Virus record (IMG/VR): IMGVR_UViG_3300028920_000134
Span: 1-42,398 of that record
Reading direction: 5' to 3' (one strand)
DNA length: 42,398 nt
Origin: a virus
The position numbers and the translations under genes are program-made. Each line of letters starts with the position of its first letter. The stretch's first letter is position 1. This document shows, piece by piece, positions 1 through 42,398 of the stretch. Below the pieces are notes generated by a model. That model ran no database searches. It was not told the DNA's origin and worked only from the letters and a program-made list of their open reading frames with translations.

Positions 1-2
1 CC

Positions 3-1013
3 AGCAACGTCGTATTCACTTACAACGATTGGCTATACGCAATCACCTCCGTACTCGATAAGGAACGACTCGAAGTTATCCCCTCCGGCACGACCGTACT
101 GCATATGTGTACCTACTGGGCCATGTATATAAATTGCAGCCCCATCATTTACGACGGCCTCGACATGTGCTTCACCAACGGGCGATACTATGCCGAGTGT
201 GTTTATGACCATAAGTTCAAAGAGCAATTCAGACACAAAAAGTATATGGGAGTAACCAGAGAGTATCATACCGGCGACGGCACAGTGTACGAGAGCAACG
301 AACAGTTCCAAAACTACCTCGAAGCGTTTGAGTCTCTTTGGCACAACGCCAGACTAGAGGATCCCGGCCTGGAATTTATTGATTGCAGCGGGCAAGGTAT
401 CCCAAAGCACAACGTCAACAAGAGTATGCCGCTGTCAGAAGCACTAGACCAGTATTGCACAGAAGAAGTGCCTTACCCACAAAAAGATATAACCAACCTC
501 GACCTCGACGACCACACCATGTATGAAATGTATAACTCGCTACAGCAGCATATCAATAACCTGTCCAGTTTAATGACATACAACAAACGCATAGCCGCGC
601 TGGTTGAAGAAGCAAAGGGTAACTACGGCCAGGAGAAAATCCACGCTGAACTATTCGGCCCCACCCAACAGTTGCTATATGGTTATGTTGACCGATACCT
701 CTACATACCCAGGCAGGTATTAGAGTATTATTCGGGAGTTGCCGCATACCAGAGAGATATTGAACGTGAAAGAATCTTAGTGGAAGGACTAAAACAGGAA
801 GAAGCCTACGAGAGAGGATTGACGATCAACCAGGCATATATCCGTGAGCTTGAGCAGGCCGGAGCCAAACTACTTCGCGCCCTCCGCGCCGCCGTCCGAG
901 CCGTCGAAACTATCATTATGAATCGCGCCCGACTTGCGCAACCGATAGAAATGGCTGCGACTGATGCCGACAGTTTGACAAATAAGCCCGACACTACAAC
1001 CGTTCCCACTTAG
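3..1013 (+). CDS. Unknown protein, 5' truncated by window edge
   Basis: The reading frame is open from the first bases of the window, so the N-terminus is missing; the first internal Met is at 105. The visible part is about 336 residues. It is rich in Tyr, Asn and Gln, has several Cys residues in its first half (around CSPIIYDGLDMC), and a charged, probably helical C-terminal half (QRDIERERILVEGLKQEEAYERG is one stretch of it) suggesting a coiled coil. No family is recognised. Its last 144 bases overlap, on the opposite strand, the 3' end of the serine recombinase gene. The C-terminal 48 residues, rich in Arg/Ala then Thr/Asp, could therefore be a readthrough extension acquired where two modules were joined. 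It is the only rightward gene left of the leftward cluster. Confidence 0.6.
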   Translation, partial: SNVVFTYNDWLYAITSVLDKERLEVIPSGTTVLHMCTYWAMYINCSPIIYDGLDMCFTNGRYYAECVYDHKFKEQFRHKKYMGVTREYHTGDGTVYESNEQFQNYLEAFESLWHNARLEDPGLEFIDCSGQGIPKHNVNKSMPLSEALDQYCTEEVPYPQKDITNLDLDDHTMYEMYNSLQQHINNLSSLMTYNKRIAALVEEAKGNYGQEKIHAELFGPTQQLLYGYVDRYLYIPRQVLEYYSGVAAYQRDIERERILVEGLKQEEAYERGLTINQAYIRELEQAGAKLLRALRAAVRAVETIIMNRARLAQPIEMAATDADSLTNKPDTTTVPT

Positions 1014-1523
1014 CCGACTCGCCTGCTCCAACTGCTCATCTGTCAACCGGCGCCGCTCACCCGCCTTAGAACCTCCCCACCGCTTGCCCTGCGCCTTGGC
1101 CGCCGCTATCCCGGCCCTGACCCTATCGGCCCGAACCTCCGTCTCGTAAGCAGCCACAGACGCAAGGACATGAGCCATTAGACGACCCGCCGGAGTTCCC
1201 AGGTCGATCCCATCTTTTACGCTGACAAAATCTACCCCCAAATTGTTAAGCTCCTCAAACAACGTAACTAGCCCGCTTGCCGTCCGGCCCAGCCTATCCA
1301 GCCGCCAGACAACCAGCCGGTCAAAATCCCCACTATCCAACCGCTTTTTTAGCTGTTTCCAGCCCGCTCGATCCATAGACTTACCCGACCAGTGATCCGT
1401 AAACCACTCCACAGAATCAGACGGTCCCACATAACTACCGCACCAGCGCTCAAGTTCTTGCTGTTGCGACTCCAGGGACTGATTGACCGTGGAAACGCGG
1501 ATATATATAGCAATTCTATCCAT
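870..1523 (-). CDS. Small serine recombinase (resolvase/invertase family)
   Basis: The 217-residue protein starts at MDRIAIYIRVST; an upstream in-frame extension to 1595 lacks family similarity and would overlap the next gene. The N-terminal catalytic domain has the family signature YIRVST with nucleophile Ser11, and the conserved arginine motif RLDRLGR at residues 74-80. A C-terminal helix-turn-helix lies around residues 175-205 (GLICQTVGISRSHFYRL), so the order is catalytic domain, E-helix, HTH, as in Tn3 resolvases and Hin/Gin invertases. It is far too short for a large serine integrase. Family members cut and rejoin DNA through a phosphoserine bond, to resolve cointegrates or invert segments. 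Which of these it does here is unknown; no paired recombination sites were identified. It is the last gene of the leftward cluster and overlaps the rightward gene at its 3' end. Confidence 0.9.
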   Translation of the reverse strand: MDRIAIYIRVSTVNQSLESQQQELERWCGSYVGPSDSVEWFTDHWSGKSMDRAGWKQLKKRLDSGDFDRLVVWRLDRLGRTASGLVTLFEELNNLGVDFVSVKDGIDLGTPAGRLMAHVLASVAAYETEVRADRVRAGIAAAKAQGKRWGGSKAGERRRLTDEQLEQASRLSGNGCSVGLICQTVGISRSHFYRLRKSGAIHNDSFDGSDGGAEGAK

Positions 1524-1555
1524 ATCAATCCTTTTTCTTGAAGTCGGGAAAATGG

Positions 1556-1903
1556 TCATTCTTGATACACCACCCAAGAATCGAAATCTTCCCAAACCTG
1601 GCTTTTAATTGCGTTTATATCTCTGATTGCCTGGTCATACACTCCGGTTTCTATTGCGGCCTCGTCATCATCAAAATAAACTTGAGTTTGGCAATCATAC
1701 GATGGGCAACCTTCACCTGGTTGGCTGGTTATATCTATTTCTGTATTTGGATATTGCTCGTTCAGGGCCACCTCTAAATTGCTGTAGTATTTATTGACAC
1801 TCTGTTCAACATCAACACCATCCGTCTCGTTGAATAAATTGCCCTCCAAAAATCCCACATGAATAGCCGTTACACGTATTTTGTCAGTTTTCTTTTCCAT
1901 CAT
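1556..1903 (-). CDS. Hypothetical acidic protein
   Basis: A small acidic protein of 115 residues from the MMEKKTDKIRV start; the second Met at 1900 is equally possible. Upstream of this start is AGGAAAGGAAAG, a purine-rich ribosome site. An in-frame upstream ATG at 1987 also has a site (AAGGTAATT) and would add 28 residues. Those include two copies of a repeated CGCCCCAGA/TCTGGGGCG block, so the start is uncertain. The body has many Asp, Glu and Asn residues with a few Cys (CPSYDCQ) and ends in an aromatic segment. No family is recognised. It lies between the recombinase and the 168-residue gene in the leftward cluster, where small early genes of unknown function are usual in phages. Confidence 0.6.
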   Translation of the reverse strand: MMEKKTDKIRVTAIHVGFLEGNLFNETDGVDVEQSVNKYYSNLEVALNEQYPNTEIDITSQPGEGCPSYDCQTQVYFDDDEAAIETGVYDQAIRDINAIKSQVWEDFDSWVVYQE

Positions 1904-2014
1904 CTTTCCTTTCCTAAATACCCCCCTGAATACCTCTATTTCGCCCCAGAATCGCCCCAGAGCCACGAACTCTAGGGAAATGGGCATAATTACCTTAAAA
2001 CGCTTAAAAATGAA

Positions 2015-2521
2015 TTAAATGTCATTATACGACAAATGACAGGCCCAAGGCAACTCCGTGACCACCGTATTAAATCCATCTGTATCGTCACAATTAAACT
2101 GATCGTGAGAGAACCCGCGACATTCATCGCCATTACGCCTCATCGCCGCGCTAAATCTACGGGCTTGATTATATGCCGCGCTTTCTGTTTTACATCGCGC
2201 AAATGGTTGGCTATGCCACTTGCCATCCGCCGTGTAGTGAGCCACAACACACCAAACCTTCCCCGCCTTCCCCTGTTTTTTACCCGTTACATACTCAATA
2301 AAATCGTCAACTAGGCGATTAGCCTTATCCTCAATAATATTCCCGCCCTCATCTATGCAATCCAGAATGCTCTGCTCACTCCACCCAGTTTCATGCAGAA
2401 AATTGCCTTTACATTCCGTATTCAGCCACGCCGCCGCAGCATCAAATACAGAACTTCCATCAACAGGGTAATCAGTTAATATGTCTGCCAGTATGTTTCT
2501 AACGTCTCTTAGTGTCTCCAT
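2015..2521 (-). CDS. Hypothetical protein
   Basis: A 168-residue protein preceded by a clear AAGGAG ribosome site 9 bases before the ATG at 2521. The first 70 residues are acidic and look helical, with a motif resembling small phage proteins (IIEDKANRLVDDFIEYV). The second half, from about residue 80, contains CVVAHYTADGKWHSQPFARC and a string of Arg/Cys residues, as in small beta-rich domains. No catalytic motif is visible and no family is named. Its leader, 2522-2613, carries the first copy of the two-hairpin RNA element, so it may be regulated after transcription starts. Confidence 0.7.
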   Translation of the reverse strand: METLRDVRNILADILTDYPVDGSSVFDAAAAWLNTECKGNFLHETGWSEQSILDCIDEGGNIIEDKANRLVDDFIEYVTGKKQGKAGKVWCVVAHYTADGKWHSQPFARCKTESAAYNQARRFSAAMRRNGDECRGFSHDQFNCDDTDGFNTVVTELPWACHLSYNDI

Positions 2522-2547
2522 AGTTTTTTCTCCTTAATCTAGTTCCT

Positions 2548-2608
2548 GCCGGTTTTACGTCTCCGGCTTATATAATTGTCCCAATAGTGGACGAAACTAC
2601 CGGGACAA
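2548..2608 (-). promoter_or_regulatory. Two-hairpin leader RNA element, copy 1
   Basis: Read on the minus strand, the leader of the gene starting at 2521 has hairpin A (arms 2608-2596 and 2588-2576, a 13-bp stem with two G-U pairs, loop UUCGUCC). Eight bases later comes hairpin B (arms 2567-2563 and 2552-2548, GCCGG/CCGGC, loop AGACGUAAAA). The two G-U pairs are mismatches (A-C) on the plus strand, which indicates the minus-strand RNA is the functional form. Loops A and B share complementary CGUC and GACG. There is no U-run, so it is not a simple terminator. A second copy lies at 2923-2979. Confidence 0.55.
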
Positions 2609-2613
2609 GGGAA

Positions 2614-2895
2614 TTATAAATATTTTTCCAAGTGATCCAATAAATCATTATCCCTATTCCAGTGATCACTTGCTGCTAAATCTGCTAACGCTTCAATATC
2701 ACCAATATACTCTAAATCATTTTCCGGTGCGTATATATCGCAGCCGCCAACCGTTTGGAGATAATACTTACTATCATCCATCAATATCTTTTTCCATCCG
2801 ATAGGATTGTTACTGTGGCTATAATGAGATATACGATAGGTTATCTCCTGCATTTTTTCCGTGTTTCTGATTTTACCGTTCATTAGTTTACGCAT
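2614..2895 (-). CDS. Hypothetical protein
   Basis: A 93-residue protein with a good AAGGAG ribosome site upstream of the ATG at 2895. It has a basic N-terminus, a central aromatic segment (residues ~22-50, with SHYSHSNNPIGWKKILMD) and an acidic C-terminal helix rich in Asp, Leu and His (DNDLLDHLEKYL). No family is recognised. Its stop codon is followed within a few bases by hairpin A of RNA element copy 1, and its own leader contains copy 2, so it sits between the two RNA elements. It is probably an early-expressed small phage protein. Confidence 0.7.
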   Translation of the reverse strand: MRKLMNGKIRNTEKMQEITYRISHYSHSNNPIGWKKILMDDSKYYLQTVGGCDIYAPENDLEYIGDIEALADLAASDHWNRDNDLLDHLEKYL

Positions 2896-2922
2896 AGCCT
2901 TGCTCCTTAATTAAGTTTTTGC

Positions 2923-2979
2923 GCCGCTTTTACGTCTGCGACTTGTTTAATGCCCCCACCGGCGGACGAGACCGGCGGG
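2923..2979 (-). promoter_or_regulatory. Two-hairpin leader RNA element, copy 2
   Basis: On the minus strand, hairpin A2 has arms 2979-2972 (CCCGCCGG) and 2962-2955 (CCGGUGGG, one G-U) with loop UCUCGUCCG. Hairpin B2 has arms 2942-2938 (GUCGC) and 2927-2923 (GCGGC) with loop AGACGUAAAA, identical to copy 1. The stems differ in sequence from copy 1 but still pair (GCCGG/CCGGC against GUCGC/GCGGC). That is covariation-type support for the fold. A further outer pairing ACUUGUU/AACAAGU can enclose hairpin A2. The element begins just after the stop of the upstream gene and ends about 28 bases before the next start codon. Confidence 0.55.
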
Positions 2980-2988
2980 AACAAGTAA

Positions 2989-3264
2989 TTATAGAGATTT
3001 TATGGCTTGCTCAAAATCAGCTTCATTTAAGCGCTTTGCCTTTGCTTCCTTGCTGCCTCCGTCGATCCAGTTTAAATGTTTCCCGGTCGTCGGCCCCCAG
3101 TAGTTCTCACGGACCATCAAACGGCCATTAGCTCTAACCGCCACAAGCGTATCATAGCTATAGTAATAATCCCGACCATCTGCGCTAAAACAAAGACTAT
3201 GCGCACCATAATTCCCAGACGAATAATGCCCATAATTCCACTTGTTGATTGATTCTAGTTCCAT
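2989..3264 (-). CDS. Small conserved-type phage protein (possible DUF8033-like)
   Basis: A 91-residue protein with AAGGAT as ribosome site before the ATG at 3264. The sequence pattern YSSGNYGAHSLCFSADG, then YYYSYDTLVAVRANG, then VRENYWGPTTGKHLNWIDGG is one I associate with a small beta-rich domain in many phage and plasmid proteins (recalled as DUF8033; not verified). The function of that domain is not established. The C-terminal 20 residues are charged and helical. It is the first gene behind a near-consensus promoter (3299-3326) and is followed by RNA element copy 2. The conserved aromatic/Gly pattern makes it very likely to be a real gene. Confidence 0.8.
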   Translation of the reverse strand: MELESINKWNYGHYSSGNYGAHSLCFSADGRDYYYSYDTLVAVRANGRLMVRENYWGPTTGKHLNWIDGGSKEAKAKRLNEADFEQAIKSL

Positions 3265-3298
3265 TGTTAATTATCCTTAAAAGTGTTAGTTTAACTAC

Positions 3299-3326
3299 AG
3301 TATATCACCAGTATTTTAATTGTCAA
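3299..3326 (-). promoter_or_regulatory. Promoter P1 (extended -10)
   Basis: On the minus strand the -35 is TTGACA (3326-3321), followed by a 16-bp spacer and -10 TATACT (3304-3299), with an extended -10 in GGTGATATACT. The downstream leader contains ACTAACACT (3290-3282), then the ribosome site and start at 3264. P2 and P3 have the same spacer length and the same GGTGATATACT core. P1 should drive the leftward genes from 3264. Confidence 0.75.
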
Positions 3327-3361
3327 GTATTATTTCATATTTTATTTACGATAGCATTTCA

Positions 3362-3379
3362 CCAGCGTCAATTCGCTGG
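3362..3379. other. Short hairpin in intergenic gap
   Basis: CCAGCG and CGCTGG, six perfect pairs around a TCAATT loop, lie between the 55-residue gene and promoter P1. Neither strand has a following T-run, so a terminator role is not supported. It could be a weak roadblock, an operator or nothing. The rest of 3265-3457 shows only P1, the ACTAACACT motif and AT-rich sequence. Confidence 0.3.
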
Positions 3380-3457
3380 ACCACCTGTCTCATATTATTT
3401 TTGCAGTCAGGATTTTACAACGTGAGCCGAAAGGACTGGAGAAGTTCCCAATTAGTG

Positions 3458-3625
3458 TTATCTTAATCCCATCTCACCAAACACGCCTAAAATGTCGGCA
3501 ATAGCTAGCAAGTCATCAATTTCAACTAATTCGTCTAAAATTGCATCTTTTAGTTCATTTTCTGCGCGAACTGCGATTTCATCGTCTGCGCTAAATAGCC
3601 GCTTCTTGATTTGCTTTTTTTCCAT
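3458..3625 (-). CDS. Small acidic helical protein
   Basis: This 55-residue gene begins MEKKQIKKRLFSADDE and ends GVFGEMGLR. It has a strong AAGGAG ribosome site 8 bases before the ATG and sits directly behind promoter P2. After a basic start the protein is strongly acidic (about a dozen Asp/Glu between residues 14 and 45) and looks like a continuous amphipathic helix. No family is recognised. It is the first gene of the leftward transcription unit; in phages, such first genes are often host-takeover or regulatory proteins, but nothing in the sequence shows this directly. Confidence 0.7.
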   Translation of the reverse strand: MEKKQIKKRLFSADDEIAVRAENELKDAILDELVEIDDLLAIADILGVFGEMGLR

Positions 3626-3643
3626 TGTTTTGCTCCTTACTCA

Positions 3644-3697
3644 AGTGTTAGTGTTAGTCAACATTATCAAGTATATCACCGATTATCGGATAGTCAA
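3644..3697 (-). promoter_or_regulatory. Promoter P2 with ACTAACACT leader motif
   Basis: On the minus strand the -35 is TTGACT (3697-3692), followed by a 16-bp spacer containing CCGATAATCGG (an inverted repeat) and -10 TATACT (3675-3670) within GGTGATATACT. About 11 bases past the -10 the leader has ACTAACACTAACACT (3658-3644), a doubled form of the motif that is single downstream of P1. The ribosome site and ATG (3625) follow. The inverted repeat in the spacer could be an operator. Confidence 0.75.
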
Positions 3698-3900
3698 ATA
3701 AAAAAACATATATAATATAAAAATAATTTATCAGCAGTCAACATACCTATTAATAGGACAAAAAGTCAAATGTGGATAACTTGCCCAAAATCGATAAAAA
3801 TAAATAATTTATAAATACAGTAATATCAATAAATAACAGCGGTTTTTGACCGTTTTTGACTGCTAAAAAACAACAAAAAATGACGAAGCTCTTATATGTT
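3698..3900. other. AT-rich segment with DnaA box; possible replication origin
   Basis: This segment is very AT-rich. It contains TGTGGATAA at 3771-3779, the exact complement of the consensus DnaA box TTATCCACA. Repeated GTCAA elements surround it: AGCAGTCAA at 3733-3741, AAAGTCAAA near 3763-3770, and the inverse TTTTTGAC at 3843-3850 and 3853-3860. TTGACTGCT at 3856-3864 forms a 9-bp inverted repeat with 3733-3741. It lies between divergent transcription units. These are typical origin ingredients, but one DnaA box is weak evidence and a second candidate lies in the initiator gene near 40235. Confidence 0.4.
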
Positions 3901-4021
3901 CAGTTAGTTGTAAGCAACTCAGATCACAACGTCGCCAGAGAACCCGGATCCTTACTCCTCCGGTCCCGAACCTTGCCCTATCCCGCCGACCAAAGCACAG
4001 GATAACGAACCTAAGAACCAC

Positions 4022-4092
4022 GTACGCAAAAGAGTACCCAAAGTACTGGGAAAGTACCGGGAAAGTACTAAAAAACTACTGTGATAGAGTAC
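4022..4092. repeat. GTAC-centred short direct repeats
   Basis: GTAC occurs at 4022, 4034, 4043, 4054, 4065 and 4089. The middle units have the form AAAGTACYGGG with an 11-bp period. More GTACs follow at 4143, 4271, 4289, 4297, 4383 and about 4433, far above chance for a 4-base word. The segment has no convincing gene. Periods of about 11 bp put sites on one face of the helix, as expected for a repeated protein-binding site. Confidence 0.5.
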
Positions 4093-4155
4093 CGCGCCCC
4101 GCGTCATCTAAAGATCACCGGAGACATAGACAAATGGAACGCGTACCCAAATACA

Positions 4156-4300
4156 GACGCGCGATCATAAACCGCGCCCGTTCCTAAACTTGCGCACACG
4201 TTCCCATAAACGCGGGCGATCCAAAAACGCACACACGATCCAAAAACGCGCGCGATCTGTAAACGCCCGCGTACCTAAAAACGCGCGCGTACCATAGTAC
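4156..4300. repeat. Degenerate ~18-bp tandem repeats (iteron-like)
   Basis: Eight imperfect units follow the pattern GCGCRCGWTCC-NN-AAAC. Their AAAC ends fall at 4172, 4189, 4211, 4228, 4247, 4264 and 4282, with a variant ending at 4300, giving spacings of 17, 22, 17, 19, 17, 18 and 18 bases. The first unit part alternates CG dinucleotides and the tail is A-rich. A reading frame can be drawn through it on the minus strand, but it merely translates the repeat. Likely roles are binding of an initiator, repressor or packaging protein. Confidence 0.6.
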
Positions 4301-4368
4301 ATCCCCCCCCAGGCCACCCCCTCGATACGTTGTATCCCCCTCACAAAATTTCCCATACCCTTGGTGTA

Positions 4369-4480
4369 TAGTTAAGTGTATAGTACTTGGTAGGTTACGG
4401 TGCGTGGTGGAGTGGAGGTTGGAGGTGTGAGGTACGGCAGGTGGGCGGGGAGTGGTGCGGGTTCTGTCTGCGTGGTGTGG
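4369..4480 (+). promoter_or_regulatory. Direct repeat GTGTATAGT and G-rich tract
   Basis: GTGTATAGT occurs twice, 12 bases apart (about 4374-4394 region), followed by a strongly G-rich stretch with many GG runs (GGTGGAGTGGAGGTTGGAGG is part of it). The sequence just to the left is G-poor and C/A-rich, so base skew flips near 4380. The G-rich strand could form two-tier quadruplexes or simply be a skew boundary. No gene is credible here. Confidence 0.35.
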
Positions 4481-4498
4481 GTTTACCTAAATTAACAT

Positions 4499-4527
4499 TT
4501 GTTATTTTTATATGTTTGTGCGATAAT
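4499..4527 (+). promoter_or_regulatory. Promoter for the rightward operon
   Basis: The -35 is TTGTTA (4499-4504), the spacer 17 bp, and the -10 GATAAT (4522-4527), with an overlapping TATAAT at 4528-4533. The surrounding sequence is AT-rich. It lies upstream of the leader terminator (4564-4597) and the first rightward gene at 4614. A good match, though the -35 is not perfect. Confidence 0.55.
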
Positions 4528-4563
4528 TATAATAACTCGCCTGCCATGTGTAGAAGGAGTTTC

Positions 4564-4597
4564 GACGTCGTTTAGTTGGCGACGTCAGTTATTTTTT
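4564..4597 (+). terminator. Leader terminator before first rightward gene
   Basis: GACGTCG (4564-4570), a 9-base loop, and CGACGTC (4580-4586) form a perfect 7-bp stem, followed by AGTTATTTTTT (4587-4597). The ribosome site AGGAG comes a few bases later and the ATG at 4614. Because promoter and gene flank it, it acts in the leader rather than at the end of a unit. That suggests regulated readthrough. Confidence 0.6.
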
Positions 4598-4613
4598 CAG
4601 GAGATAAGTTAAG

Positions 4614-5153
4614 ATGGCTAAGGTTATTCGCGAAGAGAATTTTGCCGGTCGATTTGTTATAGACGGCAAGGACTTGGCTGACGAGTACGAGGACTGTAAT
4701 TTTTCTCATCGTCATCCGTTGGTTGAGGGTGACAAGGTGGTTCCTGTTCCGTTGAAGTTTACTGACGGTAAGTCTCGGAAGTTTGTTCGCTGTAATTTGA
4801 CGAATGTTCGGGTTCCTGCCGGGAGTGTAGTTGAGGGTTGTGGTCGAGCTTTGCGTGAGGACATTGAGGTTGTCCCTGATTCTGGTGAGTTTAAGGCTCG
4901 TCGATATGGGGTGGTGGATCATGCTAAGGACGGAGTGGTGGAATATTTTTCTGAGGTTCAGGAGCGTCCTATTGAGATTAAGTCTCGCGCGGTTGCTAAG
5001 TTTCGCGTGATTGCTGCTGAGTATGCCAAGATTGCCCCGTCGTCCATAGACAATGATACTAAGCCGATTGGCGAGATGGTTAAGGATCAGTTAGCCGCTT
5101 TGGACGATAGTGTTCCGGTTGACGGTAATGGCAGGGTTATATCTAATGACTGA
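4614..5153 (+). CDS. Hypothetical protein, first gene of rightward operon
   Basis: A 179-residue protein with an AGGAGATAAG ribosome site. The stretch around residues 28-80 (FSHRHPLVEGDKVVPVPLKF, then FVRCNLTNVRVPAGSVVEGC) resembles short phage virion-associated proteins with a pentapeptide-like NL/C pattern. I cannot assign a family. The C-terminal third (RAVAKFRVIAAEYAKIAPSS) is charged and probably helical. Codons here and in the next two genes favour T-ending and TTG/GTT triplets more than those of the capsid genes, so this block may have a different history. It overlaps the next gene by 8 bases, indicating translational coupling with the beta-helix protein. Confidence 0.75.
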   Translation: MAKVIREENFAGRFVIDGKDLADEYEDCNFSHRHPLVEGDKVVPVPLKFTDGKSRKFVRCNLTNVRVPAGSVVEGCGRALREDIEVVPDSGEFKARRYGVVDHAKDGVVEYFSEVQERPIEIKSRAVAKFRVIAAEYAKIAPSSIDNDTKPIGEMVKDQLAALDDSVPVDGNGRVISND

Positions 5154-6237
5154 CTATTATTGGTTTGCCATGAGTAGTGCTACTGGCGCTAACGACGGTT
5201 CGAGTTGGGATGATGCCTGGTCGAGTTTGTCTGACGTGGATTGGAGTGCGATGTTGCCTTATTGTGGCGACGGCAATACTGCGACGCTTCTGATATGTCT
5301 TGGCGGCGATTGGGATGAGGACGATGACGGTGCTATTTTGAATTTGACGGGTACGAGTTTTAGTGCGGATGCTCCTTGTCGGATACAGGGTACAACTAAC
5401 GTGTCTGAGCCTCCTTATCCTTTGCAGCGGGTATGGTTGAATTGTAATACTAACAGTGTGGATTTTGGCATTAAGCTGGCCTCTGGTTTTATTTTGGAGG
5501 GTCTTTGGGTTCAGAGTGCGGCTTGGAGCGGGATACTGGTTGGCTTTGCCAACGACGTTACTTTAAACTATTGTGTGGTTAATAACTCTAGTAATGCTGG
5601 TATTTACAATGCCAATCCTGACGCATACGGTAAAAGGTTTCGTTTTGCCTGGTGTACGTTTTACAACAATGGTGGCAGCGGCATAGAGGGGATTGGCGAA
5701 CATAGTTCGGTTTTATTTACCCGCAGTTACGATAACGGTTCTGATCCTTCCGATAATCAGATTGAGATAAAGAACGGCTTGATTTACGCCAGTTTAGGTT
5801 ACGTTGACAGCAATACTTATGCTTCTGACATGATGCGTATGTACTGCGGTTCGGAGCCTTGCGCGGTTATCAACTGTACGCTTGATTCTGACCGTGAGGG
5901 TAGTGGCGTATACATGGACGAGGATTCGGGGATATATTATTCTTTTCGCTGTTTTCCGGCGGTTATCAACTGTCTGTTTGACCATTGTGACGTTGGCATC
6001 TGGTATTCGGCCTTGAATTATGACGAGGAGATGGAGCTTATTTTCGGCAACGGGTACAATTCTAATATTTCCGATACAGTTACCTGCACGCGTGGTCTGG
6101 ACGTATATTATACTAACCAGAACCCTTACTTTGAGGACGGGGAAGATCACGATTACCGGATAAAATCGACTTATTACTGGTCTTCGGCGGTAGCTGAGGG
6201 AACGAACCTTAACAGCGATTTATTTGACGCGGTGTAA
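5146..6237 (+). CDS. Right-handed beta-helix protein 1
   Basis: A 363-residue protein starting at MTDYYWFAMSSATGAN, which overlaps the previous stop codon; an earlier in-frame start adds 12 residues without similarity. The opening YYWFAMSSATGANDGSSWDD resembles the N-terminus of parallel beta-helix (pectate-lyase-like) proteins, where the usual form is TYYVSxxGNDxxxGTSW. The centre has short turns such as ILEGLWVQSAAWSGILV, CVVNNSSNAGIYN and CAVINCTLDSD, typical of solenoid rungs. Such folds form phage tail spikes and carbohydrate-binding or -cleaving fibres. No catalytic residues can be assigned. It has no signal peptide. It is paired with a similar gene immediately downstream, so both are probably virion surface or receptor-contact proteins. 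Confidence 0.7.
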   Translation: MTDYYWFAMSSATGANDGSSWDDAWSSLSDVDWSAMLPYCGDGNTATLLICLGGDWDEDDDGAILNLTGTSFSADAPCRIQGTTNVSEPPYPLQRVWLNCNTNSVDFGIKLASGFILEGLWVQSAAWSGILVGFANDVTLNYCVVNNSSNAGIYNANPDAYGKRFRFAWCTFYNNGGSGIEGIGEHSSVLFTRSYDNGSDPSDNQIEIKNGLIYASLGYVDSNTYASDMMRMYCGSEPCAVINCTLDSDREGSGVYMDEDSGIYYSFRCFPAVINCLFDHCDVGIWYSALNYDEEMELIFGNGYNSNISDTVTCTRGLDVYYTNQNPYFEDGEDHDYRIKSTYYWSSAVAEGTNLNSDLFDAV

Positions 6238-6240
6238 TGT

Positions 6241-7233
6241 ATGACTACTTATTATGTTGGTTCCGGCGGTGACGATGGCAATAGCGGGGAGACCTGGGCT
6301 TTGCGTTGGGAGCATTTGTCTGTGGCCGGTGCTACGGCTACGGCTGGCGACGTGGTTGAGGTTGGGACCGGGACGTATGAGGCTGAGGATTCTGACGGTG
6401 CTATTCTGGTGGTTGACAATGCCGGGACCTCTACTGCCCCGATAGTGTTTCGTAATGGTGACGATGACCCCGGCACGATAACTCTGGACGCCGGTACTAA
6501 TTCTCTGGACCATTGTATTATTCCTAACACCTTTTGCCGGTTCGAGGATTTTGCTCTGACGGGCGCTGCTTCTCACGCGGTTGACGGCGGCAGTTACGAC
6601 AGTTGTATTTTTATGAATTGCAGTGTTTACAGTAACGCCGGTTACGGTATTTCTGGCGATGACTGTTGGGCGCTGGTTGGCTGTAATGTTTACAGTAACG
6701 TGGATTATAATGTTACTTTGAATGAGGGCGCTCAGGTTTACTGGTGCAAGATACACGATGTGTCTGTTGTTGATTATAATCTTGATATTGAATATGGAAT
6801 TATTCTGGGCTGTGTTTTTTACGGCAGCAACATTGGTACGAGACATATTTATTTAGCCCAGCCTCCTTATGGGCTGTGTGCTGTTATAAGCTGCACAATC
6901 GACGGAGAAAACATATTTGGTACTATAGGTATCTATATTGCTAGTATCACCAGCGAACATAACGTGGTAATCGTAAACAATATAATCTATGATTTATATT
7001 ATGGTATATATAATCAGTACGGAAACTATGACGGATGGAGGAATACCTGGAACAACTTGTTTAACAGTAACACTACAGACGTGAGTAATTTTACGCGCGG
7101 CTATCAGTATGTTACCGGCGCGCCGGTTTTTACGGACGAGGCTGGTCACGATTATAATATAGAACAGTGTGACGCTATAGATCACGGCGGCGATTTGCAG
7201 CGTGCTATTTATTACGAATATCTTATTTTTTAG
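6241..7233 (+). CDS. Right-handed beta-helix protein 2
   Basis: A 330-residue protein opening TTYYVGSGGDDGNSGETW, the classic start of right-handed parallel beta-helix proteins. Residues 95-250 contain repeated rung-like segments with inward Cys/Val/Ile and Asn turns (CIFMNCSVYSNAGYGISGD, WALVGCNVYSNVDYNVTL, VIVNNIIYDLYYGIYN). It is a probable paralogue of the preceding protein: same fold, same N-terminal motif, three bases apart, both ending after a GxDYxI-like segment. The start has a poor ribosome site, so translation probably relies on coupling to the upstream gene. The role is most likely a virion fibre or spike component; enzyme activity cannot be judged. Confidence 0.75.
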   Translation: MTTYYVGSGGDDGNSGETWALRWEHLSVAGATATAGDVVEVGTGTYEAEDSDGAILVVDNAGTSTAPIVFRNGDDDPGTITLDAGTNSLDHCIIPNTFCRFEDFALTGAASHAVDGGSYDSCIFMNCSVYSNAGYGISGDDCWALVGCNVYSNVDYNVTLNEGAQVYWCKIHDVSVVDYNLDIEYGIILGCVFYGSNIGTRHIYLAQPPYGLCAVISCTIDGENIFGTIGIYIASITSEHNVVIVNNIIYDLYYGIYNQYGNYDGWRNTWNNLFNSNTTDVSNFTRGYQYVTGAPVFTDEAGHDYNIEQCDAIDHGGDLQRAIYYEYLIF

Positions 7234-7260
7234 TTGTTTACTTTGTGTAGGAGCGGATAA

Positions 7261-7995
7261 TTGGCTCAATGGTATAGAGGTGCTTACGCTTACGGTTTTC
7301 TGCCTATAGGTGCTTACGCGCCTGACATTACAACTGCTGATACTGGCACGCCGTCGGACAGTCCTTCTGCTTCGCCTTCGAGTACGCCGAGCGCGTCTCC
7401 TTCAGTTACGCCTTCTGTAAGTCCATCTTCTTCTCCATCGGCTTCGCCGAGTACCAGTACGTCTCCATCTTCTACGCCGAGCGTATCGCCCAGCGTAAGT
7501 CCGAGTACATCTCCTTCGAGTTCGCCCTCTGCTTCTCCGAGTGTCGGGCCGTCGAGTACGCCTTCGGTCTCGCCGAGTGTTTCCCCTTCGGTTTCACCGA
7601 GCGTGTCTCCAAGCGTAAGCCCCAGTACGTCGCCGTCAAGTTCACCGAGCGCATCGCCAAGTGTTTCGCCTTCGGTGTCACCGTCAACGTCTCCGTCTAG
7701 TTCGCCCAGCGCATCACCTTCGGTATCTCCGAGTGTCTCGCCTTCTGTTTCGCCCAGCACTTCGCCAAGCGTATCGCCAAGTTCTACCCCGTCAGTTTCG
7801 CCGAGCTTTTCGCCCAGCACCTCACCTTCTGCATCTCCTTCGGCGACGCCTTCTGACTTTTATCAAACGTCCTGCTCCAAGACGCTGCGCATAGACCAGA
7901 GCCGGTCGATTGTTTCATATATAGATCAGGCTGTAAGTTTTATTTTGAACATAGACCAGGCAATCAGCAGAACACTTTTAGCGCCTGGCTGTTAG
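7261..7995 (+). CDS. Ser/Pro/Thr-rich mucin-like repeat protein
   Basis: Translation probably starts at TTG (7261), 8 bases after AGGAG. After a 30-residue head (AQWYRGAYAYGFLPIGAYAP) the protein consists, from about residue 33 to 195, of SPSxSPSx repeats (SPSVSPSVSPSTSPSSSPSA-type). The last 45 residues carry an IDQ repeat (LRIDQSRSI, YIDQAVSF, NIDQAISR). All six serine codons are used in a scattered pattern, so the DNA is far less repetitive than the protein. Such tracts are extended, surface-exposed and typical O-glycosylation substrates. The next gene, 13 bases downstream, encodes a glycosyltransferase fusion, which makes this the obvious acceptor candidate. Probably a virion surface stalk or fibre; the acceptor role is inference. 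Confidence 0.75.
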   Translation: MAQWYRGAYAYGFLPIGAYAPDITTADTGTPSDSPSASPSSTPSASPSVTPSVSPSSSPSASPSTSTSPSSTPSVSPSVSPSTSPSSSPSASPSVGPSSTPSVSPSVSPSVSPSVSPSVSPSTSPSSSPSASPSVSPSVSPSTSPSSSPSASPSVSPSVSPSVSPSTSPSVSPSSTPSVSPSFSPSTSPSASPSATPSDFYQTSCSKTLRIDQSRSIVSYIDQAVSFILNIDQAISRTLLAPGC

Positions 7996-8008
7996 GATAC
8001 TAAAGGAA

Positions 8009-10675
8009 ATGAGCAACGATAAAGTAGCGGTAATTATCCCATCTCGAAACGAACCATATTTACAAAAGACTATTGACGAAACCTTGCGTGCCGCAGATGG
8101 CCCGATAGAGGTTATAGCTATTCTCGACGGAACCTGGCCTGAGCAGCCGATACCGGACCATCCTGATGTTACGTTAATTCACCATACTGCTCCGGTCGGT
8201 CAGCGCGCTGCGGTCAACGAAGGCGTGCGTATGACCAATGCCAAGTATATTCTGAAGGTTGATGCGCACAATCTTATGGACGACGGCTTCGATACTAAGT
8301 TGAAGGCCGACTGCGAATACGATTGGACGGTCTTACCCAGAATGTATAATCTGGACATTGAAACCTTCAAAGAGAAAAGACACAAGTGTACCGACTTCAT
8401 GTATATCGGCCCGCCTGACAATCCTGACCATGAGCGTTCTAACAAGATGCGTTCTGATTACTGGCGCAGTTACGGCAAGCGGCCTGAAGCGCAGGGTGAT
8501 ATAGTTGACGTTATGACCGGGCAGGGCGCTTGCTGGTTCATGCACCGGGACAGGTATATTGAGATAGGGTTATTGGATGAGGCTGCCGGTGTCTGGGGTC
8601 AGGTTGGTGTTGAGGTGGCGTTAAAGACGTGGCTGTCCGGCGGTCGTCATGTGGTAAATAAAAAGACATGGTTCTCGCACTGGTTCCGCAAACAGTGGCC
8701 TTACGCCATGACATACGCGCAGCAGGAACACGCCCGTCAGTATTTTTTGGATTTCTGGCTGAACAATAAATATAACTCTGTCCGTCCGTTGTCGTGGGTG
8801 ATAGAGAAGTTCTGGCCGGTCCCGCACTGGACCGAGCCGATGCTTGAGTTTATCAAAAAGCCGGTGTATCCTTTGCCTGATAAGAATAAAGACGATCTGA
8901 CTCTGGTGTATTACACGGCCAATGTAGCCAGTGACAGGATGATGGTTGCTGTCTGCGAAAGACTGTCTCAGGTTGGTAAACCGATAGTGAGTGTTTCGCA
9001 GAAGCCGATGCGGTTCGGCCAGAATGTTTGTATCGGCAAGATTGGCCGTTCTCTTACCAATATATACCGTCAAGTGTTGGAGGGTGCGAAGGCCGCTGAA
9101 ACTGAATACGTGGCTCTGGTCGAGGATGATTGTCTGTATCATTCAAGTCACTTCGACTATCGGCCCGCTGCGGATACCTTTGCTTACAATAAGAACCGCT
9201 GGAACCTTCACGTCGGCGAGGAGATATATTCATACCGCGATACGCCGGTCCTCAGCCAGTGCATAGCGCCGCGCAAACTTCTGATAGAACATCTGGAAGA
9301 AAAACTTGCCTTGCCGGAGATACCGGACAGGCTCAACGGTGAGCCGGGCGTGTTCGACAAGAAGCTGGGTATCACGGAGCGTAAGACGGAAATGTTCAGC
9401 ACGAAGCAGCCGAACGTGGTTTTGTGTCATCGCAAGAATTATCTGGGACGCAAACTAAAGACTGACATTACCGCTGACAGTATAGACTATTGGGGTTCAG
9501 CTAAAAAGGTTATACAGGATTATGTTCTTGACGTTGGCGCGGAGGAAACACCGAACGCTCCGCACAAGATTCCCGCTCCGGCCCAGAAGGGGCCGGTTAA
9601 AGGGCTGCGTGATTTTCCGGTGAAGGAACTGTATGACAATATGTTATGTCTGGCTGAGCCGCGCAAGGGCAAGCGTGACAGTATGGTGAAGGTTATACCA
9701 GCGCTGACCGAGTTTGTGGAGATGTTGAAAAAAGACGACAATCCTTCTGATGAACAGATAAAGCAAACTCAATATTACGAAAATGCTTTAACGAAACTTA
9801 ATCCTCTCGACAAGAATCCTTACACGGAAAAAGGCAAGAAGCATACTGTAAAGAAAGTAAAGGATACGATAAAACTGTTCAGGGATATTCGCGACCACGG
9901 CCTGAAGGCTCCTATAACTTGCTATGCTGCCAGAGGAAGGTTGGCAATTATAAGGGGTTGCCGTCGTTTGATTATAGCGCATGGTCTGGGAATAGAAAAG
10001 ATACAGATAAGGCTGTTCAGAAAATTCAAGTATGTTCAGCTTTGGGACACGGAGGTTGACCAGTGGCAAAGTTATTCCGGTAATCCGAAACGTACTTCCA
10101 TTCACGAGTTGGCGATGCGCCAGTTTATGGAACTTGGCGGTGAGGCGACGGATAAATATTGGGTGCATGGTTACACGCAGATTTACGACAGGTTTTTCCA
10201 TCCATACCGCAGGACAAAGAAGTCTATTCTGGAATTAGGTCTGAAGTACGGCGCGAGCATGAAGCTCTGGCGTGAGGCTTTCCCGAAGGCCAGGCTGGTC
10301 GGCCTGGACAAGAACTATACAACCTGGAAGAAATATACTCCGACGGACAAAAAGACGAAGGTGATTATCGGCGCGCAGGACGATGAGAACACTCTGGCTG
10401 AGGTTGCCAAGGAAGGGCCGTTCGATATTATCATAGACGATTGCAGCCATGTGCCTGAACATCAGATGGCAAGTTTCAATTATCTGTGGAAGCATGTCAG
10501 TTCACACGGCTTGTATGTGATAGAGGATTGCTGGCATTCTTATTGGAAAGACAACAAAGACAGCCCAAACCTGCACCATCATTTCGCCGGTTGGGTGGAC
10601 AAACTATATAGGAACTATTCGGTTTTGGAGATATACCAGAGGGCTAATCTGATTATCATCAAGAAAGGGTTGTAG
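8009..10675 (+). CDS. Four-part fusion: GT2 glycosyltransferase, second GT-A domain, ParB-like domain, SAM methyltransferase
   Basis: 888 residues. Residues 5-250 form a family-2 glycosyltransferase (VAVIIPSRNEPYLQKTIDE, nucleotide-binding AILDG at 37-41, acidic motif KVDAH at 83-87 in place of DxD). Residues 297-500 look like a second GT-A-like domain with VEDDCLY at 371-377. Residues about 615-672 match the ParB/Spo0J N-terminal pattern (DHGLKAPITCYA, then IIRGCRRLIIAHGLGIEKIQI). Residues 725-888 form a class I SAM-dependent methyltransferase: glycine motif ILELGLKYGAS at 740-750 and IIIDDCSHVPEHQ at 807-819, as in TylF/cephalosporin-hydroxylase-like enzymes. The start follows AAAGGAAATG. 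It likely transfers and methylates sugars in the cytoplasm; the ParB-like part's role is unknown. Domain borders are approximate. Confidence 0.8.
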   Translation: MSNDKVAVIIPSRNEPYLQKTIDETLRAADGPIEVIAILDGTWPEQPIPDHPDVTLIHHTAPVGQRAAVNEGVRMTNAKYILKVDAHNLMDDGFDTKLKADCEYDWTVLPRMYNLDIETFKEKRHKCTDFMYIGPPDNPDHERSNKMRSDYWRSYGKRPEAQGDIVDVMTGQGACWFMHRDRYIEIGLLDEAAGVWGQVGVEVALKTWLSGGRHVVNKKTWFSHWFRKQWPYAMTYAQQEHARQYFLDFWLNNKYNSVRPLSWVIEKFWPVPHWTEPMLEFIKKPVYPLPDKNKDDLTLVYYTANVASDRMMVAVCERLSQVGKPIVSVSQKPMRFGQNVCIGKIGRSLTNIYRQVLEGAKAAETEYVALVEDDCLYHSSHFDYRPAADTFAYNKNRWNLHVGEEIYSYRDTPVLSQCIAPRKLLIEHLEEKLALPEIPDRLNGEPGVFDKKLGITERKTEMFSTKQPNVVLCHRKNYLGRKLKTDITADSIDYWGSAKKVIQDYVLDVGAEETPNAPHKIPAPAQKGPVKGLRDFPVKELYDNMLCLAEPRKGKRDSMVKVIPALTEFVEMLKKDDNPSDEQIKQTQYYENALTKLNPLDKNPYTEKGKKHTVKKVKDTIKLFRDIRDHGLKAPITCYAARGRLAIIRGCRRLIIAHGLGIEKIQIRLFRKFKYVQLWDTEVDQWQSYSGNPKRTSIHELAMRQFMELGGEATDKYWVHGYTQIYDRFFHPYRRTKKSILELGLKYGASMKLWREAFPKARLVGLDKNYTTWKKYTPTDKKTKVIIGAQDDENTLAEVAKEGPFDIIIDDCSHVPEHQMASFNYLWKHVSSHGLYVIEDCWHSYWKDNKDSPNLHHHFAGWVDKLYRNYSVLEIYQRANLIIIKKGL

Positions 10676-10751
10676 CGTAAAGGCTTGCCTGTAAAGGTGT
10701 TATGTGTTTAGGTGCAGCCTGTAGCGATAATAAAGGTAAGGATATAAATAT

Positions 10752-11066
10752 ATGGCAGCTAACGAGATACATAAAGACGACTACGGTACTGTCTTTACGA
10801 TAACCATCAAGGACGGGGACAGTGCGGTTGACATAAGCGCGGCGACCATCAAGAAGCTGATATTTCAGGATCCCGACGGCAGGGCGACCGAGAAGGACGC
10901 CGAATTCAGTACCGACGGCAGCGACGGAATTATAACTTATACTACCAAGGTTGGCGACTTGTATAAGGCTGGTCTGTGGAAGTTGCAGGCTCGGATCACC
11001 GGCAACACCGGCACTTGGAGCAGCGACATTGACGAGTTCACGGTTTACGATAATCTGTTTTTCTAA
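10752..11066 (+). CDS. BppU-like N-terminal (Ig-like) domain protein
   Basis: A 104-residue protein with an AAGGAT ribosome site. The pattern DDYGTVFTITIKDGDSAVDIS, then IKKLIFQDPDGRATEKDAEF, then GIITYTTKVGDLYKAGLWKLQ matches the small beta-sandwich domain at the N-terminus of baseplate upper proteins (BppU/DUF2479 type) and similar fibre proteins. Such domains polarise carbohydrate or receptor-contact proteins on the virion. It has no further domain, so it may act as a separate fibre adaptor or a capsid-surface Ig domain. The preceding 76 bases contain no gene or clear signal. Confidence 0.6.
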   Translation: MAANEIHKDDYGTVFTITIKDGDSAVDISAATIKKLIFQDPDGRATEKDAEFSTDGSDGIITYTTKVGDLYKAGLWKLQARITGNTGTWSSDIDEFTVYDNLFF

Positions 11067-11078
11067 AGGAGATTAGTT

Positions 11079-11228
11079 ATGGCTTACGGCAGGAAAGATG
11101 GTTCAGGCAGCGGTCGTGGCCGGGCCGGTGGCGGCAGGCGCAACAAGAACACCGGCGGTTGTTCCAGAGGCGGCCCTGGTTATGGCCGTGGCGGTGGTCG
11201 TGGCCGCGGGACCGGCAGAAAAAAATAA
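11079..11228 (+). CDS. Gly/Arg-rich tiny protein
   Basis: A 49-residue gene that starts MAYGRKDGSGSGRGRAGGGR and ends GRGTGRKK, preceded by AAAGGAGATTAGTT. More than half of the residues are Gly and Arg, with one Cys. The RGG-like content suggests nucleic-acid or polyanion binding, but composition alone cannot show function. It is the first of two tiny basic genes sharing the same ribosome-site style (AAGGAGATAAGTT) just upstream of the Tat-signal-like gene and the terminase. Confidence 0.65.
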   Translation: MAYGRKDGSGSGRGRAGGGRRNKNTGGCSRGGPGYGRGGGRGRGTGRKK

Positions 11229-11239
11229 GGAGATAAGTT

Positions 11240-11377
11240 ATGCCGCTTACATCTAAAGGTAAAAAGGTTATGCGTTCCATGAAAAAGACGTATGGCTCCA
11301 AGAAGGGCAAGAGCGTATTTTACGCCAGCAAGAATAAAGGTAAACTAAAAGGTGTGTGCGGGCGAAAGAAGAAGTAA
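11240..11377 (+). CDS. Lys-rich tiny phage protein
   Basis: A 45-residue protein, MPLTSKGKKVMRSMKKTYG at the start and KGVCGRKKK at the end, preceded by AAGGAGATAAGTT. The pattern PLTxKGKKxMxxMKKxYGxKKGxxVFYASxNKG resembles small highly conserved proteins seen near terminase or portal genes in many uncultured phages; the function is unknown. About a third of residues are Lys. The family resemblance is from memory. Strong coding signals (ribosome site, spacing, family pattern) make it a real gene. Confidence 0.75.
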   Translation: MPLTSKGKKVMRSMKKTYGSKKGKSVFYASKNKGKLKGVCGRKKK

Positions 11378-11389
11378 AGGAAATAAGTC

Positions 11390-11611
11390 ATGAACAGGCG
11401 TGATTTTATAAAATCATTATGCGGTGTGGCTTCTGTTTTTATTGGCGTGAATGTGTTGCCTGAGATGGTGGAAGGTATTCCTGCTTATGTGACCACTTAT
11501 GACTTAGATTTACAGATGACAGCAATTATGAAAAAACACCGCAAAGAAATATGTAATGCAATATTTCAGAAAAATACTTTTCTGGAATATCTTGCAAGAA
11601 GGCAAAAGTGA
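11390..11611 (+). CDS. Tat-signal-like small protein
   Basis: A 73-residue protein with AAGGAAATAAG as ribosome site. It opens MNRRDFIKSLCGVASVFIGV, an excellent match to a twin-arginine (Tat) signal peptide: RRDFIK motif, uncharged hydrophobic stretch, then a polar region. The mature part (residues ~31-73) is charged and helical, with QMTAIMKKHRKEICNAIFQ. The last segment vaguely resembles the start of some capsid proteins (KxRKxxxxxIFxxNxxLxxL). Its 3' end overlaps the GTG start of the terminase (GTGA). A Tat-exported phage protein of this size is unusual; alternatively the N-terminus is a membrane anchor. Confidence 0.7.
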   Translation: MNRRDFIKSLCGVASVFIGVNVLPEMVEGIPAYVTTYDLDLQMTAIMKKHRKEICNAIFQKNTFLEYLARRQK

Positions 11612-13158
11612 ATATAGCCGAAGAAAAAAAACGCTGCATAGAAGATTTGTATTACCTGGGCTGTAACTTCCTGGGCTATACTGACGCCGAGGAAATACCG
11701 CACCGCCAGTTGTGCGAGTTTATCCAATCGGGACACAAGCGTAAACTGCTGGTCGGCAGCCGCGGTATATACAAAACTTCGTTTGGAACCATAGGCCGGG
11801 CGATACAGCTTATCCTGAAAGACCCGAACATAAGAATCCTGCTGGTTTCCAATACGGCTGACAACGCTTCCAATATGCTCAAAGTCATCCGACAGCAGTT
11901 GGAAAGCAACGGTAAACTGCGTGAATTGTTCGGCGATATAATTCCAGAGAACCCGCGCAAGGTCAAAAAGAAATGGGGCGACAGTAAGATAGAAGTCAAC
12001 CGCGACGGGATATTTCCTGAACCGACTATTACCGCCGCCGGTGCTGACAAGCAGTTTGCCTCCGGTCACTATGACGTTATTCTGGGCGACGATACGGTTG
12101 CCGCCCGCAAGGACGACATACGCGACGACGGCGTGATAGTGCTGCGGGACGAAGATGTTCAAAAAGCAGTCGGCCTGCACCGGCTTATGATGCAGGGCTT
12201 GAAGATTCTCAAGAAGGAATTGGAGATACAATACATACTCAACCGCTGGGGCGTGCATGACTTTGCCCGCTGGATGATGGACCATCAGATATACAATGAG
12301 GATACGCGCCCGAACGGATTCACCTTCAAGCAGATGGCGGTCCATAACGAGGATGGCTCTTTATTGTGGCCTGACGTATTGACCGAGGAGGAACTAGATC
12401 AGATACGCGAAGATCAGGGCGACTTCATTTACTATACGCAATATGAATGTATGCCTTACAATCCTGCCAACCGCGGGTTCCCGCCCGAAGATAATACTTA
12501 CTGGGAAGGTGACTTGCCGCCCGGTTATCAGAGTGGCAGCAAGCGTTATCGCCGGTTCATCCTGATTGACGTGGCCGACTCTCTCAACCCTGCCAGTTGC
12601 AATACCGCTATGGTATATCTGTTTGTCGATGAGAATAATCACCTCTGGGTCCATGAGGCGCTTCGGGGCCGGATGGACACCAACGAGAAGATAAAGAATA
12701 TTCACCGGCTGGTTCGCAAGTACAATATGCGGCGCGTGCATATCGAGGAAAACCTGCACAACGATACGCTGAAGTATGTTCTGCGGGAGGCTATGCGCAA
12801 GGAAAGTATTTCTTACAATGTTATGCCGTTGAAACACAAGAACAGAAACAAGGATGCCCGTATCCTGCGGTTGCAGCCGTATCATCAGCGGGGCGCGATA
12901 CACATACACAAAAGACACCGCGAACTGCAACAGGAGATGCGCGACTTCGGTTATACGAACTTGAAGGATTTACTGGACGCTCTGGGCTACGCTCTGGATT
13001 TTGTCAAGGGGCCGCCTTCAACCATGCAGAATGACAACTTTACCCGCGACCCTAATACGGTTTACCTCAGTGACATAATGCGGGATATGCCGGTTATGAA
13101 GTATGGCGGCGGCGTTTTCAAGTCACAGAATAAATTAACGCAAAAGGAAGCTGTTTGA
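11608..13158 (+). CDS. terL: Terminase large subunit
   Basis: A 516-residue protein starting with GTG, overlapping the previous stop. It is the DNA-packaging motor. The N-terminal ATPase has a Walker-A-like loop GSRGIYKTS at 50-58, a Walker B strand VILGDD at 157-162 and a likely coupling motif further on (LNRWGVHD near 210). The C-terminal RNase-H-like nuclease has RFILIDVADSL near 315, VHIEENLHND near 371-380 and LLDALGYALDF near the end, giving the three acidic positions of the metal site. Length and order are normal for TerL. No small terminase was recognised nearby. It lies directly upstream of a paralogous gene pair and the portal gene, as usual in phage head modules. Confidence 0.9.
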   Translation: MNIAEEKKRCIEDLYYLGCNFLGYTDAEEIPHRQLCEFIQSGHKRKLLVGSRGIYKTSFGTIGRAIQLILKDPNIRILLVSNTADNASNMLKVIRQQLESNGKLRELFGDIIPENPRKVKKKWGDSKIEVNRDGIFPEPTITAAGADKQFASGHYDVILGDDTVAARKDDIRDDGVIVLRDEDVQKAVGLHRLMMQGLKILKKELEIQYILNRWGVHDFARWMMDHQIYNEDTRPNGFTFKQMAVHNEDGSLLWPDVLTEEELDQIREDQGDFIYYTQYECMPYNPANRGFPPEDNTYWEGDLPPGYQSGSKRYRRFILIDVADSLNPASCNTAMVYLFVDENNHLWVHEALRGRMDTNEKIKNIHRLVRKYNMRRVHIEENLHNDTLKYVLREAMRKESISYNVMPLKHKNRNKDARILRLQPYHQRGAIHIHKRHRELQQEMRDFGYTNLKDLLDALGYALDFVKGPPSTMQNDNFTRDPNTVYLSDIMRDMPVMKYGGGVFKSQNKLTQKEAV

Positions 13159-13700
13159 TGACTCGTACAGTAAGAAAAGTTACTCCCTGTATTCCCTGGA
13201 AACTGTTTCCTAAATACATCACTAATGCTACGGAAGGAACAAGGAATATTATAGGCAAAGAAGGCGGCTGGGCCTCAAGAAACTCTGACGGTATCCTGGT
13301 CAATGTGCATGACTTTTTAGGTCATCAGGTAAAAAATATATTGCTGTGTCCTTATGTGGAAAGCTGCAAGGATGGCACAGCGATACTTTATAGTATTTTT
13401 GGTTTCCGTGGCCGTAACAATAATGCTGTTTATACCATCAATGGTGCGTTTACAACGGGGGAGTATGTGGTATCTTTACGGTGTAACGGTGAACCTGTAA
13501 TTACCTCTGGCCGCTACTGTGACACAGTGGGAATAACAGATGCCAGAGGGGTAACTTATACTACTTATGACGCCAGCGGAAAGAACGGCAGGGGCTTTTT
13601 GCAATTTGACGCAAATGGCTGTGATATAATAACAATAGAACCAACTTATGTCGTGCCAGGAACAGACGGCAGATTATACTTTGAAATATCAGGTTTTTAA
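13158..13700 (+). CDS. Structural-type protein, paralogue A
   Basis: A 180-residue protein starting MTRTVRKVTPCIPWKLF; its ATG overlaps the terminase stop (TGATG). It shares with the next gene an N-terminal motif MTRT-R-VTP-IPWK, a central LL-PY-ESC followed by I-G-RG, the strand TGEYVVSLRCNGEPVITSG (TGGYTVSLRCDGNAVVTSG downstream), and the C-terminal GRxYxEISGF. The pattern suggests a beta-rich, probably trimer-forming surface protein such as a decoration or fibre domain. No known family is named. Position between terminase and portal supports a virion role. Confidence 0.75.
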   Translation: MTRTVRKVTPCIPWKLFPKYITNATEGTRNIIGKEGGWASRNSDGILVNVHDFLGHQVKNILLCPYVESCKDGTAILYSIFGFRGRNNNAVYTINGAFTTGEYVVSLRCNGEPVITSGRYCDTVGITDARGVTYTTYDASGKNGRGFLQFDANGCDIITIEPTYVVPGTDGRLYFEISGF

Positions 13701-13711
13701 GGAGTATCGTA

Positions 13712-14233
13712 ATGACTCGTACTATAAGAGAAGTTACCCCGGTTATCCCCTGGAAGTTCATGTTCCAGAACCGGACGGCCAAGCCGACGGTGACATTGGG
13801 TAACAAGCATGGCGGCTGGGCCAGAAGGCATTTGGTTTCAGCAATCGACCCGCGCACTATTCTGGGCTACAATATAAATACGCTGCTGTTGTCGCCTTAC
13901 ATTGAAAGCTGCAACGTCAATGTCAGACAACAGTTTAATATTGTCGGTTATCGAGGCCCGCAGAATAACCTGGAAAGAATTGCCTTGGTTTCCTGCACAA
14001 CAGGCGGCTACACTGTGTCGCTGCGCTGCGATGGCAACGCGGTAGTTACCAGCGGCAAATATTGTGATCACTTGTCTGTCGTGAGTTCCTACGGTCACAG
14101 TATAGACAGGTTTGATTATAAGGCGGCTAACGGTCGGTCTTATATGTCTTTTGACCTGCAAGGTGTCTCCCTGATAGGTATATACTTTACTGAGCTTACA
14201 GGCCGCGCCTTTATGGAAATATCGGGATTCTAA
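13712..14233 (+). CDS. Structural-type protein, paralogue B
   Basis: A 173-residue protein starting MTRTIREVTPVIPWKFM with an AAGGAG-like ribosome site. It is a diverged tandem paralogue of the preceding protein (matching start, LLLSPYIESC, VSLRCDGNAVVTSG and the C-terminal AFMEISGF). Differences are concentrated in the middle (residues ~20-45 and 115-150), which would be expected for exposed loops under diversifying selection. It ends two bases before the portal start. Function not established; likely virion surface. Confidence 0.75.
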   Translation: MTRTIREVTPVIPWKFMFQNRTAKPTVTLGNKHGGWARRHLVSAIDPRTILGYNINTLLLSPYIESCNVNVRQQFNIVGYRGPQNNLERIALVSCTTGGYTVSLRCDGNAVVTSGKYCDHLSVVSSYGHSIDRFDYKAANGRSYMSFDLQGVSLIGIYFTELTGRAFMEISGF

Positions 14234-14234
14234 A

Positions 14235-15992
14235 ATGAAAAAGAACCAGTTAGATGCTCTCAAAGAACTGCGCAAGCGGTCTGAGGAATACCGCAATTCG
14301 CTGTATTCGGAGGCCGACTTCGATATGTACGAAAGCTACTGGCGGGGCGAATATCCCGGTGTAGGTGACGATATATTGCCGGTCCCGACTCTGACCAGTA
14401 ACGCCAAGCGGCAGATGTCGTCCCTGTTCGGCGGCACGCCCAGAGTGGTCATATCGGCCAATGATTTTGAGTCTTTGCCATCAGCCAGAGTTGCGACTGA
14501 ATATATAAATATGCTCATCCGCGAAACTAACCTGCTCGAAGAACTTAAAGACGCGGGCCAGGACGCCATAACCAACGGCAGCGGTTTTCTGGTTGACGGG
14601 TTCGGCAGTGAATATGGGACTTCCAAGGAAGCCCTGTTCAGCGGCTTTGAGCCGACCAGAACTGACGCCGAAGGCTTGAGGCAGTTGGAATATAAAGAGA
14701 ACGTCAAGAGTAATATGCCCTGGACGCTTCGGGTTCATCCGGCTGACATACTCCTGCCGCCCGATACGATTCGTTGCCGGTACGCTTACGGCTTCTTCCA
14801 CCGCTGCGTCAGGCATATCGACGAAGTGAGGGCCGACGAGAAATATATAACCAAGCACCGGCTGAAAATAAAACCTGATACTCATTACGATTACACCAGA
14901 GAGAAACATGATACTTCTACTGCCAAGAACGACTACCTTACCTTGTGGACCTGGCACGACCTTAGAACAACCAAGGTGGTAGTGTTCAACGAGAACTATG
15001 ACTTTGCCTTACTGGATAACACTGACGAGATAATGTACCGGACGGAACGGTGTCAGTTGCACGACATTATATTCAATCCTATCCCGCGTATGTGCTACGG
15101 GGCGAGTGACTTTCACCTTATGGCTAACCTGGCTAGAGAGGTGAATGACATACGCACGATGCAGATGCGGCAGAGGCGCATTCAGATATTCAAGGGCGTT
15201 TACAACCGCACCATGCTTGAAGGGCTGGAAGATTACGAACAGATAAAAAAGGCCATCAAGGGCTTGACCTCTGACGAAGTTGGTGCTTTGATAGGTATTG
15301 ACGGCGACCCGAACCAGTTCTTGAAGGGAATCCAGCCCGGTCAGGCTATGGATATGCTGCCCTCGCTTGACCTGGCTAAAAAGGAAATAGAGGAATACGG
15401 CCTGAACGTCGGGCCGCGCCAGAAGGGACAAATGGAATCTGGCCGCCATACCGCCTACGAAACGCAGGTTGCCGAAGGGCATTATCAGCGTACTATTTAT
15501 CCGCGTATGCAGGCGGTCCAGAAATCAGTGTTGAAGATAGCAGAGAATTGGCTGCAACTCCTGAAGGACTTTATTATCGAACCTATTGCCATTAGGACAT
15601 ACGACGCAGCCGGAATGCCGGTACTGGTACAATTTACCGGATTAGATTTAACTGGTGACTTTAGGTTCGATATTTCTATGGAGTCTATGCAATCCATGAG
15701 TAAGGAGGACAAGATACGGGAGGCCAATATGATCCTGTCTCAATCCATGCCGTTTGTGCAGGGCGGGATCGCCAATCCTGAGATGCTCTATCGCCAGTGG
15801 TTGAGCCGGGTCGCTTCCGAGGATTGGCAGTTGGAGGCTCTGTGCGCCAGGCCGCTTGGCACCGGCCCAGGCCCGGTCCCGTTCGGCCAGTATCAGGATA
15901 CGTTTCGCAAACAGGTTCCACAAAATACCAACTCTATCGCTGCCATGATGCAGAACCAGAATATGTTCGGGGGACAGGGAAAAGCCGGATGA
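14235..15992 (+). CDS. Portal protein
   Basis: A 585-residue protein. The N-terminal region (EYRNSLYSEADFDMYESYWRGE) and the following LTSNAKRQMSSLFGGTPRVVI are typical of podovirus-type portals. The central part holds ELKDAGQDAITNGSGFLVDG and YGLNVGPRQKG. A long helical segment near residues 415-445 (AVQKSVLKIAENWLQLLKDF) fits the wing/stem helices. The C-terminus is Gly/Gln-rich. The portal forms the dodecameric ring through which DNA enters and leaves, contacting the terminase encoded upstream. Its stop overlaps the start of the radical-SAM gene (ATGA), placing that enzyme in the head operon. Confidence 0.85.
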   Translation: MKKNQLDALKELRKRSEEYRNSLYSEADFDMYESYWRGEYPGVGDDILPVPTLTSNAKRQMSSLFGGTPRVVISANDFESLPSARVATEYINMLIRETNLLEELKDAGQDAITNGSGFLVDGFGSEYGTSKEALFSGFEPTRTDAEGLRQLEYKENVKSNMPWTLRVHPADILLPPDTIRCRYAYGFFHRCVRHIDEVRADEKYITKHRLKIKPDTHYDYTREKHDTSTAKNDYLTLWTWHDLRTTKVVVFNENYDFALLDNTDEIMYRTERCQLHDIIFNPIPRMCYGASDFHLMANLAREVNDIRTMQMRQRRIQIFKGVYNRTMLEGLEDYEQIKKAIKGLTSDEVGALIGIDGDPNQFLKGIQPGQAMDMLPSLDLAKKEIEEYGLNVGPRQKGQMESGRHTAYETQVAEGHYQRTIYPRMQAVQKSVLKIAENWLQLLKDFIIEPIAIRTYDAAGMPVLVQFTGLDLTGDFRFDISMESMQSMSKEDKIREANMILSQSMPFVQGGIANPEMLYRQWLSRVASEDWQLEALCARPLGTGPGPVPFGQYQDTFRKQVPQNTNSIAAMMQNQNMFGGQGKAG

Positions 15993-17032
15993 AGAATTTG
16001 AAAACCGTATTCCTGCCGCGTATGTATGAATATATCGGGGCGTTTCTGACGTTCGACTGCAACCTGAAATGCCCTTACTGTATCAATCGGTTCGGCGACT
16101 TTGCCTGGAAAAACCCCCCGCTGAATTACCGGCCAGCCGAACAGTGGTTGACCGCCCTTACTCGCATAATGGGCATACATAAAACTGGTACGGATATTTT
16201 GCCGGTTACTTTATGCGGGGGAGAACCAACCTGCCATCCGCAATTCTACGATATAGTGCGGGGGCTTTATGAATACGGATACAAGACCGACCTGCTGACC
16301 AACCTGTCATTTAACGTGCAGGAGTTTGTGGATAATGTCCCGGCTGACGTGTTCATCAGGGAGATATACTATCCAACTATCCGGGTTTCGTTTCACGCTA
16401 CAGTTATGCCGAACACCAAAGCGTTCAGAAAGAAGTTTATCGACAAGGTGTGTTTCCTGCGCGACAGCGGGTATCCTATCGGTATCTATACCATTAACAC
16501 AGAGGAAGGGATAGAGGCCAATAAGTCCATGGCGCAGTTGGCGTCGGTGAATAATATCGCCTTTTATGTTAAGCCTTATCTGGGCTATGACGACAATGGC
16601 GTGCTGCGGGGCAGATATACTTACCCCGAAGCCCTGAACGAAATAAAGCGCAAGGCCAAATGCCGGACCAGAGAACTGTTAATCTCCCCGTCGCTGGATA
16701 TATACCGCTGCCATCACGACTTATATAAGGACATTAACCCGCTGGGCAGCCTGCTGGACAAAGACGTGTCGATAGACTATATGTTCCGTAACTGTGACAA
16801 TCTTGGCAAGTGTAACCCTTGCGATGTTAAGAGCAAGACTTCAAGACATGGGACTGTGGGCTACACTTCAGTTGATATAATTGACGTTGTAAAAGAACAG
16901 GAGACAGAATATGGCTTTGAGAAAGATTTCAAAAGCGACAGTGCCGGTAAAAATAAAAAGAGCGGAAGAAAAAAAAGAGCAACCAGAAGCACAAATGCTG
17001 TGCAGCCTGACCAGACGCCCGATAACCAATGA
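15989..17032 (+). CDS. Radical SAM enzyme with C-terminal Cys cluster
   Basis: 347 residues from the ATG overlapping the portal stop; a longer in-frame extension upstream lies inside the portal gene and is not used. The 4Fe-4S motif CNLKCPYC uses Cys24, 28 and 31, and LCGGEPT follows near residue 75. A C-terminal cluster (YRCHHDLY, then CDNLGKCNPCDVK) resembles SPASM/twitch auxiliary iron-sulfur sites, seen in enzymes that modify peptides or sugars. The substrate cannot be told. The last ~40 residues are a Lys/Ser/Thr-rich tail overlapping the next gene in another frame. Its position between portal and glycosyltransferase/acyltransferase genes suggests virion protein or sugar modification. 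Confidence 0.85.
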   Translation: MKNLKTVFLPRMYEYIGAFLTFDCNLKCPYCINRFGDFAWKNPPLNYRPAEQWLTALTRIMGIHKTGTDILPVTLCGGEPTCHPQFYDIVRGLYEYGYKTDLLTNLSFNVQEFVDNVPADVFIREIYYPTIRVSFHATVMPNTKAFRKKFIDKVCFLRDSGYPIGIYTINTEEGIEANKSMAQLASVNNIAFYVKPYLGYDDNGVLRGRYTYPEALNEIKRKAKCRTRELLISPSLDIYRCHHDLYKDINPLGSLLDKDVSIDYMFRNCDNLGKCNPCDVKSKTSRHGTVGYTSVDIIDVVKEQETEYGFEKDFKSDSAGKNKKSGRKKRATRSTNAVQPDQTPDNQ

Positions 17033-17159
17033 CCAGTATTTGCTGATAGAGGGGAAGCCTTGCAGTTACGTGGCTTTAATCGGCTATCTGGGCCAGACTG
17101 AGTTCAACAAACTGATGAGCGTGTTGAATCAGCACGCAGTAAAAAGGTATGCAATATAA
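16911..17159 (+). CDS. Small overlapping protein
   Basis: An 82-residue frame beginning at ATG 16911 after AGGAGACAGAAT. It overlaps the radical-SAM 3' end by 122 bases in a different frame. The N-terminal 28 residues are Lys/Glu-rich; the rest (LCSLTRRPITNDQYLLIEGKP, then LIGYLGQTEFNKLMSVL) looks like a folded small protein. The ribosome site is good and it ends 11 bases before the next gene, which has AAGGAAATAAGGC before its ATG. It could alternatively start later. No family is recognised. Confidence 0.55.
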   Translation: MALRKISKATVPVKIKRAEEKKEQPEAQMLCSLTRRPITNDQYLLIEGKPCSYVALIGYLGQTEFNKLMSVLNQHAVKRYAI

Positions 17160-17170
17160 GGAAATAAGGC

Positions 17171-17470
17171 ATGGCTATTTACGAGTATATATGTGAGAAG
17201 TGTAACCAGAAATGCGTTTATGGTTTTTCCATCGGTAAACAGCCGGACTCTACCTGGTGTCATTTCTGCGGAGAGAACGCCAAACTGGTTATCGCCCCGC
17301 CGAAAAGCGCCTACGTTAAGGGCAAGGGGCTGCGGGCCGGATGCGGAACCGAGAAGGGTATTTGTACCACCCTGCCCGGCGAGCCGGTCTATGTGAAGAA
17401 TCAGCAGCATTTTAAGGAGTTATGTAAGGAGCGTTCGGAGGAATATAATACAGATATTCATCCGGCCTGA
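17171..17470 (+). CDS. FmdB-like zinc-ribbon protein
   Basis: A 99-residue protein. MAIYEYICEKCNQKCVYGFS, then WCHFCGENAKLV, is the short zinc-ribbon pattern of the FmdB family (YEYxCxxCxxxF...CPxCG). The four Cys are at residues 8, 11, 30 and 33. The rest (KGKGLRAGCGTEKGICTTL) has further Cys and Gly. FmdB-type proteins are common and poorly understood; some act with enzyme operons in anaerobes. Its place inside the radical-SAM/glycosyltransferase cassette suggests a small partner or regulator of these enzymes. Confidence 0.75.
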   Translation: MAIYEYICEKCNQKCVYGFSIGKQPDSTWCHFCGENAKLVIAPPKSAYVKGKGLRAGCGTEKGICTTLPGEPVYVKNQQHFKELCKERSEEYNTDIHPA

Positions 17471-17492
17471 AAACAAAACTAAAGGAAATAAG

Positions 17493-18731
17493 ATGCCTCA
17501 AGATTACTACCAATCCAGAGAGTTTTTTCGTCGAAAAAAAAGAATAAAGCTGGGACTTGAGCGCCCGCGCATTGTGGGCGAGACAAGCGTTCTTACTACA
17601 TTTCTGCAATACTTTACCAAGACGAGCCTCAAGGCTTTTACTAAAGCGGGCTGCGAAACATTTCTGCTGATAGACGACCAGGTTGACGTTACGGACGATA
17701 TGCGCCGCAAGGTTTTAGATGAGTTCAGGCCCGACATTTATTATCTGGTCAGCCACAGCCGCGTAGGAAGCACGTTGCCGAAAGCTGTTTCAGTTATAAG
17801 TTATGTGCAGGATTGCTGTGGTCCTATGACTACTAAGGAAAGAATAGACAATCTGATCCAGCCGTCCGACTTGTTTATTTGTCAGGCAGACGGCTTTAAG
17901 AAATATCTGACCGACAAGAAGGTTCCAGAAGAACAGATAATGACTGAGCCGGTCCCGGTTGACCACGAAAAGTTTTTTCCGGCCCCGCTTGACTTTGAGC
18001 GGGACGTTGTTCTGGTGAACCATGCTTACAAGCCGCCGCAGGAGATGATGGACTTGTTTATGACAACTCATTTTGGCGGCAAGCAGTCTGACAAGATGCG
18101 GAAGTTCTTTGAGGTCTTATTGGCGTGGCTGATGTGCCGCGACTATGTTAGCGAAAAAGAGTTTACCGACCATGTTTTCAAAAAACTGATGGTTTTTGCC
18201 GACAATAGCGCAACTGTTCAATGGCGGCAGTTGCTTCATGTTTTTTACGTTACGGTTTACTATGCTTACTGGCGTGAGATGATAATCAAAAAGCTGCTGA
18301 AAAGCGGGGTGAAACTTGAGATATACGGCAACAACTGGCAGGGGTTCGATATACCCGAAGATATAATCAAGGGTGATTATTGTGATGAAGAAAAGCGTAA
18401 CGAACTTTACAATACCAGTAAGGTTGTTTTGCAGCTTAACCCCCAGATGACTATGCACCAGCGGGTAGTTGAGGTTGCCTTGGCGGGCGGGCTGCTGGTC
18501 GGTGTTGACCTGCCTGAAAAAGATGATTGGTGTCAGGCCAAGAAGTATATGGGCTATACTTATTTTTATCCTGTCAATGAACTGGCAGAAAAGATAAAAG
18601 AGTTAATACTGAGGCGTGAGAAAGGTGAACTAGAAGTTGAGCTTGAGTGTAATCACCGTGAGGCTTTCCGCAATCACAGCGCTGAGGTTGTTGTGCATAA
18701 GATACTCGATAAGTGGAGAGAGTTATTATGA
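17493..18731 (+). CDS. GT-B glycosyltransferase (CgeB-like)
   Basis: A 412-residue protein with AAAGGAAATAAG before its ATG. It has the two-lobe architecture of GT-B enzymes: an N-terminal lobe with LIDDQVDVTDDMRRKVLDEF and YYLVSHSRVGS, a linker around 160-190 (MTEPVPVDHEKFFPAP) and a C-terminal lobe with KLEIYGNNWQGF, followed by LQLNPQMTMHQRVVEVALAG. In CgeB/GT4-type enzymes the last segment contacts the nucleotide sugar. It would transfer a sugar from a nucleotide donor in the cytoplasm; donor and acceptor are unknown. Its stop overlaps the next gene (ATGA), coupling it to the acyltransferase. Confidence 0.8.
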   Translation: MPQDYYQSREFFRRKKRIKLGLERPRIVGETSVLTTFLQYFTKTSLKAFTKAGCETFLLIDDQVDVTDDMRRKVLDEFRPDIYYLVSHSRVGSTLPKAVSVISYVQDCCGPMTTKERIDNLIQPSDLFICQADGFKKYLTDKKVPEEQIMTEPVPVDHEKFFPAPLDFERDVVLVNHAYKPPQEMMDLFMTTHFGGKQSDKMRKFFEVLLAWLMCRDYVSEKEFTDHVFKKLMVFADNSATVQWRQLLHVFYVTVYYAYWREMIIKKLLKSGVKLEIYGNNWQGFDIPEDIIKGDYCDEEKRNELYNTSKVVLQLNPQMTMHQRVVEVALAGGLLVGVDLPEKDDWCQAKKYMGYTYFYPVNELAEKIKELILRREKGELEVELECNHREAFRNHSAEVVVHKILDKWRELL

Positions 18732-19393
18732 AAGACGAAAGGATTGTAATACTGGGCATGGGCGGTCACGGCAAGGTTGCACACGACATACTCTGCCAGA
18801 AACATTATCCTGACCATGTGTTTTTTCTGGACAATGATGTGGATAAGTGGAACCAGTGCTATCACGGGTCAAGGTGTCTGGGCGCTATAAAAGAGAACCT
18901 GAGTGGCTGGGACGGTCTGTTCATAGCCATAGGCGACAATGTAGTGCGCTGGCATCTGATGAACATGGTGGAAAAACAAGGCTACTTCTGTCAGGTGGCG
19001 ATAGATGAATCCAGTATGTCAACCAGGTGCATAATTCATCAGGGAGCTATGCTGGCGAAGGGCGCTATCCTGGGCGTAGGTTCGGTGGTTAGAAGGTGCG
19101 CCATTCTCAATAGCGGCTGTATCGTGGACCACGAATGCGATATAGGCCGCTGCGTTCATATTGCCCCCGGCGCTAAGCTGGCGGGCGGTGTCAAGGTTGG
19201 CGACCGAGCCTTTGTCGGTCTGGGGGCAAATATTATACAAGGTGTTACTATCGGGCCGGACGCTGTTATCGGCGCCGGTTCGGTGGTATTGAAAGATGTG
19301 CCGCAAGGCGAGGTCTGGGCCGGTGTTCCGGCCCGTAAGATAAAAGAAAACGAGTGCATAAATGTCGAAACGAATACTGCTGATATATCCTAA
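18728..19393 (+). CDS. NeuD/PglD-like sugar acyltransferase
   Basis: A 221-residue protein starting MKDERIVILGMGGHGKVA at the ATG overlapping the previous stop. Residues 1-80 form the Rossmann-like N-terminal domain with GMGGHGKV at 10-17, typical of NeuD/PglD acyltransferases. Residues ~95-205 form a left-handed beta-helix with hexapeptide repeats, ending in the family signature GAGSVVLKDVPQGEVWAGVPARKI. A catalytic His is likely in VDHECDIG. Family members acetylate an amino sugar such as sialic acid or bacillosamine. It belongs to the phage sugar-modification cassette. Its 3' end overlaps the next radical-SAM gene by 32 bases. Confidence 0.85.
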   Translation: MKDERIVILGMGGHGKVAHDILCQKHYPDHVFFLDNDVDKWNQCYHGSRCLGAIKENLSGWDGLFIAIGDNVVRWHLMNMVEKQGYFCQVAIDESSMSTRCIIHQGAMLAKGAILGVGSVVRRCAILNSGCIVDHECDIGRCVHIAPGAKLAGGVKVGDRAFVGLGANIIQGVTIGPDAVIGAGSVVLKDVPQGEVWAGVPARKIKENECINVETNTADIS

Positions 19394-20759
19394 ACTGGAT
19401 TCATTTTTTAACAAGCTGTCTCTGCACGCCCCTTACGAGCTTTTGTGTATCGCCAGTGTCTTGCAGGATGAAGGCTGGGAGGTTGACATATATGACCAGC
19501 GGTTCTGCGAGCCGGAGCAGGAGCAACATGAGATAAGCGATATGCTTCTCTATACCAAGTATGACTATGTTGGCATATCGGTAATGACCGGCAAGCAGAT
19601 TAAGTACGCTATGGAGATAACCGAGGTCTGTAACCTGTATCGCATTCCGGTTATCTGGGGCGGCTGGCATTGTCGGGTATGTCCCGAACACATAGAAGAA
19701 TATAGAAACTCCGGCAGATTATTCGATTTTGTTTCTGGCGAGGGAGAGGAAGGGATATTGGGAGCGATAGGTGGGGTACAGTTTCCTGTTATTGCCAAAG
19801 ACCCGACGCTTGACTTTGTAACTCCGCTACCTTGGGACTTGGTTGACGTCGAAAGATATGTCAATAACGATGCGGTTGTGGGAAGGTCTTTGCCGTTTCA
19901 GTTAGGGAGGGGTTGTTCCTACGCCTGCGGGTTCTGCTCCAACTCTGTTGCGAAAGTACAGCAAAGATATATGTCAACCGATGCAGCTTTGGAAGAAATC
20001 AACAGGATGGTTGACAAGTACAAGCTGGACAGTATTTTCCTGCTGGACGAGAACCTCTGGGACAATCCTAACCTGACTGATATTATGAACGACCTGGATG
20101 GCAGGGTGAAGTGGTATGCTCAGATGCGGGCCAGGGATATATGCGACATTGAACGCTGCAAGGACATGATTCGCTGGGGTTGCGAGCGGGTAGGTATCGG
20201 TTGTGAGAGTGGCTCCGACCAAATACTCAAGGATATGAGAAAACAGGAAACCAGCCGCGACCTTAGAAACTCCAACCTGTTTCTGTGCATGACCCCGATA
20301 GAGTCATGGAACACCTGGATTATGGGCTGGCCCGGCGAGACGATGGAGGACATAAAAGATACGGTTAATCTGGCGATCCGAATGATCTGCGATAACCATA
20401 ACTGCTATCACAATAATTTCTATATGCTGGTTCCGTATCCGAAAACCAAGGCGGCCAGAGACAAGAGGGTTGCCCCGCACCTGCCCGACACGCTGGAAGG
20501 CTGGGCTGAGTATGACCGGCACAACTATAACTGTCCCTGGCAGCCGGAGGAGTTACGAAAGGTCTATCAGCGGATAGGGTTTTCTTCCAAGTTTGTAGGC
20601 CGCAGGCTGAAGAAGTTCCCGCAAACGCACGAATTGGAAATGAGGTTCCGTCAGAAGTGGTGGGACTTTGACTTCTTTGACGATGAAGAATGGGCCGGTT
20701 TACTCTTGGAAGGCAAAGAGGTATTAAATGATGTGTTCGAGAAAAACCAAGGTAGGTAA
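19362..20759 (+). CDS. B12-binding-type radical SAM enzyme
   Basis: A 465-residue protein. The N-terminal ~130 residues resemble cobalamin-binding domains of class B radical SAM enzymes (LLIYP at the start, VIWGGWHCRVCPEH in place of GGxHxTxxPE). The radical SAM core begins GRGCSYACGFC with Cys185, 189 and 192, followed by FLLDENLWDNPNL and the typical ERVGIGCESGSDQILKDM. Related enzymes methylate or rearrange unreactive carbons, including in sugars and antibiotic precursors; the exact reaction here is unknown. The cobalamin pocket is judged from general pattern only. The gene overlaps the acyltransferase upstream and the following gene downstream, so it is translated as part of the late operon. 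Confidence 0.85.
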   Translation: MSKRILLIYPKLDSFFNKLSLHAPYELLCIASVLQDEGWEVDIYDQRFCEPEQEQHEISDMLLYTKYDYVGISVMTGKQIKYAMEITEVCNLYRIPVIWGGWHCRVCPEHIEEYRNSGRLFDFVSGEGEEGILGAIGGVQFPVIAKDPTLDFVTPLPWDLVDVERYVNNDAVVGRSLPFQLGRGCSYACGFCSNSVAKVQQRYMSTDAALEEINRMVDKYKLDSIFLLDENLWDNPNLTDIMNDLDGRVKWYAQMRARDICDIERCKDMIRWGCERVGIGCESGSDQILKDMRKQETSRDLRNSNLFLCMTPIESWNTWIMGWPGETMEDIKDTVNLAIRMICDNHNCYHNNFYMLVPYPKTKAARDKRVAPHLPDTLEGWAEYDRHNYNCPWQPEELRKVYQRIGFSSKFVGRRLKKFPQTHELEMRFRQKWWDFDFFDDEEWAGLLLEGKEVLNDVFEKNQGR

Positions 20760-21453
20760 CGCTTTTTGCCGAGCCGCCCGCCGGGTAAACAGTTGCGTAA
20801 AGCAGTTTAAGCGGCATTATCTGGAACTGGCAGAGCGGGGTGATGACTTCTCGCTGTGGCAGGGTTTCATGCGGTGCGGGCCGAAGCTGGTGGATTGGCT
20901 GGTGCTATGCCGCCTGTATCATGGGCTGAAGGAGTATTTTACCGAGCCGAATGACCCTGATTACATTATGAAACGGCTTATCGAAGTAACCGATAACGTC
21001 TTTATTTGTAATGACTTACGAGAATCCTGCGAGTATGTAAGGGCGTGTTTTCCTCAAGTTTTGAAGCTGATTGCCAACCATGATTTTGGCAGGATAGACC
21101 CGAATGCCGCGATGCTGTCGGACGAGCCTGTTCTGGCAGAGCTTCGGGGGCTTGAAGCAAAGCCCTCTCTAAAGAATTGTTATTTCACTACTTATGAGGT
21201 TCCTCAGTTTTCCGTACCCTTCACAGAGGAGATAGAGGAGAATCGTATTTGCGATAGTATTGATATAGCAGAGGCCGACACGGGCCGATTATCCGAGTTG
21301 GCCTGTACTTGCTATTACTATATGTATGGTAAGCTGTTGGAAGATGTCAAAGAGCTGGCCTGGAACAGAATGGACAGCGATCCGGTGCGGGAAGGATATG
21401 ACTTCTGTTGGACGTTTATCAATCATATTTACGAAAGGAAAAAGCAAAAATGA
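20728..21453 (+). CDS. Hypothetical Cys-containing helical protein
   Basis: A 241-residue protein, starting at the ATGATG pair at 20728 within the end of the radical-SAM gene (32-base overlap). It has about ten Cys residues and many charged helical segments (HYLELAERGDDFSLWQGFM, then DPDYIMKRLIEVTDNVFICN). The later part contains ELACTCYYYMYGKLLEDVKEL. No domain is recognised. A partner role for the radical SAM enzyme, for example substrate recognition, is possible from the coupling but not shown. It could equally be a structural head component. Confidence 0.65.
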   Translation: MMCSRKTKVGNAFCRAARRVNSCVKQFKRHYLELAERGDDFSLWQGFMRCGPKLVDWLVLCRLYHGLKEYFTEPNDPDYIMKRLIEVTDNVFICNDLRESCEYVRACFPQVLKLIANHDFGRIDPNAAMLSDEPVLAELRGLEAKPSLKNCYFTTYEVPQFSVPFTEEIEENRICDSIDIAEADTGRLSELACTCYYYMYGKLLEDVKELAWNRMDSDPVREGYDFCWTFINHIYERKKQK

Positions 21454-21833
21454 CTTCGATGTTGCAAGATAGAGAAGCAAAAAGAAAAGACAGAATCCGC
21501 AGCGAGGATGTTGAGATACTCAAGCGGAAGAATGACGAGTTGCAAGAAAAGCTCTCTCTGACTGAGATGGAGAAAGATGCCCTGCGTACCGAGGTTATGA
21601 AGGTGCAAAGGGAGTTGGACAATATGAAGGTGGCCCCGAAGGAGGCTCATATTGTCTTAGAGCCGGGCGAGGAACCAAAGATTAACCTGACAGGTATGTG
21701 GTTTCCGCGTGATTATCACCGGCTTTCAGGTGCGTTTGTGCGGGCCATACGCCTGCATAAGATTGATATTGCTAAAGAAAATAAAGCTGAAAAGGAAATA
21801 ACCAATGCCAGAAAACCTGGAACAAGAAAATGA
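21450..21833 (+). CDS. Small coiled-coil protein
   Basis: A 127-residue protein starting MTSMLQDREAKRKD at the ATG overlapping the previous stop (ATGA); an earlier start would be embedded in the upstream gene. Residues 10-60 form a strongly charged coiled coil (VEILKRKNDELQEKLSLTEM). The rest contains ITNL-type segments near PGEEPKINLTGMWFPRDYHR, as in short head-assembly proteins. It overlaps the scaffold-like gene by 29 bases. A minor scaffold or capsid-morphogenesis role is plausible. Confidence 0.65.
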   Translation: MTSMLQDREAKRKDRIRSEDVEILKRKNDELQEKLSLTEMEKDALRTEVMKVQRELDNMKVAPKEAHIVLEPGEEPKINLTGMWFPRDYHRLSGAFVRAIRLHKIDIAKENKAEKEITNARKPGTRK

Positions 21834-22554
21834 ACTGGAAGAACAGTTTGAAGATGACGACCCGGAAGGGGAAGTAGGCAACGAGTCGGAAGAACTCGAA
21901 CCCGAAGATAGTCAAGACGAAGAAGATGGCGAAGAAGAAAGTTCGACCGAGCAACAGGCCGGTGAACCGGACGCCGCAACCAAGCGCCTCGAAAACCTAG
22001 AGAACAAATTTGGTGAGTTCTCGCAGTATTTGAGCCAGTTAGCCGACGGAGTTAAACGCCTCTCTCAGCAACCGCAGCCGCAACCGCAGCCGCAGAACCG
22101 GCAAGGGATACACCCGCCGGTAAGCTGGGACGAGATGGACCAGAGGCAGTTGGCCGAATATATGCAATCGCAGACAGGTGCTATGCTGGGTCAGACAGTT
22201 AAAGGCTTGCAGCAACAGATTGGTACTAAACTTACGGTTTACGACCAACTGTTTGATGTACTGCTTGAAAACCATCCGAACAAGGATGCCATATACCGGG
22301 CTGTGAACGAGTTAAGTCGCAACCCCAGTATGAATTTCAAAACAGCCTTTGAACACGCGCAAGGGTCAACGCTGAAAAGCCGTTTGGAGGCGCTTGAGAA
22401 AGAAAATGCCCAATTAAAGCGCTCAAAAAAAAATAGACGCCAGCAGGCACGAAATCTGTCGCATCGTCCCTCGAATGTCAAAAGCAGACAGGACAGGAAC
22501 AGGAGCCTAGCCGAAGATACAGAGGAGGCCATGAAGGAATTACTCGGAGGCTAG
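21805..22554 (+). CDS. Scaffolding-like protein
   Basis: A 249-residue protein with a very acidic N-terminus (residues 1-60 almost half Glu/Asp), Gln/Pro repeats near 88-98 (QPQPQPQPQ), helical middle segments (MQSQTGAMLGQTVKGLQQQI) and a strongly basic C-terminus (KKNRRQQARNL). Acidic start, helical body and basic tail immediately upstream of a major capsid gene are the hallmarks of phage scaffolding proteins, which organise capsid assembly and are then removed. No protease was recognised nearby, so the scaffold may exit intact. A candidate with no specific family. Confidence 0.7.
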   Translation: MPENLEQENELEEQFEDDDPEGEVGNESEELEPEDSQDEEDGEEESSTEQQAGEPDAATKRLENLENKFGEFSQYLSQLADGVKRLSQQPQPQPQPQNRQGIHPPVSWDEMDQRQLAEYMQSQTGAMLGQTVKGLQQQIGTKLTVYDQLFDVLLENHPNKDAIYRAVNELSRNPSMNFKTAFEHAQGSTLKSRLEALEKENAQLKRSKKNRRQQARNLSHRPSNVKSRQDRNRSLAEDTEEAMKELLGG

Positions 22555-22565
22555 ACTTCGTTAGG

Positions 22566-22647
22566 TCTGCCTGTGGTGTGCAGGCAGAATAACGCAAGTT
22601 AAGTTGCTGGCGTGTGAGTGCGCACTCGCTCACACGTCAGTTTTTTT
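22566..22647 (+). terminator. Hairpin plus intrinsic terminator in the capsid-gene leader
   Basis: Two hairpins lie between scaffold and capsid genes. The first has TCTGCCTG (22566-22573) and CAGGCAGA (22581-22588), 8 perfect pairs. The second has CTGGCGTGTGAG (22607-22618) and CTCACACGTCAG (22629-22640), a 12-bp stem with one G-U pair, followed by TTTTTTT (22641-22647), a classic intrinsic terminator. The capsid ribosome site AAGGAG starts 5 bases later. As transcription must cross it to express the capsid from the upstream operon, readthrough or a separate promoter is needed. Confidence 0.7.
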
Positions 22648-22667
22648 ATGCAAGGAGATCGTGCAAA

Positions 22668-23663
22668 ATGGCTAAAAGTTATTACAAGGTGGATAATAGT
22701 ACGACGGTTGAAATGGACCAACTGTTCGTTACTACTATGGACCGACGCGCCAAGCAGTTGGTGGACCAGATATTCAAAAAGAATATCGCTCTGGCCTTCC
22801 TGCTGTCGATGAAAGATACGACCATGATCCAGGGGGGCAAGCAGTTTATTGTCCCGCTGGAAGTTGAAGAAAACCCGCATGGCGGCTGGATTAACGACGA
22901 GGAAGGTATCCCGATGGATGACTATGATCCTGTGGATGCCGCGATTTACGGACCTAAGAGTCTCTCGTACAACGTCCGGTTCAGTCGTGAGCAGAGATTT
23001 GTCAACCGTGGCGACGTTCGGGTTCATTCACTGATGAGCATCAAGGAACGCAATACCATCAAGTCCATGCAGAAGCGGCTCGAAGAAGCCATCTGGACCG
23101 GCGACGGAACCAACCAGAAGGTTATGGACGGCCTGCCGAAGATTATTCCCGCTACCGTACCTGCAAGTCAGTCGGTAACGGTAGGTGGTATCAGTCCCTC
23201 ATCTAAGAGTTGGTGGCGCACGCAGGCCAGAAATATGTCTGGCATGGCGGCTGCCGCTGAACTCGAAGCGGAACTGCTGACGCTTTACAACGATATTGCG
23301 TTGGAAGGCGGCACAGTTAATATGAACTTCACTTCCCAGGATATTGCCGAGACATACGAGAAGAACCAGATGGACTATCTCAGTGTCGGTATGACCAAGG
23401 TGGGTGATTTCAATTTTGAGACAATCAAGTACAAAGGCGGCCCGATTTCCTTCTCCGACCTGGCTCCCGCCGGTGAATGGAGAATGGTTGACAAGGAGGC
23501 TTTGATATTTGCTGTTGATCCTGCGTACTGGATGCGCTGGACCAAGGACAAGGAACAGGTTGACAATCCGTTCACGTCGCACCGGCAGATACTTTCTCGT
23601 TGCAACCTTTGTCGTCGTGAGGCCCGCACGCTGGGCTGCATTTACAACATTACTGCGGGCTAA
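22668..23663 (+). CDS. Major capsid protein
   Basis: 331 residues from MAKSYYKVDNS, the ATG 10 bases after AAGGAG; an earlier in-frame ATG at 22614 lies inside the terminator and is rejected. Sequence and position (after scaffold, before adaptor and nozzle) fit the HK97-fold capsid group: RRAKQLVDQIFKKNIALAFLL in the first third, the loop MIQGGKQFIVPLEVEENPHG, then MQKRLEEAIWTGDGTNQKVM, and a long beta region. The terminal CNLCRREARTLGCIYNITAG contains three Cys. Assigned by context and length. The alternative is a related capsid-like protein, but no other gene in the window is a better candidate. Confidence 0.8.
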   Translation: MAKSYYKVDNSTTVEMDQLFVTTMDRRAKQLVDQIFKKNIALAFLLSMKDTTMIQGGKQFIVPLEVEENPHGGWINDEEGIPMDDYDPVDAAIYGPKSLSYNVRFSREQRFVNRGDVRVHSLMSIKERNTIKSMQKRLEEAIWTGDGTNQKVMDGLPKIIPATVPASQSVTVGGISPSSKSWWRTQARNMSGMAAAAELEAELLTLYNDIALEGGTVNMNFTSQDIAETYEKNQMDYLSVGMTKVGDFNFETIKYKGGPISFSDLAPAGEWRMVDKEALIFAVDPAYWMRWTKDKEQVDNPFTSHRQILSRCNLCRREARTLGCIYNITAG

Positions 23664-23691
23664 TAACAGGTAACAGAAAGGAGTTTTTGTT

Positions 23692-24492
23692 ATGGCACAA
23701 CATGGACATTATGGAAAACCAAGTGACGTTCTCGTTTCTGGCGGCCAAAAGAGCCGTCAGGGTTCGGTTCCGCTGGGCTATTATTTTGACGATGGTATCC
23801 GGCGTTTCCGTTGGGCGTATGTGAAAGGTTCGGCACTGAAGGCTGGTCAGCCGGTCAAGAAATGTCTGGGCAAGGCTTCGGCATTATCCGTCCCGGCAGA
23901 ATGTTTCCGTCAATCGGCAACGGCTGGCGGGTACGGCGACCGGGCGGGCGTAGCTACCATCAGGTTAGCTGGTCTATCCGGCTTGACTCAAGCTATGGTA
24001 TCGGAAGGCAAATTTAACGATGGGTTCTTAATGGTTATCTCTGCTGTTTCCGGCCAGGCTGTTTGCCATCCTATTGATTGGGTGGAAAAGGGTAAAAGCG
24101 GCACGCTTACTACTCCGAACTGCTGGTCCAAGATATACCTGAAGGAACCGCTGGCGAAACCGCTGTCAACCGGCTCGGAAGCTATGCTTCTGCCTAACCC
24201 CTACCGGGGTGTCAGGGCATTTTCGACTTCGTGTCGCTCAGACGGCACAGCAGGTCAACCGGCGGGCTTTTTGACCTGCTCGGCAACCACCAGCGGTTAT
24301 CAACTTGTCCAAACCAAAGGATTGGGTATTGGCCTGAACAGTGGTGGAGTAACCAGCCAGACGCCTGTTTACATTAAGTCAAGCACTCTTTCGTCAATTG
24401 ATCCAGGTTCGGCGGCGGTTATACCTTTTGCCTGGTCATTGGGCAAGGCTGCTGGAGATAGTTACTTACCCATTAACATCTGTATAGAGTAA
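23692..24492 (+). CDS. Gly/Ser-rich virion protein, possible decoration protein
   Basis: A 266-residue protein with AAGGAG-type ribosome site. It is rich in Gly, Ser, Ala and Thr with long beta-like stretches (VSGGQKSRQGSVPLGYYF, LVQTKGLGIGLNSGGV) and no predicted coiled coil. Located right after the capsid gene, it could be a head decoration or fibre protein. Nothing resembling a catalytic motif is visible. I do not recognise a family. Confidence 0.6.
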   Translation: MAQHGHYGKPSDVLVSGGQKSRQGSVPLGYYFDDGIRRFRWAYVKGSALKAGQPVKKCLGKASALSVPAECFRQSATAGGYGDRAGVATIRLAGLSGLTQAMVSEGKFNDGFLMVISAVSGQAVCHPIDWVEKGKSGTLTTPNCWSKIYLKEPLAKPLSTGSEAMLLPNPYRGVRAFSTSCRSDGTAGQPAGFLTCSATTSGYQLVQTKGLGIGLNSGGVTSQTPVYIKSSTLSSIDPGSAAVIPFAWSLGKAAGDSYLPINICIE

Positions 24493-24503
24493 GGAGGTGT
24501 TAG

Positions 24504-24854
24504 ATGGCTATAGGTAAATTAACCAGCGTTACCGTTGACCTGCGTAATGCTAAGCGAACCGGACGTGGGCGAGGCGCTAAGATACTGACAGGCAGATGCC
24601 TGCTCTCAGCGAACAGTGCCTTCAATACGTCGAACGTGGAGAAATATTTCCGCGAGAAGATGGTGCATCTGGAAATGAATGTGCCGAGCGGATTTGTCGC
24701 CAACTATAAAGCCAGCACTACGCATAAAGCGGGCGCTGTCCGATTATTCGGCGTGTCTAATCTGTCGGCACAAGTATTAGGTTCTACCTCTGGATTTCAG
24801 CAGGGAACGGCAGGCATTGTAACCAGTTGCACATTTGTAGCGACCGGCTTCTAA
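24504..24854 (+). CDS. Small virion-associated hypothetical protein
   Basis: A 116-residue protein with AAGGAGGT (24491-24498), the strongest ribosome site of the region. It has basic early residues (LRNAKRTGRGRGAKILTGR), then a mixed beta-like body with Asn/Ser/Phe and a Thr/Ser/Phe-rich C-terminus. Between capsid and adaptor genes it would be a minor head protein. No family is recognised. Confidence 0.65.
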   Translation: MAIGKLTSVTVDLRNAKRTGRGRGAKILTGRCLLSANSAFNTSNVEKYFREKMVHLEMNVPSGFVANYKASTTHKAGAVRLFGVSNLSAQVLGSTSGFQQGTAGIVTSCTFVATGF

Positions 24855-24888
24855 CCTTCTCATTATAAGTGAGAGCTTATTTCCTTTA

Positions 24889-24930
24889 GTGAAGGCGGGG
24901 GCGTTCATGCTGTAGCGCCCTTGCCCTCAC
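24889..24930 (+). other. GC-rich hairpin before adaptor gene
   Basis: GTGA and TCAC (24889-24892, 24927-24930), GGC and GCC (24894-24896, 24923-24925) and GGGCG and CGCCC (24899-24903, 24916-24920) make an interrupted stem with a 12-base loop. It is followed by AAGGAATACAGGAGG and not by a T-run, so it is not an intrinsic terminator. It might modulate translation or mRNA processing. The rest of 24855-24951 holds no gene. Confidence 0.35.
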
Positions 24931-24951
24931 AAGGAATACAGGAGGATAGCC

Positions 24952-25650
24952 ATGGCGCTTACAAAGACCCAAATTATCGCACAAGTTAAAAAGAATCTGG
25001 GTAATCGCGGCAATCTGGAAACTACGGACATACTCATCTGGCTGAACTGGGCCATGCGTGATACTGCCAGTATCCGCAACTGGCGAATCATGCAGATTCT
25101 TGACCAGACCAGCGTGCAGACACGAATAGGTGCGCATTGGTACGCCCTGCCGCCGGAAGTTAAAGACATTCTGGGGTATGTTCACTATGACGATGAAACC
25201 CAGAGCAGAACATTAACCTACAAACAGCCTCATGTATTTCGCCGGTTATGGCCGCACCCTGAAAGCGACGGTCAGAATCGGCCTGAGTTTTATACTATTG
25301 AGGGTTCTTATCTGAAGCTGTATCCGATTCCAAACGAGGCTCGGAAGCTGCATATCTTCTGCGCCAAGTGGCCTATTCCGTTTGACGTCAACAGTGACGA
25401 GGAGTGTCCGTTGGGTGATCTGGACCAGGCCATTATCTGTCTGGCAACCTCCTACGGGGCCAGGCAGCACAAGGATTGGGAGCGGATGACAGTTCACAAA
25501 AAAGACTATATCAAATTATGTAAGCAGTATGCCCGCATAGACGGCCCGCCGTCCGATTGGACTCCGCAGTATGCCAGTGAGCGAATAGCCCGGCAGGTGA
25601 GCGGCAGCGGGCTGGTGGTTCCTGCTCTTAACAATTCAAATCCTGCATAG
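24952..25650 (+). CDS. Head-tail adaptor protein
   Basis: A 232-residue protein with GGAGG ribosome site. The opening LTKTQIIAQVKKNLGNRGNL, the helical LIWLNWAMRDTASIRNWRIMQ, and YALPPEVKDILGYVHYDDET resemble the adaptor (gp16/SU10-like) proteins that join portal and tail nozzle in short-tailed phages. The later part GNYSEIR-like sequence is absent but LYPIPNEARKLHIFCAKWPIPF is a common adaptor motif (yPxPd). C-terminal AISLAT-like helix: AIICLATSYGARQHKDWERM. Gene order (capsid, small proteins, adaptor, nozzle) supports this strongly. Confidence 0.75.
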   Translation: MALTKTQIIAQVKKNLGNRGNLETTDILIWLNWAMRDTASIRNWRIMQILDQTSVQTRIGAHWYALPPEVKDILGYVHYDDETQSRTLTYKQPHVFRRLWPHPESDGQNRPEFYTIEGSYLKLYPIPNEARKLHIFCAKWPIPFDVNSDEECPLGDLDQAIICLATSYGARQHKDWERMTVHKKDYIKLCKQYARIDGPPSDWTPQYASERIARQVSGSGLVVPALNNSNPA

Positions 25651-25660
25651 GAATACGAAT

Positions 25661-26059
25661 ATGAGTGAAATTGCCAAAATAGACTTGAAGGTTGAATATG
25701 ATAATATCGGCGACAAGCGCAGGGTAGTTGAAAGCTATGTGGTATCTGCGGTCAAACAAAAGTACGACAACGTGGTCAAGTTGGCTTCCGGCAACTCGAT
25801 GACTATAGATTGGGGACTGACTCAGAACTTCCATGCCGAAGGTGTGTTCCTGAAATGTATCTGCTGTACGAGTACGGGGGCCAACAGCGGCGTTCTTATC
25901 GGACTTAGCGGGGTGGATATGCTCTCGCAGAGCATCAGGGTTCTGGAGGGACGCAGCGTTTTCCTGACCGAACCGGCTACGCAATCGAGCCTGTGGCATA
26001 TATATAATCCCCGCTGTAGCGCGTACATAGAATTTTCAGCTTTTATGGTATCTGGATAA
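25661..26059 (+). CDS. Hypothetical virion protein
   Basis: A 132-residue protein with an AGGA ribosome site, beta-rich by appearance (RVVESYVVSAVKQKYDNVVKL, FHAEGVFLKCICCTSTGANS) and ending AYIEFSAFMVSG. The ending resembles weakly the FxEISGF ending of the 13158/13712 pair. The stop and next start overlap (TAATG), so it is coupled to the nozzle-like gene. The likely role is a tail or head surface component. No family. Confidence 0.6.
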   Translation: MSEIAKIDLKVEYDNIGDKRRVVESYVVSAVKQKYDNVVKLASGNSMTIDWGLTQNFHAEGVFLKCICCTSTGANSGVLIGLSGVDMLSQSIRVLEGRSVFLTEPATQSSLWHIYNPRCSAYIEFSAFMVSG

Positions 26060-28398
26060 TGCCGAGTATTATTGTAAAACAACCAGATCGGGGGTTGGAC
26101 AAGTCTCAGCCCGCGACGGATATTAACGAACGATTCTGTAGTAATTGCCAGAACGTTTATTTTTATAATGGTGAGATACGCCAGCGGTTCGGCTGGGGTT
26201 CGGCTAAGACCATAAGGGATTATTGGGAAAGAGAAGATGTTTTTCCCGACGAGATTGGCGAAGAAATAACCTTACTGGCGACCAACGAAAACAACGCGGA
26301 TTTAACCTCAACAACAAAATACCTGTATGCCTTTTCATTAAGTGACGGGTTCCGGTATGATGCAACCAACGACCGCTGGGACTGTATAACTCAGTTATAT
26401 ACCAACACCTGCGAGAATGCTACCAACTTTACTGCCCGTTCCGGCCACGGCGATATTACCGCTTCTGACTCTTACGCTGATGGCCGAATGTCTGCTGGTT
26501 TCGACAATGACGCTTCGGCCAGCTTTGACCTGAAAGTGGAAATAGACGGGGCCAATACTTTTAAGTGGTCTATAGATGGCGGGGTAGGCTGGGAAGATGC
26601 CGGGGTAGCCTGTTCTGTGACGCCTATTCAACTTTCGTCGGGCGGGACGGATTACTGTTACATAAGTTTTTCATCGGCGGATGGTCATGTTGTCGGCAAC
26701 TACTGGACTTGTTCTTACGACTATGGAGCCAACACCGTCGGGACGGACGCCACGTTCTACCGGCAGGGCAGCAAGAGCATAAAGATTTCCGTCCACGCCG
26801 ATTTTGGTACTGGTACGATATGCACTTACGATGCCGGGACAGGACTGACAGGCGGGTTGGAATATATAAGCCATGTGCGTTTTTGGGCGCGTTCGTCTGT
26901 GGCTCTGGATGCGGGCGATTTACAGATATATCTTCTGGACGAAGATGCCAACCACGAATACGGAGTTGACCTCGACGGGAGTAGGACAACGCAGGATTGC
27001 CCGGCTATGGCGGTTGATACCTGGACGTATTGCAATATCAGGTTCGGCCCGCTGGGACCGGATTACGAGGATATATTGCTGGGCTTCCGCATGGCGACTG
27101 ACAAGGGCGCATTGAATCTTTACATAGACTCGCTGGAATTTGTTCAATCACTTGGCCTGGACAGCGACGATACCGAATCGGAGGCAACGGTAAGTTCCAG
27201 TGTAACTTGCAGCATAGGCTCCGACTCATACAACCGTCTGTTTATTACCAACTTCACGGCGGGCCACTTTGTCCGTTATGTTCACGGCACAGGATATTTA
27301 CAGCTTTTACAAAACGGTGATGACTATAACACTACCAACGTGGCTCATTCTGCCAGAGCGATAAGCGGTTATTCCAATCACGCTAATCTGTATTGCACCA
27401 GGGAAGATGTTTCAGGAACGTGGAAGAACTACGAAACCAGATGCCGGTGGTGCGACCTGAATGATGCCGACGTTTGGGATACAGGAACCAGCGGAGTAAA
27501 CAGTCTGGTCGATACCGGCGGTTCCATATTCAACTGTGCATTAGTGGGCGGCAGCGAGTATGTGTTTAAGACCGACAGTATTGTCAGGCAGTCTCATGTC
27601 GGCGGTGAAACCGCAATATATAACTGGTCGTCTGTCTATCAGTATGATGGGCTGGTTGCCCCGAAACTTCTGGCAAGCGCCAAGAACGTCGTAATCTTCG
27701 CCGGGCTGGTGGACATATACAAGTTTGACGGACAGTCTATAGAGATAGTTGGCAAGCAGGTACGGGACAATTTTTACGATGCGCTGGAATATTCCAGCGG
27801 TCAGTATTCCAAGCGGTCGCACGCAATAGATATAAAGAAAAAGAACCTGATGGGGCTTTTTGTGCCGGAGGCGGCTGCTTATCCTGACGCGGCGTGGGTC
27901 TGGGACTACAACGAAAATACATGGACATACTGGAACTTCGGTTCATTTTATATTACCGCCGGTTGCTCTTATGAGCGGTTGACCGGCCATTACCTACAGA
28001 GGGGGACGGCGTTCGGCACTTCGACCGGCAGGCTGTACGAGTTTGACTTTGACTCCGACGGAGATACGAACGACAGTGGCGATGATGTGGCGATAGACGC
28101 TTATTGGGACAGCAAGGCGTTCAGCCATCCTGAGCTTGGATTATCGCACACGACAAGCTGGCGCGGCCTGAAGTTTGACGGGTACGGCGATGAGGTTGAT
28201 GTATATTATTCGACCGACGAGGGCGAAAACTGGACCTGGGTTGACCGGATCAAGATGCTCAACCAGTGGCAGCGATACTACTGTGACTTTTCAGTTGACT
28301 CTCAAACCCTGATTGTGCGGTTCCGCAACCGTTACGAGAACAGCACGTTCAAGATCAGGCAGTTTGAGTTATTATATATGGAGGGTAGTACGGAATGA
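26059..28398 (+). CDS. Tail nozzle-like protein
   Basis: A 779-residue protein with repeated beta elements. The N-terminal motif DKSQPATDINERFCSNCQNVYFYNGEIRQR is similar to podovirus nozzle/stopper proteins (usually PxxxNxxxxxxGxxxxRxG). Residues ~205-365 look like an inserted carbohydrate-binding jelly roll (FYRQGSKSIKISVHADFG through ILLGFRMATDKGALNLYID). The C-terminal third contains propeller-like blades (NVVIFAGLVDIYKFDGQSIEI, AWVWDYNENTWTYWNFGSFY). Its place after the adaptor supports the nozzle role: closing the head and giving a hub for fibres. The extra jelly-roll domain may bind host sugars. Function by context mainly. Confidence 0.6.
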   Translation: MPSIIVKQPDRGLDKSQPATDINERFCSNCQNVYFYNGEIRQRFGWGSAKTIRDYWEREDVFPDEIGEEITLLATNENNADLTSTTKYLYAFSLSDGFRYDATNDRWDCITQLYTNTCENATNFTARSGHGDITASDSYADGRMSAGFDNDASASFDLKVEIDGANTFKWSIDGGVGWEDAGVACSVTPIQLSSGGTDYCYISFSSADGHVVGNYWTCSYDYGANTVGTDATFYRQGSKSIKISVHADFGTGTICTYDAGTGLTGGLEYISHVRFWARSSVALDAGDLQIYLLDEDANHEYGVDLDGSRTTQDCPAMAVDTWTYCNIRFGPLGPDYEDILLGFRMATDKGALNLYIDSLEFVQSLGLDSDDTESEATVSSSVTCSIGSDSYNRLFITNFTAGHFVRYVHGTGYLQLLQNGDDYNTTNVAHSARAISGYSNHANLYCTREDVSGTWKNYETRCRWCDLNDADVWDTGTSGVNSLVDTGGSIFNCALVGGSEYVFKTDSIVRQSHVGGETAIYNWSSVYQYDGLVAPKLLASAKNVVIFAGLVDIYKFDGQSIEIVGKQVRDNFYDALEYSSGQYSKRSHAIDIKKKNLMGLFVPEAAAYPDAAWVWDYNENTWTYWNFGSFYITAGCSYERLTGHYLQRGTAFGTSTGRLYEFDFDSDGDTNDSGDDVAIDAYWDSKAFSHPELGLSHTTSWRGLKFDGYGDEVDVYYSTDEGENWTWVDRIKMLNQWQRYYCDFSVDSQTLIVRFRNRYENSTFKIRQFELLYMEGSTE

Positions 28399-28685
28399 GA
28401 ACGACAGGCAATCCGGTGTTTCCAGAGGTTCCTATGCTGACCGGAAACCCGGAAAAAGATGTATATATTTTGCGAGTATATTGTCTGGAAATGCAGAAGT
28501 CGCTGGTGCAGGCCATGTTCGACATATACCACGACCTGAGCAAAGGCAAGGCCCGTCATCAGGTTTTCAGTGCTGCGCCGACAACAGACGATATAGACGA
28601 AGGTGAAATAGCGTTACTGGACGCTGCTACAGACAAACTCTACACGCGGATAGGCGACACTATTCGCAGCGTAAACTTAGCGTAA
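28395..28685 (+). CDS. Small hypothetical protein
   Basis: A 96-residue protein starting at the ATG that overlaps the nozzle stop (ATGA). The first 25 residues are Pro-rich (NPVFPEVPMLTGNPEKD), the middle is a helix (RVYCLEMQKSLVQAMFDIYHD) and the end is beta-like (DEGEIALLDAATDKLYTRIGD). The pattern, a helix followed by a GEIALxD-NxLYxRIG-type strand, is seen in small phage fibre-attachment proteins. No firm family. Confidence 0.6.
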   Translation: MRTTGNPVFPEVPMLTGNPEKDVYILRVYCLEMQKSLVQAMFDIYHDLSKGKARHQVFSAAPTTDDIDEGEIALLDAATDKLYTRIGDTIRSVNLA

Positions 28686-28695
28686 AGGTGCTATT

Positions 28696-31600
28696 ATGGC
28701 GTTAGAAACATTAGGAGCGATATTGGGTGCGGCTGGTCTTGGCGCTAATATCTTCGGAAACATGACTGCCAAAAAAGGGACTGAGCAGGTTTCTACCAAG
28801 ACCCCGCAACAGCAGATGATCGCCAATATTCTGGGGCAGATATATCTGGACAAGCTGGGCCAGTGGACCATGACTCCGCGCGGGCTGGTGTTCGAGTATA
28901 ACCCCGAACAGCCGCCGGAATATCCGCTGCCGAGGACGGCTGGTCTGACCGGCTTGCAGCAGCAGGGCATACAACAGGCAAGTAATCTTGGCAATATGCA
29001 GCAGAGTATTATGGGCCAGGGTGCGCCTAACTACATGGATGCTCTGAGCAAGTATAAGCCGGGCAACATTCAGGAGCTTGCCGGTCAATATCAGAAGCCT
29101 GCCACGTTACAGAACGAACCTTACCAATTCAACCAGATGGCCCTGACCGGCATGGGGCCGGGCCGTCCCGACGTCAAGCAGGACACGAAGTATTTTTCAC
29201 TCAGCCCGATGACACCGCAGAGCCATGTTGACCCGTTCAGTCAGGTGGCTCGTCCTATGGATTGGGCTGGTCCTATAAATCGGGATATGCTGGCGAACAA
29301 TTTAAGCTCTCAGCCGTACTGGAATCCTAAGTGGGGGCCGGTTCCTCCGGTCGGTTACATGGAGCCGAAAGACAGGGAGAAGGCGTCAGGAATCGGCAAA
29401 CTATTAAGCTGGCCTGCCCAGGGAACGAGTGTCGGCAAGGCGTTGACATGGCCGTTCTCAGATTTAGCTGTCAACACCAACAAGAACGCCTGGGGTTGGC
29501 GGTCGGGCAACAGCCCATACGAGCCGAGGGCTATGGGTGGCCCTGTCATGGCAGGGATGCAACAGCAGCGGAATCCGCAATATCTGGTCGGCGAGAAGGG
29601 GCCGGAGATGCACGTTGCCAATAACGGACAAAGAAACATGGTCGGCGAAAACGGGCCGGAGATATTTGACCCGTCGAAAAGCGGCCAGATAATACCGAAC
29701 AATAAATTGCAGGGACAGCAGAAGCAGGGCGTAGGCCCGCAGCAGAGAACAGGACAAGAGAAACCTCTGCCTCAGAATATGCAGGGGGCTATGGGCGGCA
29801 TGGGGCAGATGGGTAACATGGGACCAAGACCGCCTATGCCGCTTGTCCCGCAGCAGATGGTTCCGCAACTGCCGGGCCAGGCTTTAGCCCCCAGAGCCGA
29901 AGGCGGCCCGGTATCGGCGGGCGGCACAACGGATATTACGACGGCGGATCAGGGTTCCAACTCCCGCTGGTGGTATTCACCCAGCGGCCAGGAATATGAA
30001 ATCCCGCAGTTCAACAATGCGGTCGAGTGGGCCAAGTGGCTGCACTGGCCGAGCGAAACTCAGCCGGGGGTTGGGCAGGGACCAGGTTGGGAAACTCATC
30101 AGGCGTTGACCGGAGCGGGGTTCAATCCGGCTACATACTGGAATACCCCGAACCAGTTTGAGCCTCAGCAGCGTACCGATTGGGGTTCGCAGGAATGGGA
30201 CTTTGACAATAACGCGTGGAGCGTGTCCGGTTCAGCCGACCAGTGGACGCCGGGCGCACAGTGGAACCCGACTCAGCAGGGATATACCGGCGGCAACTGG
30301 ACCTATAACTACGCAACTGGTCAGTGGGAGATGCCGCAGGCGTTCAACCAGTATTCAGCCGCCCCGCTGGAAGGGTGGTCGTGGATGGAGCCGGGCGAAG
30401 GGCAGACAGGTCAGGCTATGTGGGCGCCGGAAGGCTATCAGTTCGCAGCCGCACCCGCTCAAGAAACGCCTTACGATTGGTCGCAGCAACAGTGGACTTA
30501 TGACCCGACGACAGGCCAGTGGTCCGTTCCGATGGTTGAAGGTCAGTCTGCTCCGTTTGCCGGTGCTACGCCGTACTATCCTAACCAGGCATGGCAGATG
30601 GGTGCGTTTACCAACCCGAACCAACCGGCCCCGATTAGCGGCTGGCAGTGGGCTACTCCCGGCGAGGGACAGACGGGCCAGGGTATGTGGGCGCCGCAGG
30701 GCTTCACCGGCTTTGGCGCAGCGGAGCCGCCCAGCGAACAGCCGCCTGCCGAGGAACCGCCAACCGAAACGGAGGAGCAGCAGGCCGAGCTTCCGACCTA
30801 CGAGTTCGCGGTTGATCCTAATCAGTTCCCGTCTTACACCGGAGCCGAATGGTGGCAGGAAAACTATCCAGAGGAATACGCTTCGCTGATGCAGCTTATC
30901 AACAATCCTCAGTCTGCGTACACCTATAATCCAGAGGATATAACTCAGACATGGCAGCAAGCTATATATGAACCTGGTATGCAGACATGGCAGGAAGATG
31001 TTGCCCCGTGGCTGAAGGAGCAGTTTGTCAAGACAGGCAACGTCATGGGTTCGGAGATGCCGCGTTACCTGACCAGAGAGGCTGGCAAGTTGCAGCAGAA
31101 CTACGAAGGCATACTGGCCCAGATGCAGCAGGAGGGCCGTATGCGTGAAGCGTCTGCCTTGCAGGATATGTATAACCGTCAGATGCAGGCGATGAACACC
31201 TGGGCGGGTGTAACTTCGCTGCCTTCTCAGGCTGGCTATACGGACGCGATGGTTGACCAGATATACAATCAGATAGATACTTCTCAGATTTCGCTGCCTG
31301 CGGAGATGAAGCAGGCTTTAATGAACGTGGATTTGACGCGGGCCGGTATCGCCCAGATATACGACCAGTTGAGCATAACCAACCCGAATGTCAACGACTC
31401 TCAGAAGATAGACAACATTATCAAGCTGGCGCAGCTTGACAGTATGCAGGGTTCTGCTTTGCAACAGCAGGTGCAGACGATAGGCAACGCCTTGCAGAAT
31501 ATAGGTATGATGATGAGTATCGCCCAGCCGGAACAGATGACGGTCCAGAACGTGCTGACCATGACTTATGAAGATTGGCTCAACGCGGTTGGTCCTGAGA

Positions 31601-31734
31601 ATGTTGTGGCGGCAACTACGGCTTTGTCTAACCTGTTAGGATACGGTATGACCGAGAACATAGTTTACAATCCTGCCCAGATGCCGATGGATTTAAGTTG
31701 GCTTGGCTCGCTGTTTGCAGGATCAGGAGATTGA
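28696..31734 (+). CDS. Large Trp/Gln-rich internal virion (ejection) protein
   Basis: A 1012-residue protein. The N-terminus ALETLGAILGAAGLGANIFG is typical of podovirus DNA-ejection proteins. Residues ~296-335 contain YLVGEKGPEMHVANNG and MVGENGPEIFDPSKSG-type sequence, the motif found at the C-termini of tape-measure proteins. Residues ~490-690 hold Trp repeats: WTYNYATGQW near 535 and WTYDPTTGQW near 599; PGEGQTGQAMWAP near 566 and PGEGQTGQGMWAP near 655, about 89 residues apart. The C-terminal third is helical and Gln-rich. Ejection proteins leave the capsid with the DNA to form a channel across the host envelope. The Trp repeats are unusual for the class; a carbohydrate- or peptidoglycan-binding role is speculative. 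Confidence 0.65.
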   Translation: MALETLGAILGAAGLGANIFGNMTAKKGTEQVSTKTPQQQMIANILGQIYLDKLGQWTMTPRGLVFEYNPEQPPEYPLPRTAGLTGLQQQGIQQASNLGNMQQSIMGQGAPNYMDALSKYKPGNIQELAGQYQKPATLQNEPYQFNQMALTGMGPGRPDVKQDTKYFSLSPMTPQSHVDPFSQVARPMDWAGPINRDMLANNLSSQPYWNPKWGPVPPVGYMEPKDREKASGIGKLLSWPAQGTSVGKALTWPFSDLAVNTNKNAWGWRSGNSPYEPRAMGGPVMAGMQQQRNPQYLVGEKGPEMHVANNGQRNMVGENGPEIFDPSKSGQIIPNNKLQGQQKQGVGPQQRTGQEKPLPQNMQGAMGGMGQMGNMGPRPPMPLVPQQMVPQLPGQALAPRAEGGPVSAGGTTDITTADQGSNSRWWYSPSGQEYEIPQFNNAVEWAKWLHWPSETQPGVGQGPGWETHQALTGAGFNPATYWNTPNQFEPQQRTDWGSQEWDFDNNAWSVSGSADQWTPGAQWNPTQQGYTGGNWTYNYATGQWEMPQAFNQYSAAPLEGWSWMEPGEGQTGQAMWAPEGYQFAAAPAQETPYDWSQQQWTYDPTTGQWSVPMVEGQSAPFAGATPYYPNQAWQMGAFTNPNQPAPISGWQWATPGEGQTGQGMWAPQGFTGFGAAEPPSEQPPAEEPPTETEEQQAELPTYEFAVDPNQFPSYTGAEWWQENYPEEYASLMQLINNPQSAYTYNPEDITQTWQQAIYEPGMQTWQEDVAPWLKEQFVKTGNVMGSEMPRYLTREAGKLQQNYEGILAQMQQEGRMREASALQDMYNRQMQAMNTWAGVTSLPSQAGYTDAMVDQIYNQIDTSQISLPAEMKQALMNVDLTRAGIAQIYDQLSITNPNVNDSQKIDNIIKLAQLDSMQGSALQQQVQTIGNALQNIGMMMSIAQPEQMTVQNVLTMTYEDWLNAVGPENVVAATTALSNLLGYGMTENIVYNPAQMPMDLSWLGSLFAGSGD

Positions 31735-31735
31735 T

Positions 31736-33058
31736 ATGGCAACGGTAGTAAACACGCAAAGCCCTTGGCAGTCTTTAGGTGCAAGCCTTGGCAGCATGGG
31801 TTCGGGCTACGTTCAGCAGCAGAACTTGAACCGCCAGATGCAGCAGAATCAGCAACAGATGGGCATTATGGAGCAGCGTAACAAGATGTTTGGTCAGCAG
31901 AACCAGCTTGGTCAGGACCGGCTTGCCTTTGAGCAGCGCAAGTACGAGGAGGGCAAGACTGCTGCGACGGAGGCAGATAAGCAGGCTGCGTACAAGAAGG
32001 CGATGGAATGGACAGAGGAATTTTTTGCTGCCGAACCTAATTCTCCGAAACGGCAATTCATGGCTTCTGTTGGCAATATGCCTATAAAGCAACTATTTCC
32101 TGATATTGACTTAAATACTTATGTCGGCGCCGAGCGCGTACCTTCTCGCAAGGAGCAGGCAGACGCGGCCAAGGCTCTGCTTAACAGCGATAGCCCAGAC
32201 GCACAGCAGCTTGGAGCGCAAAGGCTGACCGACTTGTATAACAATCCGAATCAGACAATGGATGACCCTGATGTCAATCAGGCTATTCTGGGCCGCAAGG
32301 GAACGCCCGGCCAAAATCTGGCTCAGAATATGCGTAACGAAGAATTGAAGAAAAAGCAGGGGGAGGCAGACGAAAAGACATGGACCAGCAATATCAAGAT
32401 GGCTGAAAAGACAACCAAGAGTATGCTGGGCAAACGGACTGATGACTTGCAGGGACATATTAAAAAGCTGCGAACAACCATTATTGATGATATGCACAAT
32501 ACAATTCGACCTGTATCTGGGGAAAGCGTGGAAGATGCTGCGGCCAGAGCAGGAATGAGCAAAGTTACCAGAATGACTTACCCTGAAATATTTGACGACA
32601 AGGGGTACAGTTTTCTTGATACGCTCAATCCGTCGAGAAAGGCATTAGAAAAGGGCGAAGGATACGTCAGGGCTGGCGACTTGCAGCAGTATAAGGACTT
32701 GAAGAAGTACGAGGCTTGGGCCAGAATGGTCAACGTCATGTTACCCGAAGCTGTGTCCGAGGGCAAGAAGCGGTTTCCGCTGACGTTCTTCAACCGCACC
32801 GATTGGAGTTCGCCGCCTAAAGGGTTCAATCCTGATAAGATGTATTCGACTGAGGAGATGCTGGACCTGATTAACAAGAAGGCCAAGTCTAAGCTGAACG
32901 TATTCTCGCACATGAAGCAGACGAACGACATGATAGAGAAGTTTATGAAAGAACAGTGCGCCCCGCAGGACAAGGACGAGATGAGGAAGCTGTTCCGAGA
33001 AGCCAAGAAGAAGAACATACCTATTGAGACAATTATACAAAAATATGTAGGTGGCTAA
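31736..33058 (+). CDS. Internal virion (ejection-type) protein
   Basis: 440 residues from MATVVNTQSPWQSLG after CAGGAGATTGAT; an earlier in-frame ATG at 31703 is inside the previous gene. The N-terminal 80 residues are Gln/Met-rich and coiled-coil-like (QQQNLNRQMQQNQQQMGIM), as in podovirus internal proteins such as those encoded between the first and third ejection genes. The rest is helical and charged (AEKTTKSMLGKRTDDLQGHI). No catalytic motif is visible. It follows the 1012-residue protein and precedes the 1188-residue one, matching a three-gene ejection module. Confidence 0.65.
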   Translation: MATVVNTQSPWQSLGASLGSMGSGYVQQQNLNRQMQQNQQQMGIMEQRNKMFGQQNQLGQDRLAFEQRKYEEGKTAATEADKQAAYKKAMEWTEEFFAAEPNSPKRQFMASVGNMPIKQLFPDIDLNTYVGAERVPSRKEQADAAKALLNSDSPDAQQLGAQRLTDLYNNPNQTMDDPDVNQAILGRKGTPGQNLAQNMRNEELKKKQGEADEKTWTSNIKMAEKTTKSMLGKRTDDLQGHIKKLRTTIIDDMHNTIRPVSGESVEDAAARAGMSKVTRMTYPEIFDDKGYSFLDTLNPSRKALEKGEGYVRAGDLQQYKDLKKYEAWARMVNVMLPEAVSEGKKRFPLTFFNRTDWSSPPKGFNPDKMYSTEEMLDLINKKAKSKLNVFSHMKQTNDMIEKFMKEQCAPQDKDEMRKLFREAKKKNIPIETIIQKYVGG

Positions 33059-36000
33059 ATGGGAATAGAAAGTGTAAAGGCTTTGCTCGATGATGATTCT
33101 CCGGTTCAACCGTCCGGCAACATAGACGCGGTTCGGGCTATGGTCAAGCCGCCGAAGCCGGAGCAGAAACAATGGCGATTTACTGACACTAATTTCCAAA
33201 ACAAAGTCATAAAGAAGGTTAGTGACCACTACGAACAAGAAATGCTCCATAATAAAAGTCTGGGGGATTTTGAAAGAGACCCCAGCGATGTAGTCATTCA
33301 ACCTCCTCCGGCTCCCTTAGAGAATTTCTTAGACGAAGAAGAAAGAATGACTTTGCAGTATATGTCTTGGGTGGCTGACCCCGAAGCGAGAAAACAAGTA
33401 TATAGGGCAACAACAAAGCCCGAAGATAGGATAGTTCCTCAAGCTGCGTTTATGGCAGAAGATTGGACTTTGGGCCTGGCTCAACTGCCGTTCTCTATGG
33501 TCAACGCCGCCGCGGGTACGGATATTCAACTCAGCAGGTTGCTGCGGCGGATAGGGCAACTGCCGCTTAGTGCTGTAAACAAAGTTGCCGACAAAGACTA
33601 TCAGCTTAGCCGTCACCTTCCAGCCGAAGGGGACTTCGGTAAATTAAGGGAAACAGCTTTTCGAAATGTTATGGAGCCGGATAGTTCTTTGACCGAGAAA
33701 GTCGCTTGGGGTACTAGAATGGCGGCAGACGCGGCTGTGATTGTAAAGGGCGTAGCTTCTGTGGCAAGCCATATAAAAAGAGCCGTGAAACTTGGCAAGG
33801 CGTACAAAGTCTTACAGGAACCTATCTGGATGCGCCAGCCGGGCCGCGGGAAAGAGGCTGTAAAGGCGTTCGATTTAATCAAGAAAGAAACCGGCCAGTT
33901 CCCCTGGCCTAAGCCTACCGAGCCGACCGGCATTATGCAGTTGGCTAAGACCGAAAACCTGATGGCGTTTGAGAAGGGTAAAGCGGCAGCCGAAGAAGCA
34001 CGCGCAGCGGTAGCAGCCGGAGTGAAAAGACCGATGGTCAACCCCCTGCACAGTCAGGAAGGCCGCCGGTTATTCATGCAGGCACAAGCGGTCAGGGAAT
34101 CTGAAGGCAAATGGCAAAGGGTCAGCCGCGATGTAAATAAGGCGCAGAAACAGCTTGAAAACCCGCAGTTCTATCAAACACTGGAACAACAGATTGCTCA
34201 GGGGGCGATGATAAGGCCGGAGGATCAGGTTGCTTCGGAGTTGTTACTGAACCAGGAAAGCACCAAGCTGTTCAATAACGTCAACGATATAAATCAGGGA
34301 CGGAAAACATTTGAGCTTATGACCGGCTATCAGGAAGGGGTATCGGCAACCGCGTCCAGACTGAGGTTACACGGTTACGCTGGCAAGGAGGCCGGGGCAA
34401 ACGCCAAGTGGGTTCCCGGCGCTGATGAACCGCTGAAAGAGTTTATCGCCCGCAACCTGTTCTATGTGGACGAAAAGACCCGCAAGGCTTATCTGGCCGC
34501 CAAGAACCCGGCTAAAAAAGCCAAGGTCGCCGACAAATGGCACAAGCGGGTAATGAAAGTTATGGAGAAATGGGAGAGGGACGGCCTGAAGGTCAGCGAG
34601 ATGGACCGGATGGTAGTCTCCGACCTGCCGGAATATCTACAGTTTCGTTTTGCTCACGACCTGCGTAATGTTACTGAAGGCGGGCAGGCGGGCTGGTGGG
34701 CGCCGGTGCAGGAAGTGTACCGTTCAGGTCTGATGTCTGCTCCGACCACTGGGGTAAGAAACGCTCTGGGCGGGCTGTACGCCTTGGGCGATGTCATGGT
34801 AGTCAAACCGGCAGCCAACTTCCTTCGCACTTTAGTCCGGCAGGGTACTATGATGGAGACGGTCGAGGCTTTGCACCATTCAGTGCTGTCACCGCAGGCG
34901 TGGGCCAGGGCGTCCAAAGACGCATGGTACACTTTTCGTTATGAGATACCGGCGTTGGAGTTTCGTTTGGGCCAGGTCCAGAAGTTGCAGGATGTTGAGT
35001 TTTATATGCGGGGAGCTATACCGAACTTAAATATAGGTCGCGTACCGATCCCGGTAGGCTCTGTTGTTCGCTCTCCGGTTACGGCAACCGCGGCGGTTGA
35101 CGAGTTTGTCAAGACTATGCACATACACAACGAGGTGGCAGCCGAGGCTGTCAGGCTGGGTAAGCAGGCTGGTATCAAACCCTATTCGCGGCAGATGGTA
35201 AACTTTGTGGACGACATGGTTAGAGACACTAAAAGCCCTGCCTATGAGAATGCGATCCGATCTTGGGAGACATGGCGGGCGACATTCCAGAACAAGGCCC
35301 GCTGGCCTGAAAAGGCGTTACTTGGCATTCGCAAGACTGTGCCGCCCGCGGGCCTGGTTACTCCTTTTATCAAGACAGGCGCTCAACTTTCGTATCAGGG
35401 CGGCATGATGTCGCCGCTGGGCGACTTTGTAACTGCGTCCCGGCTGACCAGACGGTTAGTTGGCAAGGTATTCAAGGGCGGCAAGGTATTTGACAGCACA
35501 TATTCCGGTTACAAGTTCTCTGTAGATGTTGCCCGCAACATGATGGGCCATTATATTGTCGGCCAACTCGACTCGCTGCGCAAAGATGAGAATGGGAACA
35601 GGCGAATAACTGGTTCGGCAGGCTACTTTGGTTCAACGAAGAATGAGCAGAATCTCAGGAATGAAATAGCACCGCCTCTGTCAATAAATATGGGTGACTA
35701 TTGGTTATCTTATGCAAACTTGGGACCATTAACTGAAATTCTAGCGTTTGGTATAAATACCTTAGAAGCTATGGATGAAGCTGATATTATTGGTAGAAAG
35801 AAAGCATTTGACCGCTGGGTTTCCAAGATGGCCGGGATGGGGATGGACGCTACTTATTACCGGGGGCTGGGTGACTTGTTCAAGGCAGCAACCGATGATA
35901 CATATCGGGAATACTGGACGGCCAACCTTGCCAGTTCATTTATACCGAACTACATAGATAGCCATATGAGGGCCAAGGATGAATATGTCAGGGAACACAA

Positions 36001-36625
36001 GATAACCGGCGAGGAAGGCGAACGGCCAACCTGGGGCGAGCGGGTAATGCGTAAGGGGTTTCCTACCAGCACAGTTTTGCCGCCCCCGAAGGTGGACTTT
36101 TACGGCAACGACGTAAAGAAATATATGTATGACCGTCCGATGACAATGTATGGTATCAACTTTTTAGCGCCTATAATAATAAGGAACACCTACTCTGACG
36201 AGCGGGACAAGATATTGCAGCGAGTTGCCAGATATAACTATGAGCATCCAGAGAGCAAGCACACCCAGTGGTTCAGTGATTTGGGACATACTGTTACTTC
36301 CAGCCTGGACAAGAAGGACAGGCAGATGGACGAGGATATGTATTACCGGCACTCAAGGTTGACCGGCCTTGCCCGTTCTTTATCGTTGCTTTCCCGCGAT
36401 TGGCCTGAAGAATTTGGTGTGCCGGAGATGACAGCCTTTGCTGATATAAGGAGGGAAACCAGCGATATGTCTTTGGGGCTTGTGACAGCGTATTATCAGG
36501 CGTTGGAACAGAACCGGCCCGACGTTGCCGAGCGGATAAAAGAGAAGCAGGACTTGATGATTGATATGTATCAAGATCGGGTAAATGAGTTGTTGACCCG
36601 CAAGAATATGAAACTGAAAAAATGA
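33059..36625 (+). CDS. Very large internal virion/polyvalent protein
   Basis: A 1188-residue protein starting directly after the upstream stop. Helical, with segments characteristic of large phage internal proteins: RKTVPPAGLVTPFIKTG, then SAGYFGSTKNEQNLRNEIAP, and SINMGDYWLSYANLGPLTE, matching patterns such as PFxKTxxxxxxxxxxxxP and PYSIxIGxxWYSYxxLxP. Several hydrophobic stretches (VAWGTRMAADAAVIVKGVA) could enter a membrane. No lysozyme domain is evident. The role is presumably entry: forming part of the ejected channel and interacting with the DNA. The largest gene in the window. Confidence 0.7.
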   Translation: MGIESVKALLDDDSPVQPSGNIDAVRAMVKPPKPEQKQWRFTDTNFQNKVIKKVSDHYEQEMLHNKSLGDFERDPSDVVIQPPPAPLENFLDEEERMTLQYMSWVADPEARKQVYRATTKPEDRIVPQAAFMAEDWTLGLAQLPFSMVNAAAGTDIQLSRLLRRIGQLPLSAVNKVADKDYQLSRHLPAEGDFGKLRETAFRNVMEPDSSLTEKVAWGTRMAADAAVIVKGVASVASHIKRAVKLGKAYKVLQEPIWMRQPGRGKEAVKAFDLIKKETGQFPWPKPTEPTGIMQLAKTENLMAFEKGKAAAEEARAAVAAGVKRPMVNPLHSQEGRRLFMQAQAVRESEGKWQRVSRDVNKAQKQLENPQFYQTLEQQIAQGAMIRPEDQVASELLLNQESTKLFNNVNDINQGRKTFELMTGYQEGVSATASRLRLHGYAGKEAGANAKWVPGADEPLKEFIARNLFYVDEKTRKAYLAAKNPAKKAKVADKWHKRVMKVMEKWERDGLKVSEMDRMVVSDLPEYLQFRFAHDLRNVTEGGQAGWWAPVQEVYRSGLMSAPTTGVRNALGGLYALGDVMVVKPAANFLRTLVRQGTMMETVEALHHSVLSPQAWARASKDAWYTFRYEIPALEFRLGQVQKLQDVEFYMRGAIPNLNIGRVPIPVGSVVRSPVTATAAVDEFVKTMHIHNEVAAEAVRLGKQAGIKPYSRQMVNFVDDMVRDTKSPAYENAIRSWETWRATFQNKARWPEKALLGIRKTVPPAGLVTPFIKTGAQLSYQGGMMSPLGDFVTASRLTRRLVGKVFKGGKVFDSTYSGYKFSVDVARNMMGHYIVGQLDSLRKDENGNRRITGSAGYFGSTKNEQNLRNEIAPPLSINMGDYWLSYANLGPLTEILAFGINTLEAMDEADIIGRKKAFDRWVSKMAGMGMDATYYRGLGDLFKAATDDTYREYWTANLASSFIPNYIDSHMRAKDEYVREHKITGEEGERPTWGERVMRKGFPTSTVLPPPKVDFYGNDVKKYMYDRPMTMYGINFLAPIIIRNTYSDERDKILQRVARYNYEHPESKHTQWFSDLGHTVTSSLDKKDRQMDEDMYYRHSRLTGLARSLSLLSRDWPEEFGVPEMTAFADIRRETSDMSLGLVTAYYQALEQNRPDVAERIKEKQDLMIDMYQDRVNELLTRKNMKLKK

Positions 36626-36638
36626 AAGGTGAGCCAGA

Positions 36639-37040
36639 ATGAAGGAACTAGCAGCTAAGATTAACAACAAAATGAATGGTTCAAGGTCGTTTCTTATTGC
36701 CTTGATGGGTGGTTTGGTTGTATTTGGGATATGCAGCCTTGTCAGTATCGGGGAGAACAAGGAAAAGGTATGCCGCAATACGGAAACCATAAAGGAACTC
36801 ATCAAGACTCAGCGGGCAGAAACCAGCGCCTGTCAGACGTCAATCAATCAACTCGAAAAAAGAATACCTGTTGACTTGGACAAACGACTGCGTAATATAG
36901 AGCTAAGCATGGCTCGTATAGAAAATGGTTTAGATGGTATCGCGGAGCGACAAGTTGACGCAGCAATCTACACACCCAGCAGTTGCAGAAAGCTCCCTCT
37001 GGGAAACATATCGCCGCAGACGATCTATAACAAACCGTAA
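36639..37040 (+). CDS. Single-membrane-helix protein with coiled coil
   Basis: A 133-residue protein with a GAAAGGTGAG ribosome site. Residues 18-38 (FLIALMGGLVVFGICSLVSI) form one transmembrane helix after a short basic head. Residues 40-110 (NKEKVCRNTETIKELIKTQR, RIPVDLDKRLRNIELSMARI) are a coiled coil. Single-helix proteins of this shape act as holin-like, spanin-like or hemolysin XhlA-like factors in lysis, or as superinfection factors; none can be chosen from sequence. Its last 107 bases overlap the start of the sigma-factor gene in another frame. Confidence 0.65.
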   Translation: MKELAAKINNKMNGSRSFLIALMGGLVVFGICSLVSIGENKEKVCRNTETIKELIKTQRAETSACQTSINQLEKRIPVDLDKRLRNIELSMARIENGLDGIAERQVDAAIYTPSSCRKLPLGNISPQTIYNKP

Positions 37041-37632
37041 CAGGCTGGCTGTGAAATATCAGCCGCTAGTCTATTCTATTGCTTCTGAGGTTTACAAAAG
37101 GTCGGCTGCGATCCGCAGCGGCCTGGATTATGATGATTTGGTGTCGGTCGCCAATGTCTGCTTAATCAAGTGTATTCGGGATTTCAGGGTCAGTTATAAC
37201 GTGGAGTTTGCGACGTATGCGTACCGCAGGCTGCGGGGCAGTATGCTCGACGAGGTACGGAACTTCGACCGTATCGGACGTTCGGTTCGTCGCACGATGG
37301 CTAAGATGGGGGAGGAGCCTCCGCAGATATTCAACATGCACGACAATTATAGCGGTGAGGGCTTGTGCTGTTTTGCCAGGGAGCCAAGCGCCATTATGCC
37401 CAGCCCGCTTAGTTGTGCTGCGAGTAAGGAGTTCATGCCGACAATTAGGAGGGACGTTCCGAAACACGGAGGTTTGGTGCTAAGTCTATATTGCACAATG
37501 AATTACAGTCAGGACGAAATCAGCAAAATCACCGGCTATTCGCAAACGTGGTGCAGTTTTTTGCTGCGGGACAGCCTTGCCGCTCTGCGTGAGGTTTATA
37601 CCGACCGGCTGTATCGGGAAATGTTTTTTTAA
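36934..37632 (+). CDS. FliA/WhiG-type alternative sigma factor
   Basis: A 232-residue protein. Region 2 spans about residues 34-125: NRNRLAVKYQPLVYSIASEV, then GLDYDDLVSVANVCLIKCI, FATYAYRRLRGSMLDEVRN, a clear match to FliA-like sigma-70 factors. Region 4 is residues 180-225 (SLYCTMNYSQDEISKITGYS, then LLRDSLAALREVY), a helix-turn-helix for -35 binding. Region 3 is reduced. It would redirect host RNA polymerase to phage promoters. ATG 36934 has no clear ribosome site; a TTG at 36955 preceded by GGAG is a candidate start. It overlaps the upstream membrane gene by 107 bases, which may couple their translation. Confidence 0.8.
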   Translation: MVSRSDKLTQQSTHPAVAESSLWETYRRRRSITNRNRLAVKYQPLVYSIASEVYKRSAAIRSGLDYDDLVSVANVCLIKCIRDFRVSYNVEFATYAYRRLRGSMLDEVRNFDRIGRSVRRTMAKMGEEPPQIFNMHDNYSGEGLCCFAREPSAIMPSPLSCAASKEFMPTIRRDVPKHGGLVLSLYCTMNYSQDEISKITGYSQTWCSFLLRDSLAALREVYTDRLYREMFF

Positions 37633-37650
37633 TTTTTTCTTTTTTTTCAC

Positions 37651-37678
37651 TTGCATTTCATTGCATCGGTGATATACT
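37651..37678 (+). promoter_or_regulatory. Promoter P3 (extended -10)
   Basis: TTGCAT (37651-37656), a 16-bp spacer and TATACT (37673-37678) within CGGTGATATACT. It has the same spacing and core as leftward promoters P1 and P2, but points right. It drives the 62-residue gene at 37721, and possibly the structured region behind it. A T-rich stretch without a hairpin (37624-37650) lies just upstream, after the sigma-factor stop. Confidence 0.7.
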
Positions 37679-37720
37679 GTTGGTAACGCTAAAGTTATTT
37701 ATTTTCAGGAGAATCATACA

Positions 37721-37909
37721 ATGAAAATGGTCCAGATCGAAACACGCACCTGCGAGATGCTCAGTGAGTATGCGGAGCATTTTGCGCCGGGGATTAACAC
37801 ATTCCAGGCCAGGGTCAATTACGCCATAGCCAGGGGCATTGAGGCTATGATAGCAAACGATAGAATGTCCGAACTGTCAGGGAATCCAGGGAAAAATGAT
37901 GCAAAATAG
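37721..37909 (+). CDS. Small hypothetical protein behind promoter P3
   Basis: A 62-residue protein with a strong AGGAG ribosome site, starting MKMVQIETRTCEMLSEYAEH. The sequence is amphipathic and helical (FQARVNYAIARGIEAMIAND), reminiscent of small DNA-binding or regulatory proteins of the ribbon-helix-helix kind, although no match is clear. It is isolated between the sigma-factor gene and a hairpin-rich non-coding stretch, with its own promoter. That isolation suggests a regulatory role. Confidence 0.6.
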   Translation: MKMVQIETRTCEMLSEYAEHFAPGINTFQARVNYAIARGIEAMIANDRMSELSGNPGKNDAK

Positions 37910-37976
37910 ACCCGATTACGCCCCGGTTCTCCACGCCACGGACGGCGACAGCCATGATACCGGGGCGCTACAAACC

Positions 37977-38060
37977 AAGGCCCGTCCAAACTCACATCTT
38001 TACCTCCGTTTAGTGTTAGTAGTTTTGAGTATAGTCACCAACATTGGGCGGGCCTTTTTC
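37977..38060 (+). terminator. Terminator with very long loop
   Basis: A 13-bp stem (AAGGCCCGTCCAA 37977-37989 with TTGGGCGGGCCTT 38044-38056, one G-U pair) is followed by TTTTT (38055-38059, overlapping the arm). The 54-base loop is unusually long for an intrinsic terminator, so it is a candidate rather than a certain one. It would end the transcript starting at P3. Confidence 0.45.
38012..38034 (-). promoter_or_regulatory. Promoter-like element P4 with ACTAACACT motif
   Basis: On the minus strand GGTGACTATACT (-10 TATACT at 38033-38028) is followed 7 bases later by ACTAACACT (38020-38012) and then a perfect ribosome site GGAGG and ATGTGA. The same -10 core and the same downstream motif occur at P1 and P2. 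No -35 matches at 16-17 bp, and the ATG is followed at once by a stop. It could be a relic of a deleted leftward gene, or a control element inside the loop of the terminator-like stem. Confidence 0.4.
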
Positions 38061-38184
38061 AGAATAGTTTTCTCCTTTCCTCATGGTGGCGGGGGCAACC
38101 TAGACAAGTCCCCGCCTCTTGTCAGTATCGGGCCGTCAGGTATAGGCGGCCCTTATCAAATAGAGTTAAAAGAAAGGGCTAAAA

Positions 38185-39270
38185 ATGAAGCTAAAGGAAA
38201 TAGGAACGGGGCAGGGTTGGGGGAAAGTGGGAATATTGGGATTTGCCAAATCTGGCAAGACTTACACTGCGGTCGAGATTGCGCTGGGCCTGCGGAAGCA
38301 GATGAAGCATGATGGGCCTATCTGTATGTATGACACGGAGGGGGGGGTAGAGTATATAAATCCCCGCGTCAAGAAGGAGACGGGCCGCAATATTCTGGGG
38401 ATCAAATCGCGGAGCTTCGACGACCTCATGTCGTTTGGGGCGGCCTGTGAAAAACAGGGGGGTATCATCATTGTTGACAGTATCACGCATCCGTGGCGTG
38501 AACTGTGCGAGGCCCATCTTGCCAAAGTCAACGCCAGCCGCAAGGCGATGAAGATTAAGCCGAGGCAGAGGTTGGAGTTTCAGGATTGGAACGTAATCAA
38601 ACCTTTGTGGGCCAAGTGGACGGACTTCTACCTGAACAGCCCGCTGCACATAATTATATGCGGCAGAGCAGGTTACGAATGGGACTTCACCGACCCTGAC
38701 GAGGAGACCGGCAAGCGGGAACTTATCAAGTCTGGTGTGAAGATGAAAACTGAAACCGAGTTCGGATTCGAGCCGAGCCTGCTGGTCGAGATGGAGCGTA
38801 TCCAGAAGGCGGAAACACCCCCGAAGATATATCACAGGGCAACTGTTATTGGCGATAGGTTCAACGTTATCGATGGGGAAATGATAGACAACCCGACGTA
38901 TGAGTTTTTCAAACCACACTTCGATTGCCTGTGTCCAGGGCAGCATAACAAGATAGATACGAGGCTAAAGACCAAGACCGGCGCTGATGAGGAAGGTCTA
39001 AACGATGCCGCCCGGCTGCGCAGAAAGCGGGAAATATTGTGCGAGGAGATTCAGGGCGAGTTACTTAAACGCTGGCCCAGCCAGAAGGTCGAGGATAAGA
39101 CCGCGAAACTGGAAGCAATAGACCGACTGTTCGGTACGCGAAGCTGGACGAAGGTTGAGCAGGAAATACCTGCGGAGAAATTGAAGGAAGGCTTGATAGA
39201 GCTTAGAGGCATTATATCTGTGGAACCTGATTGCAAAAATTATCCTGAAATAGATGAAGGGAAAAAATGA
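38185..39270 (+). CDS. Sak4-like RecA-type ATPase
   Basis: A 361-residue protein. Walker A is GFAKSGKT at 19-26, Walker B is GGIIIVDS with Asp98. In between is CMYDTEGGVEYI, as in Sak4-like phage ATPases. The C-terminal extension (residues 250-361) is charged and helical. Sak4-type proteins assist homologous recombination together with SSB-like proteins. The downstream gene, overlapping by 4 bases, encodes an SSB-like protein, which matches that known pairing. It is the first gene of the replication/recombination block. Confidence 0.8.
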   Translation: MKLKEIGTGQGWGKVGILGFAKSGKTYTAVEIALGLRKQMKHDGPICMYDTEGGVEYINPRVKKETGRNILGIKSRSFDDLMSFGAACEKQGGIIIVDSITHPWRELCEAHLAKVNASRKAMKIKPRQRLEFQDWNVIKPLWAKWTDFYLNSPLHIIICGRAGYEWDFTDPDEETGKRELIKSGVKMKTETEFGFEPSLLVEMERIQKAETPPKIYHRATVIGDRFNVIDGEMIDNPTYEFFKPHFDCLCPGQHNKIDTRLKTKTGADEEGLNDAARLRRKREILCEEIQGELLKRWPSQKVEDKTAKLEAIDRLFGTRSWTKVEQEIPAEKLKEGLIELRGIISVEPDCKNYPEIDEGKK

Positions 39271-39698
39271 TGGACTATAACCCCAAACAATTAAAGAAGA
39301 TAGCTACAGTTGAGCCAGGAGTTTACGCTTTTACCTGCATTGACGCCAGAGAGAAGGTCAGCCAGACAGGGTATTCATATATGCACGTCAAGCTGGAAAT
39401 TGAAGTGCCGAACGTGGCTGATCCGTTTACCGTTTACGACCGGCTGTCGATACATCCGAAGGCTTTGTGGCGTCTTGAGCATTTCTGCAAATGCGTTGGG
39501 CGTGACTTTGATATTGGCAAGCTGCTGCCGGAAGATTGTATCGGCAAGACAGGTCTGGCAGAAGTTGTGCAGGGCAAGCCGAACGACCAGGGCAAGCGGT
39601 TTCTTGAGATAGGGAAATACATTGAAAAAAGCGAACAAACTCAAGACAAACCAGTCGAAAAGCCGACAGAAACAACAGAAGATGACATTCCATTTTAA
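39267..39698 (+). CDS. SSB-like protein (DUF669-like)
   Basis: A 143-residue protein starting at the ATGATG overlapping the previous stop. A beta-barrel-like body (VEPGVYAFTCIDAREKVSQT, then YMHVKLEIEVPN) is followed by a central helical patch (WRLEHFCKCVGRDFDIGKLL) and a polar tail ending EDDIPF. The acidic tail with DDIPF is the partner-binding tip of single-stranded DNA-binding proteins. The body fits DUF669-type phage SSBs. It coats single-stranded DNA during replication and recombination, working with the Sak4-like ATPase. Confidence 0.8.
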   Translation: MMDYNPKQLKKIATVEPGVYAFTCIDAREKVSQTGYSYMHVKLEIEVPNVADPFTVYDRLSIHPKALWRLEHFCKCVGRDFDIGKLLPEDCIGKTGLAEVVQGKPNDQGKRFLEIGKYIEKSEQTQDKPVEKPTETTEDDIPF

Positions 39699-39719
39699 CT
39701 GATTTTTCCAAATTAACAG

Positions 39720-39748
39720 TTGACAGGTCCGCTAAATCCCTATGCTAT
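39720..39748 (+). promoter_or_regulatory. Promoter of replication-initiator gene
   Basis: A consensus -35 TTGACA (39720-39725) is followed by either -10 TATGCT (39741-39746, 15-bp spacer) or TGCTAT (39743-39748, 17-bp spacer). The transcript would start inside the 5' arm of the attenuator structure (39749-39766), so transcript and attenuator are matched. A plausible promoter with a moderately weak -10. Confidence 0.5.
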
Positions 39749-39849
39749 GCAGGGTGGAATGACTACGATTTACAAAACAATTAGTTTTAACTTTTTGGCC
39801 CGCAAGGAATTACAGTTCTCTGTAGTCATTCCACCTTGCGGGTTTTTTT
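39749..39849 (+). terminator. Attenuator-like structure before initiator gene
   Basis: Two mutually exclusive folds. Long-range stem: GCAGGGTGGAATGACTAC (39749-39766) with GTAGTCATTCCACCTTGC (39822-39839), 18 pairs with one G-U. Terminator: CCCGCAAGG (39799-39807) with CCTTGCGGG (39834-39842), followed by seven T (39843-39849). The 3' arm of the first overlaps the 3' arm of the second, so forming the long stem hides the terminator arm. The gene's ATG is at 39863. Confidence 0.6.
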
Positions 39850-39862
39850 GTGGAGTGGGCCA

Positions 39863-40717
39863 ATGGACACGGAAGTTTTTAGTGAAGGTTATGTAAAATT
39901 TCCACGAAAGTTTATAGGTAGTTGTATTTGGACAGAGGGTTTATGGATGGTTTATAGTTGGTGTACAATGAAGGCGAGACATCAAAACGGCCACGTTGGT
40001 TTACAGGTTGGCAGGGGACAAACTATAGTTACGTTGGAACCTGGACAGTTTGTTTATGGGAGGGAAAAAGCTGCGATTGAATTGAACATGAAACCATCTA
40101 CAGTACGAAATAGAATGGCAAAATTAGAAAAACTCGGTTTTTTGGACATCAAAAAGGACAGCCATTATTCTGTTGTAACTGTTTGTGATTACGAAAGTTA
40201 CCAAAATGGAAGTAATTACGAAGGACAGCAAATAGGACAACCAAAGGACAACCAAAGGACAACCAAAGGACAACCAAAGGACACAAACAATAATGTAAAG
40301 AATGTAAATAATGGAAAGAATGCAAACAATAGGGGGAGTGTGAGGGGGAAAAAGAAAAGGGAATACACCGCAGACTTTTTGATCTTTTGGGATACTTACC
40401 CTAAAAAGGTCGGCAAGGGGGCCGCCTTTGACGCTTGGCAGAAAATTAACATTGACCCCGAAAAGGCTGAGAAAATCTTTCTGGCTATTAAGCAGCAACG
40501 CCAGACCGCAGCTTGGCTGAAGGAAGGGGGGCAGTTCATTCCACACCCCGCGACGTGGCTGAACCAGGAACGCTGGGAGGATTCCCCGGCTGTTACCCTG
40601 ACCCGTCCCCGAAAGTATCACCTTTGCAATAACTGTAACAAAATGATTTACGAGGGCGAGGGCATGAAGGCAATGGGGGTTTATTTCTGCAACCAGGAGT
40701 GCTTTGAGAAATCATGA
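39863..40717 (+). CDS. DnaD-like replication initiator with internal iterons
   Basis: 284 residues from MDTEVFSEGYVKFPRK; the earlier in-frame start inside the terminator is not used. Residues ~70-115 form a winged-helix DNA-binding domain (EKAAIELNMKPSTVRNRMAK). A Gln/Lys/Asn linker follows, with repeats such as GQPKDNQRTTKGQPKD. Residues ~172-240 resemble the C-terminal domain of phage replication proteins (FLIFWDTYPKKVGKGAAFDAW), and the last 40 residues carry a Cys cluster (CNNCNK, later CNQEC), probably a zinc knuckle. It probably opens the origin and loads the helicase. The repeats in its own gene are origin-like (see 40235-40278). Confidence 0.75.
   Translation: MDTEVFSEGYVKFPRKFIGSCIWTEGLWMVYSWCTMKARHQNGHVGLQVGRGQTIVTLEPGQFVYGREKAAIELNMKPSTVRNRMAKLEKLGFLDIKKDSHYSVVTVCDYESYQNGSNYEGQQIGQPKDNQRTTKGQPKDTNNNVKNVNNGKNANNRGSVRGKKKREYTADFLIFWDTYPKKVGKGAAFDAWQKINIDPEKAEKIFLAIKQQRQTAAWLKEGGQFIPHPATWLNQERWEDSPAVTLTRPRKYHLCNNCNKMIYEGEGMKAMGVYFCNQECFEKS
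40235..40278 (+). repeat. Four perfect 11-bp iterons inside initiator gene
   Basis: GGACAACCAAA is repeated exactly four times at 40235, 40246, 40257 and 40268, with degenerate copies before (40223) and after (40279). As 11 is not a multiple of 3, the protein repeat runs over 33 bases, so the DNA word itself is what is conserved. AT-rich sequence with AATGTAAA-like words follows (40285-40335). This is the arrangement seen in phages with an origin inside the initiator gene (lambda O type). Confidence 0.65.
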
Positions 40718-41094
40718 AAACACTTAACATAACTATTGACGGCGAACCGCAGGCACAGAAAAGGTGGCGGATGAGCAAGTCAGGCCACGCTTACGATCCG
40801 AGTGCAAAAGATAAGCAGGAGTTTGCGGCAAAGGTTAAAGAGCAGATTGGCAAGCAAAACTTTTGCAAGGAAGAAGTATATTTGACATTGGATTTTTGTA
40901 TGGCCCGGCCCAAGAAGTATTTTAGTGCTGGCGAAACACACACGCATAAGCCCGATCTGGATAACCTGATTAAGTTTGTGCTGGATAGCTGCAACGGAAT
41001 ATTATGGGAGGACGATAAGATTATAGGTTTGATTGACGCAACGAAACGATATAGTAACCATGCGGCAACTGCAATTACAATAGAAGGCAAGTAA
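40714..41094 (+). CDS. RusA-type Holliday-junction resolvase
   Basis: A 126-residue protein with its ATG overlapping the previous stop. The signature KPDLDNLIKFVLDSCNGILW followed by EDDKII (residues ~75-100) is the RusA family active-site region, with Asp residues for metal binding in the dimer. Length is right for RusA (about 120). It cuts four-way DNA junctions during phage replication or recombination, before packaging. It is consistent with the neighbouring Sak4, SSB and initiator genes. Confidence 0.9.
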   Translation: MKTLNITIDGEPQAQKRWRMSKSGHAYDPSAKDKQEFAAKVKEQIGKQNFCKEEVYLTLDFCMARPKKYFSAGETHTHKPDLDNLIKFVLDSCNGILWEDDKIIGLIDATKRYSNHAATAITIEGK

Positions 41095-41190
41095 GGAGCA
41101 AAAACATGAGTGAAGAATTATTAAACCTGCTTATTAGATACGCCGGTTGTAATAATACAACTAGAAGGCAGGTAAGGAGCAAAAACATGA
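41081..41190 (+). repeat. 29-bp direct repeat of ribosome site and start
   Basis: TAGAAGGCAAGTAAGGAGCA-type sequence at 41081-41109 recurs at 41162-41190 with one change (28 of 29 identical), 81 bases apart and in frame. Each copy ends in the ATG of a possible start. The region between begins like the 41399 gene, so the repeat is a remnant of a duplication of gene starts. Confidence 0.7.
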
Positions 41191-41402
41191 AGCGCTGGGT
41201 AACGAGAGATAAGAAAGGCTTTGTAACTTACAACGTCTATATATGGGCCACACCTGGTAAAATAAATGATGGTCTATATGTGCCTGACCGAACCGATGCA
41301 CTGGACGTGTTTGAAGTTACAGAGTTCAGGAAAGTATTTGGTTGGACACCCAAAAAGGGAAGCTGTGAACAAATAGAGATAATACGAAAGGGAAAGAAAT
41401 GA
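41106..41402 (+). CDS. Hypothetical protein with duplicated start region
   Basis: A 98-residue frame. Its first 27 codons (MSEELLNLLIRYAG) resemble the start of the downstream lysozyme-like gene (MTEELLNLIIG). The true gene may begin at ATG 41187 (MKRWVTRDKKGFVTYNVYIW, 71 residues), which has its own AAGGAG site inside a 29-bp direct repeat. The conserved part is compact and beta-rich, with TDALDVFEVTEFRKVFGWTP. No family is recognised. The two starts are in frame, so both products could be made. Confidence 0.6.
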   Translation: MSEELLNLLIRYAGCNNTTRRQVRSKNMKRWVTRDKKGFVTYNVYIWATPGKINDGLYVPDRTDALDVFEVTEFRKVFGWTPKKGSCEQIEIIRKGKK

Positions 41403-41791
41403 CTGAGGAACTGCTAAACCTGATTATCGGCATATTGTGTGTCCTTGAATCGGGTGGCAACCCCGATGCTGTGGGGGACGGCGGCAAGGCGATAGGTATT
41501 TTACAGATTCATAAAACTATGGTTGAGGAAGTTAATAGGATCGAGGGCAGAGAAAAATATAATCTGCTTATGCGGCGCAGTCCCTTAAAGTCTATGGAGA
41601 TGGCTCGCATTTACCTCCGCCATTACGAGAAGTATCCCGATGGCGGCGTGCCCGACCAATGGTATGTAGAATATTGCGCCCGGATATGGAACGGCGGGCC
41701 AGATGGGTATAACGAAAAAGAAACGGTTAAGTATGGCCGCGCGGCGGTGGCTATGTACAAGGAATATAAGAAGTGGAAGGAGCAAAAATGA
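41399..41791 (+). CDS. Lysozyme/transglycosylase-like endolysin
   Basis: A 130-residue protein overlapping the previous stop. Catalytic Glu lies in LESGGNPDAVGDGGKAIGIL (ESGGNP is the family hallmark), followed by IGILQIHKT and the later YCARIWNGGPDGYNEKETVK, as in SLT/goose-type lysozymes. It has no signal peptide, so a holin or another export path would be required; the single-helix protein at 36639 is one candidate. It cleaves peptidoglycan at the end of infection. Confidence 0.8.
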   Translation: MTEELLNLIIGILCVLESGGNPDAVGDGGKAIGILQIHKTMVEEVNRIEGREKYNLLMRRSPLKSMEMARIYLRHYEKYPDGGVPDQWYVEYCARIWNGGPDGYNEKETVKYGRAAVAMYKEYKKWKEQK

Positions 41792-42398
41792 ACTATACAG
41801 AGTTTTTAAAGTGGGCAGCGGACAAAAACGCTTGCAGTCTTGGACTTGAGTATGCACAGAAGTTTACAACCTTCGATAAGTTTTATCAATCGTGTGAAAG
41901 GGGCGATTGGTTGTTATGGTTTATTGGTAAACTGGTCAATAGGAGTGATAACAGCCAACTTAGAATGCTTGTATTAGCCAAAGCTCGTTGTGCCAAATTA
42001 GCCAAGCACCTAATGAAAGATGAACGCAGCATACGGGCGGTAGAGACGGCTGAACGGTTTGGACTAGGAACGGCAACAATGAAAGAATTAACTGAAGCTG
42101 CTGCTTATGCTACTGCTGCTTATGCTGCTGCTGCTGAAGTTGCTGCTGCTGCTGCTTATGCTGCTGCTGCTGATGCTGCTGCTTATGCTGCTTATGCTGC
42201 TGCTGCTGCTGAGGCTGCTGAAGTTGCTGCTGATGCTGCTGAAGTTGCTGCTGATGCTGCTGTTGTTAGAAAAAAGATTCTGCAACAATGTGCGGAAGTG
42301 GTGCGGGATGTATTTACGGTCAAATACATTGAAAAATTGTGGAAGGAGACCCAAGGCGATTATTATACTAAAGTCATGAAGCAGAAACAAGGCGAATT
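41788..42398 (+). CDS. Alanine-rich Imm5-like protein, 3' truncated by window edge
   Basis: The ATG at 41788 overlaps the previous stop and the frame stays open to the window end, so the C-terminus is missing; about 203 residues are visible. Residues 15-80 match a pattern I associate with a family annotated as putative immunity proteins (QSCERGDWLLWFIGKLV and RMLVLAKARCAKLA). Residues ~103-160 are an Ala tract of AAAYAAYAAADAAA type, encoded almost only by GCT with interspersed TAT, GAT, GAA and GTT. A charged helix (RKKILQQCAEVVRDVFTVKY) follows. Phage copies with such alanine tracts are common; the function is unknown. Confidence 0.7.
   Translation, partial: MNYTEFLKWAADKNACSLGLEYAQKFTTFDKFYQSCERGDWLLWFIGKLVNRSDNSQLRMLVLAKARCAKLAKHLMKDERSIRAVETAERFGLGTATMKELTEAAAYATAAYAAAAEVAAAAAYAAAADAAAYAAYAAAAAEAAEVAADAAEVAADAAVVRKKILQQCAEVVRDVFTVKYIEKLWKETQGDYYTKVMKQKQGE

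Follow-up and report, generated by a model that had tools for sequence, protein, structure and literature searches.

An uncultured phage, by its gene order a T7-like podovirus, has in its late head operon a block of radical-SAM and sugar-enzyme genes that, from comparison with related phages, is an insertion of about 5.4 kb between the portal gene and a small pre-scaffold gene. This cassette probably encodes a pathway for an unusual sugar, since the families of its two radical-SAM enzymes are co-located in bacterial surface-glycan loci and it includes a true NeuD-family acetyltransferase; a preliminary description had proposed such a sugar, and this evidence supports that reading. We see about an even chance that the cassette is a moron-like insertion of sugar enzymes whose product is attached, most likely, to a virion protein. 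A more specific version, in which radical chemistry serves phage protein glycosylation with a sugar described in no virus and a mucin-like, Ser/Thr/Pro-rich virion protein as acceptor, is tentative.

The window spans an entire IMG/VR record (42,398 bp), which lacks an exact terminal repeat. All named genes are on the + strand, at the positions first noted, and they are arranged as in a T7-like podovirus: TerL begins at 11608, the portal at 14235, the scaffold at 21805 and the major capsid protein (MCP) at 22614, genes for virion and internal proteins continue up to 36625, and a sigma factor and replication genes follow. The portal protein (14235–15992, +), which forms the left border of the insertion, matches PF23899 (SU10_portal) weakly and is 20–28% identical to the portals of phage A-4L and of the window's kin; its matches to the portals of six related IMG/VR records that carry the first cassette enzyme (rSAM1, below) have E values of 1e-21 to 1e-40. 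The MCP (22614–23663, +) matches phrog_9953 (E 2e-30), and the putative scaffold protein (21805–22554, +) is predicted from its position, its acidic, coiled composition and the identical slot in kin.

A scan based on TerL alignment recovered 80 related loci, 49 of which have both the portal and the MCP gene visible. In these kin the MCP gene starts 569–1980 bp (median 1238) after the end of the portal gene, and the space is mostly occupied by one to three small genes and the scaffold; in the window this distance is 6.6 kb, and it becomes 1207 bp once positions 15993–21407 are removed. It is on these distances that we describe the segment from rSAM1 to the gene at 20728 as inserted. The gene on its right border (21408–21833, +) lies in the same portal–scaffold interval in kin, with weak homologues in three of six kin examined (L199, L203 and L204; E 4e-5 to 6e-4). 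None of the 49 kin has the cassette between portal and MCP, and a conserved head-operon position was rejected. The preliminary description had held that scattering or absence of the cassette genes in close relatives would speak against it: order and position are indeed not shared by kin, but rSAM1 itself occurs in six of the 22 kin records longer than 20 kb (two of them apparently one population), in every case at another position. Six rSAM1-bearing IMG/VR records have the same portal and MCP families as the window. In a tree of 124 rows, the rSAM1 genes of kin phages do not form one group and at least four changes are forced; the window sequence is a long branch with no supported neighbors. 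The simplest reading suggests several separate gains of rSAM1 within one phage group. Such repeated gain would imply selection for its product, which makes it probable that phage-host conflict selects for the sugar.

From portal to scaffold, the cassette comprises rSAM1, a small open reading frame (ORF), an FmdB-like zinc-ribbon protein, a GT-B glycosyltransferase, a NeuD-type acetyltransferase, a B12-binding radical-SAM enzyme (B12-rSAM) and a last gene of unknown function. PF and TIGR matches, coordinates and strand confirm the gene set previously placed here, to which the gene at 20728–21453 and, less surely, the ORF at 16911–17159 are to be added. The earlier view that ATGA junctions or short overlaps link the genes holds in part: ATGA junctions are found at portal/rSAM1 and GT-B/NeuD, and overlaps of 32 nt at NeuD/B12-rSAM and B12-rSAM/20728, but the small ORF and the 3' end of rSAM1 share 122 nt and gaps of 11 and 22 nt flank the zinc ribbon.

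The first enzyme, rSAM1 (15989–17032, +), matches PF04055 above cut-off and has the CxxxCxxC motif at residues 24–31. Cys 24, 28 and 31, the GGEP motif and the extra cysteines noted earlier (225, 241, 269, 275 and 278) do not vary among the 32 family members aligned, the window included. These extra residues form the C-terminal auxiliary-cluster motif C...GX4C ... CX5CX2C that defines the twitch/SPASM-type subgroup; its glycine is nearly invariant in the family and is leucine in the window, and the SPASM profile PF13186 does not match. By its sequence, rSAM1 therefore joins a radical-SAM core to a twitch-type auxiliary-cluster motif at the C-terminus. An acyl-carrier-like match at residues 252–317 was dropped because residues up to 297 lie within the conserved rSAM1 domain. 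Using a degenerate DNA pattern derived from the motif GxCNPCDxK, we found 41 IMG/VR contigs, all of which encode an rSAM1 homologue (33–43% identity, mostly over residues 4–297). A profile scan detected the family in 196 GTDB genomes (80 kept) and 60 viral loci, and tblastn of the window protein against INPHARED isolate phages gave no match at E 1e-5. No description of the family was found in the full-text literature on radical SAM with transketolase or glycans.

The remaining cassette genes are all on the + strand. The putative ORF at 16911–17159 has a good ribosome-binding site and no family match. The zinc-ribbon protein (17171–17470) falls below the curated cut-offs for FmdB membership (PF09723, 26.9 bits against 34.4; TIGR02605, 26.0 against 31.3). 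Neither of these two has a homologue in any rSAM1 locus, which rules them out as parts of a conserved module. The GT-B glycosyltransferase (17493–18731) matches PF13524 (Glyco_trans_1_2) at 39.5 bits (cut-off 25). The acetyltransferase (18728–19393) belongs to the NeuD/PglD/VioB group (TIGR03570, 183.1 bits against a cut-off of 160.8), combines PF17836 (PglD_N) with PF00132 hexapeptide repeats, matches PDB 4ea7 (E 9e-31), and has a VDHEC stretch that aligns with VDHDC of perosamine N-acetyltransferase; on these matches, it is a true NeuD-family member. The B12-rSAM (19362–20759) matches PF02310 and PF04055 above cut-off, with the B12-binding domain preceding the radical-SAM domain as in B12-binding radical-SAM methyltransferases, and reaches the cut-off of no equivalog model. 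Its best match in Geobacter OR-1 (whole genome, 28 candidates scored) directly adjoins the rSAM1 gene of that genome, in the Nitrospira genome the best match sits inside a polysaccharide cluster, and Streptomyces phage SF3 is its sole match in INPHARED (tblastn, E 1e-5). The last inserted gene (20728–21453) has no family match, and its single-sequence fold is uninformative (pLDDT 38). Exact-peptide scans of IMG/VR with rSAM1, B12-rSAM and TerL, a genome scan with B12-rSAM and an INPHARED search at the DNA level returned no matches.

The genes within six positions of rSAM1 place the family in a sugar context. In cells, rSAM1 is found mostly in LPS-type clusters; across 75 genome loci, the neighbors include a second SPASM-type radical-SAM enzyme (43 loci), GT9 heptosyltransferases (36), GT2 (33), B12-rSAM (31) and the C-terminal half of transketolase (29). 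The 48 non-redundant viral loci have a second radical-SAM enzyme in 36, GT2 in 19, a 138-aa protein in 14, the two halves of an E1-type TPP enzyme in 16 each and the two transketolase halves in 10 each. The rSAM1 family may be the marker of a widespread, undescribed glycan pathway common to phages and bacterial envelopes. In phages this pathway may usually combine rSAM1 with another radical-SAM enzyme and a thiamine-dependent enzyme encoded in two halves, to which the 138-residue protein would often be added. The window holds rSAM1 (311 bits) and B12-rSAM (192 bits) of the usual neighbor set; the second SPASM-type enzyme, a TPP enzyme, GT9 and the 138-aa protein are absent from it.

Two bacterial loci connect the family to flagellins. 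A Nitrospira MAG has, in this order, FlgK, an FlgL-like flagellin, FliW, DegT, NeuD, a NeuB::rSAM1 fusion, a second radical-SAM enzyme, GT9, the transketolase halves and B12-rSAMs. The fusion is a 659-aa ORF from a single MAG and possibly reflects a lost stop codon; the adjacency holds regardless. The rSAM1, NeuD and B12-rSAM of the window are three parts of this locus. The Sulfurospirillum locus has rSAM1, another radical-SAM enzyme and the transketolase halves next to genes for a flagellin and a true Maf transferase. Among other phages, two loci (L148 and L030) have rSAM1 immediately ahead of portal, protease and MCP, and two more (L174 and L147) have it near the portal. Among the 115 nearest neighbors in viral rSAM1 loci, virion genes are fewer than those for replication and DNA methyltransferases, and we count this setting of the module in many other phages against a virion acceptor. 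NeuD and the GT-B of the window were not found beside rSAM1 in other phages, save for a partial NeuD-like match in one.

The window also encodes a candidate acceptor. A 244-aa protein with central Ser/Thr/Pro repeats (7261–7995, +) has an S/T/P content of 87% over the richest 60 residues; none of the 1404 ORFs of rSAM1-bearing viral loci has an S/T/P stretch of 50% or more. Its gene lies directly upstream, with a gap of 13 nt, of a fusion of a GT2 glycosyltransferase (PF00535) and a MycE-like sugar O-methyltransferase (PDB 3ssm, E 1e-21) at 8009–10675 (+), which also has a possible second GT-A-like stretch, seen by eye, and a weak ParB-like stretch. The closest isolate-phage relatives of the methyltransferase domain include Mycobacteroides prophages; in the one examined, prophiFSAT01-1, a similar methyltransferase and a glycosyltransferase lie just upstream of the terminase, a placement comparable to that in the window. 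Because the fusion carries a sugar O-methyltransferase, it is plausible that it forms one system with the cassette, as the preliminary description had suggested. At the record end, which cuts the gene, lies the C-terminal part of a possible Maf/MptE-like glycosyltransferase (3–1013, +; PF01973, 24.6 bits against a cut-off of 34.6); its identification as a Maf transferase was not upheld, and a BLAST comparison with the Sulfurospirillum Maf showed no similarity.

From the genes, their operon, the insertion, the protein families and the sugar-cluster context of relatives, we infer the following reactions, step order and acceptor. rSAM1 would act by radical chemistry on a sugar, either activated or glycan-bound, in an oxidation, epimerization or deoxygenation type of step, B12-rSAM would place a methyl group onto an unactivated carbon, the NeuD-type enzyme would acetylate an amino group and the GT-B enzyme would transfer the sugar. 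The acceptor would most likely be a virion protein synthesized concurrently, the 7261–7995 protein being the first candidate, and the 8009 fusion could extend the glycan and O-methylate it. We favor virion glycosylation because the cassette lies in a late operon and the window encodes the repeat protein; by analogy, the flagellin loci of Nitrospira and Sulfurospirillum, the 8009 fusion and the occurrence of rSAM1 near head genes elsewhere also point to a virion-protein acceptor. Counted against this reading are the absence of S/T/P-rich proteins from other rSAM1 phage loci, the absence from the window of the usual rSAM1 partners, the rarity or absence of NeuD and GT-B beside rSAM1 in other phages, and the origin of the NeuB fusion in one MAG.

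The main rival to a virion acceptor, possible although distinctly doubtful, is modification of the host surface: an LPS, capsule or S-layer sugar would be made or altered late in infection, so that superinfection is blocked or progeny are kept off debris. The LPS-type clusters and GT9 genes (36 of 75 loci) around cellular rSAM1 are consistent with this, as are the LicD, cytidylyltransferase and epimerase genes of some other rSAM1 phages, and the glycosyltransferases in host-recognition-region cassettes of pelagimyophages have been read as host-surface conversion (PMC7029224). However, the cassette is coupled to portal synthesis, and a late operon is late for conversion; furthermore, a scan of cassette and window genes detected neither a flippase nor a polymerase nor a lipid-carrier transferase.

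It is improbable that the two radical-SAM enzymes act in RiPP-like maturation of a structural or secreted peptide, and the earlier suggestion of a modified virion peptide has nothing behind it except the common radical-SAM fold. The AlphaFold model of rSAM1 is ordered over residues 1–304, with a Lys-rich disordered tail at 305–347 (whole-model pLDDT 85, pTM 0.81), and its top Foldseek matches, SuiB and SkfB, are peptide maturases; however, the same search returned the sugar enzymes SpeY, DesII and BlsE, along with PqqE, so that the predicted fold by itself cannot tell peptide from sugar substrates. No NCBIfam peptide-maturase equivalog came near its cut-off (e.g., 25.2 against 425 bits), and cell and phage rSAM1 loci lack peptide-maturation partners and contain glycan enzymes instead. 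Glycosyltransferases and radical-SAM enzymes are known parts of phage DNA hypermodification. The role of glycosyltransferases is cited in PMC12619734. That the phage DNA is itself hypermodified with a sugar or a radical-made group is nevertheless the most improbable reading, as a thymidylate-synthase-type gene (PF00303) was found in one of 47 rSAM1 phage records and not in the window, a perhaps incomplete record.

Unexplained radical-SAM genes of phages, on record since 2010 from Campylobacter phages, are tied by these observations to bacterial loci for surface glycans and flagellin glycosylation. The rSAM1 family, with its 41 motif-bearing viral contigs and 196 genomes, is uncharacterized and likely performs a new sugar reaction; rSAM1, B12-rSAM, NeuD and the 8009 fusion are testable candidates, together with a candidate acceptor.

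The earlier statement that no described phage pathway resembles this one is tempered by known cassettes. Campylobacter phages CP220 and CPt10 each have 11–12 radical-SAM genes, five of which belong to an interchangeable module without an assigned role (PMC2853527); CP21 and IBB_35 have radical-SAM gene modules as well (PMC2853527, PMC3322345), and some pelagimyophages carry radical-SAM cassettes of unknown function (PMC7029224). The Campylobacter phages share with the window multiple phage-borne radical-SAM genes, and the rSAM1 fold search also found proteins of these phages, but these phages are large and distantly T4-like, and give no tblastn match to the window rSAM1 at E 1e-5. The glycan and flagellin loci of Geobacter OR-1, Nitrospira, Sulfurospirillum and Helicobacter have in common with the window the rSAM1 family, B12-rSAM and glycosyltransferases (and, in Nitrospira, NeuD), but commonly include a second radical-SAM enzyme, a split transketolase and GT9, all three absent here. 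SpeY-type twitch sugar/aminocyclitol dehydrogenases resemble rSAM1 in their radical-SAM core and C-terminal auxiliary-cluster motif, but with a Foldseek TM-score of only ~0.3 to the model. BtrN is likewise a twitch radical-SAM aminocyclitol/sugar dehydrogenase. The C-terminal domain of the 8009 protein resembles MycE/TylF-type macrolide sugar O-methyltransferases (E 1e-21 to PDB 3ssm) but is joined to a GT2. Mycobacteriophage virion glycosylation (Freeman et al., 2023, as cited in PMC12619734) places glycans on capsid and tail proteins; the accessible part of PMC12619734 mentions no radical-SAM enzyme in this connection. Phage glycan-modification cassettes are already known, and what is new here is one based on an uncharacterized radical-SAM family.

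In other phages, rSAM1, the twitch-type radical-SAM enzyme of the window, belongs to a recurrent module that also comprises a second, SPASM-type radical-SAM enzyme, a 138-aa protein not assigned to any family and a split thiamine-dependent (TPP) enzyme (alpha and beta). The gene order of this module varies and its carriers are unrelated phages, among the IMG/VR loci with rSAM1 L148, L153, L164, L166 and L181, plus others. We found no account of the phage module in the literature, and rSAM1 is its only component present in the window.

Between the TerL and portal genes, the window encodes a pair of paralogous proteins (13155-13700 and 13712-14233), homologues of which are absent from all rSAM1 loci, both viral and cellular. 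Further left, a Ser/Thr/Pro-repeat protein (7261-7995) lies immediately 5' of the 8009 glycosyltransferase/methyltransferase fusion and is preceded by the genes at 5110 and 6241, both with weak beta-helix/DUF5123 matches. A serine recombinase/resolvase (870-1595, minus strand; PF00239, E 4e-39) is encoded at the left end of the window, and a protein with an Ala-rich tandem-repeat stretch (41773-42396) continues past the right end of the record. An imperfect 60-nt inverted-repeat pair (3670-3729 and 37619-37678; common sequence AGTATATCACCGAT) is possibly a regulatory element.

In one phage group, a chaperonin-like ORF of ~470 aa lies a few genes away from rSAM1 (loci L146, L150, L151, L154, L156, L177 and L185). 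In a Nitrospira metagenome-assembled genome, rSAM1 is fused to NeuB (L138:6945-8924) within a flagellar operon, with FlgK, FlgL, FliW, DegT and NeuD encoded upstream of the fusion.
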